From positions 1 to 64,000 of the forward strand of contig CANRCB010000001.1 of assembly GCA_947629015.1 (NCBI GenBank): DNA of 64,000 nucleotides. Direction: 5' to 3'. This stretch comes from an uncultured Gemmiger sp. (GTDB lineage: Bacteria; Bacillota; Clostridia; Oscillospirales; Ruminococcaceae). Both the position numbers and the translations under genes were made by a program. Position 1 is the first letter of the stretch, and each line of letters opens with the position of its first letter. Positions 1 to 64,000 of this stretch are shown one piece after another. The notes under the pieces were generated by a model, which was not told the DNA's origin, ran no database searches, and worked only from the letters and a program-made list of their open reading frames with translations.

Positions 1-536
1 TCCGACGCGATGTTCTTGGTCAGCATCTTGAGGCCGCCCTTGGCCGCCGCATAGGCGGAGACGGTCTCGCGGCCCAGTTCGCTCATCATGGAGCAGATGT
101 TGATGATCTTGCCGCCGCCCTGCTCGATCATGTCGGGGATGACGGCCTTGGCCATGATGAACGGCCCGTTGAGGTCGATATCAATGACCTGGCGGAACTG
201 CGCGGCGGTCATCTCGCACATGGGGATGCGCTTGATGATGCCGGCGTTGTTGACGAGGATGTTGATGTGGCCGACCTCGGCGGTGACCTTGGCGATAAAC
301 TCCGCCACGGCGTCCTCATTGGTGACATCGCACACATAGCCGTGCGCCTCGATGCCGGCCGCCTTGTAGGCGGCAAGGCCCTTGTCGACGAGCTCCTGCT
401 TGATGTCGTTGAAAACGATGGTGGCGCCGCAGTTCGCCATCGCGTTGGCAATGGCGAAGCCGATGCCGTAGCTCGCGCCGGTGATGAGCGCGACCTTGCC
501 GGTCAGGTCAAAGGATTTGGGTGTGCAGGCAGACAT
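1..536 (-). CDS. kduD: SDR-family oxidoreductase, KduD/gluconate 5-dehydrogenase-like (partial at window edge)
   Basis: Minus-strand reading frame ending at ATG 536; SDR-type sequence; adjacent to kduI. Confidence 0.75.
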   Translation of the reverse strand, partial: MSACTPKSFDLTGKVALITGASYGIGFAIANAMANCGATIVFNDIKQELVDKGLAAYKAAGIEAHGYVCDVTNEDAVAEFIAKVTAEVGHINILVNNAGIIKRIPMCEMTAAQFRQVIDIDLNGPFIMAKAVIPDMIEQGGGKIINICSMMSELGRETVSAYAAAKGGLKMLTKNIAS

Positions 537-571
537 GGGGAAAACCTCCTTTTGGATGTATGTAAAAAATG

Positions 572-1417
572 TCAGCGCAGGTCGGTGGTGGCGATATTGT
601 CCATATCGTCAAATTCCATATTTTCGCCGCCCATGGCCCAGATAAAGGTGTAGTTGCTGGTGCCCACGCCGCTGTGGATGCTCCAGCTCGGGCTGATGAC
701 GGCGTCATAGTTGTGCATCACGATGTGGCGGGTCTGGGTGGGCTCGCCGCACATATGGAACACGGCCTGGCCCTCGGGCACCTCAAAATAGGTGTAGATC
801 TCCATGCGGCGCTCGTGCGTGTGGCTGGGCATGGTGTTCCAGTTGCTGCCGGGCTCCAGCGCCGTCATGCCCATCGACAGCTGGCAGGTCTTGAGCACGC
901 TGGGATGGATGAACTGGTTGATGGTGCGCTTGTTGCACTGCTCAAGGCTGCCCAGCGGGCGCTTGGCGGCCTCCTCGATGGTGATGAGCTTTGTCTCATA
1001 CCGGGTGTGCGCCGGGGCGCTGACCATGTAGAATTTGGCCGGGGCGGCGGGGTCGTCGCTTTTAAAGGTCACGCTTTTGGTGCCCTGGGTGATGTACAGG
1101 CAGTCCTTGTAATTCATGTGGTAGGCGGTGCCGTCGGCCGTCACGGTGCCGGCGCCGTCGCCGATGTTGAAGATGCCGATCTCGCGCCGCTCCAAAAAGA
1201 ATTTGGTGCCAAAATTCGCCCATACGTCGATGCCTTTGTCGATGGCAACCTCCTCGTTGACCGGCATACAGCCCAGGGTGACCATGCGGTCCACATGGCT
1301 GTACACGGCCACGACCTCGTCGGGCTTGTACAGCCCGGTGATGAGGAATTCGTCGCGCATCTCCTCGGTGGTATAGCGCTTGAAATCCTTCTGGTTGCAG
1401 GAATAGCGGATATCCAT
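572..1417 (-). CDS. kduI: 5-dehydro-4-deoxy-D-glucuronate isomerase
   Basis: 281 aa ORF MDIRYSCNQKDFKRYTTEEMRDEFL... typical of KduI; pairs with kduD. Confidence 0.92.
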   Translation of the reverse strand: MDIRYSCNQKDFKRYTTEEMRDEFLITGLYKPDEVVAVYSHVDRMVTLGCMPVNEEVAIDKGIDVWANFGTKFFLERREIGIFNIGDGAGTVTADGTAYHMNYKDCLYITQGTKSVTFKSDDPAAPAKFYMVSAPAHTRYETKLITIEEAAKRPLGSLEQCNKRTINQFIHPSVLKTCQLSMGMTALEPGSNWNTMPSHTHERRMEIYTYFEVPEGQAVFHMCGEPTQTRHIVMHNYDAVISPSWSIHSGVGTSNYTFIWAMGGENMEFDDMDNIATTDLR

Positions 1418-1584
1418 GGATGCAAACCTCCCTTACAAGACGGAACACGGCGTGCCCGCCGCGCCGGATGCAGAATTTACCAACCCCATTATACCGCAAC
1501 AGCGCCCGCCAAAAAAAGTGTACACAAGCACAAGAATGCGCCACGTTTTTTGTACAAATTGGCCTAATAGTGAAAATGATTCAC

Positions 1585-1613
1585 TTGACAAGTGAGTGCT
1601 ACTCAACTATAAT
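1585..1613 (+). promoter_or_regulatory. Sigma-A-type promoter for ilvA with overlapping inverted repeats
   Basis: TTGACA (1585-1590), 17-nt spacer, TATAAT (1608-1613); TCACTTGACAAGTGA palindrome over the -35 and GAGTGCTACTC in the spacer. Confidence 0.75.
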
Positions 1614-1663
1614 CGAAAAGTGCTGTGCGCACAGGGTGTAAATGGAACGGGAGTTGTGTTTGT

Positions 1664-2869
1664 ATGCTCACACTGGACAAGATCTACCACGCCAAATTCG
1701 TGCTCAAGCAGGTCGCCCGCAAGACGGACCTCATCGCCGCGCCGCTTCTGCACGCCGACAGCGAGCTGTACTTAAAGACCGAGAACCTGCAGGTGACCGG
1801 CAGCTTCAAGGTGCGCGGCGCCTACTACAAGATCAGCCAGCTCACGCCGGAGGAGCGCGCCAAGGGCGTCATCGCCTGTTCGGCGGGCAACCACGCGCAG
1901 GGCGTGGCGCTGGCCGCCACCCGCATGGGCATCAAGAGCGTGGTGTGCATGCCGGACGGCGCGCCCATCATGAAGGTGGAAAACACGCGGCGCCTCGGCG
2001 CCGAGGTGGAGCTGGTCAAGGGCGGCTATGACGACGCGCATGACCGCGCCGTCGAGCTGCAAGGGCAGACCGGCATGACCTTCATCCACCCCTATGACGA
2101 CGAGATGGTCATCGCGGGGCAGGGCAGCATCGGGCTGGAGATCCTGGACCAGCTGCCGGATGTCGAGGCCGTCGTCGTGCCGGTGGGCGGCGGCGGGCTC
2201 ATCGCAGGGGTGGCGTTCGCCGTCAAAAGCCTGCGGCCGGACGTCAAGGTCTACGGTGTACAGGCGGCGGGCGCGGCAAGTATGTACAACGCCCTGCACC
2301 ACCACGCCTACGAGACGCTGCCCGCCGTGGATACCTTCGCCGACGGCATCGCCGTCAAGACGCCCGGCGAGCTGACCTATGCGATGGCGGAGCAGTATGT
2401 CGACGACATCGTCACCGTCAGCGAGGACGAGATCGCCGCGGCCATCCTCACGCTGATGGAAAAGCAGAAGCTCGTGGCCGAGGGCGCGGGCGCCACGCCG
2501 GTGGCGGCGGCGCTGTTCGGCAAGCTGCCCATCGCCGGCAAAAAGACCGCGTGCCTGATCTCCGGCGGAAACATCGACGTGAACATCCTGTCCCGCGTCA
2601 TCACGCGCGGCCTCATCATGAGCGGGCGCAAGTGCAACCTGATGATCGCTTTGGAGGACAAGCCCGGCCAGCTGACGCGTGTGTCCGAGATCATCAGCGG
2701 ATGCGGGGCCAACGTCGTGAGCGTGCAGTACGACCAGGGCGACACCAACATGGCCATCACCAGCTGCTTCCTCAAGCTGGCGCTGGAGACAAAGGACGCC
2801 GCCCAGATCACCCAAATCAAAACCAGCCTGGCCCAAAACGGGTTCAAGCTGGTCAGCGAGAGAGTTTGA
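1664..2869 (+). CDS. ilvA: Threonine ammonia-lyase (PLP-dependent, C-terminal ACT domain)
   Basis: MLTLDKIYHAKFVLKQVARKTDL..., PLP motif TGSFKVRGA, C-terminal ACT-like region. Confidence 0.9.
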   Translation: MLTLDKIYHAKFVLKQVARKTDLIAAPLLHADSELYLKTENLQVTGSFKVRGAYYKISQLTPEERAKGVIACSAGNHAQGVALAATRMGIKSVVCMPDGAPIMKVENTRRLGAEVELVKGGYDDAHDRAVELQGQTGMTFIHPYDDEMVIAGQGSIGLEILDQLPDVEAVVVPVGGGGLIAGVAFAVKSLRPDVKVYGVQAAGAASMYNALHHHAYETLPAVDTFADGIAVKTPGELTYAMAEQYVDDIVTVSEDEIAAAILTLMEKQKLVAEGAGATPVAAALFGKLPIAGKKTACLISGGNIDVNILSRVITRGLIMSGRKCNLMIALEDKPGQLTRVSEIISGCGANVVSVQYDQGDTNMAITSCFLKLALETKDAAQITQIKTSLAQNGFKLVSERV

Positions 2870-2871
2870 TT

Positions 2872-2997
2872 AAGAGTGGAGTTTGGAGAGTGGAGAGTGG
2901 AGATGGAAGGGGAAAAACGGTGATATGTTTTTAAGATCCGTGCCGCTTTGCGGCACACCGCAACTCCACTTTCCACTTTCCACTCTTAACACTCAAA
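2872..2997. repeat. Heptamer purine/pyrimidine inverted-arm repeat element (copy 1)
   Basis: Left arm gtggagtttggagagtggagagtggag, right arm ctccactttccactttccactctt, central gtgccgctttgcggcac hairpin. Confidence 0.75.
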
Positions 2998-3004
2998 CGG
3001 ATAC

Positions 3005-4213
3005 TCAAACCTCCACCCCGGCGGCCAGCAATTCGATAAACTGCCGTGCCACGCGCGGGCTGCGCCCGCCGGCGCGCAGGGCGAACGCCTCGCCCCGGAG
3101 AAACAGCTGGTCGGCGGGGCGCTGCACGCCGTACTGGCGCGCCAGCTCCAGCAAAATGGCCTGATAGCGGGCCTTGTCCGGCCGCTGGAAGGTCACCGTC
3201 AGGCCAAACCGGGCCGAGAGGCTCATCAATTCCTGCCGGGTGTCCATCTCGTGGATGTCGTCCCCGCTGCGGTCGGCCAGCGTCTCCTTTACAAGGTGCC
3301 GCCGGTTGGAGGTCGCGTAGACCGCCACGTTGTGGCTGCGCCCGCCGGCGCTGCCCTCCAAAATGGCCTTGAGGGCGGCAAAGTCATCGTCGTTGGCGGT
3401 AAAACTCAGATCGTCGATGAACAGGATGAACTTGAGCGGGTTTTCCGCCAGCTGGTCCATCACGGCGGGGATCTGGTAAAGCTGGTTCTTTTTGATCTCC
3501 ACCAAACGCAGGCCCCGCGGCGCATACTCATTGGCCAGCGCCTTCACGGTGCTGGATTTGCCGGTGCCCGCGTCGCCGTACAGCAGCACGTTGTTGGCGG
3601 GCCTGCCGGCCAGCAGGGCCTCGGTGTTCTCCACCACCTTGCGGCGCTCGGCCTCGTAGCCGGGCAGGTCGGCCAGGCGCTGCGGGTCGGGGCAGTGCAC
3701 CGGCACCAGCGCGCCGTCCTCCACCGTGAACACATGGTGGCGCGCAAAGATGCCGTACCCCTTCTGCCCCACCTCGGCAAGGCGCTGCGCGTAGGCGGCG
3801 GGCAGGTCGATGGCGTCGGTGCCCCAGGCGGGCAGAAAGGCGCAGGCATCGCGGGCGGCGCCGTCCAGCCCCGCCAGGATATCCCCAAGCCGCAGCGCGC
3901 CCAGCGTTTGCAAAAACGCAAGCTCCTGCGCAAGGCAGGCATCGGCCAGCGGCCCCGCCCCGCCCGCGGCGGCCTTGCGGATGCAGGGGTTTTCGTCCTC
4001 CAGCACGGCGTCGGCAAGGGCCGCCGTCCAGCTGCCGCCGTAGGGCAGCAGGCTTGCCTCAAAGTCCGCCACCGCGGGCACAAGGCGCGCGGGCGCGGCC
4101 TCCTGCCCGCGCAGGTACAGCACCATGCGCAGGTATTGCACCGGCGCGGTTTGCAAAATGCCGCGGAACACCACAAGCCCTTCCAGCCGCAGCGCCATCT
4201 CATCCAACGTCAT
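3005..4213 (-). CDS. DUF815-family AAA+ ATP-binding protein
   Basis: Walker A YGDAGTGKSS, Walker B FILFIDDLSF, family motif LVEIKKNQL. Confidence 0.85.
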   Translation of the reverse strand: MTLDEMALRLEGLVVFRGILQTAPVQYLRMVLYLRGQEAAPARLVPAVADFEASLLPYGGSWTAALADAVLEDENPCIRKAAAGGAGPLADACLAQELAFLQTLGALRLGDILAGLDGAARDACAFLPAWGTDAIDLPAAYAQRLAEVGQKGYGIFARHHVFTVEDGALVPVHCPDPQRLADLPGYEAERRKVVENTEALLAGRPANNVLLYGDAGTGKSSTVKALANEYAPRGLRLVEIKKNQLYQIPAVMDQLAENPLKFILFIDDLSFTANDDDFAALKAILEGSAGGRSHNVAVYATSNRRHLVKETLADRSGDDIHEMDTRQELMSLSARFGLTVTFQRPDKARYQAILLELARQYGVQRPADQLFLRGEAFALRAGGRSPRVARQFIELLAAGVEV

Positions 4214-4406
4214 TAAGAACATTCCTTTCGCATTTGAGCGCGCTTTTTGAACAAAAGCGCAGTTCCAGTATAAACGATTGTTGGCCGCGTTGCAAGATTT
4301 TGCGCCGCGCCGGTTGACAAAATCCCCGCAGCGTGTATCCTGTTTAATATATGTAAGGAAAGAATGACGCTGCATCGGGCCACCCGGGAAGGAGAAACGA
4401 CACGGC

Positions 4407-6071
4407 ATGAAGCTCAACGGCTCACAGATCTTTGTCGAGGTATTGGCGGAGCAGGGGGTGGATACCCTGTTCGGCTACCCCGGCGGCGCGGTACTCAATT
4501 TGTATGATGAGCTCTACAAAAACCGCGACCGCATCCGCCATATCCTGACGGCGCATGAGCAGGGCGCCGCCCACGCGGCGGACGGCTACGCCCGCGCCAC
4601 GGGGCGCACCGGCGTGGTGCTGGCCACCAGCGGCCCCGGCGCCACCAACCTTGTCACCGGCATTGCGACCGCGTATATGGACAGCATCCCCCTCGTCGCC
4701 TTTACCGGCAACGTGGGCACCGCCCTGCTCGGCAAGGACAGCTTTCAGGAAGTGTACATCGAGGGCATCACGGTGCCCATCACCAAGCACAACTTCACCG
4801 TGCGCCGCGTCGAGGATCTGGCCGATACCATGCGCGCCGCCTTCCGCATCGCCCAGAGCGGGCGCAAGGGGCCGGTGCTCGTCGATATCCCCAAGGACGT
4901 CACCGCCAACGTGTGTGAGTTCACGCCCAAAGCGCCGGAGCTCATCCGCACCGTGACCGTCTATGATGAGGAAAAGGTTTTGAAAGCGGCCGAGCTCATC
5001 AACACGGCGCGCCGGCCCATCGTCTGCTTTGGCGGCGGCGTGCGCAGCGCCGCCGGCTGCCAGCCGCTGCGGGACCTTGTGCACAAGGGCGATATCCCCG
5101 CCACCTACACCCTGATGGGCACCGGCGTGCTGGACTATGGCGAGCCGCACAACCTCGGGATGCTGGGCATGCACGGCTGCTACGCCGCCAACAAGGCGGT
5201 GTCGGAGGCGGACCTCGTCATCGCCGCCGGTATGCGCTTCTCCGACCGCGTGGCCTTGAAGCCCGAGGCATTTGCCCCCAAGGCAAAGATCATCCAGATC
5301 GACATCGACCCCAGCGAGCTGGGCAAAAACGTCCCGGTCGATCTGAGTTTGGCGGGCGATGTCTCCTACGTACTGCAGGCCATTTTGCCGCATATCGAGC
5401 AGCGCTACCATATGCTGTGGACGGAGCAGATCGAGGCCTGGCAGAAAAACGACTACCACCCCAAGGATTCCGATACCGAGCTGCGCCCGCACCAGATCAT
5501 TGAGGAGATCTGCGAACAGTGCGGCCCCGACGCCGTGTATGTGACCGATGTCGGCCAGCACCAGATGTGGGCGGCGCAGTACCTGCACCACACCCAGAGC
5601 CGCGGCTTTATCACCAGCGGGGGCCTGGGCACCATGGGCTTTGGCTACGGCGCGGCCATCGGCGCGCAGGTGGCCCTCGGCACGGACAAGCGGGTCGTCA
5701 TGCTCACCGGCGACGGCAGCTTCCACATGAACCTCAACGAGGGGTGTACCGCCGTCAGCTACGGGCTGCCCATCATCACCGTCATCTTCAACAACCAGGT
5801 GCTGGGCATGGTGCGCCAGTGGCAGACCGCCTTTTACGGCAAACGCTATTCCTGCACAGACCCCGGGCGCAGGACGGATTTCGTCAAGCTGGCCGAGGGC
5901 TTTGGCGCCAAGGGCTACCGCTGCAATACCATCGCCGAGTTCCGCGCCGCCTTTGCCGATGCCCGCCTGCAAAAGGGCCCCAGCTGGATCGACTGCCGCA
6001 TCGCCAAGGACGAAAAGGTCCTGCCCATGATCCCCGGCGGCGGCGATATCAACGATATCATCATGGAATGA
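4407..6071 (+). CDS. ilvB: Acetolactate synthase large subunit
   Basis: MKLNGSQIFVEVLAEQGVDTLFGYPGGAVLNLYD..., TPP-binding motif GDGSFHMN. Confidence 0.95.
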   Translation: MKLNGSQIFVEVLAEQGVDTLFGYPGGAVLNLYDELYKNRDRIRHILTAHEQGAAHAADGYARATGRTGVVLATSGPGATNLVTGIATAYMDSIPLVAFTGNVGTALLGKDSFQEVYIEGITVPITKHNFTVRRVEDLADTMRAAFRIAQSGRKGPVLVDIPKDVTANVCEFTPKAPELIRTVTVYDEEKVLKAAELINTARRPIVCFGGGVRSAAGCQPLRDLVHKGDIPATYTLMGTGVLDYGEPHNLGMLGMHGCYAANKAVSEADLVIAAGMRFSDRVALKPEAFAPKAKIIQIDIDPSELGKNVPVDLSLAGDVSYVLQAILPHIEQRYHMLWTEQIEAWQKNDYHPKDSDTELRPHQIIEEICEQCGPDAVYVTDVGQHQMWAAQYLHHTQSRGFITSGGLGTMGFGYGAAIGAQVALGTDKRVVMLTGDGSFHMNLNEGCTAVSYGLPIITVIFNNQVLGMVRQWQTAFYGKRYSCTDPGRRTDFVKLAEGFGAKGYRCNTIAEFRAAFADARLQKGPSWIDCRIAKDEKVLPMIPGGGDINDIIME

Positions 6072-6084
6072 AGGAGGCCGCACG

Positions 6085-6711
6085 ATGGAACAAAACCAGC
6101 CAACCCCCGCCCAGCGCCGCGTCATCAGCCTGCTGGTCGAAAACCAGAACGGCGTTTTGGCCCGTGTGTCCAGCCTGTTCTGCCGCAAGGGCTTCAACAT
6201 CGACAGCCTCACCGTCTCCACCACGCGGGACCCCGCCGTCAGCCGCATCACCGTCACGCTGCGCGGCTCGCAGCGTGAGGTCGAGCAGCTGCTTTTGCAG
6301 ACCGAACGCCTGGAGGTCACCCGCCAGATCTTTGAGCTGCGGCCGGACAATTCCCTCCAGCGGGAGCTGCTGCTGCTGAAGGTTGAATGTGACGCAACCA
6401 ACCGCTCCCAGCTGTGGGAGCTGGCCAATATGTACAAGGCCAAGCTGCTGGATATGTCGCCCGACAGCATGGTCGTGGAGTTGACCGGCAAGCCGGAAAA
6501 GATCGATGCCTTCCTCACCATGTTCGAGGGGTACACCGTGCTGGAAATGTGCCGCACCGGCGTCACGGCGCTGGAGCGCGGCGGCCGCCACCCCCATATG
6601 CAAAAGCCCCCGCAGGAGGTGCGCGCCGTCCAGCTCAAGGATATCGAGCTCACGCGCCATCCCGCCAAAGGCGCGCCGGCCCGGCCGGCGGCGGACGAGG
6701 CGCAGCCCTGA
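6085..6711 (+). CDS. ilvN: Acetolactate synthase small subunit
   Basis: ACT-domain sequence VISLLVENQNGVLARVSSLFCRKGFNIDSLTVS; directly follows ilvB. Confidence 0.93.
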   Translation: MEQNQPTPAQRRVISLLVENQNGVLARVSSLFCRKGFNIDSLTVSTTRDPAVSRITVTLRGSQREVEQLLLQTERLEVTRQIFELRPDNSLQRELLLLKVECDATNRSQLWELANMYKAKLLDMSPDSMVVELTGKPEKIDAFLTMFEGYTVLEMCRTGVTALERGGRHPHMQKPPQEVRAVQLKDIELTRHPAKGAPARPAADEAQP

Positions 6712-7806
<1,095 letters not shown>

Positions 7807-7818
7807 ATGATGCAAAAA

Positions 7819-8015
7819 GGCTTCCCCCTCCGGGGGAAGCTGTCGCCGAAGGCGACTGATGAGGGGGAAGGGCGGCCGTTTGCGGGGGTGTTTCCCACCC
7901 TCACCCCTCATCCGGCCGCTTCGCGGCCACCTTCCCCCCTCCGGGGGGGAGGGCTGCTCCCGTCCCCTCATCCGTCTGCGCTTCGCGCAGACACCTTCCC
8001 CCGGAGGGGGAAGGC
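7819..8015. repeat. Composite palindromic repeat cluster between ilvC and ilvD
   Basis: Three units of CCTTCCCC...GGGGAAGG plus a variable GAAG/CTTC hairpin plus GATGAGGGG; one forward, two inverted. Confidence 0.85.
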
Positions 8016-8036
8016 AAATTGGAAGGAGTTTTTTCT

Positions 8037-9701
8037 ATGCGCAGCGACAACGTGACCAAAGGCCCCGAGCGCGCGCCCAACCGCAGCTTGTTCTACGCCC
8101 TCGGCTACACCAAAGAGGAGCTGGAGCGCCCGCTCATCGGCGTCGTGTCCGCCCACAGCGAGATCGTGCCCGGCCACATGGACCTGGACAAGCTCGCCGA
8201 GGCCGTCAAGGCCGGCGTGCGCATGGCGGGCGGCACGCCCATCCTCATCCCGGCCATCGGCGTGTGCGACGGCATCGCCATGGGCCACATCGGCATGAAA
8301 TATTCCCTCGCCAGCCGCGAGCTCATCTGTGACAGCGTCGAGACGATGGTCATGGCCCACCAGCTGGACGGCGTGGTGCTCGTGCCCAACTGTGACAAGA
8401 TCGTGCCCGGCATGGTCATGGCCGCCGTGCGCATGGATGTGCCGGCCGTGGTGTGCTCCGGCGGGCCGATGCTCGCCGGCACCTACGGCGGCGAGAGCGT
8501 CAGCCTTTCCAAAATGTTCGAGGCCGTCGGCGCCTACAAGGCCGGCCTCATCACCGACGAGCAGCTGGAGGACTGCACCTGCAACTGCTGCCCGGGCTGC
8601 GGCTCCTGCTCCGGTATGTACACCGCCAACAGCATGAACTGCCTGTGCGAGGCCATCGGCATCGCGCTGCCCGGCAACGGCACCATCCCGGCCGTCTACG
8701 CCAAGCGCCTGCAGCTGGGCAAGCAGTCCGGCATGGCCGTCATGGAGATGGTGCGCCGGGGCATCACCGCGCGCCGGATCATCAACGCGCGCAGCATCCG
8801 CAACGCCCTTACCTGCGATATGGCCCTGGGATGCTCCACCAACACCGTGCTGCACCTGCTGGCCATCGCGCACGAGGCGGGCGTGGATATTGATTTGAAA
8901 CTTTTCAACGAGATATCGGCCAAAACGCCCAACCTCTGCCACCTGGCCCCGGCCGGGCCCACCCATATGCCGGACCTGTACGCCGCCGGCGGCATCCCCG
9001 CCGTGCAGGCCGAGCTCGTCAAAAAGGGCCTGCTCGACCTCGACGTGCCCACCGTCACCGGCAAGACCCTGGGCGAGAACCTTGCCGAGCTCAAGCCCGT
9101 CAACAAAAACCCCAACGCCATCCGCCCCATCTCGGACCCCTACAGCGCCACCGGCGGTTTGCAGATCCTTTGGGGCAACATCGCGCCGGACGGCTGCGTC
9201 GTCAAGCGCAGCGCCGTCGCGCCCGAGATGCAGCGCCATGCCGGCCCCGCCCGCGTCTTTGACAGCGAGGAGGCCGCCATCGACGCCATCTACAACGGCC
9301 GCATCGTGGACGGCGACGTCGTCGTCATCCGGTACGAGGGGCCCAAGGGCGGCCCCGGTATGCGCGAGATGCTCAACCCGACGAGCGCCCTCGCCGGCAT
9401 GAACCTGGACAAGACCGTCGCCCTCATCACCGACGGCCGCTTCTCCGGCGCCTCGCGCGGGGCGGCCATCGGCCACGTCTCCCCGGAGGCCGCCGCCGGC
9501 GGGCCCATCGGCCTCATCGAAGAAGGGGACACCATCGAGATCGACATCCCCGCGGCCTCCATCCGCCTGGCCGTCAGCGATGAAGAGCTTGCCCGCCGCA
9601 AGGCCGCCTACACGCCGCCGGAGCCCAACATCAAAACCGGCTGGCTGGCGCGCTACGCCCGCATGGTCACCAGCGCCAACCTCGGCGCCGTGGTGCAGTG
9701 A
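8037..9701 (+). CDS. ilvD: Dihydroxy-acid dehydratase
   Basis: [28 protein letters not shown]..., [18 protein letters not shown] motif. Confidence 0.96.
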
Positions 9702-9718
9702 GCCTGCCGTTTGCCCCT

Positions 9719-9756
9719 CGCCGCCCGGCGCCCTTTGGCGCCGGGCGGCGCTTTGT
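9719..9756 (+). terminator. Intrinsic terminator of the ilv cluster
   Basis: cgccgcccggcgcc-cttt-ggcgccgggcggcg perfect hairpin followed by ctttgtg. Confidence 0.7.
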
Positions 9757-9764
9757 GCTCCAGG

Positions 9765-9794
9765 TTGACAGGGGTCTGCCCTGCACGCTATAAT
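9765..9794 (+). promoter_or_regulatory. Promoter for the G9-tract gene
   Basis: TTGACA (9765-9770), 18-nt spacer, TATAAT (9789-9794); AGGAGG RBS before ATG 9845. Confidence 0.7.
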
Positions 9795-9844
9795 CAAAAA
9801 AACGGGCCTGCCCGCCACGCTGCGGGTAAGGACAGGAGGAAATT

Positions 9845-11066
9845 ATGACAGAATATCTGCTTTCGGACGAAAAAATCCTCTGGGGGGGGGTTAAGATGGC
9901 AACAGCTGACGGAGGAAAGGCTGCGGGACGAAAAATGCCTTGAACGGTACGGCTACAAGGTCTATTCCCAAAACGACGAGGACGGCATCCTGCAGGAGAT
10001 CTTCCGCCGCATCGGCACGACCAACCGCTTTTTTATCGAGTTTGGCGTCCAGGACGGGCTGGAGAGCAACGGCCACTACCTGCTGCACCTTGGGTGGCAG
10101 GGCTACTGGATGGAAGGCAGCGCGGAATATGTGGAACAGATCCGCCGCAAGTTCCATCCGGTGTTGGCTGCCGGCCAGCTGCGCTGCAAGCAGGCGTTCA
10201 TCACCCGCGAAAACATCAACGCCCTCCTGCGTGAGGCCGGGCCCCCGCGCCGGCCGGATCTGCTCAGCATCGACATCGACGGCAACGACTACTATGTCTG
10301 GCAGGCGGTCACCGAGGTGGACGCGCGGGTCGTCGTGATAGAGTATAACGGCAAATTCCCGCCCGACTGTGACTGGAAGATGGCCTATGACCCCAACCAC
10401 ATCTGGGACGGGTCGGACTGGCACGGCGCCTCGCTCAAAGCGTTGGAGCTGCTGGGCGCGCAACGGGGCTACCAGCTGGTCGGCACCAACCTTTCCGGTG
10501 CCAATGCGTTTTTTGTCAAAAAGGAGCTGGCAGGGGAGCTGTTCTGCCAACCCGCGACTGCACAGGCCCTGTACAACCCCCTGCGCCTGGGGCTTAAACA
10601 CCGCAACGGCCATCCGGCGCGCTACTGCCTGCGCGGCCAGGCGGAGGGCCTTGGTGTGCTGAACTACGCCCCGGGGGTGAAGGCTGTCCCGGGTTACGGG
10701 TTCCATGAGATCGAGCGGGACGGCACAAAGGAACACTGCTGGACTGCGGCGCCGGAAAGCCGGCTGACGGTCCGCCGCAGCCCCGGGGATACCTGCCTGC
10801 GGCTGCCCTGCACGGTGCCGCAATGCGTTTTGGAGCGCTGCGGCGGGCGATACCCGGTGCGGGTAGCGGCCGGGCAGGCGCCGGCGGCCGAATATTTTGT
10901 CACGGAAAACAGCGTGCTGGAGATCCCGCTCCCTCCCGTAGAGGAGGCGTGCGTCTGCCTGACCCTCAGCGCGCCCTGCCTGTGGAGCCCGGCGGAGGTT
11001 TCCGGCTCCGCCGACACGCGCCGCCTGGGCGTTTCGGTCTGCCTGAGCGGCATCACCACCGGCTGA
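9845..11066 (+). pseudogene. FkbM-like (SAM-dependent) methyltransferase, frame interrupted at a G9 homopolymer; phase-OFF allele or frameshifted
   Basis: ATG 9845 frame stops soon after G9 (9882-9890); removing one G joins it to the 10110..11066 frame (...IEFGVQDGLESNGHYLLHLGWQGYWMEGSAEYV...LLSIDIDGNDYYVWQAV...), ~406 aa. Confidence 0.75.
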
Positions 11067-11178
11067 CAATACGGCATACCGGGGAAAACGATACCTTACA
11101 GGGCGGCACCCGCACCGGGGCTTTACGCATCCGGCGCGGGTGCCTGTGCATTGGCCGGCCTTTGCCCTGCGGCCCCAC

Positions 11179-11207
11179 TTGATTTTGCGGTGCGGAAATG
11201 CTACAAT
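11179..11207 (+). promoter_or_regulatory. Putative promoter for the M16 peptidase operon
   Basis: TTGATT-17 nt-TACAAT. Confidence 0.5.
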
Positions 11208-11276
11208 ACATTTTAGCTTTTTGCCTGCATTCCGCCGCTTTTGGCGCCATCCAGTTCAAGAAAGGACCCTGCCGTT

Positions 11277-12554
11277 TTGGAACGCACACAACTGGCCCCC
11301 GGCGTGTTTTTGACCACGCTCCCGGCCGATAAATTCAAGCGCTGCCGCATCGCCATCCATCTGCGCTTCCCGGCGCTGCGCGCCGCCGCCACCGATACCG
11401 CCGTGCTGCCGCTGGTGCTGGAGCGCGGCTATGCCGCCTGCCCGGATATGACGCGCCTGTCCCGCCGGCTGGCGGAGCTTTACGGCGCCGACCTCGGCGT
11501 GGACCTCTCGGCCGCCGGGGTGGACCGCGTGCTCTCGGCCGATATCTGCGGAATCAAGGATGAGTACGCCCTCGCGGGTGAAAACCTGACCGAGGCGTAT
11601 GCCGGCATCGTGTTCGGCGTCGTGTTCGAACCGTACCTCGTGGACGGCGTGTTCGACGCCGAGGCCGTGCGCATCGAGAAGGAGACCCTGGCCCGCCGCC
11701 TGCAGGCCGAATACAACAACAAGCGCCTGTACTGCGTGCGGCAGGCGCGCCGCAAATTTTACGGCCACGGCCCCGCCGCCATCGAGCTGGGCGGCTATCG
11801 CAAGGACCTGCCCGCCGTCACGCCGCAGACGCTCAAGGCCGAGTATGACCGCATCCTGCAAAGCGCCTTCATCGACGTCGTGGTGCAGGGGGCCGATGCC
11901 GCGCGCGTGGGGCAGATGCTGCTGCGCCGCCTCGAAAACATCCCCCGCGCGCCGCAGCCCTTCACCCCGCCGCTGGCCATGCCCCGGCAGGATGCCGCGC
12001 ACTACGCCGAGGCCATCCCCGGCCTGACACAGGCCAAGCTGTGCCTGCTGTTCACCACCGGCACGCCCGACCCGCTGCCCGATATCCATCTTCTGCGCCT
12101 GGCCATGGGCGTGTACGGCGGCAGCCCCACCAGCCGGCTGTTCCGCAACGTGCGGGAAAAACAGTCCCTTTGTTACTACTGCGCGGCGGCCGCGCAGCTG
12201 GCCACCGGCGCCATGATCGTGGATTCCGGCGTGGAGCCGGGCGGCGAGGCGCGCGCCGAGGAGGCCATCCTGCAAGAGCTGCGTGACCTGCAAGCCGCCC
12301 CGCCCGCCGCCGATGAGCTGGAGGATGCCCGCCGCGCCCTGCTTTCCGGCATGGACGCCGCGTCGGACAGCCTGGGCGCGCTCGAAAGCTGGTACTACGG
12401 CCAGATCCTGCGCGGGGAGGAGCCCGTCGCCCCCGCCCGCGCGCAGGAATTGACCCGGGCCGTCACTGCCGAACAGGTGCGCGAGGTACTGGCCCGCTAC
12501 AGCTTCTCGGTCTCGTATGCCGTCACGGCGGGAAAGGACAACGCCCATGGATAA
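11277..12554 (+). CDS. M16-family peptidase-like protein (YfmF-like), probable TTG start
   Basis: ERTQLAPGVFLTTLPADKFKRCRIAIHLRFPL...; paired with a second M16 gene. Confidence 0.82.
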   Translation: MERTQLAPGVFLTTLPADKFKRCRIAIHLRFPALRAAATDTAVLPLVLERGYAACPDMTRLSRRLAELYGADLGVDLSAAGVDRVLSADICGIKDEYALAGENLTEAYAGIVFGVVFEPYLVDGVFDAEAVRIEKETLARRLQAEYNNKRLYCVRQARRKFYGHGPAAIELGGYRKDLPAVTPQTLKAEYDRILQSAFIDVVVQGADAARVGQMLLRRLENIPRAPQPFTPPLAMPRQDAAHYAEAIPGLTQAKLCLLFTTGTPDPLPDIHLLRLAMGVYGGSPTSRLFRNVREKQSLCYYCAAAAQLATGAMIVDSGVEPGGEARAEEAILQELRDLQAAPPAADELEDARRALLSGMDAASDSLGALESWYYGQILRGEEPVAPARAQELTRAVTAEQVREVLARYSFSVSYAVTAGKDNAHG

Positions 12555-13821
12555 CAGCATCCTGCAACAAAAGGCCGCCGCGGCCGTCGGCTGCCGGCGC
12601 TTCACGCTGGAAAGCGGGCTCACGGTGCTGGTGCGCCCCATGCCCGGCTACAGCACCGCCTACGCCATGTACGGCACGGGTTTTGGCTCCGTCTGCCGGG
12701 ATTTTGTGCTGGACGGCACCCCCGTGCATCTGCCCGCCGGCACCGCGCATTTCCTGGAGCACAAAATGTTTGAGTCCGAGCAGGGCGACGCCTTTGACCT
12801 GTACGCCCGCACCGGCGCCTCGGCCAACGCCTTCACCTCCCATGAGCGCACGTGCTACCTTTTCTCCTGCACCAAAGGGCTGGAGGAAAACCTCGATATC
12901 CTGCTCAACGTCGTCGGCACGCCCTATTTTACCCAAAAGACCATCGCCAAGGAACAGGGCATCATCGGGCAGGAGATCAAAATGTATGACGACAACCCGG
13001 ACTGGCGCCTGCTCACCGGGCTGCTGCGCTGCCTGTACGCGTGCCACCCCGTCCGGGACGATATCGCCGGCACCGTCCAAAGCATCGCCACCCTCACGCC
13101 GGAGCTGCTCTACGCCTGCACCACGGCCTTCTACCGCCCCGCCAACATGGTGCTGGCGGTGGCCGGCAACGTGACCGAGCAGCAGGTGCTCGATGCCTGC
13201 CGGCGCGCCGGGCTCGACCGCCCGGCCCCCGCCCACACGGTCGTGTATGCCCCGCCCGCCGAGGCCGGCCCCATCCCGCAGAAGGAGACGGTGTTTTCCA
13301 TGCCGGTCAACAAGCCCTGCTTTGCGCTGGGCTACCGGCTCGAGCCCATCGCCCGCGGCGACGCCCGGCGCGAGGTGCTGTGTGATATGCTGCCGGAGCT
13401 TGTCTGCGGCGGCCTGACGGATCTTTATCGCAAGCTGTATGACGAGGCCCTCGTCAACCCCGAGTTCAGCGGCGACGTCGTGGCCGCCGACGGCTGCTGC
13501 GCCATCGCCTTTACCGGCGAGAGCGATACCCCGCGCGCGGTCGCCGACCTGCTGCGCGCCGAGATCGCCCGCCTGCGGCGCCAGGGGGTGGATCCGGAGC
13601 TGTTCGGCCTTGTCAAGAACCAGATCTACGGCGACCTCATCTCCGATTTGGAAAGCGCCGACGATACCGCCGAGGCCCTGCTCAGCGCCCAGCTCAAGGG
13701 CTACACGCTGGAGGAGCAGATCGCGGCGCTGGCCGCCCTGACCCCCGCCGATGCCGACGCCGCCCTGCGCGCCGCCTTTGACGAGGCGCAGAGCGCCTAT
13801 GTCGAGATACAGCCGCAATAG
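12547..13821 (+). CDS. M16-family metallopeptidase (YfmH-like)
   Basis: HFLEHKMFE (HxxEH zinc motif); overlaps the upstream M16 gene. Confidence 0.88.
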   Translation: MDNSILQQKAAAAVGCRRFTLESGLTVLVRPMPGYSTAYAMYGTGFGSVCRDFVLDGTPVHLPAGTAHFLEHKMFESEQGDAFDLYARTGASANAFTSHERTCYLFSCTKGLEENLDILLNVVGTPYFTQKTIAKEQGIIGQEIKMYDDNPDWRLLTGLLRCLYACHPVRDDIAGTVQSIATLTPELLYACTTAFYRPANMVLAVAGNVTEQQVLDACRRAGLDRPAPAHTVVYAPPAEAGPIPQKETVFSMPVNKPCFALGYRLEPIARGDARREVLCDMLPELVCGGLTDLYRKLYDEALVNPEFSGDVVAADGCCAIAFTGESDTPRAVADLLRAEIARLRRQGVDPELFGLVKNQIYGDLISDLESADDTAEALLSAQLKGYTLEEQIAALAALTPADADAALRAAFDEAQSAYVEIQPQ

Positions 13822-13935
13822 GAAAGTGGAGTTTGGAAAGTGGAGTTTGAAAAGTGGAAAGTGGAAAGTGGAATTGGATCTCTCCACGCTCCACTCTCCG
13901 CTCTCCGCTCTCCGCTCTCCGCGCTCCGCGCGCAA
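13822..13935. repeat. Heptamer purine/pyrimidine inverted-arm repeat element (copy 2)
   Basis: gtggagtttggaaagtggagtttg... followed by ctccacgctccactctccgctctccgctctccgc. Confidence 0.75.
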
Positions 13936-13973
13936 CATTTTGACCCTTTTTCGGATTTTGGCAGGAGGCCAAT

Positions 13974-15101
13974 ATGACCAACATCGTCACCTTCCCGGCC
14001 CTTGGCTGGACGTTTACCGTAAACCGTGTGCTTTTGCACATCGGCAGCTTTGACCTTTACTGGTACGGCGCGCTCATCGCGCTGGGTATGCTGCTGGCGC
14101 TGGTGTTCGCCTTCCACTACGCGCCGGATTTCGGCATCGACGGCGACCGCCTTGTCGATGTCGTCATCATCGGCACCGTCATGGCCATCGTCTGCGCGCG
14201 CGCGTACTATGTCGCCTTCGCGCCGTTTGAATACCACTCCATCTGGGAAGTGCTGGATATCCGCAACGGCGGCATCGCCGTGTACGGCTCCATCATCGGG
14301 GCGTTTTTGTTCGGCGGGCTGGCCGCGCGCTGGCGCAAAATACCGCTGCTGCCGCTGTTCGATCTGGTCGGCATGGGGTTCCTCATCGGGCAGGCCGTCG
14401 GGCGGTGGGGCAATTTCGTCAACCAGGAGGCGTTTGGCACCAACACCACGCTGCCGTGGGGCATGTACAGCGCCGCCACCCAAAGCTACCTCACCTCGGT
14501 GCAGGCGGCCCTTGCCGCCGAGGGCGTCACCGTCGACCCGGCCCTGCCCGTGCACCCCACCTTTTTGTATGAATCGCTGTGGTGCGCGCTGGGCTTTGTG
14601 CTGATCTTCCTGCGCATGAAAAAACGCCGCTTTGACGGCGAATTGTTCCTTGATTACATCATCTGGTACAGCATCGGCCGCTTTTTCATCGAGGGCGTGC
14701 GCACCGATGCGCTCATGCTCACCGCCACGCTGCGCGTCAGCCAGGTGGTGGCGGTGGCGGCCATCGCCGTCTCGCTCATCCTGTGGGCGGTGGGGCGCCG
14801 CCGGCAGGGCACCGAGCCGCTGAAAGTGCCGCTGGCCGTGGCCGATATCAAAAAGCGGAAAGACGGCCCCCTCGCCGTCATCCCCGAACGCCTGCCCGCC
14901 TCGGCCCCGCATAAGGAGTTCGCGGCGGCCACCCGGGCCATGAACGCGCGCCTGGCCGCCCCGCAAGAAGATGCCCACGCGGAGGATGCCCCTGCGGAGG
15001 ATATGCCCGCAGAACAGGGTGCCCCCACCCCGCCGCAAGATGACGCGCCCGCAGCCCCTGTAGGGGGCGGCGTCCCCGACGCCCCGCAAAAGGAGGAATG
15101 A
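13974..15101 (+). CDS. lgt: Prolipoprotein diacylglyceryl transferase
   Basis: IGSFDLYWYGALIALGMLLAL..., GRWGNFVNQEAFG. Confidence 0.92.
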   Translation: MTNIVTFPALGWTFTVNRVLLHIGSFDLYWYGALIALGMLLALVFAFHYAPDFGIDGDRLVDVVIIGTVMAIVCARAYYVAFAPFEYHSIWEVLDIRNGGIAVYGSIIGAFLFGGLAARWRKIPLLPLFDLVGMGFLIGQAVGRWGNFVNQEAFGTNTTLPWGMYSAATQSYLTSVQAALAAEGVTVDPALPVHPTFLYESLWCALGFVLIFLRMKKRRFDGELFLDYIIWYSIGRFFIEGVRTDALMLTATLRVSQVVAVAAIAVSLILWAVGRRRQGTEPLKVPLAVADIKKRKDGPLAVIPERLPASAPHKEFAAATRAMNARLAAPQEDAHAEDAPAEDMPAEQGAPTPPQDDAPAAPVGGGVPDAPQKEE

Positions 15102-15104
15102 CCC

Positions 15105-15965
15105 ATGCCCGCCCAAATCATTGACGGCAAGGCCCTTGCCGCCCAGGTCAAGGCCGAGGCCGCCGCGGCTTGCGCCGCGCTCAAGCAAAAGGGCATTGCG
15201 CCCTGCCTGGCCGTCGTGCTGGTGGGGGAAGACCCCGCCAGCCAGGTCTATGTGCGCGGCAAGGTGAGTGACTGCGCCCAGTGCGGCATCGAAAGCCGGG
15301 AGCACCGCCTGCCGGCCACAACCACCCAGGCCCAGCTGCTGGCGCTCGTCGGCAGGCTGTCGCAGGACCCCGCCGTGCACGGCATCCTGGTGCAGCTGCC
15401 GCTGCCCGCCCACATCGACGAGCAGGCCGTCATCAACGCCATCCCGCCGGAAAAGGACGTCGACGGGTTCTCGCCCCTCAACGTCGGGCGTATGCAGCTG
15501 GGCCAGCCCTGCTACCTGCCCTGCACGCCGGCCGGCTGCCTGCGCATGATCGAGAGCACCGGCACCGCCATCGCCGGCAAAAACGCCGTGGTGGTGGGCC
15601 GTTCCAACATCGTCGGCAAGCCGATGGCGCATCTGCTGCTCGCGCACGATGCCACCGTCACCGTCTGCCACTCCAAAACGCGGGGGCTGGCCGGCATCTG
15701 CCAAAACGCCGATATCCTCGTCGCCGCCGTGGGGCGGCAGGGCTTTGTCACCGGCGATATGGTCAAGCCCGGTGCCGTCGTCATCGACGTCGGCATCAAC
15801 CGCGGGCCGGACGGCAAGCTGCACGGCGATGTCGATTTTGCCGCCGTGGCCGAAAAAGCCGCCTTCATCACGCCGGTGCCCGGCGGCGTCGGCCCCATGA
15901 CCCGCGCCATGCTCATGCAAAACACCGTCGCCGCCGCCGCAAGGCAGACCGGTGCGGGGCACTGA
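15105..15965 (+). CDS. folD: Bifunctional methylenetetrahydrofolate dehydrogenase/cyclohydrolase
   Basis: [21 protein letters not shown]..., [31 protein letters not shown]. Confidence 0.95.
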
Positions 15966-16064
15966 AAAGCGGCAAAAGCCCCTGGCTTTGCCGCAAACGG
16001 GAAATTTTAAACTTTGTCGGCCTCGGCGGGCGCGTACCGTCGGGGCCGATACTTCTTTACCGTC

Positions 16065-16994
16065 TCACAGCCCGGTGCCGTCAAAAGCCGGGGTATATTC
16101 CTCCCGCGCGCTGCTTTTTTGCTGCATATACCCCTCGGTCAGGCCAAGGCGCACCGCCTCGTTGACCACCTTGCGGTACTCATAGCTCGTCACGCGGCGG
16201 GCAAGGCCCTGCTCCGCCGCCTTGTAAAACGGCGTGAACTGGCACATCAGGCTCAGCAAAAAGGGCACGCCGGTCTCGCGGCGCAGGCCCGCCAGCTGCC
16301 GCAAAACGGCCAGGGAATCCTCCGCCTGCCCCGGCAGCACCAGATGCCGCACGATGACCCCGCGCCGGAGCATCGCCCCGTCCCATACCGGCGCGCCGGT
16401 CTGCAAAAGCATCCGGCGCAGTGCCGTGCCGGCCACGGCCGGGTAATCCTGCGCGCCCGAAAGCCGCGCGGCCAAAGCGGGGGCGGCATACTTGAGGTCC
16501 GTCAGCCAGATATCCACGTCCCCGGCCAGCGCCCGCACGGTGTCCTCCGTCTCATACCCGCCGGTGTTGTACACCACCGGCAGCGTCAGGCCGCGCCGGC
16601 GCGCGTCGGCCAGCGCCGGCAGCACCCACGGCAGCCACTGCGTGGCGGTAACAAGGTTCAGGTTGTAGGCGCCCTGGGCCTGCAATTCCAAAAAGATATC
16701 CCGCAGGCGGGCGGTGGTCAGCGGCCGGCCGGCGCCCTGCTGGCTGATGGCGTAGTTCTGGCAGTAGCAGCAGCGCAGCCCGCAGCCGGTAAAAAACACC
16801 GTGCCGCTGCCGCGCGCATCCTCCGGCGCGCCGCTCAGGCAGGGCTCCTCCCAGTGGTGCAGGGCGGCGCGTGCCGCCAGCAGCGTATCCCCGGCGCCGC
16901 AAAAACCGCGCTGCCCGGCGGCCCGGTCCGCCCCGCAGCGCCGCGGGCAGAGCGCGCACGCCGCGGGCAGCTGTATATTTGGCATAGGCCGCAC
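16065..16994 (-). CDS. Radical SAM protein, PflX-like/COG1313
   Basis: CALCPRRCGADRAAGQRGFCGAG and CGLRCCYCQNYAISQ. Confidence 0.85.
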   Translation of the reverse strand: MRPMPNIQLPAACALCPRRCGADRAAGQRGFCGAGDTLLAARAALHHWEEPCLSGAPEDARGSGTVFFTGCGLRCCYCQNYAISQQGAGRPLTTARLRDIFLELQAQGAYNLNLVTATQWLPWVLPALADARRRGLTLPVVYNTGGYETEDTVRALAGDVDIWLTDLKYAAPALAARLSGAQDYPAVAGTALRRMLLQTGAPVWDGAMLRRGVIVRHLVLPGQAEDSLAVLRQLAGLRRETGVPFLLSLMCQFTPFYKAAEQGLARRVTSYEYRKVVNEAVRLGLTEGYMQQKSSAREEYTPAFDGTGL

Positions 16995-17058
16995 CCCGCT
17001 TTCCCGTACAAGTTACAAATAAGTTTACCACAAATGCGGGATTTGTGCTATAATATCC

Positions 17059-17128
17059 TCGCGGCTTTGCTGCGCAATCCTCGCGACTTTGCTGCGCAAA
17101 GCCCAAAAGCCCGCTTTGCGGGTTTTTG
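17059..17128. repeat. Twin-hairpin palindromic repeat (copy 1)
   Basis: gcggctttgctgcgcaa...gactttgctgcgcaaagcccaaaagcccgctttgcgggttttt. Confidence 0.7.
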
Positions 17129-17131
17129 CCG

Positions 17132-17300
17132 GACGGTCAAAAAATGATAGCCCCTCATGGAAGCGTGCGGGGCGGGCTCTTGAGCCCGCCGAAAAACGTT
17201 GCAACAGCGGCAAGGGGGGCACGGCGGGGTCAAGCCCCCGCCCTACAAATCTACCCGCGAAAGCGATTTTTTGATACACTGCCAAAAAATGATAGTCCCC
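17132..17300. repeat. Mosaic MITE-like remnant upstream of deoD
   Basis: gtcaaaaaatgatagcccc / gccaaaaaatgatagtcccc flanking repeats; core aacgttgcaacagcgg shared in inverse orientation with 58.2 kb; ggcggggtcaagcccccgccctac shared inversely with 62.9 kb. Confidence 0.55.
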
Positions 17301-17321
17301 CCATGAAAGGAGCGTGCGTTT

Positions 17322-18041
17322 ATGCCCACCCCGCACAACCGCGCCGAGGCCGGCGCCTTTGCCGCCACCGTGCTCATGCCCGGTGACCCGCTGCGCGCCA
17401 GGTTCATCGCCGAACATTTTTTGGAAGAAGCGCGCCTTGTGACCGATGTGCGCGGTATGCTCGGCTACACCGGCACCTTTCAGGGCCGCTCCGTCAGCGT
17501 GATGGGCAGCGGTATGGGTATGCCGTCCATCGGCATCTATTCCTATGAGCTGTACACCCAGTACGGCGTTGAAAACATCATCCGCATCGGCTCTGCCGGG
17601 GCCTATGCCCCCGATCTGCGCCTGTTTGACGTGCTGCTCGCCGCCGGCGCTTATTCCGAGAGCAGCTACGCCCTTGTCCAATCCGGCGATACGGCCGCCG
17701 TCCAGGCCCCCAGCGCCGCCCTCAACGCCGCTTTGCGTCAAAGCGCCGCCCGGCAGGGCATCCCCCTGCGCGAGGGCCTCATCCATTCCGCCGATGTCTT
17801 TTACCGTGAACCCTCCGCCGCCCGCCCCGCCTACTGGGAAAGGCTGCGCGATGAACAGGGATGCCTTGCCGTGGAGATGGAGAGCTTTGCCCTTTTCCAC
17901 AACGCCAGGATGCTTGGCAAAAACGCCGCCTGCCTGCTGACCGTATCGGACAGCTTCGTTACGCCCGAGGCCGCCACCGCCCGCGAGCGGGAGACCGGCT
18001 TTGCCGCCATGGTCAACGTTGCGCTGGGCGCCCTGCGGTAG
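17322..18041 (+). CDS. deoD: Purine-nucleoside phosphorylase, DeoD type
   Basis: MPTPHNRAEAGAFAATVLMPGDPLRARFIAEHFLE...GSGMGMPSIGIYSYEL. Confidence 0.93.
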   Translation: MPTPHNRAEAGAFAATVLMPGDPLRARFIAEHFLEEARLVTDVRGMLGYTGTFQGRSVSVMGSGMGMPSIGIYSYELYTQYGVENIIRIGSAGAYAPDLRLFDVLLAAGAYSESSYALVQSGDTAAVQAPSAALNAALRQSAARQGIPLREGLIHSADVFYREPSAARPAYWERLRDEQGCLAVEMESFALFHNARMLGKNAACLLTVSDSFVTPEAATARERETGFAAMVNVALGALR

Positions 18042-18056
18042 GGAAGGGGGAGCCTT

Positions 18057-18500
18057 ATGGACGAACAGGCCGTCAAAGCCCTGATCCGTGCCGCCGCCGC
18101 GGCCCGCGGCTTTGCCTACGCGCCCTATTCCGGTTTTGCGGTCGGGGCGGCGCTGCTGGCCGCAGACGGCCGGGTGTTCACCGGCTGCAACATCGAGAAC
18201 GCCGCCTTCGGCCCCACCAACTGTGCCGAGCGCACGGCCCTGTTCAAGGCCGTCAGCGAGGGCGCGCGCAGCTTCCGGGCGGTGGCCGTCGTCGGCGGCC
18301 CGGCGGGGCAAAAGCCCGCCCGCGCCACCGCGCCCTGCGGGGTGTGCCGGCAGGCATTGGCTGAGTTTGCCGGCCCGGAGCTGGCCGTCATCCTGGCCGC
18401 CGATGAGGAGGAATACCGCCAAACCACCCTCGGCGCGCTGCTGCCTTGCAGCTTTGGCGCGCGGGACCTTGCCCCCGCGGCGGGCCCATCCACCCAGTAA
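18057..18500 (+). CDS. cdd: Cytidine deaminase
   Basis: YAPYSGFAVGAALLAADGRVFTGCNIENAAFGPTNCAERTALF, APCGVCRQAL. Confidence 0.94.
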   Translation: MDEQAVKALIRAAAAARGFAYAPYSGFAVGAALLAADGRVFTGCNIENAAFGPTNCAERTALFKAVSEGARSFRAVAVVGGPAGQKPARATAPCGVCRQALAEFAGPELAVILAADEEEYRQTTLGALLPCSFGARDLAPAAGPSTQ

Positions 18501-18516
18501 AGGAGCCTTTCTGCCC

Positions 18517-19698
18517 ATGCGAAACACCCACCGTCCCAAACGCCGCCTTGCGGCGCTGCTCACCGCGCTGGCGCTGCTCACCGCCTGCGGCGGGAACGCG
18601 GCCTCCGCCCCGCAGCCGCAGGCCGCCCCCACCGCCCCGCCGGATGACAACGGCTACGTCTTTGCCGCCCCGCAGGATACGGCGGCGCCGCTTTACGGCG
18701 GCGATATGCCCATCGCGCTCGCGCTCGATGCCTCCGGGGCCGATACCGGGCGCGGCGCGGCGGTGCAGCGCGGTATGCAGGCGTTTGCCGATACCTTCCA
18801 CTATACCCTCCAGGTCTACACCGCCGCCGAGCCCACCCCCGAGGCCTGCCGCCAGGCGCTGGACGAGGCCTCACAGGGCGGGGCCAGCATCGTGGTCTGC
18901 GCCGGGGAGGAGATGGCCGTCGCGCTGCACGGCGCGCAGAGCGCCTACCCCACGGTGGGCTACCTTCTGCTGGACGCCGAGCCCCACAACGCCGATTATT
19001 CCGACTATACCATCGAACAGAACGTCCACAGCGTGCTGTTCCGGGTGGAGCAGGCGGCCTATCTGGCCGGGTATGCCGCCGTGATGGACGGCTACACCAA
19101 GCTCGGCTTTCTGGGCGGCGTCACCATGCCGGAGAACGTGCGCTACTGCACCGGCTTCATCCAGGGCGCCGAGGCGGCCGCCGCGCGCCAGGGCATCCAG
19201 GTCACGGTCAAAACGTGGTACAGCGGCCTTTCCAACGCGGAGGAGGATCTCACCGCCCGCATGAGCGGCTGGTACACCGACGGCACCGAGCTCATCCTGG
19301 CCGCCGGCGGCAACCTTGAGCAGAGCTGCATCGACGCCACCGCCACCGCCGGGACCGGGCGCGTTATCGCCGTCGGGTGGGACCACGGCGCGTCGGGCAC
19401 CGCGGTGCTCACCTCCGCCGCCAACCGCTACGCCGCCGTGGTGCAGGCCAAACTGTATGAGTTCCTGGCCGCGGGCGGTACCTGGTCGGAGGAGGCCGCC
19501 GGCCATATGCTGCGCCTCGGCGCGCGGGAGGAGGCCATCGCCCTGCCCACGGCGGACTGGCGCTTCACCGCCTTCACCCCGGCCATGTACGCGGAACTGT
19601 ACACATCGCTCGCCGCCGGCACCGTCACGGTGGAAAGCTATTCCGACAGCGGCGACATCCCGCCCACCGCCAACGTCACGGTGGAGCCGCAGAACTGA
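18517..19698 (+). CDS. BMP/PnrA-family lipoprotein (nucleoside-binding, ABC substrate-binding-like)
   Basis: Lipobox LALLTAC; BMP-like fold sequence; within nucleoside salvage cluster. Confidence 0.8.
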   Translation: MRNTHRPKRRLAALLTALALLTACGGNAASAPQPQAAPTAPPDDNGYVFAAPQDTAAPLYGGDMPIALALDASGADTGRGAAVQRGMQAFADTFHYTLQVYTAAEPTPEACRQALDEASQGGASIVVCAGEEMAVALHGAQSAYPTVGYLLLDAEPHNADYSDYTIEQNVHSVLFRVEQAAYLAGYAAVMDGYTKLGFLGGVTMPENVRYCTGFIQGAEAAAARQGIQVTVKTWYSGLSNAEEDLTARMSGWYTDGTELILAAGGNLEQSCIDATATAGTGRVIAVGWDHGASGTAVLTSAANRYAAVVQAKLYEFLAAGGTWSEEAAGHMLRLGAREEAIALPTADWRFTAFTPAMYAELYTSLAAGTVTVESYSDSGDIPPTANVTVEPQN

Positions 19699-19749
19699 CG
19701 GCCCGGCCGCCGCGCGGCATCCTGCCACAGCCAAAGGGGGGCACCGCCC

Positions 19750-21072
19750 ATGCGTATGTATGATATCATCGCCAAAAAGCGGGACGGCGCCGCCCTGACC
19801 CGCGCCGAGCTGGAGTTTGCCGTCGGCGGGTATGTGGCGGGCACCGTGCCCGATTACCAGATGAGCGCGCTGCTCATGGCCGTCTGCCTGCGCGGTATGT
19901 CCGATGCCGAGACCGCCGATTTGACCGACGTTATGGCCCGCAGCGGCGAAATGGTCGACCTGTCCGCCATCGACGGCGTCAAGGCCGACAAGCATTCCAC
20001 CGGCGGCGTGGGGGACAAGACCACCCTGGCCGTGGCGCCCATCGTCGCGGCGTGCGGCGTCAAGGTCGCCAAGATGAGCGGCCGCGGGCTCGGCCACACC
20101 GGCGGCACCGTCGACAAGCTGGCCTCGGTGCCCGGCACCCGCACCGAGATGACGCGGGAACGGTTTTTCGCCCAGGTCAACGAGCTCGGTCTGGCTCTGA
20201 TCGGGCAGAGCGGGCACATCGCCCCGGCGGACAAAAAACTCTACGCCCTGCGGGACGTTACCGCCACCGTCGCCAGCATCCCGCTCATCGCGTCCTCCAT
20301 TATGAGCAAAAAGCTGGCCGCCGGGGCGGACGTCATTCTGCTGGACGTCACGGTGGGCAGCGGCGCCTTCATGCGCACCCTGCCCGACGCCGTGGAGCTG
20401 GCCCGCCTGATGGTGTCCATCGGTACGGCGCACGGACGCCGGACGGCGGCGCTCATCACCGATATGGAGCGCCCCCTCGGCCGCAGCGTCGGCAACGCCC
20501 TCGAGGTGGCCGAGAGCATGGCGGTGCTCAGGGGCAGCGCCCCGGCCGACCTGACCGAGGTCTGCCTCCAGTTGGCGGCCAATATGCTGGCGCTGGCGGG
20601 CCGCGGCAGCCTGCGGGAGTGCCGCGCCATGGCGCGCAAAGCCATCGAGGACGGCTCCGCCTTTGAAAAATGCTGCCGGATGTTCGCCGCGCAGGGCGGG
20701 GATGTGCGCGCCCTGCAAGACCCGTCGCTGCTGCCCCAAGCTGCGTACCGGCACGAGATCCGGGCCGAAAGCGGCGGATATATCGTCCAAAACGATGTCG
20801 AGCGCATCGGCACCGCCAGTATGCTGCTGGGCGCCGGGCGCCTGAAAAAGGAGGATGCCATCGACCCCGCCGCCGGCATCCTCCTGCACAAAAAACTCGG
20901 CGATGCGGTCACGCCGGGCCAGCCCCTTGCGACCCTTTACGCCAACGACCCGGCCCTTTTTGCCCCGGCCGAGGCGGCGTACCGCGCGGGCCTTGCCATC
21001 GGCCCCGAAAAGCCGCCGGAGCCGCCGCTTATCTATGCGCGCGTCACCGCCCAGGGCGTCGAAAACCTGTAA
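19750..21072 (+). CDS. pdp: Pyrimidine-nucleoside (thymidine) phosphorylase
   Basis: MRMYDIIAKKRDGAALTRAELEF, DKHSTGGVGDKTTL, KMSGRGLGHTGGT. Confidence 0.93.
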   Translation: MRMYDIIAKKRDGAALTRAELEFAVGGYVAGTVPDYQMSALLMAVCLRGMSDAETADLTDVMARSGEMVDLSAIDGVKADKHSTGGVGDKTTLAVAPIVAACGVKVAKMSGRGLGHTGGTVDKLASVPGTRTEMTRERFFAQVNELGLALIGQSGHIAPADKKLYALRDVTATVASIPLIASSIMSKKLAAGADVILLDVTVGSGAFMRTLPDAVELARLMVSIGTAHGRRTAALITDMERPLGRSVGNALEVAESMAVLRGSAPADLTEVCLQLAANMLALAGRGSLRECRAMARKAIEDGSAFEKCCRMFAAQGGDVRALQDPSLLPQAAYRHEIRAESGGYIVQNDVERIGTASMLLGAGRLKKEDAIDPAAGILLHKKLGDAVTPGQPLATLYANDPALFAPAEAAYRAGLAIGPEKPPEPPLIYARVTAQGVENL

Positions 21073-21150
21073 GGCCGCCGCTGCGCCGGGGATCCCCCGC
21101 GGTAAAGCGCCGCCGCCTTTTGCAAAGTATCCTTGAAACCGAACATACAA

Positions 21151-21195
21151 CCGCCGCCGGGGCGGGTCCGAAAGGACCCGCCCCGGCGGCTGTCT
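21151..21195 (+). terminator. Intrinsic terminator after pdp
   Basis: gccgccggggcgggtcc-gaaa-ggacccgccccggcggc followed by tgtcttt. Confidence 0.7.
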
Positions 21196-21368
21196 TTCTG
21201 CGGCATAAAACGGTACGGCCGGCCCCTTTCGCGAAAAAAACAAGCCCTTTTATGAAGCCGCCGCCGTCGTCCGCCCGCCCAAACCGAAGAAAGGAGGAAG
21301 CTGTCAAATCCGGGCTTGACGGCCGATATCGGCCGGTTTTAGCATGGACACGAAAGGGGAAAACCAAT

Positions 21369-22127
21369 ATGTGCCGTCAAAAACCTGTCGGCAAAACCAT
21401 CGGGGAGGTCGAAAAGATCACCGGCATCCCAAAGCGGACGCTCAAATATTATATCGAACGCAGCATCATCGTACCGGGCTGCAAATCCGCCAGCGGTTAC
21501 TGGCTGTATACCGATGACGACATCCAAAAGCTGCGGCTGGTCTTTCTATGCCGGGAGCTGCAATTCCACGACGGCGAGATACGCGCCCTGCTCGCCGCGC
21601 CTCAGGTGCGGTGGCAGACCGTGCTGGACCGCCAGATCGGCCGCCTGGCCCAGCGCCGCGGCCGGGCCGAGGACCGCCTGCTCACCGCCGAGCTTGTGCG
21701 CTACCGCTGCCGGACCGGGCGCGCGCCCGGATGCGAGGCGGGCGTGCCGGCCTCCCGGCTGGAGGCGTTCTTTGTGCCGGGCCGCCCGCCCCAACTGCCG
21801 GAGGAAGCCCGCCGGGCGCTCTGCCGCGACCTGTATGGAACCTTTGCCGAAGCCCTGGGCGTTGACAGCCCGCTTGAATCCCTGCGCGCGCTGCCGTGCA
21901 GCCCCCCTGCGGCGGAAACGGCGCAGGCGCAGGCGGCCGCCCTGTGCGCCCTGTTCCGGGAAAAAGCCGGGCTTTCGCCGGAAGAAGTCCTGTTCGCACT
22001 GCGGCTGGCCCTGTGTTTGAGCGGCATGGAACTGCTGCTCGATGTGCTCCTTGGCCGCAAAGGCACGGTCCGGCACCTGGCCGAGGCCGTGCAGCGCTAC
22101 TGTGATACCCAAAACAAAACACAATAA
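21369..22127 (+). CDS. MerR-family transcriptional regulator
   Basis: TIGEVEKITGIPKRTLKYYIERSIIVPG...YTDDDIQKLRLV. Confidence 0.85.
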   Translation: MCRQKPVGKTIGEVEKITGIPKRTLKYYIERSIIVPGCKSASGYWLYTDDDIQKLRLVFLCRELQFHDGEIRALLAAPQVRWQTVLDRQIGRLAQRRGRAEDRLLTAELVRYRCRTGRAPGCEAGVPASRLEAFFVPGRPPQLPEEARRALCRDLYGTFAEALGVDSPLESLRALPCSPPAAETAQAQAAALCALFREKAGLSPEEVLFALRLALCLSGMELLLDVLLGRKGTVRHLAEAVQRYCDTQNKTQ

Positions 22128-22151
22128 ACACAATAAAAGGAGGCAACCCCC

Positions 22152-23903
22152 ATGAAAAAGTTTCCCGTGTACATCCTCTGTACGGCCCTGGCCCTGTCTC
22201 TGGCCGCCTGCGGCGGCCAGGCCGCGGCGGGGCAGGGCAGTGCCCCGGCCGAAAGCACCGCCGTGTCCGAACCGGCCGCGGCGCCCGCCGACACCGATAC
22301 AAAGGCCGACACCGGCACCGCCCCCGGGCCGGCCGCCGCCCCAAGCAGGCAGACGGACGGCAATTTTCAGGCGGCCATTGAGGAAACGGTCCTTGTGGAT
22401 GAGAAGGACGTGAAGATCACCGCCACCGAACTGCGCTATACCAGTTACAGCGTCGAGCTGGCGCTTGCGTTTGAAAACAATTCCGGCAAAGACCTGTCAT
22501 TCCGCAGCAGCACGATCGCCTGCAGCCGCAACTCCGTCAACGGCTACATGGTGGACGGGCTGTACGTCAATGTGGATGTCCCGGCGGGCAAAAAGGCCAA
22601 CGATACCGCAAGCATCGGCAAAAATGACCTGCTGCTCTACGGCATCACCGACATCGCCGATATCGAGATGGCTTTTGCCATCGAGGACGACAACTACGAT
22701 GATTACCTGCTGACCGAGCCGGCCCGCGTCACGACCGCGCTGGCCGAAAGTTATGACTACGAGGCGGATCCCTACCAGGCGGCGATGCGCGACGGCGCGC
22801 TCGTGGCGTCCCTCGGCGGTGCGGTGGAGCATTTCGCCGCGGACGAATTGTACGACGCGCAGGGCGTGCGCATCGTTTCGGAGGCGTTCATCACCAATGC
22901 GGACGGGGAGCCGGTCGTCTTTGTGGAGTTCGAGAACACCTCGGACCGGCTGGTGACGGTAACGACAAATGATGTCGCCCTCAACGGCCTGCTGGTGCAA
23001 AACGGCACCTGGAGTTACGATACCCTCAACGCCGGCACGCGGCGGGTGGTCGCCCTGCAGCCGGATACCGCGCTGGACCGCGCGTATTGGGAGCCCTATG
23101 GCCTTGACACTGTGGGCGAGATCGCCTTCAGCCTCGTTTTGAAGGATGCCGACGGCAACGAACTGTGCGACGCCGCGCCCGTCACACTCACGCTTCCCGG
23201 CGCCGAAGCCGCCTGCCGCAGCGACGGTGACCCCGTGTACAGCGGCGGCGGTGTGCGCATCCTGCATATGGGCACCGTGCCGGACTCCTATGACGCAAGC
23301 GATGACCTTCACCTGCTCCTGCTGGCGGAGAACGGCACCGAAGGGACGGTACGGTTCGACATCGGCTACGACACGCTCTCGGTGAACGGCTGCATGACCG
23401 ATTTCAGCAGCCCCCGGCGGACGGTCGCGCCCGGCGGGAGCGGCGTGCTGGATGTGGAGCTGCAGGGCGATTCTCTGGCGGAAAACGGCATCACGGCGGC
23501 GGAGGATATCCAAACGGTCGAGTTTACGGTGGAGCTCAAGGGCGAGCGCAACCGTGACATCGCCTCGTTCACGGTGGTCATCGGCGAAAACGGCCAGCCG
23601 GCACAGGAAGCGGCCGGCGGCACGGATGCCGCGGCCGCCCCCGGCGTCAGCCCGGATTTCAAAGAAGTGATGGACGGCTACGAAGCGTTTTTTGACGAGT
23701 ATGCCGCCTTCATGAAAAAATACCAAAGCTCCGACAACGCCGCGGGCATGATGATGGATTACCTCTCCTTTATGACCCGGTACACCGAGACGATGCAGAA
23801 ACTCGACGAGCTTGATACCGATTCCCTCTCCGCGGCCGACATGGCGTATTACACGCAGGTGACGGCCCGCATCACGGCCAAATTGGCGGAGGCAGCTGGC
23901 TGA
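22152..23903 (+). CDS. Hypothetical lipoprotein
   Basis: Lipobox MKKFPVYILCTALALSLAACGG; no recognised catalytic domain. Confidence 0.75.
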   Translation: MKKFPVYILCTALALSLAACGGQAAAGQGSAPAESTAVSEPAAAPADTDTKADTGTAPGPAAAPSRQTDGNFQAAIEETVLVDEKDVKITATELRYTSYSVELALAFENNSGKDLSFRSSTIACSRNSVNGYMVDGLYVNVDVPAGKKANDTASIGKNDLLLYGITDIADIEMAFAIEDDNYDDYLLTEPARVTTALAESYDYEADPYQAAMRDGALVASLGGAVEHFAADELYDAQGVRIVSEAFITNADGEPVVFVEFENTSDRLVTVTTNDVALNGLLVQNGTWSYDTLNAGTRRVVALQPDTALDRAYWEPYGLDTVGEIAFSLVLKDADGNELCDAAPVTLTLPGAEAACRSDGDPVYSGGGVRILHMGTVPDSYDASDDLHLLLLAENGTEGTVRFDIGYDTLSVNGCMTDFSSPRRTVAPGGSGVLDVELQGDSLAENGITAAEDIQTVEFTVELKGERNRDIASFTVVIGENGQPAQEAAGGTDAAAAPGVSPDFKEVMDGYEAFFDEYAAFMKKYQSSDNAAGMMMDYLSFMTRYTETMQKLDELDTDSLSAADMAYYTQVTARITAKLAEAAG

Positions 23904-23948
23904 ACGACACCCCGCCCGCCGCCAAAAAACGAAAAGTACCGTAAAACA

Positions 23949-23988
23949 CAGAAAAGGCGTTGATTCGTAAAAATCAACGCCTTTTCTG
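23949..23988 (-). terminator. Hairpin/terminator directly beside the tRNA-Tyr 3'-end remnant
   Basis: cagaaaaggcgttgatt / aatcaacgccttttctg 17-bp perfect arms. Confidence 0.6.
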
Positions 23989-24019
23989 GTGGGAGCTGGT
24001 GGTACGCCGAGCCGCGGGC
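23987..24019. repeat. Putative att-like direct repeat (left), contains 16 nt of tRNA-Tyr 3' end
   Basis: tggtgggagctggtggtacgccgagccgcgggc; 30/33 identical to 29418-29450. Confidence 0.7.
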
Positions 24020-24182
24020 AAACAAAGAGGAAAACGTTGCTTATTAAAAAAGAGGCTTTATTTCGTTATCAATATATTGCTCATATGGGTCAACGTGGCT
24101 CCCTTCGGGCCGATCTTCAGTATCACAGCAATTGCGGTATTGTATTTATTAGGAGTTTCCCGCACTGTATAGGCCTCCGGGT

Positions 24183-24917
24183 CTAATCGCCAGAATTAAA
24201 GGCAACGAGTTTTTCCCAATCGATACTTCCGTCAGCAAAACAGAACTCCTGCGTAAATTCCCTTACCAAACGGTTGGCCGCTTTCTGGTAAGAAGTGTTG
24301 AATTCTTCTACATACTTTTCCGGAAGTTTATCCATGTAACGGATCAATTTTATATAAAATTCTTCATCGCCGGTCAATTCTGTCCAGAAATCTTTCCCGG
24401 CCAGTTCCAGGTAGAACTTTGGCATACCCTTATTTGAGGGCTTTTTCTTCCCGTATCCATAACCGACGATGGGGACAAAACGTTTCCGGGCCTGCTGTGC
24501 CAGTTTGCCCGCGGCCATGAAGTTCTGCTCCTGCTTTTTACGGCTGTCGGCATTGAAAACGCTTGTGCCAGACTTGACGGCAATAGCATAAATAGTGCTA
24601 TCGCGCTCCACCATGATGTCTACGCCTTCGGCAAGCGCTTTCTGACCGTGCGCAGCAGCAGTGGCGATCGGCTCAAAAAACACATTGCCAAATATCGTTT
24701 CTTCAGAGGAAGAAACAAACGCGGCAAGGATGGCCTCTACGATTTGGGAGGCCCCGTTCATTGCTTTGGCCCTGAAAAGGTACGGGTTTTTACGCCGCAT
24801 GACTTGCTTGATATTCAGCTTGTCGATCTTTTTGATCAAGTTGGTGTAAAATCGATCCAGCGCATCCGCAATTGCTTCTACAATGGCTTGCCCGTCATAA
24901 GTTTCATTTATTGGCAT
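24183..24917 (-). CDS. PmeII-family-like type II restriction endonuclease
   Basis: MPINETYDGQAIVEAIADALDRFYTNLIKKIDKLNIKQVMRRKNPYLFRAK...SSSEETIFGN; EGVDIMVERDSTIYAIAVKSG PD-(D/E)XK-like; overlaps the MTase 3' end. Confidence 0.75.
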   Translation of the reverse strand: MPINETYDGQAIVEAIADALDRFYTNLIKKIDKLNIKQVMRRKNPYLFRAKAMNGASQIVEAILAAFVSSSEETIFGNVFFEPIATAAAHGQKALAEGVDIMVERDSTIYAIAVKSGTSVFNADSRKKQEQNFMAAGKLAQQARKRFVPIVGYGYGKKKPSNKGMPKFYLELAGKDFWTELTGDEEFYIKLIRYMDKLPEKYVEEFNTSYQKAANRLVREFTQEFCFADGSIDWEKLVAFNSGD

Positions 24918-26100
24918 AATGGTTCCCTCCGATCTCAATTGCATCCCGTAGCTTTTGATGGACGACTGTCCCTCGGAAACGTTTGGTCTGTATGGCTGCA
25001 GACTGGTCTGCCACGGCAAGGACGGCTTCACCGATGGCCTGCGCAAGCCCAACAGGTACAGCGTTACCGATCTGCCGGTACTTTGCGGCAGTCGTGCCAA
25101 TAAAATGCCAATCTTCCGGAAACTGCTGGATACGTGCATATTCTTTTATGCTCAACGGCCGATCCTGCCTTGGGTGGCACATCATGGTAGCCTTTTGGAC
25201 GGGCGAAGTCACTAGAGTGGGGGAGGGCTGGCTGTATGACAACCTGCGGTAAAATCCTACTTTGCCGCCGCCGGAACCATAGGCACCGCCCATCGCTTCT
25301 TTCTGCATTTCCGGCGGAAGGTCTTTCCAGTTGCCACCCTCCGGCACAAGCCGTAAATACTCAAGCCGGTCTTTGCTGAAGGCCATGCACTCACCACAGT
25401 CTGCCTCCAGATCCGAAATGCTGTCCCGCAAGGTACACCAACGGTATGCAGGGTCTTGATGCATCTGGAAATGGGTGGGGATTGGCAGGAAAATATCCTC
25501 GTGGTCGCGGCTGCCGATCAGGACAAACCGTTCACGGAATTGGGGCACACCATAGTTGGCGGCATCCAAAAGCCCATATACAGTTTTGTATCCAAGTTTG
25601 TCAAACTCTGAAAGGATAACGTCCAAGACCGTGCCAAGGCGCTGGTTTGGATCGGTTTCGTCCCTCTCTGCCAGCGGGACATACTTGAGCGGGGCCGACA
25701 TGATCCCCTTGACGTTTTCCATAATGAAGAACCGCGGGCGGATGGTATCGATCATCCGGATAAAATCCATAAAAAGGCTGCCGCGGGGATCGTTGATACC
25801 AAGACGTTTCCCAGCCGTCGAAAATGGTTGGCAAGGCGGCCCCCCGCAAATCAGAAACGGTTCCCCAAAATCCATCCCGCTGGCATCCAACAAATCTGAC
25901 GGCTCAAGTGTGCGGATATCCCCGCCGAGCACATTATGGCCATTGGCGCGCATGGTGGCAACGCAGGCAGCATCAAAATCCTGCCCAACGGCGATCCGCA
26001 GCCCGGCCATTGCCAAACCAATGTCCAGGCCCATGGCCCCGGAAAACAAGGAAACAACAGCCCGGTTGCGGGAATCATCCCTATACTTCAAGAGTTGCAT
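24904..26100 (-). CDS. DNA (cytosine-5-)-methyltransferase
   Basis: VVSLFSGAMGLDIGLAMAG, GGPPCQPFSTAGKR, FIMENVKG motifs. Confidence 0.95.
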   Translation of the reverse strand: MQLLKYRDDSRNRAVVSLFSGAMGLDIGLAMAGLRIAVGQDFDAACVATMRANGHNVLGGDIRTLEPSDLLDASGMDFGEPFLICGGPPCQPFSTAGKRLGINDPRGSLFMDFIRMIDTIRPRFFIMENVKGIMSAPLKYVPLAERDETDPNQRLGTVLDVILSEFDKLGYKTVYGLLDAANYGVPQFRERFVLIGSRDHEDIFLPIPTHFQMHQDPAYRWCTLRDSISDLEADCGECMAFSKDRLEYLRLVPEGGNWKDLPPEMQKEAMGGAYGSGGGKVGFYRRLSYSQPSPTLVTSPVQKATMMCHPRQDRPLSIKEYARIQQFPEDWHFIGTTAAKYRQIGNAVPVGLAQAIGEAVLAVADQSAAIQTKRFRGTVVHQKLRDAIEIGGNHYANK

Positions 26101-26110
26101 TTTGCCCTCC

Positions 26111-26320
26111 TTAAACCTTGTCCCCATTCGGGAGGATAAAATACCGCTCAAAAGTACAGCCTGCAGCAGCTGCCAGATATTCAAGGTCGGCCACAGTAAA
26201 ACTCTCCCGCTTGAGTTTGGCACTGAAGTTTTGCGGCGTTGTCCCCATGCGCCTGGCCAATTCTGCCGAGCTAATATTAGAACGGATGCAAAGGATTTTT
26301 ATCTGCTCGCTGATCGTCAT
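26111..26320 (-). CDS. XRE-like HTH protein, candidate R-M controller
   Basis: MTISEQIKILCIRSNISSAELARRMGTTPQNFSAKLKRESFTVADLEYLAAAAGCTFERYFIL; 10 bp upstream of MTase. Confidence 0.8.
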   Translation of the reverse strand: MTISEQIKILCIRSNISSAELARRMGTTPQNFSAKLKRESFTVADLEYLAAAAGCTFERYFILPNGDKV

Positions 26321-26385
26321 TGCAATTCCCCACAAAAATAAAGCGATAAATATAATTTATAAAATAATAAATTTAAATTATAAAA

Positions 26386-26844
26386 TTAGTCCCTATTTTC
26401 TTCCATTATATCATCGAATGTCTGTAACTGCAACTCAAAAATCAAATCTTCGATGGCGCCAATACACTCAGGGAGACGTTTTGTGATTTCTTGGCCCCAA
26501 AAATGCATGGGTATCCAATCCAAGGCGAGAAGGGCAAAATCGTTTTCCCGGTCACGTGTCATGTTGCGCTCGATTTTTTTGATCCAATAATCACGGTTTT
26601 CACCCAGCCGCAGTTTCTTTATCTCCCAATTGTATCCGTGGAAGAACTCACTATCGCAAAAAATAGCAATTTTGTATTTGGTGAGGGCTATATCCGGTGT
26701 ACCTGGCAGGGCTTTATAGTTTTTCCGGTACCGATACCCTTTGTGCCACAGGGCCTTCCGTAAAGCAACTTCTATGCTGGTATCTTTCCCCTTGATATGG
26801 CCCATCGTGCGGCTACGCTGGGCAGGGGACATCATATCACCCAT
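26386..26844 (-). CDS. vsr: Very short patch repair endonuclease
   Basis: MSPAQRSRTMGHIKGKDTSIEVALRKALWHKGYRYRKNYKALPGTPDIALTKYKIAIFCDSEFFHG. Confidence 0.95.
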   Translation of the reverse strand: MGDMMSPAQRSRTMGHIKGKDTSIEVALRKALWHKGYRYRKNYKALPGTPDIALTKYKIAIFCDSEFFHGYNWEIKKLRLGENRDYWIKKIERNMTRDRENDFALLALDWIPMHFWGQEITKRLPECIGAIEDLIFELQLQTFDDIMEENRD

Positions 26845-26962
26845 ATTACCCCTGCTTACTATGGTGGTGTATCCTCAAATATAGCACAATAAAGCGAATG
26901 GCTAAAGTGATACATCACATTTGATGCTATCCCGGTACCATCGTGCAAAATTAATGAAAAAT

Positions 26963-28459
26963 TTATTCAAAGATAGAAGTTATCTTGAAAAACAATTCTG
27001 GTGCTGACACAACGATAAGGGCGATCTTTTCACGTACACGAGTGATACCTTGGTAAAATAGATTTGGATACAGATAATTTGGATTGGGATGCCGGATCCC
27101 CCGCAGCTTGTTATATTCATCATAGTAAAAAGAATCATCCAACAGCATCAAAACCTTATCAAATTCCTGTCCGATTACATGATGTGTATCATAATCTTCC
27201 TTATATGCCGAAAAAGGGCTGGGGTAAAAATTCGATTTTGAGTAATTAATAAAAACGTATTCTTGCTGCCGATAATATTCAATCAGCCGACAAGCCTCAT
27301 CGAAGTTGGCAGCATATAACAAAGAAACATTATCATAAGACATAGAAGTGGCGGGCTTCAAATTCAAATCTATTACTTGGGCAATAAATGAGGCTAATGC
27401 TTTATTCGTACGGATCTTCCCGGTTAGTGTGTATTTTTCAAGTAAGGGCAATGCTAATATTTTGCCAACGATATCATTTTGCTTTTCTGATGATGAGAGC
27501 ACTTGATCAGGATCAGAAGAAAAAATACAGATTTTTTTGCCTTCATTAACTTTGTCGCAAAGGCTACGGAACTGCGCCAAATGGAAACGATGTGCTTCGT
27601 CCACAAGGATATATTGATAAGTGTCAATAATTTCTGGACGCCCTTTAAGTCGGCCGGCCTCAATAATCGCAAAGTTATTGATGGCTTTTTCTAACTGCTG
27701 GTAGGTTTCAGGTAATTTGCCGCAATGAATAATAGCGGTTGGCATCCATTGGGAAAGCTGCCGTGCCAAATCATATACCAACAAGGTCTTGCCGGTACCA
27801 GGTTTTCCAATGATACTATAAAAGCCATCCTGTCCTTGAATATATATATCATTAAGGATCTTCTTTTTGATTTCATCTTGCGCCTGTGTTAAAAAGTATT
27901 TTTCATCAATAAATTTTTCCGGCGTATTCAGTGGCGAAACCAAAAAATCTGATGCTCGAAACATAGTATCAATTTGTGACAGATGGTCGTATTCGAACTG
28001 TTTTATAGCATCTGCTACGCAGGAAAAGGCAATTGACTGCAGATGGCCATCCTCTGTCAATTTGTAACAAGTCAGGGGACTCGTTACCACAGTATACAAA
28101 TGCAGTTTCTTACCTATATGCGCAAGATAGTGCTTGTTCTTTTGTAATTGCGATAAAATGTCGCTGGTGGAAACGGGTTGACTTTTGAGCTCAATATTTA
28201 GGCAGTCATGTTCCGTAAACTTAAGTAAATCGAATTCTTTCCCGATTTGAGGGATTTTATACCCAAAATAGAATCCATCCAGTTGGTTTATTGATATACC
28301 ATTTTCCAACAAGCCATCGACCAAGAGGCGCAGCGATAGAATCTCATGTGTCTGTGTATGTTTGCACTCGTCGCTGCCGGAAGCGTGCTTTTCAACTCGA
28401 TGAAAAGCAGTTTCATCTGTTATCCGAGATAAAGCGTAAAGGTTTACAGGTCTCGTCAT
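26963..28459 (-). CDS. PD-(D/E)XK-like N-terminal domain fused to DUF2075-like SF1 helicase/ATPase
   Basis: KEFDLLKFTEHDCLNIELKSQ; Walker A IIGKPGTGKTLLVYDLA; YILVDEAHRF; C-terminal ...LFYQGITRVREKIALIV. Confidence 0.8.
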   Translation of the reverse strand: MTRPVNLYALSRITDETAFHRVEKHASGSDECKHTQTHEILSLRLLVDGLLENGISINQLDGFYFGYKIPQIGKEFDLLKFTEHDCLNIELKSQPVSTSDILSQLQKNKHYLAHIGKKLHLYTVVTSPLTCYKLTEDGHLQSIAFSCVADAIKQFEYDHLSQIDTMFRASDFLVSPLNTPEKFIDEKYFLTQAQDEIKKKILNDIYIQGQDGFYSIIGKPGTGKTLLVYDLARQLSQWMPTAIIHCGKLPETYQQLEKAINNFAIIEAGRLKGRPEIIDTYQYILVDEAHRFHLAQFRSLCDKVNEGKKICIFSSDPDQVLSSSEKQNDIVGKILALPLLEKYTLTGKIRTNKALASFIAQVIDLNLKPATSMSYDNVSLLYAANFDEACRLIEYYRQQEYVFINYSKSNFYPSPFSAYKEDYDTHHVIGQEFDKVLMLLDDSFYYDEYNKLRGIRHPNPNYLYPNLFYQGITRVREKIALIVVSAPELFFKITSIFE

Positions 28460-28579
28460 CTGCGAAGTTCCTCCAAAGATTATAGTTTATAAATTGCGAT
28501 TATATTTTCTATATTAAAATCCACCGCACAGTTGGTGGCAGAGGTGCAGTGAAAAGCAGAGTTATACAATATTCTCGCT

Positions 28580-29164
28580 TTATTTGATCTGCTCCTCGAA
28601 AAACGCCACCAGATGATCCATAATACCCTGCGCTGCGTGTATCGTCGCCATCATCAGCAAATCGGTATCGGCTTGCGAAAAGTCCAGCTCATAGTCAAAG
28701 GACCGCAGCCAATGCTGAAAGAAAACACGCTGTGTGCGGCCATTGCCTTCGCGGAACGGGTGCAGCAGATTGATGGTGTTATAAAAATCTGCCACGGCCA
28801 CCGCGCGCTCATGAACGGAAAGAGTCCGCAGGTCGGTGCTGACCAATCGGTCAAAACACACGTTGGCAACGCGCTTAATCTGCGCGGCGGGCATAAATAC
28901 TGTGCCGCGTTTGCTCAAGTCGATATCGCGCACCTGCCCGGCCCAAGCGTACAGGTCGCAAAAGAGATATTGATGGATGCCCTTGTAGAAGGCAAAATCG
29001 AAAGGCCCCGACAAAGGCTTGTGGAACAGCTCGCTGGTTTTGCCCAGCGTGAGCGCAGCCTCTGTCGCGGCCAGGATGTTTTCATCATGGATGTCCAGCA
29101 GGTTTACAAGGCAGGTCGTGCCGGGGTAGCAGTCCTGCCCGGTTGCTTCCATATCATACGCCAT
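28580..29164 (-). CDS. fic: Fic/DOC-family toxin (AMP-transferase-like)
   Basis: Canonical Fic motif HPFREGNGRTQR. Confidence 0.95.
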   Translation of the reverse strand: MAYDMEATGQDCYPGTTCLVNLLDIHDENILAATEAALTLGKTSELFHKPLSGPFDFAFYKGIHQYLFCDLYAWAGQVRDIDLSKRGTVFMPAAQIKRVANVCFDRLVSTDLRTLSVHERAVAVADFYNTINLLHPFREGNGRTQRVFFQHWLRSFDYELDFSQADTDLLMMATIHAAQGIMDHLVAFFEEQIK

Positions 29165-29165
29165 A

Positions 29166-29333
29166 TCAACTGCCCTTTCGCTCGATGGCCAGCGCCACGT
29201 ACTCGCTCATGGTGATCTCGCCGCGCAGAAGCCGGCGGCAAAGTTCTTCATAGACAGGCTTGGCCGTCAGCCCCTCCATACGGAGCGACGCGACCGCGTT
29301 GGCGATGGATTTTTCCACAGACATCGGCGCCAT
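29166..29333 (-). CDS. VbhA-like antitoxin of the Fic pair
   Basis: MAPMSVEKSIANAVASLRMEGLTAKPVYEELCRRLLRGEIT; SLRMEG matches the class I Fic inhibitory motif (S/T)xxxE(G/N); 1 nt from fic. Confidence 0.85.
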   Translation of the reverse strand: MAPMSVEKSIANAVASLRMEGLTAKPVYEELCRRLLRGEITMSEYVALAIERKGS

Positions 29334-29417
29334 GCAAGTGCCCTCCTGTTTGATGCTACAACCAGTATACGGCATTTTTGGCTTTTATACAATATAAAGT
29401 TTCGGATTATTTGTTGT

Positions 29418-29450
29418 TGGTGGGAGCTGATGGTGCGCCGAGCCGTGGGC
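29418..29450. repeat. Putative att-like direct repeat (right)
   Basis: tggtgggagctgatggtgcgccgagccgtgggc; 30/33 identical to 23987-24019. Confidence 0.7.
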
Positions 29451-29483
29451 CGCCCTGTTCGAGCCCTGCCAGTACCGGCACCA

Positions 29484-29522
29484 AAAACGACCGCCCTGCC
29501 GGGGTACGGCAGGGCGGTCGCT
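29484..29522 (-). terminator. tRNA-Tyr intrinsic terminator
   Basis: On minus strand: cgaccgccctgccgtaccccggcagggcggtcg followed by tttttgg. Confidence 0.75.
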
Positions 29523-29524
29523 TT

Positions 29525-29610
29525 TGGTGGGAGCTGGTGGATTCGAACCACCGAAGCATTACGCAGCAGATTTACAGTCTGTCCCCATTGGCCACTCGGG
29601 AAAGCTCCCA
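29525..29610 (-). tRNA. tRNA-Tyr (anticodon GTA), CCA encoded
   Basis: tgggagctttcccgagtggccaatggggacagactgtaaatctgctgcgtaatgcttcggtggttcgaatccaccagctcccacca; cloverleaf with long variable arm. Confidence 0.95.
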
Positions 29611-29719
29611 TGATCGGGCACCATCTCTGGTGCCCGACTATTATACCAGACACATTGCCAAAATGCAAGCCCTTTTTTTGCTTTTTTTGTTGCGGTATTT
29701 TGGGGCGTCTGGCGCGGCG

Positions 29720-29932
29720 TCAGTTCCCAAACAGGAAATCAAGCACGTCCATGCCGGTGTCGTCCATCTGGCGGTATAGCTCGGTGTAGCCACACTGGCA
29801 ACAGCTCACCGTGGTATACCGCTTGTTTTGGATATCAAACATTTTGGCAAAATTGCCGCCGGCGGCCTGCAGGCGATCCGCCACAAACTCCCGGCAGCCG
29901 CACTTGGGGCAGATATATTGCTGCTTTTCCAT
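29720..29932 (-). CDS. Small zinc-ribbon protein
   Basis: MEKQQYICPKCGCREF...VSCCQCGYTELYRQ; two CxxC pairs. Confidence 0.8.
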   Translation of the reverse strand: MEKQQYICPKCGCREFVADRLQAAGGNFAKMFDIQNKRYTTVSCCQCGYTELYRQMDDTGMDVLDFLFGN

Positions 29933-30054
29933 TCGATATCTCCTTTCCGGGGCCAAAAGCCCCCCTGGGCAGTGCAAAAAAGACAGACCCATTGTAGCAC
30001 AGGGCATGGCGGTGTGCAACCCGGGACGCCCCCGCAGGGCACGCGCACAGGGGC

Positions 30055-30915
30055 TCACACGATGTTCAGCCGCTTGGCCACAAAGTGGTGGACGATGGCC
30101 CACAGCGCCGCGCCCACGGCGATGAGCACCGCCGCCATGGCGGCGAGTATGACCCACAGCCCGGGCACGATGCCGTCCACGCGGTGCAGGCCTTCCACAA
30201 AATCGACCACCCAGCCGGCGACGGCGGCGCCCGCGCCCTCGTCGCTCGCCAAAAAATTCACCACGGCCACCACCGCGCCGATGAACACCGCCTGCCAGGC
30301 ATAGGTGAGGCCAAAATAACTCAGCACGCTGGCCAGCGCGCGGTGCCGCGGCCAGTGGCCGCCGATGATGATACACAGGAAAAGGAACAGGTTGCTGCAC
30401 ACGATGGCCAGCACCACCACCCCCACAAGCCCGGCGTCCAGCAGCCGCTCGGCGCCCAGGGAGAGGGGATTGCCGGTAAAGTACAGCGTGTCCCCGCCCA
30501 CACCCAGGATGCTGCCATCCGGGGCGGCAGCGGCGTGGCCTTCCAGGCGGTTGAGCAGGCCGCCAAGAAGGAGGTACGCCCCCAGCCAGCCTGTGGCGCA
30601 GATCAGCTTGACGGCTATGTGCTGCGCGGCGCTCACCGGCAGGGTAAACAGGAAATACCCGTCCTCCCCCAGCAGGCGGTAAAACTGCCGCGCCCCGATG
30701 AGCAGCGTCATCAGCCCGGCCGCAAACACCGTCAGGCCATACAAAAACAGCAGCAACATTTGCAGTATGCCCGGCACGGCGCCCGTAAGATGCAGCGCGC
30801 CGTACAGCGCGGTATAGATCCGGTAAAGGCCCCAGGCCAGCACCATGCCGGCGTAGACGGGCAGCAGCATACGCGCCGTGGCGCGCACCTCGTATTTCAA
30901 CAATTTGGTCAGCAT
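30055..30915 (-). CDS. ABC transporter permease-like membrane protein
   Basis: Multiple hydrophobic segments; directly downstream of ATPase gene. Confidence 0.75.
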   Translation of the reverse strand: MLTKLLKYEVRATARMLLPVYAGMVLAWGLYRIYTALYGALHLTGAVPGILQMLLLFLYGLTVFAAGLMTLLIGARQFYRLLGEDGYFLFTLPVSAAQHIAVKLICATGWLGAYLLLGGLLNRLEGHAAAAPDGSILGVGGDTLYFTGNPLSLGAERLLDAGLVGVVVLAIVCSNLFLFLCIIIGGHWPRHRALASVLSYFGLTYAWQAVFIGAVVAVVNFLASDEGAGAAVAGWVVDFVEGLHRVDGIVPGLWVILAAMAAVLIAVGAALWAIVHHFVAKRLNIV

Positions 30916-31625
30916 TGGAACACCTCCCGGAAATATTCGTCCACGCTCTTGCCGTGCGCCTCCCGCAGGGCGTCCACGCCCTCGTGCGTGTGGACGGCGC
31001 CGTCCTTGAGGATGAGCACCTCGTCCAGCGCCTTCTCAATGTCTGTGATAAGATGCGTTGAGATGATGACGGCGGCCTCCTCGCTGTAGTTGCGCAGGAT
31101 GGTGTCCAAAATATAGTCCCGCGCCGCGGGGTCCACGCCGCCTAAGGGTTCGTCCAGCAGGTAGAGCTTCGCCGCGCGGCTCATCGCCAGGCACAGCTGG
31201 ACTTTTTCCTGCATGCCCTTGCTCATCGCGCCCAGCGGCGCGCGCGGGTCGAGCTTCAGGTCCGCCAGCATGGCGCGGGCCTTGTCGGCGTCAAAATCCG
31301 CGAAAAAGTCCGCGTACAGCGCCACAAGCTGCCCCGGCGCGGCGCGGCCGGGCAGGACCATGCGGTCGGGCAGGTAGCTGACAAGGCGCTTGCTCCCGAT
31401 GCCGGGCGTGAGCCCGCAGATGCGCACCTCGCCCTCGCTTGGCGTCAAAAGCCCGGCCGACAGCTTGAGCAGCGTCGTCTTGCCCGCGCCGTTGGGGCCC
31501 AGCAGGCCCACCAGCCGCCCGGGGCCGATCGAAAATTCCGCGTTTTGCAAGGCGGTATGGCGGCCGTAGCGCTTGGTCAGCGCCTTCGCCTGCCAGACGG
31601 GGGCGGTTTCAGGGTTGTGTTCCAT
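30909..31625 (-). CDS. ABC transporter ATP-binding protein
   Basis: Walker A LLGPNGAGKTTLLKL; LYLLDEPLGGVDP. Confidence 0.93.
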   Translation of the reverse strand: MEHNPETAPVWQAKALTKRYGRHTALQNAEFSIGPGRLVGLLGPNGAGKTTLLKLSAGLLTPSEGEVRICGLTPGIGSKRLVSYLPDRMVLPGRAAPGQLVALYADFFADFDADKARAMLADLKLDPRAPLGAMSKGMQEKVQLCLAMSRAAKLYLLDEPLGGVDPAARDYILDTILRNYSEEAAVIISTHLITDIEKALDEVLILKDGAVHTHEGVDALREAHGKSVDEYFREVFQC

Positions 31626-31998
31626 CGTTTTCCTCCTCCTTTATAAGGGCGTGTTCCAGCAGCGCGCGGGCCTCGGCCGGGGCATAGCCCAGCGTGGCAA
31701 GGCGGTGCACATACTCCTGCGCGAGGGCGGCGGCGCGTTCGGCGCGCAGCGCCCCCAGCACGGCGGCATCGGCCGTCACGGTGCGCCCGGCGGTGCGCTG
31801 CGCCTGCAAAAGGCCGCGGCCCTCCAGCTCCTGCAAGGCCCTTTGCATCGTGTTGGGGTTGACGCCGGCTTCGGCGGCCAGCTCCCGCACCGCGGGCACG
31901 CGCGTGCCCGGCGGCCACGCGCCGGTGACGAGCGCTTGCTCCAGCTGCTCGATGAGCTGCCTGTACACCGGCCGGCCGGCGGCGATGTTCCATTCCAT
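31609..31998 (-). CDS. GntR-family regulator, YtrA type
   Basis: GRPVYRQLIEQLEQALVTGAWPPGTRVPAVRELAAEAGVNPNTMQRALQELEGRGLL. Confidence 0.92.
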   Translation of the reverse strand: MEWNIAAGRPVYRQLIEQLEQALVTGAWPPGTRVPAVRELAAEAGVNPNTMQRALQELEGRGLLQAQRTAGRTVTADAAVLGALRAERAAALAQEYVHRLATLGYAPAEARALLEHALIKEEENDGTQP

Positions 31999-32020
31999 AC
32001 AAAAGACGTCTCCTTTGTGC

Positions 32021-32046
32021 TATTGTATTAAGCGCTTAATACAATA
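32021..32046. promoter_or_regulatory. 26-bp perfect palindrome, probable GntR operator
   Basis: TATTGTATTAAGC|GCTTAATACAATA immediately upstream of the GntR gene. Confidence 0.8.
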
Positions 32047-32334
32047 ATACACAATCGCCGCCGTTTGTCAACCCCCCGCCGCAAATTTTTTTGGCGCCGG
32101 CGCGGCGTGCCGGGAAGGCGCCGGGAAGGCACCGGGCAAGCGTGTTGAGTAAGCGCCGGGCAAACACCGGGCAAACACACCGAAAACCGCGCCGGGCAGG
32201 GGGCCGGCAGGCACGGCCGCGCCGGCGCGGCCGGGGCAGGGGAGCGGGGTTTGGCTATTCCCCACCAATTTTGCGGGGGCGGCAGCCAAAAAACGGGGCA
32301 ATCCCCCAAATTTTCGCCAGGGGGCAAAAAAAGA

Positions 32335-32362
32335 TTGACACCCCCCGGGTATCCTGTATAAT
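32335..32362 (+). promoter_or_regulatory. Promoter for potABCD
   Basis: TTGACA (32335-32340), 16-nt spacer, TATAAT (32357-32362). Confidence 0.75.
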
Positions 32363-32589
32363 GTTGCTTGTGTGTTGCATCTAAGGGCAAATCTTTCCAC
32401 TGCCCTGACACATTGGCGTTGTATGTGCCACTGCAGCCGCCGGTCTGTGAAAGGATAGTTTGCCCGGCGGTGTAACAAACCTTTGCGGGGTGGCATAATT
32501 GGCGCTGACTCGCGGGCGCAGAGCCGCGGACGGGGTCCGCACGGCCAGCCGCCTTCACGGGAAATTCCGCAAAGGGGGATGCAGTAATA

Positions 32590-33654
<1,065 letters not shown>

Positions 33655-33658
33655 AACG

Positions 33659-34531
33659 ATGCTGAAAACAAAAAACAGCCGTTGGCTGGCCGCGCCGTAT
33701 CTGGTGTGGATGGTCACCTTTATTGTGGTGCCGCTGCTCATCGTCATCTGGTACGCGCTCACGCCGTCGCAGACAAGCGCCATCAACGCGGCCGCGGCCG
33801 CCGATGCCGCCACGGCGCCCACCGTGGTTTTTACGCTTGAGAACCTTACCCAGATCGGGCGCTACACCGGCGTGTTCGCCCGCAGCCTGATCCTGGCCGC
33901 CGAGGCCACCGCCATCTGCCTGGTGCTGGCGTTCCCGGTGGGGTACGCCCTGTCGCGCCTGCGGGCCAACAAACAGCACATCATGCTCATGCTCGTCATG
34001 CTGCCGATGTGGATGAACTTTTTGCTGCGCACCTACGCGTGGATGAGCCTGCTCGAAAACAACGGCCTCATCAACCGGCTGCTGGGCTTTTTCGGCCTGG
34101 GGCCGTTCCAGCTCATCAACACCTCCGGCGCCGTGGTGCTGGGCATGGTGTACAACTATCTGCCGTATATGATCCTGCCGCTCTATACCGCCATGACCAA
34201 GATCGACAATTCCATCATCGAGGCCGCGCAGGACCTCGGCTGCAACCTGCGGCGCACCGTCACGCGGGTGCTCATCCCGCTGTCCAGCTCCGGCATCGCC
34301 ACCGGCATCACGATGGTGTTCGTGCCGAGCGTCTCCACCTTCATCATCAGCCGTATGCTGGGCGGCGGCTCCAACCTGCTCATCGGCGATCTGATCGAAT
34401 TGCAGTTCCTGGGCAACGCCTACAACCTCAACCTCGGCTCCGCCATGAGCCTTGTGCTGATGGTCATCGTGCTTTTGTGCATGAGCTTCACCTCCTCCTT
34501 TGACGAGGAATCCATGGAAGGGGTGATGTGA
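33659..34531 (+). CDS. potB: Spermidine/putrescine ABC transporter permease
   Basis: Polytopic permease; EAAQDLGCNLRRTVTRVLIPL loop; operon order. Confidence 0.92.
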   Translation: MLKTKNSRWLAAPYLVWMVTFIVVPLLIVIWYALTPSQTSAINAAAAADAATAPTVVFTLENLTQIGRYTGVFARSLILAAEATAICLVLAFPVGYALSRLRANKQHIMLMLVMLPMWMNFLLRTYAWMSLLENNGLINRLLGFFGLGPFQLINTSGAVVLGMVYNYLPYMILPLYTAMTKIDNSIIEAAQDLGCNLRRTVTRVLIPLSSSGIATGITMVFVPSVSTFIISRMLGGGSNLLIGDLIELQFLGNAYNLNLGSAMSLVLMVIVLLCMSFTSSFDEESMEGVM

Positions 34532-34533
34532 CG

Positions 34534-35385
34534 ATGAGCAAACGCACCGGCACCCTTATGCAGCGCACCTATCTGGTGCTCATCTTCGGGTTCATGTACC
34601 TGCCCATCGCGGTCATGATCGCTTATTCCTTCAACGAGAACCGCTCCCGCGCCGTGTTCACGAACTTCTCGCTGAAATGGTACGAGAGCCTGCTCCACAA
34701 CGACGCCATCCTTTCGGCGCTGGCCTTGAGCATCGTGCTGGCGGTGGTGTCCTCCGTCATCGCGACGGTGCTGGGCACGCTGGCGGCCGTGGGCATCAAC
34801 TCGATGGGGCGCAAAAGCCAGCTCCTCATCAACAACATCAGCTATGTGCCCGTCGTCAACCCCGAGATCATCACCGGCGTTTCGCTCATGCTGCTCTTCG
34901 TCATGGCGCGCAGCCTCGGCATCGGCGGCGAGGGCGGGCTGTTCGGCTGGGCCACGCTGCTCGTGGCGCACATCACCTTCAACGTGCCGTACGTCATCTT
35001 CAACGTCTCCCCCAAGCTGCGCCAGCTGGACCCCAGCATCTACAACGCCGCGCTGGATCTCGGCTGCACGCCGTCGCAGGCGTTCTTCAAGGTCATCGTG
35101 CCGCAGCTGACCCCGGCCATCCTCTCGGCCTTCCTCATCTGCCTGACCTATTCCATCGATGATTTCATCATCTCCTACTTCAACGCCGGCACCATGCAGA
35201 CGCTGCCCATCGCCATCTACTCGATGACCCGCCGCCGCGTCAGCCCCGAGATCAACGCTTTGTCGGCCATCATGTTCGTGGTCATCCTCTCCATCATCCT
35301 CATCTCCAACTGGGTGGACAGCCGTGCCTACCGGCGTGACCAGCAGGCCGTGCGCAAGGCCCTCTCGGCGGAAGGGAGGCGCTGA
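34534..35385 (+). CDS. potC: Spermidine/putrescine ABC transporter permease
   Basis: NAALDLGCTPSQAFFKVIVPQLTPAI EAA-type loop; follows potB. Confidence 0.92.
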   Translation: MSKRTGTLMQRTYLVLIFGFMYLPIAVMIAYSFNENRSRAVFTNFSLKWYESLLHNDAILSALALSIVLAVVSSVIATVLGTLAAVGINSMGRKSQLLINNISYVPVVNPEIITGVSLMLLFVMARSLGIGGEGGLFGWATLLVAHITFNVPYVIFNVSPKLRQLDPSIYNAALDLGCTPSQAFFKVIVPQLTPAILSAFLICLTYSIDDFIISYFNAGTMQTLPIAIYSMTRRRVSPEINALSAIMFVVILSIILISNWVDSRAYRRDQQAVRKALSAEGRR

Positions 35386-35388
35386 CCG

Positions 35389-36627
35389 ATGCATCTGCTC
35401 AAACGCATGGCGGCGCTTGTGCCCGCGTTGGGCCTGTGCGCCGTGCTCTGCCTGCCTGCCGCCGCCGAGGACATCACCGTCAACGAGGATATCACTGTCT
35501 CCGGCGGGTATGACTGGGCGCGCCTTGCCGACGAGGACATCACCCTCAACGTCTACAACTGGGGGCAGTATATCTCCGACGGCTCCGACGATTCCGTCAA
35601 CATCCTGGCCGCCTTTGAGGAGTTGACCGGCATCCGCGTCAACTATACGACCTACGATTCCAACGAGAGCCTCTACGCCAAGCTGAAAAACGGCGGTGCC
35701 ACCTACGATGTCATCATCCCGTCGGACTATATGGTCGGCCGCATGATCGAGGAAGGTATGCTCGCCAGGCTGGATTTTGCGAACATCCCCAACTTCAGCC
35801 TTATGGGGCAGGACTATCTGGGCTGGGGCTTTGACCCCGACAACACCTACAGCGTGCCCTACACCTGGGGCACCACCGGCCTCGTGTACAACACCACCAT
35901 GGTCGAGGAGCCGCCCACCAGCTGGAGCGCCTTGTGGGACGTGCAGTACGCAAACAACGTGCTGATGTTCAACAACTCCCGCGATGCGTACGGCATCGCC
36001 GCGGCGCTGCTGGGCAAGCCCCTCAACCCCGCCACCCCGGAGGAGGTGGCCGAGGTCATGCGCAAGCTGACCGAGCAAAAGCCCATCGTGCAGGCGTATG
36101 TCATGGACGAGATCTTTGACAAGATGGCCGGCGGCGAGGCCGCGCTCGCGCCCTATTATGCCGGCGACGCGCTCACCATGATCGCCGACAACCCCGACCT
36201 TGCCTTCGTCCATCCCGAGGAGGGCGTCAACTTCTTTGTGGACAGTATGTGCGTGCCCGCCGACGCCCCCCACAAGGAGGCCGCCGAGATCTTTATCAAC
36301 TATATGTGCGAGCCGGACGTGGCCTACAACAACATCGACTATATCGGCTACTCCACCCCCATCCCCGCGGTGCGCGAGATGCTGGACGACGAGATGAAAA
36401 ACAGCCTCATCGCCTACCCCGGCCTCGAGGTCATGGAGAAGGCGCAGGTGTTCGTGACCCTGCCGGACGACGTCAACGCCGCCATGGACGCGCAGTGGAG
36501 CGAGATGAAAAGCTATGACGAGAACGGCAACGGCTGGCTGGTCGTGGTGTTCCTGCTCATCGCCATCGCGCTGTCCGGCTTCAACATCTGGCGCAAGCTG
36601 CGCAAAAAAATGCGGGACAACTACTGA
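35389..36627 (+). CDS. potD: Spermidine/putrescine ABC transporter substrate-binding protein with C-terminal TM segment
   Basis: DITLNVYNWGQYISDGSDDSVNILAAFEELTGIRVNYTTYDSNESLYAKL; tail WLVVVFLLIAIALSGFNIWRKLRKK. Confidence 0.9.
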   Translation: MHLLKRMAALVPALGLCAVLCLPAAAEDITVNEDITVSGGYDWARLADEDITLNVYNWGQYISDGSDDSVNILAAFEELTGIRVNYTTYDSNESLYAKLKNGGATYDVIIPSDYMVGRMIEEGMLARLDFANIPNFSLMGQDYLGWGFDPDNTYSVPYTWGTTGLVYNTTMVEEPPTSWSALWDVQYANNVLMFNNSRDAYGIAAALLGKPLNPATPEEVAEVMRKLTEQKPIVQAYVMDEIFDKMAGGEAALAPYYAGDALTMIADNPDLAFVHPEEGVNFFVDSMCVPADAPHKEAAEIFINYMCEPDVAYNNIDYIGYSTPIPAVREMLDDEMKNSLIAYPGLEVMEKAQVFVTLPDDVNAAMDAQWSEMKSYDENGNGWLVVVFLLIAIALSGFNIWRKLRKKMRDNY

Positions 36628-36663
36628 GCCCCGCTTGCGCCCGGCCTTGAAAGGAAAAGCACC

Positions 36664-37137
36664 ATGCACTACCGCCTTGCCGAGGAGAAGGACTATCCCA
36701 CCCTGGCCGCCCTGCGCTGGCAGCACGCCGCCGAGGATGACGCCGACTATGGCGAGCATAACCTTGCCAATGCCGATGCGCGGGCGTTCACCCAGCAGTT
36801 CACCGCGTTTTTGCGCAGCGGCCCCGGTTACAGCGTTTTTGTGGCCGAGGAGGACGGCGTCATCCTGTGTACCATGGCGGTCTATACCATCCCCAAGCTG
36901 CCGGCGCCGGGGCACACGGCCCAAAGCATCGCCTACCTGACCAACGTTTACACCTGCGCCGGGTACCGCAGCCGCGGCATCGGCGCCGGGCTGCTGGGAT
37001 ATATCAAGGGCTGGCTTACGCAAACCGGCTGTGAGCTGCTCTTTGTCTGGCCGAGCGTGAAGGCCGTACCGTTTTATCTGCGCGGCGGCTTCACGCCGGA
37101 AAACGACATCCTGCAATGCACCCTTTTGCCGGAATGA
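36664..37137 (+). CDS. GNAT-family N-acetyltransferase
   Basis: LTNVYTCAGYRSRGIGAGLLGYIKGWL acetyl-CoA binding region. Confidence 0.85.
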   Translation: MHYRLAEEKDYPTLAALRWQHAAEDDADYGEHNLANADARAFTQQFTAFLRSGPGYSVFVAEEDGVILCTMAVYTIPKLPAPGHTAQSIAYLTNVYTCAGYRSRGIGAGLLGYIKGWLTQTGCELLFVWPSVKAVPFYLRGGFTPENDILQCTLLPE

Positions 37138-37144
37138 CCCGGCA

Positions 37145-37172
37145 CGCCGCCCCAACGGGGCGGCTTTTGGTT
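37145..37172 (+). terminator. Intrinsic terminator after GNAT gene
   Basis: gccgccccaacggggcggc followed by ttttggttttt. Confidence 0.75.
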
Positions 37173-37218
37173 TTTGCGGCAGTTTTGCAGTTTTGCGGCA
37201 GTTTTGTGCCGCGCACCC

Positions 37219-37247
37219 TTGCCAAAAGGCGGGCTTTCCGTTATAAT
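37219..37247 (+). promoter_or_regulatory. Promoter for M50 protease/scpAB cluster
   Basis: TTGCCA-17 nt-TATAAT. Confidence 0.6.
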
Positions 37248-37300
37248 AAACCAAGATATGCGCCAAAATCGCGCATCGGCCACAAGATAGGGAGGGGGCG

Positions 37301-37981
37301 ATGGCCTTGGGCGGCCTTTTGGGCCTGGATACGCTGCTGTATTATCTGGTGCGCGCCGCCGTCATGCTCATCGCCATCCCGTTCCATGAATCGGCCCACG
37401 CGCTGGCCAGCCATCTTCTTGGCGACGATACGGCCAAAAACGCGGGGCGCCTTTCGCTGGACCCGCGCCGCCACTTTGACCCTCTGGGCGCCATCTGCAT
37501 GATCTTGGGCGGCATCGGCTGGGCAAGGCCGGTGGGCATCGATGCCCGCCGCTTCCAAAACCCCAAGGCGGGCATGGCGCTCTCGGCCGCGGCGGGGCCC
37601 TTGTCCAACCTGCTGCTGGCGTTTTTGGGCATGGTGCTGTTCAAGGGCGCCGTGTACGGGCTGGGCCTTGCGTCCGGCATCGTCTATCTGTTTTTGTATT
37701 ACCTGGTCAGCATGAACATCAGCCTGGCGGTGTTCAACCTGATACCGGTGCCGCCGTTCGACGGCAGCCGCATCGCGCTGCTGTTTTTGCCGCAGCGCTG
37801 GTATTTCCGGCTGATGAACTACGAGCGCTACATCATGCTCGGCGTCTTTCTTCTGGTGTTGACCGGCCTGCTGAACGCCCCGCTCGGCTTTGCGGTGGAC
37901 GCCGTCTGGCGCGCGCTGGACCGCCTGACCGGCTTTATGGACGCTATCCTGCTGCCGCGCTGGCTCGGCACCGCGGTGTGA
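37301..37981 (+). CDS. Site-2 protease family (M50) membrane protein
   Basis: IPFHESAHALASHLLGDDTAKNAGRLSLDPRRHFDPLG; NLIPVPPFDGSRI. Confidence 0.9.
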   Translation: MALGGLLGLDTLLYYLVRAAVMLIAIPFHESAHALASHLLGDDTAKNAGRLSLDPRRHFDPLGAICMILGGIGWARPVGIDARRFQNPKAGMALSAAAGPLSNLLLAFLGMVLFKGAVYGLGLASGIVYLFLYYLVSMNISLAVFNLIPVPPFDGSRIALLFLPQRWYFRLMNYERYIMLGVFLLVLTGLLNAPLGFAVDAVWRALDRLTGFMDAILLPRWLGTAV

Positions 37982-38003
37982 ATGGGAACGCAAGGGAGCC
38001 TAC

Positions 38004-38744
38004 ATGGAAACACTCACCTTTACAATCGAAGATTTCGAGGGCCCGCTCGACCTGCTGCTTTATCTTGTGGGCAAAAACAAGATGGACCTGCACGATATCA
38101 ACCTGATGGCCCTCATCGACCAGTACACCGCCGCCGTCGGCCAAATGCAGCAAAACCGCATGGAGGTCGCCAGCGAATTCATCGAGATGGCGGCCCGCCT
38201 CGTACAGATGAAAAGCGCGCTGCTCCTGCCCCGCAATGAGGAGGAGTCCGAGCGGATGAAGGCCGAACTCACCGGCCAGCTCATTGAATACAGCCTGTGC
38301 AAAAAGGTGGCGGCCGGGCTGGGCGCCCGCGCCCGCGCGCAGTATACCGCCGTGCGCGCCCCCATGCCGCTGCCGGGCCCCGCCGCCTACAGCCGCAGGC
38401 AGGACCCGCAAAGCCTTGTGCGGGCGTGGTACGGCCTGATGGGCCGCAGCCTGCGCAAAAAAAAGCCGGAGCCGCAGCGGTTCGAGCCGCTGGTGGCGGC
38501 GCCGGTCGTTTCGGTGGCAAGCCGCGTGGCGCACACGCTGCGCGGGCTTTTGCGCGGCACGCTGCGCCGGCTGGGGCAGATGTTCAGCAAAGACGAGAGC
38601 CGCAGCACCAACGTCGCCACCTTTCTGGCCCTGCTCGAGCTGATGCGCGCCGGGCGCGTATCCCTCACGGCGGACGGCACCCTTGTGCTGGACCGCACCC
38701 GCCGCGCGCCGCACACCGCGCCGAAGGAGGCTGCCCATGAATGA
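38004..38744 (+). CDS. scpA: Segregation and condensation protein A
   Basis: FEGPLDLLLYLVGKNKMDLHDINLMALIDQYTA. Confidence 0.93.
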   Translation: METLTFTIEDFEGPLDLLLYLVGKNKMDLHDINLMALIDQYTAAVGQMQQNRMEVASEFIEMAARLVQMKSALLLPRNEEESERMKAELTGQLIEYSLCKKVAAGLGARARAQYTAVRAPMPLPGPAAYSRRQDPQSLVRAWYGLMGRSLRKKKPEPQRFEPLVAAPVVSVASRVAHTLRGLLRGTLRRLGQMFSKDESRSTNVATFLALLELMRAGRVSLTADGTLVLDRTRRAPHTAPKEAAHE

Positions 38745-39315
38745 ACAACAGCGCCTGGGCGCGCTGGAGGCGATGCTTTTCGCCCACGCGGAGCCCATCG
38801 AGGCCGCCCGCCTGGCCGAGGCCATGTATCTGGAGGAGCCGGAGGCCGAGCGCCTTTTGCAGGCTTTGCAGCAGCGGTATGACGAAACGGGCAGCGGCCT
38901 GCAGCTTTTGCGCTTTGACGGCGCGCGCTGGCAGCTTTCCACCCGGCCCGATTATGCCGAGGTCGTCAAGCGCGTGCTGGACACCCGCCGCAACGCGCCG
39001 CTCTCGCCGGCGGCGCTGGAGGTGCTGGCCGTCATCGCCTACAACCAGCCGGTCTCCCGCGGGTTCATCGAGCAGGTGCGCGGGGTCGATTCCAGCTCCA
39101 CCGTGGCGAACCTTCTGGAGAAGGGCCTCATCGAGGAGGCCGGCCGCCTGGATCTGCCCGGCCGCCCGGTGGCCTTCCGTGTGAGCGATACTTTTCTGCG
39201 GGTGTTCGGCCTGGGCAGCCTGCGCGACCTGCCGCCCTTGCACGACGCCGGCCCGGCGGATACGCCCCCCGCGCCGCAGGCCCCCGCCCAGCTGGAAATG
39301 GAGCAGCTGGTATGA
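38737..39315 (+). CDS. scpB: Segregation and condensation protein B
   Basis: LEAMLFAHAEPIEAARLAEAM...AALEVLAVIAYNQPVSRGFIEQVRGVDSSSTVANLLEKGLI. Confidence 0.94.
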   Translation: MNEQQRLGALEAMLFAHAEPIEAARLAEAMYLEEPEAERLLQALQQRYDETGSGLQLLRFDGARWQLSTRPDYAEVVKRVLDTRRNAPLSPAALEVLAVIAYNQPVSRGFIEQVRGVDSSSTVANLLEKGLIEEAGRLDLPGRPVAFRVSDTFLRVFGLGSLRDLPPLHDAGPADTPPAPQAPAQLEMEQLV

Positions 39316-40034
39316 GCGGCGCCCTCGCCGTTCTGCTGGCGGTGCTCAAGCTGCTGGGCGGCGTGCTGCTGCTGTTGCTGGCGCTGGTGCTACTGCTTTT
39401 GTGCGTGCGGGCCACCCTGGCGGGGGAATACCGCCCCGACGCGCTCTCTGCCTCGGTCCGGTACGGGCCGGTGCGCATCGCGCTGTACCCGCGCCCGCAA
39501 AAGCGCCAAAAACCGGCCAAGGCCGGCCGTAAAGCAAAGCCCGCCGCGGAAAAGCGCCCGCCCCAAAAGCCCGCCAAAGCGGCCAAAACCAAAAAGGCTG
39601 CGCCCGCCCAAAAGGACGGCGCGCGCCCCGCGCTGGCGCAGCGCTTTATCGCCGCTTTAAAAGAGGATCCGGCCGGCCTGTTGGGGGCGCTGCTCGGCCA
39701 TCTGGCGTTTGCGGGCGGGCGGCTGCTGCGCGGCATCCATGTGCGGCATCTGCGGGTGTACTGGACCGTCACCGCCGAGGGGGACGCCGCCGCCACCGCC
39801 ATCCAATACGGCGCGCAGATGGCGCTGCTGAACAACCTGCTTGCCCGCGCGCGCCAGCTGATGGAGATCGAGGCCGATTCCCTGCGCCTGGAGCCGGATT
39901 TCACCGGCGAAAAAATGCCGCAGCGCGGCATCTCGGGCGAGGTATCCTTCCGCCCCATCGTGGCGGTGGTGCTGCTGCCGCGGCTGCTTTTCCGCCTTTG
40001 GCGGGACCCCGCCTTCAAAACCGTTTTGCACTGA
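39312..40034 (+). CDS. DUF2953 domain-containing protein
   Basis: Position between scpB and gerW/ytfJ; N-terminal TM; C-terminal DUF2953-like sequence. Confidence 0.7.
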   Translation: MSGALAVLLAVLKLLGGVLLLLLALVLLLLCVRATLAGEYRPDALSASVRYGPVRIALYPRPQKRQKPAKAGRKAKPAAEKRPPQKPAKAAKTKKAAPAQKDGARPALAQRFIAALKEDPAGLLGALLGHLAFAGGRLLRGIHVRHLRVYWTVTAEGDAAATAIQYGAQMALLNNLLARARQLMEIEADSLRLEPDFTGEKMPQRGISGEVSFRPIVAVVLLPRLLFRLWRDPAFKTVLH

Positions 40035-40079
40035 ACCCCACGGCTTTGCCCGTTTTACCACAGTAAGGAGGTTTTTCCC

Positions 40080-40544
40080 ATGGCAGAACACCCGATCAAC
40101 GGCATGATGGGCCTTACGATGGAAAAGATCCGCGAAATGGTGGACGCCAACACCGTCATCGGCGAGCCCATCCGCCCCGATGAAAACACCACCATCATCC
40201 CCATCTCCCGCGTGACCTTCGGCTTTGCCTCCGGCGGGTCGGACATGGGCGCAAAATCCAGCAAGGAGATGTTCGGCGGCGGCGCCGGGGCGGGGGTGTC
40301 CATCACGCCCATCGCCTTCCTCGTCATCAGCGGCGGCAACGTGCGCACCGTCCAGCTGGTGGACAAGGCCAGCGGCATGGACAATGCCATCGCCGCGCTG
40401 CCGGAACTGGTGGACAAACTCTCCGCCATGCGCAAGCAGTCCAAGGCCGAAAAACAGGCCGCCAAAGAAGCTGCCAAAGAACCCGCCAAGGCAGGGCAGG
40501 GGAGCGCCGCGCCCGCCGCCGAGCCGCCCGCCCCCGGGGCCTGA
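40080..40544 (+). CDS. ytfJ: GerW/YtfJ-family sporulation protein
   Basis: MAEHPINGMMGLTMEKIREMVDANTVIGEPIRPDENTTIIPISRVTFGFASGGSD. Confidence 0.93.
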   Translation: MAEHPINGMMGLTMEKIREMVDANTVIGEPIRPDENTTIIPISRVTFGFASGGSDMGAKSSKEMFGGGAGAGVSITPIAFLVISGGNVRTVQLVDKASGMDNAIAALPELVDKLSAMRKQSKAEKQAAKEAAKEPAKAGQGSAAPAAEPPAPGA

Positions 40545-40578
40545 CCTCCCTCTTTTTTGACCGGAAAGGTGTGCGAAG

Positions 40579-41364
40579 ATGGCACAGCAGCGTATCCAGA
40601 AAGTCCTCTCCGACCAGGGGGTGTGCTCCCGCCGCGCGGCGGAAGCCCTCATCGCCGAAGGGCGCGTCAAGGTCAACGGCCGGCCCGCCGCGCTCGGCGA
40701 TAAGATGGACCCCGATGTCGACAAGCTCGCGGTCGACGGCAAAAACATAGCCGTGCGCCGCAAACGCAAATACATCTACCTCATGCTCAACAAGCCGCGC
40801 GGGTACATCACCACCGCGCACGACGGGCACGGCCGCAAGACGGTGATGGAACTCGTGGCGGACGTGGGCCGCCGCGTCTACCCCGTGGGCCGGTTGGACA
40901 AGGACAGCGAGGGCCTGCTGCTTTTCACCGACGACGGCGCTTTCGCCAACCTGATGACCCACCCGGGCAACGGCATCGCCAAGCTGTACCGCGTCACCGT
41001 GCACCCCCGCGCCACCGAGGAGCAGCTGGCCCGCATGGCGGCGGGCGTTGTGCTGGACGACGGCGTCCGGACCGCGCCCGTCGTCATCCGTGTCGTCGCC
41101 GAGGAAAGCGCTGCCGCCGGCAAGCCGGGCCGCAGCGTGCTGGAGATGACGCTGCACGAGGGCCGCAACCGCCAGATCCGCCGTATGTGCGCGGCCGTTG
41201 GGCTGGAGGTGGCGCGCCTGCGCCGCAGCGCCGAGGGGCCCGTCAAGCTGGGCATGCTCGCCCCCGGGCAGTGGCGGGAACTCAAAAAAAGCGAGGTCGC
41301 GGCGCTGCGGGGCGCCGCCGGCGGCGCCCCGCACGCCGCGCAGCGGCAGGGGGCGGCGCGCTGA
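40579..41364 (+). CDS. rluB: RsuA/RluB-family pseudouridine synthase
   Basis: MAQQRIQKVLSDQGVCSRRAAEALIAEGRVKVNGRPA; PVGRLDKDSEGLLLFTDDG. Confidence 0.92.
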   Translation: MAQQRIQKVLSDQGVCSRRAAEALIAEGRVKVNGRPAALGDKMDPDVDKLAVDGKNIAVRRKRKYIYLMLNKPRGYITTAHDGHGRKTVMELVADVGRRVYPVGRLDKDSEGLLLFTDDGAFANLMTHPGNGIAKLYRVTVHPRATEEQLARMAAGVVLDDGVRTAPVVIRVVAEESAAAGKPGRSVLEMTLHEGRNRQIRRMCAAVGLEVARLRRSAEGPVKLGMLAPGQWRELKKSEVAALRGAAGGAPHAAQRQGAAR

Positions 41365-41404
41365 GCCGGCCCCCTTTTTGCGCCAAATTTCTGCCGCGCA
41401 CCCC

Positions 41405-41433
41405 TTGCCGAAACGCCGGCAGGGTGCTACAAT
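41405..41433 (+). promoter_or_regulatory. Promoter for the biotin-dependent carboxyltransferase cluster
   Basis: TTGCCG-17 nt-TACAAT. Confidence 0.6.
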
Positions 41434-41493
41434 AACTGCGTATAGCGCCCTTTGTGCGCCGCGCTCCCAAACTCGATTCAGGAGGTCCCCCGT

Positions 41494-42816
41494 ATGGCAG
41501 CAAAAGCCCCCGGCAAAGCGGAGATCCTTGCCGCTTTTTTTGATGACGGCGTGTATACGCCCTTGTACCCCGACGGCGCCGTCAGCGCCGCGTTCGGCTG
41601 CGCGGGCGGCCAGAGCGTGTATGCCGTCTGGCAGGACGGCGGCGCGCTGGACGTGCCCGATGTGCAAAAGAACATCCACCTGCTTTCCCTTGCCGCCGAG
41701 ACCGGCAACCCGGTCGTGACCTTTTACAACGCCAGCGGCGCCAGGCTGGAGGGCGGGCTGGACCTGCTCAAGGCGAACGCCCGCCTGATGGCGGCCATCG
41801 CCAAAATTTCCGGCGTCGTGCCGCAGGTGGCCGTCGTCGTGGGCACCTGCGCCGGCTCCGCCGCCGTGCAGGCCGCCGCCGCAGATCTGTGCGTCATGGC
41901 CGAAGGCGCCGAGCTGTTCCTGTCGGCCCCCTTCAACACCGCCGACGCCCCCGAGGACGCCGCCAGCGCCGCGTATGCCGCGCGCGCCGGCGTGGCCGCC
42001 GTGGTGGCGCCCGACGCCGCGGCTGCCGCCAAGGCCGCCGCGCAGCTGGTGGGGTTGCTGCCCGCCAACAACTTGGCCGCGCCCGCGCTGTTCGATACGC
42101 AGCCGCCCAGGGCCGCCTTCACCACCCGCCCCTACGATGCCGCCAAAGCCGCCGAGGCCATCGCCGACGCCGGCACGCTGGTGCCGCTGTTCACCGGCAT
42201 CGGCAAGCGGATGTTCACCGGCCTTGGCACCGTGAACGGCAACGTCGTGGGCATCGTGGCCACCGGGGAGCCGGGCTTCTGCCACAACTGCGCCGCCAAA
42301 GCCGCGCGGTTCGTGCGTTTGTGCGATGCGTACAGCATCCCGCTCGTCACCGTGGTGAACACCGCCGGGTTCCGTTGCTCCTGCGAGGAGGATGTGCAAG
42401 GCGGCATCCGGCAGGCCGCGCGCATGGCCGGCGTCTACGCCGAGGCTACCACCGCCAAGGTCGCGGTGCTGGCCGGCCAGGCCATCGGCCCCGTGTACAC
42501 CGCCTTTGCCGCCCCGGCGGACTGGCGCATCGCCGTCGAGGGCTGCACCGTCGCCCCGCTGGCGCCCGCCGCCGCCGTGAGCGTGCTGTATAAGGCCGAG
42601 ATCGAAGCGAGCGACAACATCCAAAAGGCCACCGCCGCCAAGGCCGCCGCCTACGCGGCCGAAAAGTGCAGCGCCGCCGCCGCCGTGGCCGCCAACGTGG
42701 CCGATGCCGCCGCCGCGCCCGCGCAGGTGCGCGCGCAGGTGGCCGCCGCTTTGGATATGCTTTCCACCAAGCGCGCCGTGCGCCTTGCCAAAAAGCACGG
42801 CACCACCGCGCTGTAA
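41494..42816 (+). CDS. Carboxyltransferase-domain protein (MmdA/PCC-beta-like, divergent)
   Basis: VVVGTCAGSAAVQAAAADLCVM; VVNTAGFRCSCEEDVQGGIRQAARMAGVYAEATTAKVAVLAGQAIGPVYTAF. Confidence 0.8.
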   Translation: MAAKAPGKAEILAAFFDDGVYTPLYPDGAVSAAFGCAGGQSVYAVWQDGGALDVPDVQKNIHLLSLAAETGNPVVTFYNASGARLEGGLDLLKANARLMAAIAKISGVVPQVAVVVGTCAGSAAVQAAAADLCVMAEGAELFLSAPFNTADAPEDAASAAYAARAGVAAVVAPDAAAAAKAAAQLVGLLPANNLAAPALFDTQPPRAAFTTRPYDAAKAAEAIADAGTLVPLFTGIGKRMFTGLGTVNGNVVGIVATGEPGFCHNCAAKAARFVRLCDAYSIPLVTVVNTAGFRCSCEEDVQGGIRQAARMAGVYAEATTAKVAVLAGQAIGPVYTAFAAPADWRIAVEGCTVAPLAPAAAVSVLYKAEIEASDNIQKATAAKAAAYAAEKCSAAAAVAANVADAAAAPAQVRAQVAAALDMLSTKRAVRLAKKHGTTAL

Positions 42817-42831
42817 AAGGCTTTCCGTTTT

Positions 42832-42883
42832 GCCTTCCCCCCGAGGGGGAAGGCGGCTGCACAACGCGTGGCCGGATGCGGGG
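42832..42883. repeat. Palindromic repeat, same family as 7819-8015
   Basis: gccttccccccgagggggaaggcggc...ggccggatgcgggg. Confidence 0.6.
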
Positions 42884-42985
42884 CCGGCCCCGGCCTGCCC
42901 GTGAACCACCGCAGGGCGGGGCGCCCCGCCCCGCCTATCAATACCGCATGACAGAAATACCAACAGATACAGGAGGCCCTTACCC

Positions 42986-43348
42986 ATGAAAAACCTCACC
43001 GTTACCGTCAACGGCGTGGCCTACCAGGTCACCGTCGAAGAAAATACCGGCGCCGCGCCCGTTGTGCCCGCCGCCGCCCCGGCCCCCGCTGCCGCCGCGC
43101 CTGCGCCGGCCGCCGCCCCGGCCGCGCCCGCCGGCGCCGTGACCGTCACCGCGCCGATGCCCGGCAACATCCTGGACGTCAAGGTCAAGCCCGGGGACAA
43201 GGTCAAGGCCGGCGACACGCTGCTGATTCTGGAGGCCATGAAGATGGAGAACGAGATCAGCGCCCCGCAGGACGGCACCGTGGCAAGCGTTTCCGCCAAA
43301 AAGGGCGACACCGTAAATTCCGGTGATGTGCTTTGCAGCCTGAACTGA
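42986..43348 (+). CDS. Biotin/lipoyl carrier protein with Ala/Pro-rich linker
   Basis: LILEAMKMENEI biotinylation motif. Confidence 0.92.
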   Translation: MKNLTVTVNGVAYQVTVEENTGAAPVVPAAAPAPAAAAPAPAAAPAAPAGAVTVTAPMPGNILDVKVKPGDKVKAGDTLLILEAMKMENEISAPQDGTVASVSAKKGDTVNSGDVLCSLN

Positions 43349-43366
43349 TAGGCGAGGTGAACGACA

Positions 43367-44770
43367 TTGGCTAAAAAACCCGTAAAGATCACCGAGGTCG
43401 TCCTGCGGGACGCGCACCAGTCGCTGCTGGCCACCCGCATGAAGATGGACGAGATGCGCCCCATCCTGCCCGAGATGGACAAGGTCGGCTATTTCTCGGC
43501 CGAGTGCTGGGGCGGCGCCACCTTTGACGCCTGCATCCGCTTCTTGGATGAGGATCCGTGGGACCGCCTGCGCACCATCCGCAAGCTGATGCCCAACACC
43601 AAATTGCAGATGCTGTTCCGCGGGCAGAATATGCTCGGCTACCGGCACTATGCCGACGATGCCGTCGAGTATTTCGTGGCCAAATCCGTCGCCAACGGCA
43701 TCGACATCCTGCGCATCTTTGACGCCCTCAACGACCCGCGCAATCTGGAGACCGCCATCAAGGCCGCCAAAAAGGAAAAGGCGCACGTGCAGGCGTGCAT
43801 CAGCTATACCTTGAGCCCCGTGCACACGAACGACTATTTCGTCGCCTACGCCAAACAGCTCGAGGCCATGGGCGCCGATTCCATCTGCATCAAGGATATG
43901 GCCGGCCTGCTCAAGCCCATGACCTGCTACGAGCTCGTCAAGGCGCTGAAAGAAAACATCTCCATCCCCGTCGATATCCACAGCCACTATACATCGGGCC
44001 TGGCCAGCATGGCCATCTTCAAGGGCATCGAGGCCGGCGCCGACATCGTCGATACCGCCATGAGCCCGCTGGCGCTGGGCACCTCCCATATGCCGACGGA
44101 ATCCCTCGTCGCCGCCTTGCAGGGCACCGACTACGACACAGGCCTGGATCTTGCACAGCTCAACATCGTGCGGGAGCATTTTGCCAAGCTGCGCGAAAAA
44201 TACATTGCCAACGGCCAGATCAACCCCAAGGTGCTCGGGGTCGATGCCAACACGCTGCTCTACCAGGTGCCGGGCGGTATGCTCTCCAACATGATCAAGC
44301 AGCTCAAGGACGCCGGCAAGGAGGACCAGCTTGACGAGGTCCTCAAAGAGATCCCGCGCGTGCGCAAGGATTCCGGCTATCCGCCGCTCGTCACGCCCAC
44401 GAGCCAGATCGTCGGCACGCAGGCGGTGTTCAACGTCATTTTGGGCGAGCGGTACAAGATGGTCACCAAGGAGTTCAAGGGCCTTGTCCACGGTGACTAC
44501 GGCAAGACCCCCGCCCCCATCGACCCTGAATTTTCCAGCATGATTTTGAAGGGCGAGGCGCCCATCACCTGCCGCCCGGCGGACCTGCTGGAGCCGGAGG
44601 TCGAAAAGATGAAGGCCGAGGCCGCCAAGTACGCCATCCAGGAGGAGGACGTGCTCACCTACGCGATGTTCCCGCAGGTGGCGCCCAAATTCTTTGAAAA
44701 GCGCAACGCCCGCCTGCAGGGCGTCGACGCCCTCCACGCTGACTACGAGGCCAAAAGCCACCCGGTGTAA
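43367..44770 (+). CDS. oadA: Oxaloacetate decarboxylase alpha/transcarboxylase 5S-like subunit
   Basis: ITEVVLRDAHQSLLATRMKMDEMRPILPEMDKVGYFSAECWGGATFDACIRFLDEDPWDRLR; TTG start. Confidence 0.9.
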   Translation: MAKKPVKITEVVLRDAHQSLLATRMKMDEMRPILPEMDKVGYFSAECWGGATFDACIRFLDEDPWDRLRTIRKLMPNTKLQMLFRGQNMLGYRHYADDAVEYFVAKSVANGIDILRIFDALNDPRNLETAIKAAKKEKAHVQACISYTLSPVHTNDYFVAYAKQLEAMGADSICIKDMAGLLKPMTCYELVKALKENISIPVDIHSHYTSGLASMAIFKGIEAGADIVDTAMSPLALGTSHMPTESLVAALQGTDYDTGLDLAQLNIVREHFAKLREKYIANGQINPKVLGVDANTLLYQVPGGMLSNMIKQLKDAGKEDQLDEVLKEIPRVRKDSGYPPLVTPTSQIVGTQAVFNVILGERYKMVTKEFKGLVHGDYGKTPAPIDPEFSSMILKGEAPITCRPADLLEPEVEKMKAEAAKYAIQEEDVLTYAMFPQVAPKFFEKRNARLQGVDALHADYEAKSHPV

Positions 44771-44780
44771 AGCCTGGCCT

Positions 44781-44942
44781 CAGACTGTCGAAAAAAGAGC
44801 AGCAAATGCTTTTTGGAGTGCTTGTAGGGGACGGCCTCCGGACGTCCCGCAAACTTTCCGTCGTTGCAACGTTTACGGGGCGTCGAGGACGCCGCCCCCT
44901 ACAGCTTGCCTTGGAATCGCAGTTAACTTTTTTGACACACTG
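44781..44942. mobile_element. MITE-like element copy 1 (162 bp)
   Basis: Ends cagactgtcgaaaaa ... ttttttgacacactg form an imperfect TIR; ~100 bp core shared with 58109-58359. Confidence 0.65.
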
Positions 44943-44975
44943 AAAGCCGCGCAGGCATCCGCCTGCGCGGCTTTC
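44943..44975 (+). terminator. Hairpin terminator after the MITE
   Basis: gaaagccgcgcaggc-atcc-gcctgcgcggctttc. Confidence 0.6.
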
Positions 44976-45096
44976 GCATGGCTGTGCCGGCGGCCCCGTT
45001 ACCCCTCCGGCGGCGCGGCGCAGACGGCGGGGCCGCAGCGTCCACAGGCCGCGCGCCGCAGCCCGCCAACAGCGCGGCCGCAACAACCGCGCGGGG

Positions 45097-45291
45097 GTGC
45101 GCATCGCCGCGCTGCGCAAGGCGCGGGGGCTATCGCAGCGGGCGCTGGCCGATGCCATGCAGCTGGCGGGGCTGGACATCGACAAAAATGCCGTGCAGCG
45201 CATCGAGAGCGGCCGGCGCTTTGTCACCGATATCGAGCTGTATCACTTCGCGGCGTACTTTGGCGTCAGCGCTGATGCGCTGCTGCAATGA
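45097..45291 (+). CDS. XRE-family HTH protein (GTG start; may begin upstream)
   Basis: MRIAALRKARGLSQRALADAMQLAGLDIDKNAVQRIESGRRFVTDIELYHFAAYFGVSADALLQ. Confidence 0.75.
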   Translation: MRIAALRKARGLSQRALADAMQLAGLDIDKNAVQRIESGRRFVTDIELYHFAAYFGVSADALLQ

Positions 45292-45317
45292 GCGCCGGCG
45301 CAAAAAATACAAAAAAA

Positions 45318-45350
45318 TCCCGCCCGGATACCCTCCCGAGCGGGATTTGC
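45318..45350 (+). terminator. Intrinsic terminator
   Basis: aaatcccgc...gcgggattt hairpin after the HTH gene. Confidence 0.55.
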
Positions 45351-45351
45351 C

Positions 45352-45380
45352 TTGCAACTTCGTGCCAAAAATAGTACAAT
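45352..45380 (+). promoter_or_regulatory. Promoter for the yicC-remA-gmk-priA cluster
   Basis: TTGCAA-17 nt-TACAAT. Confidence 0.6.
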
Positions 45381-45440
45381 GGAAACAAATAGTGGAGGTT
45401 TGCGGCTTTTGGGCCGCGGGCCGATTTCCGGGGTGATACC

Positions 45441-46319
45441 ATGGTACTGAGCATGACCGGCTACGGCCGGGCCGAGCGGGTGCTGAACGGGCGGCAGATA
45501 ACCGTGGAGCTGCGCAGCGTCAACGCACGCTATTTTGAATATTCCTCCCGCCTGCCGCGCCGCTGCGCCTTTATGGAGGACAAGCTCAAAAAGCTGGTGG
45601 CGGCCAGGGTCAGCCGCGGCAAGGTGGAGCTTGGCCTGACGCTGCAGGCCGTCACGGCGCAGGACGTTGTCGTTGCCGTCAACCGGCCGCTCGCCCGGGG
45701 GTACGCCGATGCCTTTGCCGAACTGGCCGAGGCCTTTGGCGTCAACAACGATCTGACCGCCGGCCTTTTGGCCCGCATGCCGGAGGTGCTCGTCCAGACG
45801 GCCGCCTCCGCCGACGAGGAGGCCCTCTGGCAGGACGTGCGGGCCGTGGCGGGCGCGGCGCTGGATGCCTTCCTCGCCATGCGCGCCGCCGAGGGCGAGA
45901 AGCTCCGCGCCGACCTCCTCGCCAAACTCGATACCGCCGAGGCGCTGCTCGGCCGCATCGAGCAGGGCACCGCCGGCCGCGTGCAGGCGTACACCGAAAA
46001 GCTCTACGCCCGCCTCCAGGAACTGCTGGCCGACCGCAATGTCGACGAGAGCCGCCTTGTGACCGAGGCCGCGCTCTTTGCCGACAAGACCGCCATCGAC
46101 GAGGAGACGGTGCGCCTGCACAGCCACATCGCGCAGTACCGCGCGATCCTGGACCTGGACGAGCCTGTCGGCCGCAAGTTGGACTTTTTGACGCAGGAGC
46201 TCAACCGTGAGGCCAACACCATCGGCTCCAAATGCCAGGACGTCGCCATCACGCGGCTGGTGGTGGAGCTGAAATCCGAGATCGAAAAGATCCGCGAACA
46301 ACTGCAAAATATCGAGTAA
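45441..46319 (+). CDS. yicC: YicC/YloC-family endoribonuclease
   Basis: [40 protein letters not shown]...[20 protein letters not shown]. Confidence 0.94.
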
Positions 46320-46330
46320 GGATGTGCCCC

Positions 46331-46579
46331 ATGCAGCTACTCAACATCGGCTTTGGCAACATGGTCAACACCGACCGCCTTGTCAGCGTCGTCAGCCCCG
46401 ATTCGGCCCCCATCAAGCGCCTTGTGCAGGACGCGCGCGAGCGCGGCGCCCTCATCGATGCCTCCTACGGGCGCAGGACGCGGGCGGTGCTCATCATGGA
46501 TTCCGACCATGTGGTGCTCTCGGCCTATGAGCCGCAGGCCCTTGTCGGCAGCGTGCCGGCACCGGAAGGGGAGGTGTGA
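46331..46579 (+). CDS. remA: RemA/DUF370 extracellular matrix regulator-like protein
   Basis: [65 protein letters not shown]. Confidence 0.92.
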
Positions 46580-46583
46580 CGCC

Positions 46584-47153
46584 ATGCAGGGGGAGCATTG
46601 CCTGTTTGTCGTATCGGGGCCGTCCGGCGCCGGCAAGGATACCGTGGTCGCCTGCCTGCGCGCCGCCCATCCCGAGGTGCAGCGCACCGTCTCCGCCACC
46701 ACCCGCGCCATGCGCGCGGGCGATGCCGACGGCGTGAGCTACCATTTCCTCTCCGTGGATGATTTTGAGCGCAGGCTTGCCCAAAACGAGCTGGTGGAGC
46801 ATACCAGCTACTGCGGCAACTACTACGGCACGCTGCGCAGCGAGATCGAGCCCCGCATGGCCGCCGGCATCCCGGTGATTTTGGTCATCGAGGTCGAGGG
46901 CGCCGCCAACATCAAGCGGCTGTACCCCGGCGCCACCACCGTGTTCGTGCTGCCGCCCAGCCTTGAAGAACTGGAGCGCCGCCTGCGCGGCCGCGGCACC
47001 GAGAGCGAGGAAAAGGTCCAAAGCCGCCTGCGCCGCGCCGAAGAGGAGATGGCCCTGGCCGCTGCCTATGACGAGCACATCGTCAACGATACGCCGCAAA
47101 CCTGCGCCGCGGCGCTCTACGCCATCATCCAAAACCGCATGAACGGGCAATAG
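46584..47153 (+). CDS. gmk: Guanylate kinase
   Basis: LFVVSGPSGAGKDTVVACL; SATTRAMRAGDADGVSYHFLS. Confidence 0.95.
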   Translation: MQGEHCLFVVSGPSGAGKDTVVACLRAAHPEVQRTVSATTRAMRAGDADGVSYHFLSVDDFERRLAQNELVEHTSYCGNYYGTLRSEIEPRMAAGIPVILVIEVEGAANIKRLYPGATTVFVLPPSLEELERRLRGRGTESEEKVQSRLRRAEEEMALAAAYDEHIVNDTPQTCAAALYAIIQNRMNGQ

Positions 47154-47180
47154 ACCGCCCGATACCGCCAAAAAAGTGAG

Positions 47181-49445
47181 GTGGCGCCGTTGCCGCGTGC
47201 CGCGAAGGTGGCTGTCAGTGACGCCACCATCCATTACGATAAGCTCTACACCTACCGCGTGCCCGCCGCGCTCGAGGGGCGCGTGTTCGCGGGCAGCATG
47301 GTGCTGGTGCCGTTTGGCCGCGGCAACAGGCCGCGCATGGCCGTGGTGCTGGAGCTGGCCGACGCGGAGGAGGACCCCCGCCTCAAATCCCTGCTGGACG
47401 CCGCGCCCGAGGACGCCCGCCTGACCCCGCACCTTTTGGAACTCGTGCGGTTTTTGCAGGAGCGCACCTTCTGCACCTGGTTCGAGGCGGTCAAGGCCGT
47501 CATCCCCTACGGCGCGCAGTATTGCCCCGGCACAAAGGACGGGCGCCCCGTGCTCAAAAACCGGCTCGCGCAGCCGAAGGTGGCCGTCTATACGCTGGCG
47601 GCCCCCCTGCCGGAAAAGCCAAAGCCCGGCCCGCGCCAGCAGGCCGCCGTGGCGGCGCTGCAGGCCGGCCCGCGCACACGGCAGGAACTGCTGGCCATGG
47701 GCATCGGCCGCGCCACGCTCGACACGCTGTGCCATAAGGGCGTGCTCCGGGCGCAGGAACGCGCCGCCACGCAGGATCTTCTGGCCGACCTCCCGTTTGA
47801 CCCGCAGCCGCTCGTGCTTTCGCCGGCGCAGCGCGCCGCCTGCGACGCACTGCTCGGGGATCTGCGCGCCGGCGCCCCGCGCGCGGCGCTGCTTTACGGG
47901 GTGACCGGTTCCGGCAAGACCGCCGTGTTTGAGGAACTCATCGCCCAAACGCTGGCGATGGGCCGCAAGGCGCTGGTGCTCGTGCCCGAGATCGGCCTGA
48001 CCCCGCAGATGCTGCGCCGGCTCAAGGCGCGGTTCGGCAGCCGGCTGGCGGTGCAGCATTCCCGCCTGAGCAACACCGAGCGCCTGATCCAGTGGCGCAC
48101 CATCCAGCGGGGCGATGCCGATATCGTCGTCGGCACGCGCAGCGCGGTGTTTGCGCCGCTTTCAAACATCGGCCTCATCGTCATCGACGAGGAGCAGGAG
48201 CACACCTACCAAAGCGAGGCGAGCCCCCGCTACGCGGCGCACGACATCGCCAAAAAGCGCGCCGCGCAGGAGAACGCCCTGCTGGTGTTTTCCTCCGCCA
48301 CGCCCCGCACCGAGACCTGCTATGCCGCCAAAACCGGGCGCATCCGCCTGGTCGAGTTGAACGAACGCTACGGCGGCCGCCCGCTGCCCGGTGTCGATTT
48401 CATTGATATGCGCGCCGAGCTCACCGCCGGCAACCCGCGCGAGGTCAGCGCCCGCCTTGTGGAGGAGCTGGCCCGCAACCTGCAAAGGGGCGAGCAGAGC
48501 ATCCTGCTGCTCAACCGCCGCGGCTACCACACCGTGGGTATGTGCGCGGTGTGCGGGCAGGTGCTCAAATGCCCCAACTGTTCGGTGCCCATGGTCTACC
48601 ACAAGCCGCGGCACGCGCTGCTGTGCCACCACTGCGGGCACCAGGTCTGCCCGCCGCCCGCCGCCTGCCCCGCGTGCGGCGGCCGGATGGTGTACAGCGG
48701 TTTCGGCACGCAGAAGGTGGAGGAGGAGCTGGGCGCCCTGCTGCCCACGGCGCGCATCCTGCGTATGGACCAGGATTCCACCGGGCAGAAAAACGCCCAC
48801 GCGCAGATGCTCGGCCGCTTTGCCCGGCGGGAGTATGATATCCTGCTCGGCACCCAGATGGTGGCCAAGGGGCTGGATTTTGACAACGTGACCCTCGTCG
48901 GGGTGCTTGGCATCGACAGTTTGCTGTTTGGCCAGGGCTTCCGCGCGTACGAGAACGTGTTCAGCCTCATCACGCAGGTGGTGGGCCGCGGCGGCCGGGC
49001 CGACCTGCCGGGCCGCGCCCTCATCCAGACCACCGTGCCCGGGCACCCGGTGCTGCGTTTGGCCGCCGCGCAGGATTACGCCGCCTTTTACAACGAGGAG
49101 ATCGCCTTCCGCAAATACGGGCTGTACCCGCCGTTCTGCGCGTTCTGCGTCGTCGGTTTCTCCGGCGAGAAGGAGGCCGACGCCCTCTTTGCGGCGCGGC
49201 GCTTCGCGGCGCTGCTGGCGCACAACGCCGCGCAGGACAAAACGCTGCCGCTGCGCATCCTCGGCCCGGTGCCGATGAACATCGCGCTGCTGGCCGGCCG
49301 CTACCGCTTCAAGCTCACCCTCAAATGCCGGGGCGACGCCGCGTTCCGCGCCCTTTTGCGCGCCGCCCTCGCCGCCTACGAGGCCGAAAAACTCCCCGCC
49401 AAGGCCGCCGTCACGGTCGATTTCAACTCCGACGGGGACCTTTGA
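47181..49445 (+). CDS. priA: Primosomal protein N' (helicase)
   Basis: LLYGVTGSGKTAVFEELI; zinc-binding cysteine region CAVCGQVLKCPNCSVPMVYH...CHHCGHQ; LLGTQMVAKGLDFDNVTLVGVL. Confidence 0.95.
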   Translation: MAPLPRAAKVAVSDATIHYDKLYTYRVPAALEGRVFAGSMVLVPFGRGNRPRMAVVLELADAEEDPRLKSLLDAAPEDARLTPHLLELVRFLQERTFCTWFEAVKAVIPYGAQYCPGTKDGRPVLKNRLAQPKVAVYTLAAPLPEKPKPGPRQQAAVAALQAGPRTRQELLAMGIGRATLDTLCHKGVLRAQERAATQDLLADLPFDPQPLVLSPAQRAACDALLGDLRAGAPRAALLYGVTGSGKTAVFEELIAQTLAMGRKALVLVPEIGLTPQMLRRLKARFGSRLAVQHSRLSNTERLIQWRTIQRGDADIVVGTRSAVFAPLSNIGLIVIDEEQEHTYQSEASPRYAAHDIAKKRAAQENALLVFSSATPRTETCYAAKTGRIRLVELNERYGGRPLPGVDFIDMRAELTAGNPREVSARLVEELARNLQRGEQSILLLNRRGYHTVGMCAVCGQVLKCPNCSVPMVYHKPRHALLCHHCGHQVCPPPAACPACGGRMVYSGFGTQKVEEELGALLPTARILRMDQDSTGQKNAHAQMLGRFARREYDILLGTQMVAKGLDFDNVTLVGVLGIDSLLFGQGFRAYENVFSLITQVVGRGGRADLPGRALIQTTVPGHPVLRLAAAQDYAAFYNEEIAFRKYGLYPPFCAFCVVGFSGEKEADALFAARRFAALLAHNAAQDKTLPLRILGPVPMNIALLAGRYRFKLTLKCRGDAAFRALLRAALAAYEAEKLPAKAAVTVDFNSDGDL

Positions 49446-49446
49446 C

Positions 49447-49735
49447 AGGGTGGAGTTTGGAGAGTGGAGAGTGGAGTGAAGGTGTGCCGCAAAGCGGCAC
49501 GGGATGGATAAGAGATTCAAAGATAAGAGATAAGAAATAAAAGAGAGAAGAATTTTGGTGTACACTGCGTGTACGGTTAAAAAAATATCGCTGCTTTCCT
49601 CTTACCATGCTCGCGGCGCGGAGCGCCGCACCATATTTTTTCTCTCTTCTCTCTTCTCTTTTCTCTCCACTCTCCACTTTCCACTCTCCACTCTCCACTT
49701 TCCACTCTCCACTCTCCACTCTCCGCACGCGATTC
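49447..49735. repeat. Heptamer purine/pyrimidine inverted-arm repeat element (copy 3, longest)
   Basis: gtggagtttggagagtggagagtggag ... tandem (C/T)TCCACT heptamers; inner agagataagaaataaaagagagaagaa vs ttctctcttctctcttctcttttctct. Confidence 0.8.
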
Positions 49736-49767
49736 TGACTGACCCTGACGATTTGGAGGTTTACACC

Positions 49768-50280
49768 ATGGCTTTGCGCACCATCGTACAGGACGGTGAC
49801 CCCATCCTCAAAAAGGTCTGCCGCCCGGTCATCAATTTTGACGCCCGCCTTGCCACCCTGCTCGACGATATGAAGGAGACGCTGCTCGCCGCCGACGGCC
49901 TTGGCCTTGCGGGGCCCCAGGTGGGCGTGATGCGCCGCCTGTTCGTCTGCCTTGACACCCGCGATATGCCGGAGGGCGACCTCCCGCCGGATTATGAGTA
50001 CAAATTCATCGAGTTCGTCAACCCCGAGATTTTGGAGCGCAGCGACGAAAAGGTCGAGCTGTACGAGGGCTGCCTTTCCTTCCCGGGGCACAACGGCGCC
50101 ATCGCGCGGGCCAAGCACGTCAAGGCAAAGGCGCAGGACCGCACCGGCCAATGGTTCGAGCTGGAGGCCGACGATATGCTCGCCCGCTGCATCCAGCACG
50201 AGAATGACCACCTCGACGGCATCACCATCATGGATCTTGCCACCCGTTTCTATGAGGACGAGCACCCCGATGAGGACTGA
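49768..50280 (+). CDS. def: Peptide deformylase
   Basis: MALRTIVQDGDPILKKVCRPV; GLAGPQVGV; EGCLSFPG; QHENDHLDG. Confidence 0.95.
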   Translation: MALRTIVQDGDPILKKVCRPVINFDARLATLLDDMKETLLAADGLGLAGPQVGVMRRLFVCLDTRDMPEGDLPPDYEYKFIEFVNPEILERSDEKVELYEGCLSFPGHNGAIARAKHVKAKAQDRTGQWFELEADDMLARCIQHENDHLDGITIMDLATRFYEDEHPDED

Positions 50281-50284
50281 CCCC

Positions 50285-51205
50285 ATGCGCATCCTGTTTA
50301 TGGGTACCCCCGATATCGCCGCCCAAAGCCTTGCCGCGCTGCTGGCGGCCGGGCACGAGGTCTGCGGCGTGTTCACCCGCGCCGACAAGCCGGTGGGCCG
50401 CAAACAGGTGATGACGGCGCCGCCCGTCAAGACGCTGGCGCTTGCGCACGGCATCCCGGTCTTTCAGCCCGCCACCCTGCGCGGCGGCGAGGCCGAGGCC
50501 GCCATCCGCGCGCTGGCGCCGCAGCTCATCGTCGTGGTGGCCTACGGGCGCATCCTGCCCCCGGAGCTTTTGCACATCGCGCCGCTGGGCTGCATCAACC
50601 TGCACGTCTCGCTGCTGCCCCGCTACCGCGGCGCCGCGCCCATCCAGTGGGCCGTCCTCAACGGGGATGAGATGACCGGCGTGACCGTCATGCAGCTGGA
50701 CGAGGGGCTGGATACCGGGCCCATCCTGCTGGTGGAGCCGGTGCCCATCGGCGCCGAGACGACGGCCGGCGAGCTGTTTGCCGAGGCCGCGTCCGTCGGG
50801 GCCAAGACGCTCGTCACGGCGGTGGAAAAGCTCGCCCGCGGGGAGCTTGCCCCCACCCCGCAGGACGATGCCAAGGCCACTTTGGCGCCGCCGCTCACCA
50901 AGGAGATGGCCGCGTTCGATTTTACCTGGCCCGCCGCCCGCATCCATGACTGGGTGCGCGGCATGGATCCGTGGCCCATGGCGTATTTTACGCACGGCGG
51001 GAAAAAAATCAAGGTAAAGGGCGCGCGCACGGCCCAAAACCCGCAGAGCGCGCCCCCCGGTACGGTGCTCGCGCTGGACCCGCTGACCATCGCCTGCGGC
51101 GAGGGGGCCATCGCGCTGCTCACCCTCACGCCCGAGGGCGGCAGGCCGATGCCCGGCACCGCGTGGGCGGCCGGCCGCCGCCTGAAAGCCGGTGATGCGC
51201 TGTGA
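50285..51205 (+). CDS. fmt: Methionyl-tRNA formyltransferase
   Basis: MRILFMGTPDIAAQSLAALLAAGHEVCGVFTRADKPVGR; INLHVSLLPRYRGAAPIQWA. Confidence 0.95.
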   Translation: MRILFMGTPDIAAQSLAALLAAGHEVCGVFTRADKPVGRKQVMTAPPVKTLALAHGIPVFQPATLRGGEAEAAIRALAPQLIVVVAYGRILPPELLHIAPLGCINLHVSLLPRYRGAAPIQWAVLNGDEMTGVTVMQLDEGLDTGPILLVEPVPIGAETTAGELFAEAASVGAKTLVTAVEKLARGELAPTPQDDAKATLAPPLTKEMAAFDFTWPAARIHDWVRGMDPWPMAYFTHGGKKIKVKGARTAQNPQSAPPGTVLALDPLTIACGEGAIALLTLTPEGGRPMPGTAWAAGRRLKAGDAL

Positions 51206-52515
51206 CAGCGCGGTATCTGGCCGTCAAGGCGCTCCTTAGGCAGGAGCAGGACGGCTACGCCGACCTGGTGCTCGACTCCGAGCTGAAAAAATGCGCCCCG
51301 CCGCTTTCCGGGCGGGACGCCGCCTTTGCCGCCGCCGTGTTCTATACGGCCGTCGAGCGGCTGCATCTGCTGGACTGGCAGCTTGCCAAAGCCTGCGCGC
51401 GCCCGCTGCAAAAGCTGGACGCCCCGGTGCGCGCCATCCTGCGCGCCGGCCTTGCGCAGGGGCGGTACATGGGCGTGCCGGCCCCCGCCGCCGTCAGCGA
51501 GAGCGTCAAGCTGGCGCGGGCGTTCGGCAAAACGAGCGCCGCCGCCATGGTCAACGCCGTGCTGCGCAAGGCCCTGGCCATGCCCGCCCCGTGCGAGGCG
51601 GATTTCCCCGACCCGCTCGCCCGCCTCGAGACCTTCTACAGCCTTTCCGGCCCGGTGGCGCGGCTGCTGTGGGAGCAGTACGGCCCCGGGGCGCTTGAGA
51701 TGGCCGCCGCCTTTTACGAAAAGCGCCCCACCGCCGTCCGGGCCAACCCCTTAAAAACGGACGCCGCCGCCCTTACGGCCGCTCTGCAAAGCGAGGGGCA
51801 CACCGTGCAGGGGCCGGGCCCGCTGCCAAACAGCCTGCTCGTCACCTTTTGCGGCAGCCCGGCGGGCAGCCGGGCCTTCCGGCAGGGGCTCTTCCATGTG
51901 CAGGATCTTGCCAGCCAGTACGCGGCGCTGTGCCTTGGCGCCAGGCCGGGGCAGCGCGTGCTGGACCTGTGCGCCGCGCCCGGCGGCAAAACGCTGCTGC
52001 TTGCGCAGCAGATGCAGGATACCGGCACCCTTGTCGCCAACGATGCCGCCGCGCCGCGCGTTGCGCTGCTGCGGCAGGCGCTCGCGCGCGCCGGCGTCCG
52101 CTGCGCCGTGGCTGCCTGCCACGACGCCGCGGCCTGGCAGCCGGAGGGTGCCCCCTTTGACGCGGTGCTGTGCGACGCGCCCTGTTCGGGGCTGGGCGTC
52201 ATCGGCAAAAAGCCGGATATCCGCTACAAGGGGCTGCAAAACAGGGAAGCGCTGTACAATTTACAACAATCCATCCTGCAAAATGCGGCCAAAGCCCTTG
52301 CCCAAAACGGCCGGTTGGTGTATTCTACTTGTACGGTGAACTTTTACGAGGATCAGGCCCAGGTGCAGGCGCTTTTGCAAAGCCGGCCGGAACTCCGCCT
52401 TGTGCCGCCGCCGTTTGCGTTCCCCGGCGCACAGGACACCGGCTTCGGCACGCTGTTTTTGCCCCATAAGACCGGCACCGACGGTTTTTTTGCCGCCGTG
52501 CTGGAAAAACTTTGA
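51202..52515 (+). CDS. rsmB: 16S rRNA m5C methyltransferase RsmB
   Basis: NusB-like N-terminus; VLDLCAAPGGKTLLLA; DAPCSGLGVIGKKPDIRY. Confidence 0.92.
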   Translation: MTARYLAVKALLRQEQDGYADLVLDSELKKCAPPLSGRDAAFAAAVFYTAVERLHLLDWQLAKACARPLQKLDAPVRAILRAGLAQGRYMGVPAPAAVSESVKLARAFGKTSAAAMVNAVLRKALAMPAPCEADFPDPLARLETFYSLSGPVARLLWEQYGPGALEMAAAFYEKRPTAVRANPLKTDAAALTAALQSEGHTVQGPGPLPNSLLVTFCGSPAGSRAFRQGLFHVQDLASQYAALCLGARPGQRVLDLCAAPGGKTLLLAQQMQDTGTLVANDAAAPRVALLRQALARAGVRCAVAACHDAAAWQPEGAPFDAVLCDAPCSGLGVIGKKPDIRYKGLQNREALYNLQQSILQNAAKALAQNGRLVYSTCTVNFYEDQAQVQALLQSRPELRLVPPPFAFPGAQDTGFGTLFLPHKTGTDGFFAAVLEKL

Positions 52516-52532
52516 CGGGAACGAGGTGCCCC

Positions 52533-53591
52533 ATGCCGCAAGCCCGGACACATTGCCTGACCGACCTGCCCCTGCCGCAGCTCACGGAGCTTTTGCAAGG
52601 CATGGGCCAGCCGGCGTTCCGCGCAAAACAGCTCTACCGCTGGGTACACCAAAAGCTCGCCACCGATCTTGCCCAGATGACGGATCTGCCAAGATCCCTG
52701 CTTGAGCGCCTTGGGGCGGAATACACCCTCGCCGTGCCCGCTGTCGTGCGGCGCCAGCAGGCAAAGGACGGCACCGTCAAGTACCTCCTGCGCCTGGGGG
52801 ACGGCAACTGCATCGAGACGGTGCGTATGCACTACCATTACGGGTACAGCGTGTGCGTCTCCACCCAGGTGGGCTGCGCGATGGGCTGCCGCTTCTGCGC
52901 CTCCACCCAGGCCGGCCGCGTGCGGGACCTCACGCCCGGCGAGATCGCCGCCGAGGTCTACACCGTCCAGCGGGAGCTGTGGGCACAGGGGGCGGGGGAG
53001 AGGGTCTCCCATGTGGTGCTCATGGGCATCGGGGAGCCGCTGCACAACTACGCCAACGTCCTTGCCTTCCTGCGCATCCTCACGGGGGCGGAGGGCCTCA
53101 ACATCGGTATGCGCAATGTGAGCCTTTCCACCTGCGGGCTGGTGCCGCAGATCGACCGCCTTGCGGCCGAGGGCTTGCAGCTCACGCTGTCCGTCTCGCT
53201 CCACGCGCCGGACAACGCCACCCGCTCGGCGATGATGCCGGTGAACGATGCCTACCCGCTGGAACAGCTCATCCCCGCGTGCCGGCGCTACCAGGACGCC
53301 ACCGGCCGGCGCATCAGCTTTGAGTACGCGATGGTGCGCGGTGTCAACGACACGCCCGCAATGGCCGAAAAACTGGCCAGACTGGTCAAGGGCATGGGCG
53401 CGCACATCAACCTTATCCCCGTCAACCCCGTGGACGGCAGCCCCTACACGGCCAGCGACGCCGCCAACGTGCGGCGGTTCGCCGCGCGGCTGCAGGCGCT
53501 GGGCCTCAACGCCACGGTGCGCCGCCGCCTTGGCGACGATATCAGCGCCGCCTGCGGCCAGCTCCGGCGCGAGGCGGCCGGCCAGGCATAA
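52533..53591 (+). CDS. rlmN: 23S rRNA/tRNA A2503/A37 methyltransferase RlmN
   Basis: VSTQVGCAMGCRFCASTQAGRVRDLTPGEI; VVLMGIGEPLHNY. Confidence 0.95.
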   Translation: MPQARTHCLTDLPLPQLTELLQGMGQPAFRAKQLYRWVHQKLATDLAQMTDLPRSLLERLGAEYTLAVPAVVRRQQAKDGTVKYLLRLGDGNCIETVRMHYHYGYSVCVSTQVGCAMGCRFCASTQAGRVRDLTPGEIAAEVYTVQRELWAQGAGERVSHVVLMGIGEPLHNYANVLAFLRILTGAEGLNIGMRNVSLSTCGLVPQIDRLAAEGLQLTLSVSLHAPDNATRSAMMPVNDAYPLEQLIPACRRYQDATGRRISFEYAMVRGVNDTPAMAEKLARLVKGMGAHINLIPVNPVDGSPYTASDAANVRRFAARLQALGLNATVRRRLGDDISAACGQLRREAAGQA

Positions 53592-53618
53592 ATCGTACAG
53601 AGAGGAAAGAATGGCCTT

Positions 53619-54362
53619 ATGAAGATCGCAGCCCTTACCGATATCGGCAGCTGCCGGCAGGAAAACCAGGACAATTACTGTGCCCGGCAGTTGCCGGACG
53701 GCGGCGGATGGGGCCTTGTGTGCGACGGCATGGGCGGCGCCAACGGCGGGCGCGCCGCCTCCCGCATCGCCACCGATACCATGCGCGCCTGCTTTGCAAA
53801 GGAACTGCCCCACATGCCCCCCGCCGGGGAGGAGCAGCTGCTCCTGCACGGGTTCGACGCGGCCAACCGCGCCGTGTACGAAAAGGCGACCGCCAACACC
53901 GCCATGCTGGGCATGGGCACCACCGCGGTGTGCGCCTATGTGCGGGGCGGCAAGGCGCACATCGCCCACGCGGGGGATTCCCGCGCGTATCTGTTCAGCG
54001 GCGGCCGCCTGCGCCAGCTCACGCGGGATCATTCTATGGTGCAGCAGCTCGTGGACAGCGGCCAGATCACCCGTGAGCAGGCCGCCCAGCACCCGCAGAA
54101 AAACCTCATCACCCGCGCGCTCGGCGTCGCGGCGAATATCGTGCCGGAATATGACGTGTGCCCCGTGCGCGCGGGCGATGTGCTGCTGCTGTGCACCGAC
54201 GGGCTGACCAATATGCTCCCGGATGAGGAGATCGAGCTGATTTTGAAGGAGACGACCTTTTTCGGCGCCCCGGATCTGCTTTTGCAGCGTGCACTGCACA
54301 GCGGCGGGCAGGACAACATCACCATCCTGCTCATGGGCGTGGAGGCCACGGAGGAACAATGA
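53619..54362 (+). CDS. stp: PP2C-family Ser/Thr phosphatase
   Basis: TDIGSCRQENQDNY; LVCDGMGGANGG; IAHAGDSRAYLF. Confidence 0.93.
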   Translation: MKIAALTDIGSCRQENQDNYCARQLPDGGGWGLVCDGMGGANGGRAASRIATDTMRACFAKELPHMPPAGEEQLLLHGFDAANRAVYEKATANTAMLGMGTTAVCAYVRGGKAHIAHAGDSRAYLFSGGRLRQLTRDHSMVQQLVDSGQITREQAAQHPQKNLITRALGVAANIVPEYDVCPVRAGDVLLLCTDGLTNMLPDEEIELILKETTFFGAPDLLLQRALHSGGQDNITILLMGVEATEEQ

Positions 54363-56350
54363 TGGAAAATCTCATCGGCAAAAAGCTGGACGGGCGCTAC
54401 CTCATCGAGAGCCTGGTGGGCGTGGGCGGCATGGCCAACGTCTACCGCGGGCAGGATGTGCGCACCGGCAACCCCATCGCCGTCAAGGTGCTCAAGGAGG
54501 AATTCCTTGACAATGAAGAGCTTGTCCGCCGCTTCAAGAACGAATCCAAGGCCATCTCCATCCTCGACCACCCCAACATCGTGCGCGTGTACGACGTTTC
54601 CGTCACCGATACGCTGCAATATATCGTGATGGAGTATATCGACGGCATCACCCTCAAGGAATACCTCAAGCAGCGCGGCGGCGTGCTCACCTGGAAGGAA
54701 GTCGTCCATTTTGCCACGCAGGTGCTCAGCGCGCTGGACCACGCCCATTCCAAGGGCATCGTCCACCGTGACGTCAAGCCGCAGAACATCATGCTGCTGG
54801 CCGACGGCTCCATCAAGATGATGGATTTCGGCATCGCGCGCTTTTCCCGCGCGCAGAGCCAGACCGTGTCCGACAAGGCCATCGGTTCGGTGCATTATAT
54901 CAGCCCCGAGCAGGCCCGGGGGGACCATACCGACGCGCGCACCGACCTGTACTCCGTCGGTGTGATGATGTACGAGATGCTCGCCGGCATTTTGCCGTTT
55001 GACGGCACCGGCGCCGTGTCCATCGCCATCAAGCAGATCTCCGATACCGCCAGGCCGCTGGCCGAGGTCGCGCCCAACGTGCCCGAGGGCCTGCGCCAGA
55101 TCGCGGAGAAGGCGATGGAGAAGGACCCCGCCCGGCGCTACCAGTCCGCCCAGGAGATGCTCGAGGCCATCAACGCCTTCAAGCGGGACCCCAACATCCG
55201 CTTTGAGTATGAGTACAACACCCAGTCCAACCCCGATAAGACCATCAACCGCGTGGTCAGCGATGCCCGCGCCGTGCACGCCGGGGGCGCCATCAAGAGC
55301 GCCAAACCCGTCAAAAACAGCAAAAAGGCCAAAAACGGAAACAATACGATGGACGGCAAGCCCCGCAAAAAGAAAAAACGCCGCAAAAAGCGGTACCATT
55401 TCCCCATCTTTTCCATCTTTGCCGGCATGGCGGTGGCGTTTGTCATCGGCGCGGCCATCCTTGTGTACCTCATCTTCTCCAACTCCTCCAACGCCCTGTT
55501 CTCCAACCGGGCCGACGTCGAGGTCATCAACTTTGTCGGCATGACGCAGGACGAGTTCCTCGCCTCGGAATACAGCCAGAAGCTCAACCCCGTGTGGAGC
55601 TATGAGTACGATACCACCGCCAGCTACCCCTCCGGCACCATCTTCCAGCAGACCCCGCGCTCCGGCCGTGTGGTCAAGGAAGGGCAGAAGATCACCTTTC
55701 GCGTCAGCATGGGCACGCAGTGGATCGACATCCCCGACACCCGCTCCTACACCGGCACCGCCGCCAAGGAGCTGCTGACCGATATGGGCCTGATGGTCGT
55801 CACCAACCCCATTGACGACAACACCGTCGCCGCCGGCACCGTCGCCTACACCGACCCCGCCGCCGGCACCACCGTGGCGGGCGGCTCCACCGTGTACCTG
55901 TATGTCAGCCGCGAAAAGATCGACCGCACCCGCACCGTGCCCAGCGTCGTGGGTATGCTGGTCAGCGGCGCCCGCACCGCCATCTCGCGCAACAACCTCA
56001 CCCCGGTGGTGGAGGAGGTGCCCGATGCCTCCCCCGCCGGCACCGTTTTGAGCCAGAGCCCGCAGGGCGGTACGTCGGTCAACATGGGCACCAGCGTGCG
56101 GCTCACCGTCTCCACCGGTGTGCCCGAGATCCCCATCATCGACGACCCGGTCACCGATATGCCGCCCACCGAAGACCCGAACGCCGGCCAGGCCCCCACC
56201 GACCCCGGCGTAGACCCGGCCACCTGTACGCACAACTTTGTGGAGATCGCAAGGTATGAGCCGGGGGTCGGTGTTGATGGCGGTGTCACCTACCAGTGCA
56301 CCATCTGCGGTTATACGTACAGCGAGCACCTGGGTGCGCTGCCCGGGTAA
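54359..56350 (+). CDS. prkC: PASTA-domain Ser/Thr protein kinase
   Basis: GVGGMANVYRGQD; GIVHRDVKPQNIML; TM segment; C-terminal PASTA repeats. Confidence 0.95.
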   Translation: MMENLIGKKLDGRYLIESLVGVGGMANVYRGQDVRTGNPIAVKVLKEEFLDNEELVRRFKNESKAISILDHPNIVRVYDVSVTDTLQYIVMEYIDGITLKEYLKQRGGVLTWKEVVHFATQVLSALDHAHSKGIVHRDVKPQNIMLLADGSIKMMDFGIARFSRAQSQTVSDKAIGSVHYISPEQARGDHTDARTDLYSVGVMMYEMLAGILPFDGTGAVSIAIKQISDTARPLAEVAPNVPEGLRQIAEKAMEKDPARRYQSAQEMLEAINAFKRDPNIRFEYEYNTQSNPDKTINRVVSDARAVHAGGAIKSAKPVKNSKKAKNGNNTMDGKPRKKKKRRKKRYHFPIFSIFAGMAVAFVIGAAILVYLIFSNSSNALFSNRADVEVINFVGMTQDEFLASEYSQKLNPVWSYEYDTTASYPSGTIFQQTPRSGRVVKEGQKITFRVSMGTQWIDIPDTRSYTGTAAKELLTDMGLMVVTNPIDDNTVAAGTVAYTDPAAGTTVAGGSTVYLYVSREKIDRTRTVPSVVGMLVSGARTAISRNNLTPVVEEVPDASPAGTVLSQSPQGGTSVNMGTSVRLTVSTGVPEIPIIDDPVTDMPPTEDPNAGQAPTDPGVDPATCTHNFVEIARYEPGVGVDGGVTYQCTICGYTYSEHLGALPG

Positions 56351-56354
56351 GTAC

Positions 56355-57218
56355 ATGGAAGGCTACATCACAAAAGGCATCGGCGGGTTTTACACCGTCA
56401 AAACGGACGCGGGCGCGGTGGAATGCCGCGCCCGCGGCATCCTGCGCCAGCGCGGGCAGGCCCCGCTGGCGGGGGATCGGGTGCGCCTTTCGGCCGACGG
56501 CGCTGTCATCGAGGAGATCCTGCCCCGCAAAAACAGCTTTGTGCGGCCGCCGGTCGCCAACCTTGACGTGCTGTTCGTCGTCGCCAGCACCACAAGCCCC
56601 GCCCCCAGCACCCTGCTTTTGGACGAGATGCTCGCCGCGGCGGTGTACCAGGGCGTGCAGCCGGTGCTCGTCGTCACCAAAGCGGACCTGGCCGCGGCCG
56701 GCCGCCTGCTGGCCGCGTATGAAAAAAGCACCATCCCCGCCATCGCGGTGGACTATGCCGCCGGCGAAGGGCTGGATGCCGTGCGCGCCCGCATCGCCGG
56801 GAACCTGTGCGCCTTCTGCGGCAACTCCGGGGTGGGAAAATCGACGCTGCTCAACGCGCTGGCGCCCGGCCTTGGCCGCCAGACGGGCGAGATCAGCCAG
56901 AAGCTGGGCCGCGGGCGGCACACCACCCGCGCGGTCGAGATCTTTGAGGTGTGCGGCGGCCGCATCGCCGATACGCCGGGCTTTTCCAGCCTGGACGCCC
57001 AGCGCCTTGTGCGCATCCCCAAGGCGGAGCTTGAGCACGCCTTCCCGGAATTTGCGCCCTATTTCGGGCAGTGCCGGTTCACCGGCTGCTCCCACCGCAG
57101 CGAGAAGGGCTGCGCCGTGCGCGCGGCGCTGGCCGCGGGCGAGATAGGCCAAAGCCGCTACAACAGCTACCTGGCCATGTATGAGCAGGCCGAACAGATC
57201 AAGGAGTGGGAACGTTGA
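56355..57218 (+). CDS. rsgA: Small ribosomal subunit biogenesis GTPase RsgA
   Basis: FCGNSGVGKSTLLNAL; GRHTTRAVEIFE; IADTPGFSSLD; CRFTGCSHRSEKGCAV. Confidence 0.94.
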   Translation: MEGYITKGIGGFYTVKTDAGAVECRARGILRQRGQAPLAGDRVRLSADGAVIEEILPRKNSFVRPPVANLDVLFVVASTTSPAPSTLLLDEMLAAAVYQGVQPVLVVTKADLAAAGRLLAAYEKSTIPAIAVDYAAGEGLDAVRARIAGNLCAFCGNSGVGKSTLLNALAPGLGRQTGEISQKLGRGRHTTRAVEIFEVCGGRIADTPGFSSLDAQRLVRIPKAELEHAFPEFAPYFGQCRFTGCSHRSEKGCAVRAALAAGEIGQSRYNSYLAMYEQAEQIKEWER

Positions 57219-57856
57219 ACACCGCCCCAAAGCGCGCCGTCATCCTTGCCGCCGTGCCGGTGCCCCCGGCGCTGCGGCGCTATCTGCGCCCCGGTGATTT
57301 TGTCGTCGCGTGTGACGCCGGCTGCCGCAACGCGGCGGCGCTTGGCATCACGCCGGACCTCATCATCGGGGATTTTGATTCCATGCCCGCGCCCCGCACC
57401 GATGTGCCCACCCTCACGCTGCCCACCGTCAAGGACGATACCGATACCCACCACGCCGCGCGCTGGCTGCTGGCGCACGGGTATGGCGATATCACGCTGC
57501 TGGGCGCCCTGGGCGGGCCAAGGCTGGATCAGACCTTTGCCTCCGTCGCCACCGGGCTGTACCTTGCGCAAAACGGCGCTGCGGTGCTTCTGGCCGGCCC
57601 AAACACCGAGCTGCGCTACCTTTTGCCGCACCGCCCGCTCACCCTCCGGCAGGACCCCGCCGCCCCCTGGGCGTATTTTTCGCTGTTCCCGCTGGGCGGC
57701 CCGCTCACCGGGGTGGACATCACCGGCGCCAAATACCCGCTGCAAAACGCCACCCTCACGCCGGAATACCCCCTTGGCGTCAGCAATGAATTCCGGGCCG
57801 ATACCGCCGCGCTGCGCTGCACCGGCGGCTGCGGTTTGGCGGCGCTGGTGCGCTGA
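57206..57856 (+). CDS. thiN: Thiamine pyrophosphokinase (start may be TTG 57215)
   Basis: GDFVVACDAGCRNAAALGITPDLIIGDFDS; VKDDTDTHHAARWLLAHGYGDITLLGALGGPRLDQ. Confidence 0.92.
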   Translation: MGTLNTAPKRAVILAAVPVPPALRRYLRPGDFVVACDAGCRNAAALGITPDLIIGDFDSMPAPRTDVPTLTLPTVKDDTDTHHAARWLLAHGYGDITLLGALGGPRLDQTFASVATGLYLAQNGAAVLLAGPNTELRYLLPHRPLTLRQDPAAPWAYFSLFPLGGPLTGVDITGAKYPLQNATLTPEYPLGVSNEFRADTAALRCTGGCGLAALVR

Positions 57857-57926
57857 AGGCCCGGCACACCCGCCCCCATGCCCGGCATAGTATGGCCTGC
57901 ATGAGGAAATGGGGGAGGTGCGTAGC

Positions 57927-57995
57927 ATGCAGATCGTTGTTGTAAAATGCCCGCGCGGCCTGCGCTGGCTGCTCAAGGCCGTTTTCAAAGTATAA
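57927..57995 (+). CDS. spoVM: SpoVM-like 22-aa spore morphogenetic peptide (not in supplied ORF track)
   Basis: MQIVVVKCPRGLRWLLKAVFKV*; GGGAGG RBS upstream; SpoVM-like amphipathic pattern; downstream of thiN as in Bacillus. Confidence 0.8.
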   Translation: MQIVVVKCPRGLRWLLKAVFKV

Positions 57996-58011
57996 GGCAG
58001 TATCCTGTTTG

Positions 58012-58048
58012 GTCCCCCGCGCCGCACATACCGTGCGGCGCGGGGGAC
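58012..58048 (+). terminator. Hairpin after spoVM
   Basis: gtcccccgcgccgcac-atacc-gtgcggcgcgggggac. Confidence 0.6.
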
Positions 58049-58108
58049 AGCCTTTGCCTGCGCCTGTGACGGAAGGATGTGTGATTTGAGACCGCAGGGC
58101 GGGGGGCA

Positions 58109-58359
58109 GAGACTGTCGAAAAAGGGGCATCAAATGCTTTTTGGAGCGCTTGTAGGGGACGGCCTCCGGACGTCCCGCAACTTTTCCGCTGTTGCAACGT
58201 TTACGGGGCGTCGAGGACGCCGAGGGGCAGCGAGGCGTTTCGGAGCGCAAGCTCCGGGCTTCGCACCGGAGCCAAGCGCCCGAAGGGCGGCTCTTGGCGC
58301 GGAGATCGCCGCCCCCTACGATTTGCCATATAATTGCAACCGACTCTTTTAACACACTG
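58109..58359. mobile_element. MITE-like element copy 2 (with ~90 bp extra internal sequence)
   Basis: gagactgtcgaaaaa...ttttaacacactg ends; core aaatgctttttggagcgcttgtaggggacggcctccggacgtcccgcaa...ttgcaacgtttacggggcgtcgaggacgccg shared with 44781-44942. Confidence 0.65.
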
Positions 58360-58456
58360 GCCCCCCGCCGTGCAAAGCGCGGCGGGGGGCAGGTTCTGTT
58401 TGCCGGTACGGTGCGCATATAGTTGCACAGCAAAGCACGGAAAGGGGCAAACGCAC

Positions 58457-60022
58457 ATGGAGTTACAGGTGTTCAAAAACACCGCGGCCGCCTACGGCGG
58501 CCGGTGGGAAACACGGCTGGAACTGCCGGTCGAGACCGAGATCCTCATCCCGGACTATCTGCCGGCGGTGTTCAAGATCGTCAAATGCCTCATCGAGCCG
58601 GTGGTGCTGCACAACAACATCACGGCGGCGCGCTGGCAGGGCGAGGGGTATCTGCGCTGCACCGTCTACTACCAGTCCGAGGAGCCGGGCACCCGCCTGT
58701 GGCGCACCGAGCAGAAATTCCCCTTTGAAAAATCCGCCGAGCTTCCCGGCCCCGATTACGGCACCGGCCCCGCCCAGCTTTGGGGCGAAGTGGAATACTG
58801 CAACTGCCGCGCCGTGAGCGAGCACCGCATCGACGTGCGCGGCGCCTACGCGCTGTGCGTGGGCGCGGTGTCCTTTACCGGCAAGGAGCTGCTCAGCGCC
58901 CTGGCGGGCTGCGGCATCGAGCAGCGCACCGCGCCGCTGGAGGGCCACACCCTTGTGGCCGCCGTGGAAAAGACCTTTACCGCCGAAACATCCTTCCCGC
59001 TGCCCGGCACCGGCGAGACGGTGCTGGATATCGGCGGCCGGTTCCTGCCCGGCGGCACTCTGGTGCTGACCGGCCAGGCCGACTGCCAGGGCACGCTGGA
59101 GCTGCAGGCCGTTCTGCGCCAGCCGGATGCCGCCGCCTTCACCGCGCGCCAGAAGGAGGTGGAGGTGCGCCAGACCCTTGACATCCCCGACGCCGCCGAG
59201 GGCGACCTCTGCGCCTGCTGGGGCGAGGTGCTGGGCTGCACCCTGACCGCCGGCGAGGACGCCGAGGCCGCGCCGCAGCTGACCGTCACCTGGAAGCTGC
59301 ACGCCGAGTGCTGGCGCGCCGCGCAGTATACGGCGGTGGCGGACGCCTACTCCACCCTGTGCCAGACCCAGACCGAATACGACGATACCAAACTGCTGGA
59401 CCGCCTCATCACCGTGGAGCAGACCGTCACCGCCGAGGCCGCCGACGACCTGCCCGACCCCGAAGCCGAGGTGCTGGGCTGCTTTGTCAGCCTGGGCGCG
59501 CCGCAGCTTCTGGCCGAGCCCTCCGCCCCCGCCGGCGCCCCGCAGGTGCGCATCGGCGGCAAGGGCACCGCGCACGTGCTGTGCGCCGACGCCCGCGGCG
59601 AGGCCGTCTGTTACGACAAGGCGTTCACCTGGCAGCTGCCGGACGTTTGGCCCGGCACCCCGGCCGACTACTGCCCGCGCCTGCGGGCGGATACCGTGCG
59701 CGCCATGCCGGCGCGCAGCGGCGCGCTGCTCAAGGTCGAGGCGGAGCTCACCGTCCGGGGGCTGCTGTTTGGCGCCGACACCGCCCGCACCGTCAGCAAG
59801 GTCGAACCCGGCGAGGAACTGCCCGACAAAAAACTCGGCCCCGCGCTGTATATCTACTACGCCGCGGCGGGGGAGCGCGTGTTCGACATCGCCAAGCGCT
59901 ACCATGCCCGCGCCGCCGACCTGGCCGCCGCCAACCGTCTCGCCCCCGCCGAGGGGGAGCCCGCCGCCCCGCAGGAACGGCTCACCGCGGCCGCCTGCCT
60001 GCTCATCCCGGCGGCCCTGTAA
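58457..60022 (+). CDS. SipL/SpoVID-like spore coat protein: DUF3794 (SPOCS) plus C-terminal LysM-like domain
   Basis: MELQVFKNTAAAYGGRWETRLELPVETEILIPDYLPAVFKIVKCLIEPVVL...; C-terminal LYIYYAAAGERVFDIAKRYHARAADLAAANRL; immediately upstream of spoIVA. Confidence 0.82.
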   Translation: MELQVFKNTAAAYGGRWETRLELPVETEILIPDYLPAVFKIVKCLIEPVVLHNNITAARWQGEGYLRCTVYYQSEEPGTRLWRTEQKFPFEKSAELPGPDYGTGPAQLWGEVEYCNCRAVSEHRIDVRGAYALCVGAVSFTGKELLSALAGCGIEQRTAPLEGHTLVAAVEKTFTAETSFPLPGTGETVLDIGGRFLPGGTLVLTGQADCQGTLELQAVLRQPDAAAFTARQKEVEVRQTLDIPDAAEGDLCACWGEVLGCTLTAGEDAEAAPQLTVTWKLHAECWRAAQYTAVADAYSTLCQTQTEYDDTKLLDRLITVEQTVTAEAADDLPDPEAEVLGCFVSLGAPQLLAEPSAPAGAPQVRIGGKGTAHVLCADARGEAVCYDKAFTWQLPDVWPGTPADYCPRLRADTVRAMPARSGALLKVEAELTVRGLLFGADTARTVSKVEPGEELPDKKLGPALYIYYAAAGERVFDIAKRYHARAADLAAANRLAPAEGEPAAPQERLTAAACLLIPAAL

Positions 60023-60035
60023 GGAGGGATACGAT

Positions 60036-61511
60036 ATGACGCAGGAACAACTCTACCGTGACATTGCCCGGCGCACCGGCGGCGATATCTACATCGGCGT
60101 GGTGGGGCCGGTGCGCAGCGGCAAAAGCACCCTCATCAAGCGCTTTGCCGAGCTGATGCTGCTGCCCCACATCCACAACGACGCCCGCCGCACCCGCGCG
60201 CTGGATGAGCTGCCCCAGTCCGCCGCCGGGCGCACCATCATGACCACCGAACCCAAGTTCATCCCCGAAAAGGCCGTCAAGGTCGAGCTTTCGGGCGGGG
60301 GCAGCTTCCGTGCCCGCCTCATCGACTGCGTGGGCTACATGGTCGACGGCGCGCTCGGCCAGGAGGAGGGCGGCACTGCCCGCCTCGTCAAAAGCCCCTG
60401 GTTTGAGAACGCCGTCCCCTTTGACCTTGCCGCCGAGACCGGCACCCGCCGCGTCATCCGGGAGCACGCCACCGTCGGCCTTGTCGTCACCACCGACGGC
60501 TCCGTCGCCGACCTGCCGCGCGCGGGGTACCTCGCGGCCGAGCAGCGCATCATCGCCGAGCTCGACGCCATCGGCAAGCCGTACCTCATCGTGCTCAACT
60601 GCACCGAGCCCGAAAGCCCCGCCGCCAAGGCCCTGGCCGAGGAACTGGAGGAAAGCTACGGCCACGCGGTGTTCCCCGTCAACTGCACACGCCTGGACGC
60701 CGAAACGCTCGACGCCATGATGAAAAAGCTGCTGTATGAGTTCCCCATCCGGGAGATCGCCGTCACCATGCCGGGCTGGGTGACCATGCTGGAGCCGGGG
60801 CACTGGCTGCAAAGCGCCGTGTACGAGGCGATGCTCGCCTATGCGGGGAGCATCAGCCGCATGGGGCAGGCGGCCGAGCTGCCGCCCGCGCTGGGGTGCG
60901 AGTATATCACCGGCGCCGCGCGCACCGGCATGGATCTGGCGGCGGGCAGCGTGGGCATCAGCGTGCGCATCGCGCCCGATATCTTCTACCGCGTCCTCGG
61001 CGAGCAGGCCGGCCTGGCCGTCACCGACGAGGCGAGCCTGCTGCCCTGTGTGGTGGAGCTGGCCAAAGCCAAGCGTGCCTATGACAAGATCAAAAGCGCG
61101 CTGGAACAGGTCGAGGCGACCGGCTACGGCATCGTCATGCCCGGCCTTGACGAGCTCAAGCTGGAGGAACCGGAGATCGTGCGGCAGGGCGGGCAGTACG
61201 GGGTGCGCCTGTCGGCCAGCGCGCCGTCGCTGCACATCCTGCGCGCCGACATCCACACCGAGCTTTCGCCCACCGTGGGCAGCGAGCAGCAGGGCGAGGA
61301 GCTCATCAAGAGCCTGCTCAGCGATTTTGAGAACGACCCCGGCAAGCTGTGGAGCACCAACATCTTTGGCAAAAGCCTCAACGAGCTCATCAGCGAGGGG
61401 GTGCAGGCCAAGCTGCTGCATATGCCGCAGGAGGCCCGCGGCCGCTTGCAGCTCACGCTCGAGCGCATCATCAACGAAGGCTGCGAGGGGCTCATCTGCA
61501 TTTTGCTCTGA
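60036..61511 (+). CDS. spoIVA: Stage IV sporulation protein A
   Basis: IYIGVVGPVRSGKSTLIKRFAELMLLPHI...RTRALDELPQSAAGRTIMTTEPKFIPEKAVKV. Confidence 0.97.
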   Translation: MTQEQLYRDIARRTGGDIYIGVVGPVRSGKSTLIKRFAELMLLPHIHNDARRTRALDELPQSAAGRTIMTTEPKFIPEKAVKVELSGGGSFRARLIDCVGYMVDGALGQEEGGTARLVKSPWFENAVPFDLAAETGTRRVIREHATVGLVVTTDGSVADLPRAGYLAAEQRIIAELDAIGKPYLIVLNCTEPESPAAKALAEELEESYGHAVFPVNCTRLDAETLDAMMKKLLYEFPIREIAVTMPGWVTMLEPGHWLQSAVYEAMLAYAGSISRMGQAAELPPALGCEYITGAARTGMDLAAGSVGISVRIAPDIFYRVLGEQAGLAVTDEASLLPCVVELAKAKRAYDKIKSALEQVEATGYGIVMPGLDELKLEEPEIVRQGGQYGVRLSASAPSLHILRADIHTELSPTVGSEQQGEELIKSLLSDFENDPGKLWSTNIFGKSLNELISEGVQAKLLHMPQEARGRLQLTLERIINEGCEGLICILL

Positions 61512-61550
61512 CCGGGCGCGGCCACAAAAAGGGGAGGGGAGCGCATACCC

Positions 61551-61781
61551 ATGCCGGGAATCTGCAAGGGCGGCCGCCATGCCGCCGCGCGCCGCCGCGC
61601 GCTGGAAAAGGAGCTGCGCCGCACATTGGCCGAGCTGCAGGGCAACGACAGCCGGTTCCAGCTGGCGACCGATACGTTTTATATGGAGCAGGTCATCTAT
61701 GAGCACGCGGCCCTGATGTGCCGGTGCAGCGCCCTGCTGCGGGAGCTGCGCGGGGGTGACGCTGTATGCCCGCCGGCCTGA
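61551..61781 (+). CDS. DUF2508/YaaL-like small protein
   Basis: 76 aa; adjacent to bofA-like gene as yaaL in Bacillus; weak sequence match. Confidence 0.55.
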   Translation: MPGICKGGRHAAARRRALEKELRRTLAELQGNDSRFQLATDTFYMEQVIYEHAALMCRCSALLRELRGGDAVCPPA

Positions 61782-62023
61782 CGCTGGCGGCCGGGGCACT
61801 GTGCCTTTTGGCGGCGGGCCGGGCCGCCGCCAAAAGCCGCCACCCGGTGCGCAGCGTGCTGGCCGGGGCGGTGTGCGGCCTGGGCGCGCTGGCGGCGCTG
61901 GCGCTGCTGGCCCCCTGGACGGGCGTGGCGCTGCCCCTCAACCGCTTTACCGGCTTTGTGGCGGTGGTGCTGGGCGCGCCGGGCGTGGTGCTGCTGTTGC
62001 TGCTCAACCTGCTGTTTTTGTGA
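61766..62023 (+). CDS. bofA: BofA-like pro-sigma-K processing inhibitor
   Basis: Two hydrophobic segments and ...NRFTGFVAVVLGAPGVVLLLLLNLLFL C-terminus resembling BofA. Confidence 0.75.
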   Translation: MPAGLTLAAGALCLLAAGRAAAKSRHPVRSVLAGAVCGLGALAALALLAPWTGVALPLNRFTGFVAVVLGAPGVVLLLLLNLLFL

Positions 62024-62077
62024 AGGGGAGGGTGCCGCCCCAAAGGAGAAAGCCTTGTGGGGCATCTCACTTCAAAA

Positions 62078-62124
62078 GCCTTCCCCCTGGGGGGAAGGTG
62101 GCCGCGCAGCGGCCGGATGAGGGG
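62078..62124. repeat. Palindromic repeat, same family as 7819-8015
   Basis: gccttccccctggggggaaggtggccgcgcagcggccggatgagggg. Confidence 0.75.
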
Positions 62125-62168
62125 CCGGGCGGGAAACGCCCCGCCAACGGTGCCTTTTGGGGAAAATG

Positions 62169-62214
62169 CCGTCGTGGCCCCGGCCGCCTTGCAAGGCGGC
62201 CGGGGCCACGACGG
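62169..62214 (-). terminator. 46-bp perfect palindrome, rnpB terminator
   Basis: ccgtcgtggccccggccgccttg|caaggcggccggggccacgacgg, followed on minus strand by gcatttt. Confidence 0.7.
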
Positions 62215-62215
62215 T

Positions 62216-62583
62216 ACCGAGTGGGCCATAAGCCGGGTTCTGTATCAAACGGCGATCTGTCTTGGCCGCGCGTCGCCGCGCGGCTCACGCCATCACCGGG
62301 ACAAAGCGCGAGGCTCCGCCGGGCGCAAAAACGCCCTGTGTCCCATACGGATGTTGCTTCGGGCAGGGTTTACATAGCCGCAAAGTCGCCATTGCGCTGG
62401 TGGGCTCTTACCCCACCTTTCCATCCTTGCTCCGCCCTTACGGGGCGGGGCGGTCTCTTTCTGTTGCACTGGCCCTGGGGTCGCCCCCGGCTGCCGTTAG
62501 CAGCTGCCTTGCCTCTGAAAAGCCCGGACTTTCCTCAGGTGGCGTTGCCGCCATCCCGCCGCCGTCCGGCCCGCTCGGTGCGC
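62216..62583 (-). ncRNA. rnpB: RNase P RNA
   Basis: Minus strand carries ...gaggaaagtccgggct... and 3' ...acagaacccggcttat... conserved RNase P signatures. Confidence 0.93.
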
Positions 62584-62585
62584 TT

Positions 62586-62614
62586 ATTGTACCATTTTCT
62601 CCCGCCGTTTGCAA
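62586..62614 (-). promoter_or_regulatory. rnpB promoter
   Basis: Minus: TTGCAA (62614-62609), 17-nt spacer, TACAAT (62591-62586). Confidence 0.65.
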
Positions 62615-62637
62615 GTGCGGCGGGTTTGTGTTATAAT
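62609..62637 (+). promoter_or_regulatory. Divergent promoter sharing the TTGCAA -35 with rnpB
   Basis: Plus: TTGCAA (62609-62614), 17-nt spacer, TATAAT (62632-62637). Confidence 0.55.
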
Positions 62638-62640
62638 ACC

Positions 62641-62690
62641 TTCGCGGCTTTGCTGCGCAAAGCCCAAAAACCCGCCTTGCGGGTTTTTGC
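62641..62690. repeat. Twin-hairpin palindromic repeat (copy 2)
   Basis: ttcgcggctttgctgcgcaaagcccaaaaacccgccttgcgggtttttgc. Confidence 0.7.
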
Positions 62691-62771
62691 GGCGCGTGCG
62701 CCGTGCTCGGTATTTGGCCACGGCGCAAAAATGCCCTTGCAAGCAAACATTTTTGCTTGTGGCATAATCCC

Positions 62772-62817
62772 TTCGCGGCTTTGCTGTGCAAAGCCCAAAA
62801 GCCCGCTTTGCGGGCTC
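62772..62817. repeat. Twin-hairpin palindromic repeat (copy 3)
   Basis: ttcgcggctttgctgtgcaaagcccaaaagcccgctttgcgggct. Confidence 0.7.
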
Positions 62818-63048
62818 AGCGTGTCAAAAAAACCGGCAGAAAGCATCTTCCCTGCGGCGGCCTGAGGGCAGGCCGCCCTACGTCCGCAATGAAAGTGCGT
62901 ACGATTTGAGAATATAGGGCGGGGGCTTGACCCCGCCGCTAAAGGGCAGGGGCTTTTGCTGCGCATATGCGCCGTGCCCGGTATTATACCACAGGATAGG
63001 GCCATAGCATGCCCATCCGCCATAGGATGGCAAAGGGGGGACGGCGCC

Positions 63049-63951
63049 GTGCGGCTGTGTTTTACCGTCCCGCCGGAGGCGGACGGCCGCCGGCTGGACC
63101 GTTACCTGCGCGCGCAGGGCGTGACGGCGGGGCTGCTCCGCGCCGTCAAGCACAGCGGCGGCTTTTTTGCCGACGGCGTCCCCATCCACACCGACCGGTC
63201 GGTGCGCGCGGGGCAGGCGGTCAGCTTTGCCCTCCCGCCCGAGCCGCCCACCGCGGTGGCGCCGCAGCCGATGGCGCTTTCGGTGCCCTACCGCGATGCC
63301 TTTGCCGCCGTGGTCGACAAACCCGCCGGCCTGGCCGTGCACCCCACCCTCAACTATCCCGACGGCACCCTTGCCAACGGCTGGCTGTGGTACCTGCAAA
63401 CAAAAGGGGAGAGCGGCGTGTTCCGCCCCGTCAACCGGCTGGACAAAAACACCAGCGGCCTTGTGCTGCTGGCCATGAACGCCTTTGCCGCCCCGCTGCT
63501 GGCCCAAAGAGCGCAAAAGCGGTATGTGGCCGTCGTCGAAGGGGAGCTGCCGCCCGGGCCCGGCAGCATCGAGGCGCCCATCGCCCGCCGGGGCGATTCC
63601 ATCATCGGCCGGTGCGTGCGCGCGGACGGCAAGCCCAGCCGGACCGAGTACACCACCCTGGCCGCCGCCGGGGGCCACAGCCTGGTGCTGTGCCGGCCGG
63701 TGACCGGCCGCACCCACCAGATCCGCGTCCATTTTGCCTTCATCGGCCACCCCCTCGCCGGGGATGACCTTTACGGCGGGCACACGGCGCACATCGCCCG
63801 CCACGCGCTGCACTGCGCCCGCCTTGCCTTTACGCCGCCGCTTGGCACCGCGCCCGTCACGGTGGAAAGCCCGCTGCCCGCCGATATGGCGGCGCTGTGC
63901 GGCGCCTGCGGCCTGCCGCTGCCCGCGGCCCCCTGCCCGAAAGGAGAATAG
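63049..63951 (+). CDS. RluA-family pseudouridine synthase (GTG start)
   Basis: LDRYLRAQGVTAGLLRAVK; RPVNRLDKNTSGLVLLAMNAF; GRTHQIRVHFAFIGHPLAGDDLYG. Confidence 0.92.
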   Translation: MRLCFTVPPEADGRRLDRYLRAQGVTAGLLRAVKHSGGFFADGVPIHTDRSVRAGQAVSFALPPEPPTAVAPQPMALSVPYRDAFAAVVDKPAGLAVHPTLNYPDGTLANGWLWYLQTKGESGVFRPVNRLDKNTSGLVLLAMNAFAAPLLAQRAQKRYVAVVEGELPPGPGSIEAPIARRGDSIIGRCVRADGKPSRTEYTTLAAAGGHSLVLCRPVTGRTHQIRVHFAFIGHPLAGDDLYGGHTAHIARHALHCARLAFTPPLGTAPVTVESPLPADMAALCGACGLPLPAAPCPKGE

Positions 63952-63955
63952 CCCT

Positions 63956-64000
63956 TGGATACCCTGCAAACCGAGCACCCTGCCGCACAGGGCGCACCCA
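63956..64000 (+). CDS. Start of an uncharacterised ORF truncated by window end (TTG start)
   Basis: AAAGGAG RBS then ttggataccctgcaaaccgag... Confidence 0.35.

Follow-up and report, generated by a model that had tools for sequence, protein, structure and literature searches.

The locus at 9845-11066 of the window (the whole 64,000-nucleotide stretch of DNA analysed here, from an uncultured Gemmiger sp.) raises the question of whether a run of nine Gs that breaks the frame of a methyltransferase gene is a reversible switch, an error of assembly, or the mark of a gene being lost. Our reading, which we hold with good confidence on the evidence of the sequence, is that this is a poly-G contingency locus of a SAM methyltransferase, one of about 13 tracts in the genome. 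The host genome, a draft in 75 contigs, is 87% complete and has a GC content of about 64%. The signals and frames at the locus are as follows.

9719..9750, + strand: terminator-like hairpin of 14 GC pairs, 3' of ilvD (consensus scan)
9765..9794, + strand: sigma-70 consensus promoter TTGACA-N18-TATAAT, 12/12 positions matching (consensus scan)
9834..9839, + strand: Shine-Dalgarno sequence AGGAGG, 5 nt upstream of ATG 9845 (from sequence)
9845..9943, + strand: ATG frame as assembled with 9 G, 32 codons and then TGA, the OFF product
9882..9890, + strand: poly-G tract, G9, codons 13-16, encoding the Gly-Gly of a conserved (W)-G-G
9891..11066, + strand: downstream open frame P0001, SAM-methyltransferase-like, 391 aa plus stop, with whole-length homology

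The promoter, ribosome-binding site and ATG that the initial annotation had placed here are all borne out by the sequence, with a -35 box (TTGACA, 9765-9770) and a -10 box (TATAAT, 9789-9794) separated by a spacer of 18 nt. The hairpin after ilvD suggests that the methyltransferase gene is transcribed on its own. As the same annotation had claimed, nine Gs break the frame, with the stop at codon 33 (TGA 9941-9943), and 8 or 11 restore it to 11066: when tract lengths of 7 to 12 were tried in silico, only these two left the frame open, for 406 or 407 codons, and tracts of 7, 9, 10 or 12 led to an early stop. The downstream frame has no ATG, GTG or TTG before 10110, and a product started there would miss the conserved residues S26, Q27, E30, D31 and G32 as well as E50-G52; the 9-G form should therefore yield no working enzyme. 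In other words, the locus has the layout of an ORF-type contingency locus, with an early run of at least 8, a run length that sets full-length against truncated product, an intact remainder, and similar loci at surface functions elsewhere in the genome.

Which tract length is ON can be read from the family. In homologs this site holds two conserved glycines, which in the closest ones follow a Trp. Two Anaerotruncus genomes, whose proteins are 56-58% identical to P0001 over the whole length, read WGG-LRWNLL at this site, three further homologs (L017-L019) also read WGG, and the window gene with 8 G reads W-G-G-L. Because homologs encode the conserved (W)-G-G at this point, eight Gs would be the ancestral reading and nine the OFF form. 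The Gly codons of the homologs are mixed (e.g. ggcggt, ggagga), and L018 and L019 carry an in-frame G7 at the site. Most likely, judging from these alignments, the run developed from a normal Trp-Gly-Gly stretch, with nine as the off length. The 391 codons downstream are without damage, with a GC3 of 0.83 compared to 0.84-0.93 for host genes. All tract lengths given here are those of assembled consensus sequence, with one consensus genome per species.

The initial annotation called the product an FkbM-like methyltransferase. The protein has two parts.

9939..10535, + strand: methyltransferase Rossmann region, about residues 17-215 (alignment, structure model)
10668..11063, + strand: C-terminal beta-rich domain, about residues 260-391, only in longer family members

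When 28 family members were aligned, the Rossmann region contained the invariant motifs SQ..EDG, E.G, SID.DGND, E.N and NAFF, which by their sequence are typical of a SAM methyltransferase. An AlphaFold2 model of the window protein has a pLDDT of 94.6, and its best Foldseek matches in the PDB are the sugar C-3'-methyltransferases TcaB9 and KijD1 (TM about 0.33, 18% identity); whole-chain TM-scores are low, about 0.3, so the fold is supported and the subfamily is not. From the model we are confident in predicting a SAM-methyltransferase fold with a C-terminal beta-rich domain. Assignment to the TcaB9/KijD1 type of C-3'-methyltransferase is not supported, as there is no close structural or sequence match across the whole protein. 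A sequence search of the PDB returned no credible match, and Pfam and NCBIfam searches at E 0.1 returned no family for the window protein. Its score against PF05050 (FkbM), 12.7 bits, is below the gathering cut-off of 22.7, and PF05050 matches 25 of the 28 family members weakly (best E 1.1e-5). Thus the methyltransferase half of the earlier name stands on motifs and fold, and the FkbM half describes only a remote relationship. The FkbM family (PF05050, TIGR01444) has the SAM-methyltransferase fold in common with the window protein; unlike that family, however, the window protein has an extra C-terminal beta-rich domain and conserved motifs of its own. Lachnospiraceae homologs adjoin GT2 and GT4 glycosyltransferases, a UDP-glucose dehydrogenase and an MBOAT acyltransferase. 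A glycan-directed methyltransferase is the best reading, with methylation of a surface-glycan sugar as the candidate function.

The gene is absent from the other genomes of the genus (35) and from the order sample (397), so that no close relative among them has a copy whose tract length could be compared. In this species it stands alone, outside any glycan cluster. The closest relative within the genus (G018, DNA identity 86-92%) has the sequences corresponding to window positions ~1556 and ~11198 side by side (L165, G018:C33), and to judge from this junction the block 1557-11197, with ilvA, ilvBNCD and the methyltransferase, is absent from that genome or lies elsewhere in it. There are viral relatives as well, though only distant ones, with identities of 48% or less.

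The run is one of several in the genome, where 51 G/C runs have a length of exactly 7, none has 8, 12 have 9 and a single one has 10. Dinucleotide shuffles give about 3 expected G9 in the window, and Markov models of orders 2-4 expect 11-33 G9 per genome; these same low-order models overpredict shorter runs, with 186-308 G7 against 51 seen and 39-89 G8 against none. With models of orders 5 and 6 the G7 figure moves closer to what is seen, and the number of G9 expected is then about 1, while the genome has 12. We dropped the G9 count alone as proof, since dinucleotide shuffles and Markov models of low order reach totals of much the same size. What is unusual is the run-length distribution, with its gap at 8, and the placement of the runs, not any single run. 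The 13 runs of at least 9 comprise six coding tracts in frame, three coding tracts out of frame and four upstream of genes (three of them in promoter spacers), and they sit at glycan, secreted-protein or prophage genes. The 12 besides that of the methyltransferase are these.

C3:72458: NAD-epimerase, off at 9, open at 7 and 10
C3:81775: membrane protein, in frame
C3:88849: epimerase, in frame
C3:93181: epimerase, in frame
C12:22938: SAM methyltransferase, in frame
C25:9774: membrane protein, in frame, C-run on the coding strand
C21:17889: DNA methyltransferase beside terminase (L079/L080 pair), G9 near the 3' end, in frame
C21:34168: prophage tail-fibre-like gene (L079/L080 pair), G10, off at 10, open at 9
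C1:211404-211412: promoter spacer TTGACA-N18-TAGAAT of a secreted LRR/DUF4214 protein (L073), G9
C3:5243-5251: promoter spacer TTGAAA-N18-TATAAT of a GT2 glycosyltransferase (L074), G9
C14:9491-9499: promoter spacer TTGCAA-N19-TATACT of a secreted repeat protein (L078), G9
C27:13220: run upstream of a 1153-aa DUF4214 lipoprotein

Neither of the large membrane proteins (C3:81775, C25:9774) has a Pfam match; size, topology and neighbours point to a glycan role for them. Contig C21, which carries both the 17889 and the 34168 runs, is prophage-like. The base after the run is T in 12 of the 13 runs, and TA follows in 8, coding tracts included; at the promoters these bases belong to the -10 box. Loss of mismatch repair, as in some hypermutable species, was ruled out, MutS being present.

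Frame-breaking runs also occur in distant homologs. Among 63 homolog loci, a G9 lies within the conserved region in one Lachnospiraceae genome (L053, 3345-3353) and one Blautia genome (L060, 3340-3348), both draft assemblies. The two runs share one loop, between window residues 113 and 123, and each breaks the frame at 9 G and leaves it open at 8 or 11. Since this site differs from that in the window, frame-breaking runs arose in the family on at least two occasions, at two sites. A third candidate, a G14 in L047, was dropped as an in-homolog tract, the stop coming before the run; a G14 in L037, in an open frame upstream of the conserved region and with its start codon not placed, was left out of the count. 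The frame break in L056 comes without a long run. In termite-gut Spirochaetaceae MAGs (L037, L046, L047), G/C runs 13-15 long lie close to homologs of the gene.

In Neisseria (e.g. porA), a poly-G/C run between the -35 and -10 boxes sets their spacing by its length and thereby causes phase variation. The promoters described here likewise carry a G-run between the two boxes, where its length may act on expression; unlike in Neisseria, they are consensus promoters in Clostridia, with the run in most cases directly against TATAAT. We scanned for TTGACA-N3-12-G8-N0-8-TATAAT, with the reversed pattern as a control. The pattern matched 22 times in 15 of 397 order genomes (L113-L134) and 9 more times in 6 of 292 class genomes (L170-L178), and the control gave no match in either set. 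By a simple hydrophobicity rule, a protein with a signal peptide or TM segment lies downstream in 22 of the 31 cases, while the opposite direction gives 3 of 31. Within one genome (G305) the spacers of paralogous promoters measure 15, 16, 17 and 18, and two promoters in another (G552) differ from each other by one G. Within the genus this promoter type is confined to the two in the present genome, with none in its other species. The proteins behind the Clostridia poly-G promoters are mostly secreted proteins or lipoproteins.

How else might nine Gs be explained? The real tract could be a stable G8 that was misassembled or miscalled in the consensus, in which case the gene would simply be intact. 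The genome is a draft of short contigs, G-runs are error-prone (as discussed in PMC9187656), and the absence of any G8 run could hint at a G8-to-G9 assembly bias. However, six other coding tracts of the same assembly are correct at 9, which excludes a uniform, systematic +1, and two separate assemblies have an out-of-frame G9 in homologs at another site; a single 8-to-9 error confined to this tract is what remains, and we consider it unlikely. Plain loss, by which a +1 in a G8 run became fixed and left a young pseudogene bound to decay, would fit a gene that is otherwise absent from the genus and order sample and may thus be dispensable. Yet the gene retains its ribosome site and a promoter of full consensus, the 391 codons hold no second lesion, and the break falls in the one easily revertible run, with similar runs at 12 other loci, all of which makes loss quite improbable in our view. 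We give very little credence to the idea that the gene is expressed with 9 G and not switched, the break being made good by +1 frameshifting of the ribosome or by slippage during transcription: G-runs can make polymerase slip and the ORF is otherwise translation-ready, but most homologs are continuous without a run here, so no frameshift signal is conserved.

Phase variation gains from the tract set of the genome, the two G9 homologs and the recurrent poly-G promoters. It is weakened by the presence of MutS, the position of the gene outside a glycan cluster, its absence from the rest of the genus, and the 75-contig draft. The candidate phase-variable switch of the initial annotation is, in sequence terms, supported by the 8-G frame of the family, the 12 other runs of at least 9 and the two homologs with G9. 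We infer that in living cells slipped-strand mispairing at replication would reversibly add or drop a G in the tract near codon 13. Tracts of 8 or 11 G would give the full protein (ON), and other lengths, including the assembled nine, would give a stop within about 35 codons (OFF). The ON protein would be a SAM-dependent methyltransferase whose presumed substrate is a surface-glycan sugar. The remaining tracts would act on glycan enzymes, on promoters of secreted or glycan-building genes, and on two prophage genes.

The slippage mechanism is already known from Campylobacter and Bifidobacterium breve. Campylobacter poly-G tracts have a modal length of 9 (53%), followed by 10 (26%), in a phasome analysed with PhasomeIt (PMC6321876), and Cj1295 is a flagellin glycan gene (PMC3068675); homopolymers in general are treated in PMC2831843. 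As here, poly-G runs of 8-11 lie in surface-glycan genes that include SAM-dependent methyltransferases, are modal at 9 and then 10, and form a mix of on and off states. In contrast to Campylobacter, the host here belongs to the Clostridia, has a GC content of about 64% and MutS, and carries fewer tracts (13), several in promoters, with lengths from consensus only. In the B. breve pilus, a G11/G12 switch has been proven by maximum depth sequencing (PMC9187656). That organism is likewise a Gram-positive gut commensal in which an intragenic G-tract joins or splits a surface gene, and its reference genome represents one length of a mixed population; it differs in being an Actinobacterium, in that pilus genes are involved, and in its G11/G12 lengths, whereas the present tract is known from a consensus assembly.

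The window gene appears to belong to a set of on/off switches that work by slippage and have so far gone undescribed. In the open-access literature we found no poly-G or homopolymer phase variation for Faecalibacterium, Ruminococcaceae, Lachnospiraceae or Clostridia. For gut Firmicutes, discussion of phase variation has centred mostly on DNA inversion. We lean towards the hypothesis that gut Clostridia carry a general poly-G phasome, in which slippage of G9-G12 runs in glycan genes and in promoter spacers adjoining the -10 box would switch surface proteins and glycan enzymes as well as the tail fibres of prophages, and which would have captured the methyltransferase family at least twice independently. 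If this is true, single reference genomes would misreport which surface genes are on, annotation pipelines would be labelling reversible genes as pseudogenes, and the tract lengths in metagenomes already available could reveal immune or phage selection on commensals.

Follow-up and report, generated by a model that had tools for sequence, protein, structure and literature searches.

Islands integrated beside tRNA genes, such as the P4-like islands and the IMEs, carry foreign cargo next to a tRNA, are bounded by a direct repeat containing the tRNA 3' end and have island-free relatives. Repeats that carry a tRNA 3' end are also known downstream of a tRNA gene, as in the rtT of E. coli tyrT, where they follow tRNA-Tyr in tandem. 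The window analysed here (the whole stretch of 64,000 nucleotides, part of contig C1 of an assembly of 2.21 Mb in 75 contigs) holds a block of 5.4 kb which recalls the first of these systems, while its landing place recalls the second. The explanation that we favour, with moderate confidence, is that an integrase-less defence cassette was inserted in the tRNA-like arm of a structured element (here called TLE) behind tRNA-Tyr, that 33 bp were duplicated in the process and that the cassette is now stranded.

The tRNA-Tyr(GTA) gene (29525..29609, minus strand) is intact and is the sole copy found in the assembly. The 16 nt of its 3' tail, TGGTGGGAGCTGGTGG, occur exactly at 23987 and 29525 and with one mismatch at 29418, the same result on recheck as in an earlier note on this DNA, and in a shuffle control four matches to this tail were never reached. 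The copies at 23987 and 29418 extend into an imperfect direct repeat (23987-24019 and 29418-29450), with the length of 33 bp and the 30 of 33 identities that the note had given, which brackets the 5.4-kb block. The window holds two direct repeats of 33-mers with at least 30 of 33 identities and a spacing of 0.5-15 kb, namely this pair and one unrelated pair. A 27-nt core pattern of the repeat, searched with up to three mismatches, was found genome-wide at the 23987 and 29418 sites alone. The repeat is therefore not common in the genome (had it been common, this would have spoken against the earlier reading), and a further genome copy of the 33-mer is ruled out; chance origin is ruled out by the shuffles, the genome-wide core search and the repeat count in the window. 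The three mismatches between the two copies imply that the event is old, or that attP differed from attB. Elsewhere in the window, an intergenic repeat of ~116 bp, near or fully identical at 44782-44897 and 58110-58225, 13.3 kb apart, is possibly a small non-coding mobile repeat.

The 33-bp repeats sit within the arm of a TLE, outside the tRNA. A TLE is a structured unit of ~108 bp composed of a direct copy of the tRNA tail, a conserved two-hairpin core and an inverted tail copy, with a terminator and the tRNA beyond. In the window the right repeat (29418..29450, plus strand) is the left arm of such a unit, and next to it lies the right arm (29451..29482, plus strand), an inverted tRNA-tail copy, the inner hairpins being absent. 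A terminator (29487..29524, minus strand, -36.0 kcal/mol) stands between the TLE and tRNA-Tyr. The left repeat (23987..24019, plus strand) joins the 16-nt tail copy to 17 nt of TLE left arm, and a hairpin terminator abuts it (23955..23986, minus strand, fold of -23.6 kcal/mol). Since these outer 17 nt, past the match to the tRNA, are TLE sequence absent from the tRNA, the proposal of the earlier note that the bracketing repeats are a displaced tRNA-Tyr 3' end was not borne out. The terminator that it had reported beside the left copy is indeed there, but not as a mark of displacement, because TLE units normally have a terminator together with a tail copy. The island is placed within the TLE of tRNA-Tyr, the tRNA itself being left intact, and its right breakpoint corresponds in position exactly to the 3' terminus of the tRNA. 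A classical P4-like island would have attL in tRNA-Tyr and attR at 23987, the copy at 29418 being incidental. Such an origin accounts for the exact 16-nt tail copy adjoining a terminator at 23987, but the 17 nt of TLE common to both inner copies and missing from the tRNA make it very improbable, as does an allele which keeps its TLE in place without any island.

This allele was found in another species of the same genus (G018, contig C182). In the window the left chromosomal neighbour of the island is a DUF6591 lipoprotein-like gene (22152..23903, plus strand), whose homologue, 63% identical, adjoins the island-free TLE in G018. The order there is lipoprotein homologue, terminator, a short TLE (TLE#1) again lacking the inner hairpins, a second terminator homologous to that at 29487..29524, and a further TLE at the contig end. 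When the flanks of the window were joined with one copy of the repeat they were collinear with G018 over a stretch that begins at the lipoprotein gene and takes in the repeat and terminator, and the joined flanks scored 222 in the alignment, against 103 and 158 for the single flanks. The window TLE and TLE#1 also have their short form, right arm and terminator in common. Together with the collinearity, this speaks for an insertion into the left arm that duplicated 33 bp. The empty allele is incomplete, since the G018 contig ends inside the second TLE before any tRNA-Tyr. The earlier suggestion of integration at tRNA-Tyr, for which empty sites in relatives were to be sought, thus holds as regards a foreign block, repeats at its edges and an island-free allele; the bracket, however, consists of two copies of the TLE left arm. 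A comparison of the zinc-ribbon gene and tRNA-Tyr for conserved synteny led nowhere, the two being apart in most relatives.

Between the repeats there are seven genes, all on the minus strand, which appear intact from the motifs read in their translations. The gene at 24183..24917 encodes a type II restriction endonuclease of the EcoO109I family (244 aa; PF14511, E=1.8e-60), whose match to the solved EcoO109I structure 1wtd is weak (E=1.3e-4). It adjoins a C5-cytosine DNA methyltransferase (24904..26100, start taken at MQLLKYR; PF00145, E=2.1e-66) in which the motifs PPCQPFS, ENV and QFRERF are readable. Next to the latter lies a Cro/CI-type HTH protein (26111..26320, start taken at MTISEQ; PF13443), a possible controller of the restriction-modification (RM) genes, with a homologue 65% identical that also adjoins the methyltransferase gene in G346. 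These are accompanied by a Vsr mismatch endonuclease (26386..26844; PF03852, TIGR00632 above cut-off) and by a Nhi/AbiO-like nuclease-helicase (26963..28459; PADLOC Nhi 1.8e-138, AbiO 2.9e-138), for which the family match is full-length and the helicase motifs GKPGTGKT and VDEAH can be read. The last two genes encode a VbhT-like Fic AMP-transferase of 194 aa (28580..29164; PF02661; 8wt0 5e-34, VbhT structures ~1e-24), with an intact Fic motif HPFREGNGRTQR that agrees with HPFx(D/E)GNGRxxR, and a VbhA-type antitoxin (29166..29375; PF18495, E=2.5e-8), whose inhibitory motif S-x-x-x-E-G is present as SLRMEG and fits (S/T)xxxE(G/N). Between the left repeat and the endonuclease gene (24040-24190) there is a short minus-strand remnant (NTAIAVILKIGPKGATLTHMSNILITK) with no family match. 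The seven genes are most likely separate anti-phage and toxin-antitoxin modules, and an anti-phage activity may be attributed to them on the basis of family membership; nothing suggests that all seven form one system.

The GC content of the island (38-55%) is well below that of the flanks (62-72%), and so is the GC3 of its genes (0.39-0.73 against 0.82-0.88). Composition, strand and family matches thus agree with the AT-richer, all-minus block and the gene families of the earlier note, and windowed GC and codon usage, which it had put forward as a check, also differed by module. Since GC is 0.39 in Nhi, 0.46-0.55 in the RM genes and 0.55-0.59 in Fic-VbhA, the block is composite. Two genomes of the order (G346 and G129) have the RM core without Nhi or Fic, and MT838227.1, an unverified faecal scaffold, has it next to Hachiman-like genes (HamA/HamB-like, names given by sequence reading alone). 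This scaffold (L346), labelled as a phage, has a close RM-Vsr module adjoining the Hachiman genes and is probably a defence island, not a phage. Relatives of Nhi were 39-41% identical among the 150 related genomes examined, and those on plasmids less than 60% identical. The island itself is ordinary, a further instance of known defence modules assembled as a mosaic next to a tRNA.

No integrase is present in the element, as the earlier note had stated. The family search found no recombinase family among the island proteins, and no PF00589 integrase was found on contig C1, the scan for serine recombinases being confined to the island. A second copy of the island element was not found, scans of the genome contigs for the 33-mer and for Nhi led nowhere, and among the viral contigs of IMG/VR the junction patterns were absent and the TLE-Tyr patterns led nowhere. 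From the repeats and the G018 allele we infer that the cassette (type II RM with Vsr, Nhi/AbiO helicase and Fic-VbhA) would have entered the TLE behind tRNA-Tyr, and that recombination at the tail copy of the TLE would have duplicated the 33-bp arm and spared the real tRNA. The enzyme was probably either a recombinase supplied in trans or, through a crossover at the TLE arm, RecA, and the cassette, without an integrase of its own, is probably now stranded. Homologous recombination by RecA between TLE copies could by itself explain the repeats as common TLE sequence, with no site-specific recombinase involved, and TLEs are indeed multi-copy in the genome, some of them adjoining integrated elements. 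We regard this as unlikely, because a donor TLE with this arm was not found elsewhere in the genome and because 33 bp is short for a RecA crossover.

Other loci bear on a further explanation, which we hold to be possible, although less probable than insertion into the TLE arm. An element would have entered the tRNA-Tyr tail beside an existing TLE and would later have lost, by deletion, the end with its recombinase together with most of the distal TLE, so that the cargo was left stranded with a TLE remnant of 33 bp on one side and a second TLE on the other. Integration at such tails does occur. In G004 there is an element of 4.57 kb at tRNA-Tyr, with a tyrosine-integrase-like ORF, that is bounded by a tail copy. 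Where a TLE has no intact tRNA, there is in several cases a terminator and then part of a tRNA tail that gives way to foreign sequence, an attR-like scar, and in others the end of a large serine recombinase abuts the TLE, as is expected from integration into a tail beside an existing TLE. Such loci and the G004 element indicate that these tRNAs are true integration targets, and that TLEs exist without islands. Tandems of TLEs are also known, and in G017 (contig C57, L258 ~6100-11500) a ~5-kb block with a two-component system and an ABC transporter lies between two TLEs with a mere trace of the recombinase end, just ~30 nt resembling that of a serine recombinase. Against a decayed element stands the TLE remainder at 29418-29482, which with its terminator looks orthologous to the chromosomal TLE#1 of G018, with the same lipoprotein neighbour, and not imported. 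Moreover, it would take a coincidence for such a decay to place the breakpoint exactly at the tRNA 3'-terminus position. No other TLE in the tRNA and TLE loci examined had cargo between two arm copies as here, and the idea that islands recur in TLEs as an array of cassettes was rejected for lack of a second case. In G031 (contig C17; L295, L296) two TLEs 26 kb apart are each followed by a partial tRNA tail of ~43 nt, with tyrosine integrases nearby, and these are apparently tandem integrated elements each carrying a TLE.

When the tRNA-Tyr loci were compared across the genus, G006 and G011 had a tail copy ~145-150 bp from tRNA-Tyr and no island. The repeat arm of the window matches the TLEs beside tRNA-Tyr in these two genomes, the one beside the lipoprotein homologue in G018 and others adjoining tRNA-Tyr in different genera and families. 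A search with the TLE unit found relatives throughout the genus (L094, L115, L150-L173, L239-L318), in which it is chiefly the core that matches, their arms being similar to other tRNAs. In a covariance model built from 13 copies, 10 of the 20 predicted pairs had compensatory changes, both sides having changed with pairing kept. This model matched 34 of the 35 genomes of the genus, 17 of 120 genomes of the family sample at a looser cut-off (some in the inner hairpin alone) and 7 of 291 genomes of the class sample at E<=1e-6, figures which outside the genus are a lower bound, since the model was built from hits of the first search. The best class-level matches outside the family again adjoin tRNA-Tyr, with matching arms. 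Four loci with TLEs or arm copies (L094, L115, L119, L002) matched no Rfam family in a cmscan at E<=1, RtT included, which rules out a known RNA family for the loci scanned. No TLE was found in plasmids, and those found in phages come from three unannotated faecal scaffolds. A search of the open-access literature returned no paper on tRNA-tail repeats, which is weak evidence of novelty.

Of the TLEs in the loci retrieved, 54 are found downstream of a tRNA, always in the same orientation and 39-83 nt from its 3' end. The tRNAs that TLEs adjoin are those for Tyr, Glu, Gly, Met, Arg, Leu, Val, Pro, Ser and Lys. The left arm matches the tail of its own tRNA (13.2) far better than tails for other amino acids (5.1), and the inverted right arm behaves likewise (13.3 against 6.0), the own tRNA being the best match for 46 of the 54 left arms and 48 of the 54 right arms. 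The arms even follow local variants of 1-4 nt among tails for the same amino acid (left arm 37 wins, 4 ties and 3 losses; right arm 28, 10 and 6), counts which treat related sequences as independent and so describe a strong pattern, not a probability. TLEs often stand in tandem, ~140-150 bp apart, most have no neighbouring island, and many assemblies break at them. In the window's own genome (L332 341-1250, L339, L340; tRNA-Glu and tRNA-Leu) the TLEs exceed the usual length and bear an additional insertion in their second hairpin; behind tRNA-Glu they are tandem. A tyrosine integrase lies nearby on C21 (1551-2066). The window has a MerR-like gene upstream of its lipoprotein gene; a homologue of that gene in G011 (L115), at 280-620 bp from the tRNA, is cut short and runs into a TLE fragment, as if a deletion had ended inside a TLE.

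What is surprising here is the TLE family and the landing place, rather than the island. We very tentatively suggest that TLEs are an undescribed structured class placed after tRNA genes, whose direct and inverted copies of the 3' tail are continually renewed from their own tRNA or evolve along with it, and that they may act as surrogate integration sites of which the window island would be an example. If so, mobile DNA could settle next to essential tRNA genes and leave them undisturbed. Should TLEs draw integration off the tRNA genes, this would be a new form of coexistence between chromosome and mobile DNA, and would explain integrase-less islands found by intact tRNAs. That both arms evolve in concert with the tail of their own tRNA, in several families of one class, calls for a mechanism, for which gene conversion, slippage or selection on an RNA or single-strand structure are candidates.

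Compared with P4-like islands and IMEs, the window island has the same foreign cargo by a tRNA and an island-free relative, but it has no integrase. Its direct repeat holds a copy of the tRNA 3' end, yet lies in a downstream element that mimics the tRNA, and not in the tRNA, and has an outer 17 nt of non-tRNA sequence. As in EcoO109I, an RM system that recognises RGGNCCY, an endonuclease of that family adjoins a C5 methyltransferase and an HTH protein; the island differs in having Vsr and in the weak match to the solved enzyme given above. The putative nuclease-helicase resembles Nhi of Staphylococcus epidermidis and AbiO of Lactococcus over its full length in PADLOC. The Fic protein has the intact HPFREGNGR and the upstream VbhA-type antitoxin of VbhT/VbhA, whereas it consists of the Fic domain alone. 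Finally, TLEs are like the rtT in being repeats downstream of tRNA-Tyr with its 3' end, and unlike it in that their tails are two and inverted, their inner core is conserved and many different tRNAs serve as partners.

Follow-up and report, generated by a model that had tools for sequence, protein, structure and literature searches.

The gene at 26963..28459 on the minus strand of the 64,000-nucleotide stretch of uncultured Gemmiger sp. DNA analyzed here (the window) very probably represents an intact, single-protein AbiO/Nhi anti-phage system with predicted activity, in which a PD-(D/E)XK nuclease is fused to a superfamily 1 (SF1) helicase of the Schlafen-group-3/DUF2075 type. Its family membership follows from the Nhi and AbiO profiles, both of which match the protein end to end, and this full-length match is accompanied by the predicted fold, complete catalytic motifs, a scattered occurrence that includes mobile elements, and a location within a genomic island. 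A first-pass annotation of the same DNA had proposed the gene as a candidate defence effector of a poorly characterized kind and as a possible new anti-phage component. A defence role is indeed likely; the claim to novelty falls with the full-length match, as AbiO/Nhi is a family whose single-gene defence role has been studied earlier (PMC11811056, PMC12904381, PMC10732053). The nuclease-helicase is a further member of this known family and no new type of defence, and what had been a possible new effector is replaced by a firm AbiO/Nhi assignment.

Family assignment, catalytic motifs, and predicted fold

The open reading frame is intact, opens with an ATG, and encodes the following elements.

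28469..28474, minus strand: Shine-Dalgarno-like GGAGGA, ending 9 nt 5′ of the ATG
26963..28459, minus strand: AbiO/Nhi-family nuclease-helicase, 498 aa, intact (PADLOC PDLC02372 and PDLC02350; Pfam PF09848)
27956..28459, minus strand: predicted N-terminal PD-(D/E)XK nuclease domain, residues 1-168 (AlphaFold2 and Foldseek)
28127..28237, minus strand: nuclease motif E75-F-D77 ... E90-x-K92 ... Q104 ... Y111 (83-sequence alignment)
27785..27808, minus strand: Walker A GKPGTGKT, residues 218-225 (G221, G223, and K224 invariant)
27590..27604, minus strand: Walker B/VDEAH, residues 286-290 (D287 invariant, E288 in 82/83)
27164..27172, minus strand: SF1 motif V-like GQE, residues 430-432 (G430 and E432 invariant)
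27038..27040, minus strand: motif VI arginine R474, within YQGITRVREK (invariant)

Residues 3-497 are aligned with nearly the whole of both PADLOC models, namely, positions 2-469/470 of Nhi (PDLC02372; E=1.8e-138, 460.1 bits) and positions 2-467/468 of AbiO (PDLC02350; E=2.9e-138, 459.6 bits). The C-terminal helicase is additionally matched by Pfam PF09848 (SLFN-g3_helicase; E=2e-7, above its cut-off), and one plasmid relative carries the annotation "DUF2075 domain-containing protein"; both bear out the DUF2075-type SF1 helicase that the first reading had recognized.

Motif conservation was assessed in an alignment of 83 diverse homologues with 29-65% identity. The nuclease residues E75, F76, D77, E90, K92, and Q104 are invariant (E75, D77, E90, and K92 lie within GKEFDLL...LNIELKS of the ORF), Y111 is kept in 82 of the 83, and the helicase residues G221, G223, K224, D287, R350, G430, E432, and R474 are likewise invariant. 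Since the key residues do not vary across the 83 homologues, the nuclease and helicase motifs cannot be ascribed to chance, and the same residues constitute targets for mutation. The Walker A motif, DEAH-like box, and C-terminal helicase motif reported from the letters alone are all present, with K224, D287, and R474 as their invariant representatives. The succession of D, ExK, and then Q and Y one helix on (Q104-x6-Y111) corresponds to the PD-(D/E)XK motif in its RecB/Cas4-like form.

The AlphaFold2 model of the full nuclease-helicase, computed with the 83-sequence alignment as input, has a mean pLDDT of 93.5 and a pTM of 0.87; residues 1-168 modelled alone reach 94.5 and 0.90. The N-terminal domain is predicted to follow the order helix-strand-strand-strand-helix-strand (H37-52, E63-68, E75-81, E85-92, H98-115, E118-125), which places D77 on strand 2 and E90/K92 on strand 3 of the model. 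Foldseek matches to this domain are weak and mostly of the PD-(D/E)XK fold (ACE1/Cas4 family, cap-snatching nucleases, and a restriction-endonuclease-like protein), the best PDB match being the Cas4-family nuclease ACE1 (E=5.4e-4, probability 0.96), itself weak with a TM of about 0.3. A PD-(D/E)XK nuclease core topology is thus supported for the predicted domain; the nuclease-core-like pattern initially noted there holds up, and the AlphaFold check proposed for it predicts a nuclease fold. Searched as a whole, the model matches SLFN11 (top), RecD2, Upf1-like helicases, and Dda. At the sequence level, a phmmer search of the PDB with the nuclease-helicase returned no real homologue, and a profile search of the PDB yielded weak Dda, RFC, and SLFN11 matches and nothing stronger.

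Related systems and predicted mode of action

The closest points of reference are the two namesakes of the family. Nhi of Staphylococcus epidermidis (SERP2475) is described as a lone nuclease-helicase that protects without abortive infection (PMC11811056). It shares with the window protein the full-length profile match (PDLC02372), the two-domain architecture, the single-gene organization, and a mobile, plasmid-borne spread; it differs in its very different host and its other neighbours, the comparison being made through the PADLOC profile. The likeness to lactococcal AbiO (PDLC02350) is likewise drawn through the PADLOC profile and consists of an equal full-length match.

At 460.1 versus 459.6 bits, the Nhi and AbiO models are not separable for the window protein, which makes a phenotype read from its sequence uncertain. 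Both models also match family members from plasmids, phages, and prophages, the AbiO score exceeds the Nhi score in several gut Clostridia and plasmid relatives, and a published survey shows that one and the same protein can receive both labels (PMC11811056). In the literature, AbiO counts as an abortive system and Nhi as a non-abortive one (PMC11811056). Taken with the equal scores and with the relatives that favour the AbiO model, this classification renders an AbiO-like abortive action, in place of the non-abortive clearance of staphylococcal Nhi, a quite conceivable variant of the assignment, though somewhat short of probable: the models overlap so heavily that a score difference carries no phenotype, and the abortive label of AbiO stems from lactococcal Abi gene naming and not from a mechanism seen here.

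For the AbiO/Nhi assignment itself, we infer the trigger, substrate, and outcome from the staphylococcal relative. Later papers describe Nhi as sensing the phage single-stranded-DNA-binding protein (SSB) and as nicking and unwinding DNA, and a phage as evading it by gaining a different SSB (PMC12904381, PMC10732053). By analogy, the helicase of the window protein would most likely engage phage replication or recombination intermediates during infection, with the phage SSB as its putative recognition cue, a trigger that is drawn from one staphylococcal member of the family. ATP would drive its translocation and unwinding, accompanied by nicking of the phage DNA by the nuclease domain, and nicking would lead to loss of that DNA and a stop to replication.

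Other helicase-nuclease defences are more distant. Hna likewise unites helicase and nuclease in one effector, which is reported to be stimulated by phage SSB (PMC13381803), but it combines an SF2 helicase with a C-terminal PD-(D/E)XK nuclease, that is, the opposite domain order and another superfamily, and its model is absent from the PADLOC matches of the window protein. SF1 helicase motifs are shared with GajB of Gabija, a weak PADLOC match (1e-4), and with the Schlafen helicase domain of SLFN11, the top Foldseek match and a relative through Pfam SLFN-g3_helicase. For both, however, the likeness is local to the motor domain, and the nuclease partner and architecture differ.

Distribution of homologues

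Full-length matches alone were taken into the distribution counts. With the source genome included, they were found in 2/35 genomes of the genus, 5/199 of the family, 5/298 of the order, and 5/399 of the phylum. Most order-level PDLC02372 hits at E<=1e-3 cover the ATPase motor region only and look like AAA+ housekeeping proteins; these were left uncounted. One scan of the collection with an alignment as query recovered at least 434 related loci, of which 80, mostly from gut Clostridia, were kept, which portrays AbiO/Nhi as widespread though patchy in gut Clostridia; a scan of the collection's contigs with a single-protein query gave no matches. Relatives also occur on 116 plasmid records, 24 viral contigs, and 4 phage records, and AbiO/Nhi genes are reported mostly from plasmids (PMC11811056). 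The distribution of the family is patchy and mobile, with few genomes per clade and with locations on plasmids, prophages, and islands.

This distribution bears on whether the protein might instead be a housekeeping DNA-repair helicase-nuclease with no part in defence. The SF1 helicase is akin to the RecD2, Dda, and SLFN folds, and PD-(D/E)XK nucleases also act in repair. A repair enzyme is nevertheless highly unlikely and was rejected, given that the gene is missing from 33 of the 35 genus genomes and from most of the family, that its homologues reside on plasmids, prophages, and islands, and that it is itself part of a low-GC island that a congener lacks.

Two observations concern individual relatives. 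Among the plasmid records listed, 10 from Enterococcus (H92-H101) match residues 1-184 only, at 26% identity; they carry the nuclease domain without a helicase of the window type and represent genes that have been truncated or else a family of their own. At locus L048, the gene of a homologue with 56% identity shares an overlap with the 253-aa ORF upstream of it, which has a HELCH metallopeptidase-like motif (9219-9977), and a nearby HTH protein (8653-8898) is 57% identical to that of the window.

The tRNA-Tyr island and its cargo

The nuclease-helicase resides in a 5.43-kb low-GC island together with an EcoO109I-type restriction-modification (R-M) system, a small HTH protein, Vsr, and Fic with an antitoxin-like ORF. 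The GC fraction is 0.38-0.57 over about 24.0-29.5 kb, compared to about 0.58-0.72 in the flanks. The remaining features of the island and its borders are listed below.

23987..24019, plus strand: left att-like direct repeat, 33 bp
24183..25139, minus strand: EcoO109I-type restriction endonuclease (REase) ORF (Pfam RE_EcoO109I E=1.8e-60, residues 86-271)
24904..26223, minus strand: C5-cytosine methyltransferase (C5-MTase; Pfam DNA_methylase E=2.1e-66)
26111..26335, minus strand: small HTH protein, probable R-M regulator (Pfam HTH_26 E=4.4e-7)
26386..26844, minus strand: Vsr mismatch endonuclease (Pfam Vsr E=4.7e-25; NCBIfam TIGR00632 E=4.6e-36, above cut-off)
28580..29164, minus strand: Fic adenylyltransferase, VbhT-like toxin half (Pfam Fic E=2.4e-12; PADLOC PDC-S04 E=3.1e-59)
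29166..29375, minus strand: 69-aa Fic antitoxin-like ORF with an SLRMEG ([ST]xxxE[GN]) motif, assigned by inspection
29418..29450, plus strand: right att-like direct repeat, 33 bp, 91% identical
29525..29609, minus strand: tRNA-Tyr(GTA); both repeats open with the 15-mer of its 3′ end (29526-29540)

The last 15 bases of the tRNA-Tyr recur almost exactly in both 33-bp repeats, and this 15-mer, with one degenerate position, occurs three times in the genome, always at the island site. In the congener G899, the flank gene is joined directly to the equivalent of window positions 29451-29545, leaving an empty site (contig G899:C182, which ends soon after the junction, with the tRNA-Tyr itself outside). 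The low GC, the att-like repeats, and the empty site substantiate the island that had been postulated. The tRNA-Tyr site looks like a recurrent insertion hotspot with exchangeable cargo in the genus, since another congener, G904, holds a different insert there, and it offers a practical spot to seek more defence genes. That 4.6-kb insert has a copy of the tRNA end on one side and the tRNA-Tyr on the other (L238, G904:C1:217500-226500; 2599-7254) and carries an MFS transporter, an HTH protein, and an integrase-like ORF.

As to the cargo, the REase start is more likely at the in-frame Met75, at about 24917. The small HTH protein is probably the R-M controller; an HTH gene also lies directly upstream of the MTase on contig G899:C152. 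Vsr and Fic, named as the neighbours of the nuclease-helicase in the first-pass annotation, are confirmed by their Pfam matches, and the 69-aa ORF upstream of Fic has an SLRMEG motif like that of class I Fic antitoxins (FicA/VbhA). Between the repeats, the ORF list of the window contains no integrase; five integrases above their family cut-off are encoded on other contigs of the source genome. It is conceivable, if rather improbable, that the block is an integrase-less passenger island at a tRNA-Tyr hotspot, moved in and out by integrases acting in trans, whose defence layers would be selected together, the nuclease-helicase serving as a second line against phage DNA that has evaded methylation-based restriction.

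The placement of these genes had also implied a tie between the nuclease-helicase and the Vsr/C5-MTase pair, and the three might form one functional module, with the nuclease-helicase belonging to the R-M system or being directed by it. They are indeed adjacent and on the same strand in the window, and at one locus (L088) a homologue lies about 2 kb from a Vsr 61% identical to that of the window. A survey of 79 homologous loci (1.14 Mb), however, found Vsr within 10 kb of a homologue in that locus only (1/79) and a detectable C5-MTase in 2/79, both lower bounds from single-query BLAST (for the latter, with the C5-MTase of the window). No neighbour family recurs among the 148 nearest proteins from 39 loci, at most 4 of which share one Pfam family (ABC_tran). 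The HTH-MTase-REase core of G899, at 75-79% amino acid identity, has no adjoining Vsr or Nhi (L236, G899:C152; 580-2716), and a published survey of the B. cereus group reports a negative correlation between Nhi and R-M systems (PMC11811056). Nhi is separated from Vsr by about 118 bp and from Fic by about 120 bp, spacings that speak against a tight operon. With co-occurrence with Vsr and C5-MTase not conserved, an R-M-coupled module is scarcely tenable and was rejected. On genomic grounds, it is supported that AbiO/Nhi works without a conserved partner gene; the R-M genes, Vsr, and the Fic pair are best read as independent cargo of a shared island and not as Nhi partners, and the link of Nhi to Vsr and the C5-MTase is accidental.

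The wider neighbourhoods of the homologues show 106 matched PADLOC families among 148 neighbour proteins versus 55 among 137 proteins from random regions of related genomes, in a small and noisy sample. Recombinases, sought with four queries, lie near homologues in 8/79 loci versus 1/38 shorter controls and are not clearly raised. Defence neighbours are encountered as single cases, with type I R-M genes adjoining the G881 homologue and an Stk2-like kinase adjoining that of L088. In G881 (L237, G881:C382:4000-19488; 6232-15487), the Nhi gene lies directly downstream of smpB and is followed by an AlbA/Schlafen-like ORF and then the type I R-M genes. In L088 (5527-18206), Nhi sits between the Stk2-like kinase gene and the Vsr/C5-MTase genes with two tyrosine integrases close by, and the region is an integrated element whose cargo comprises several layers of defence.
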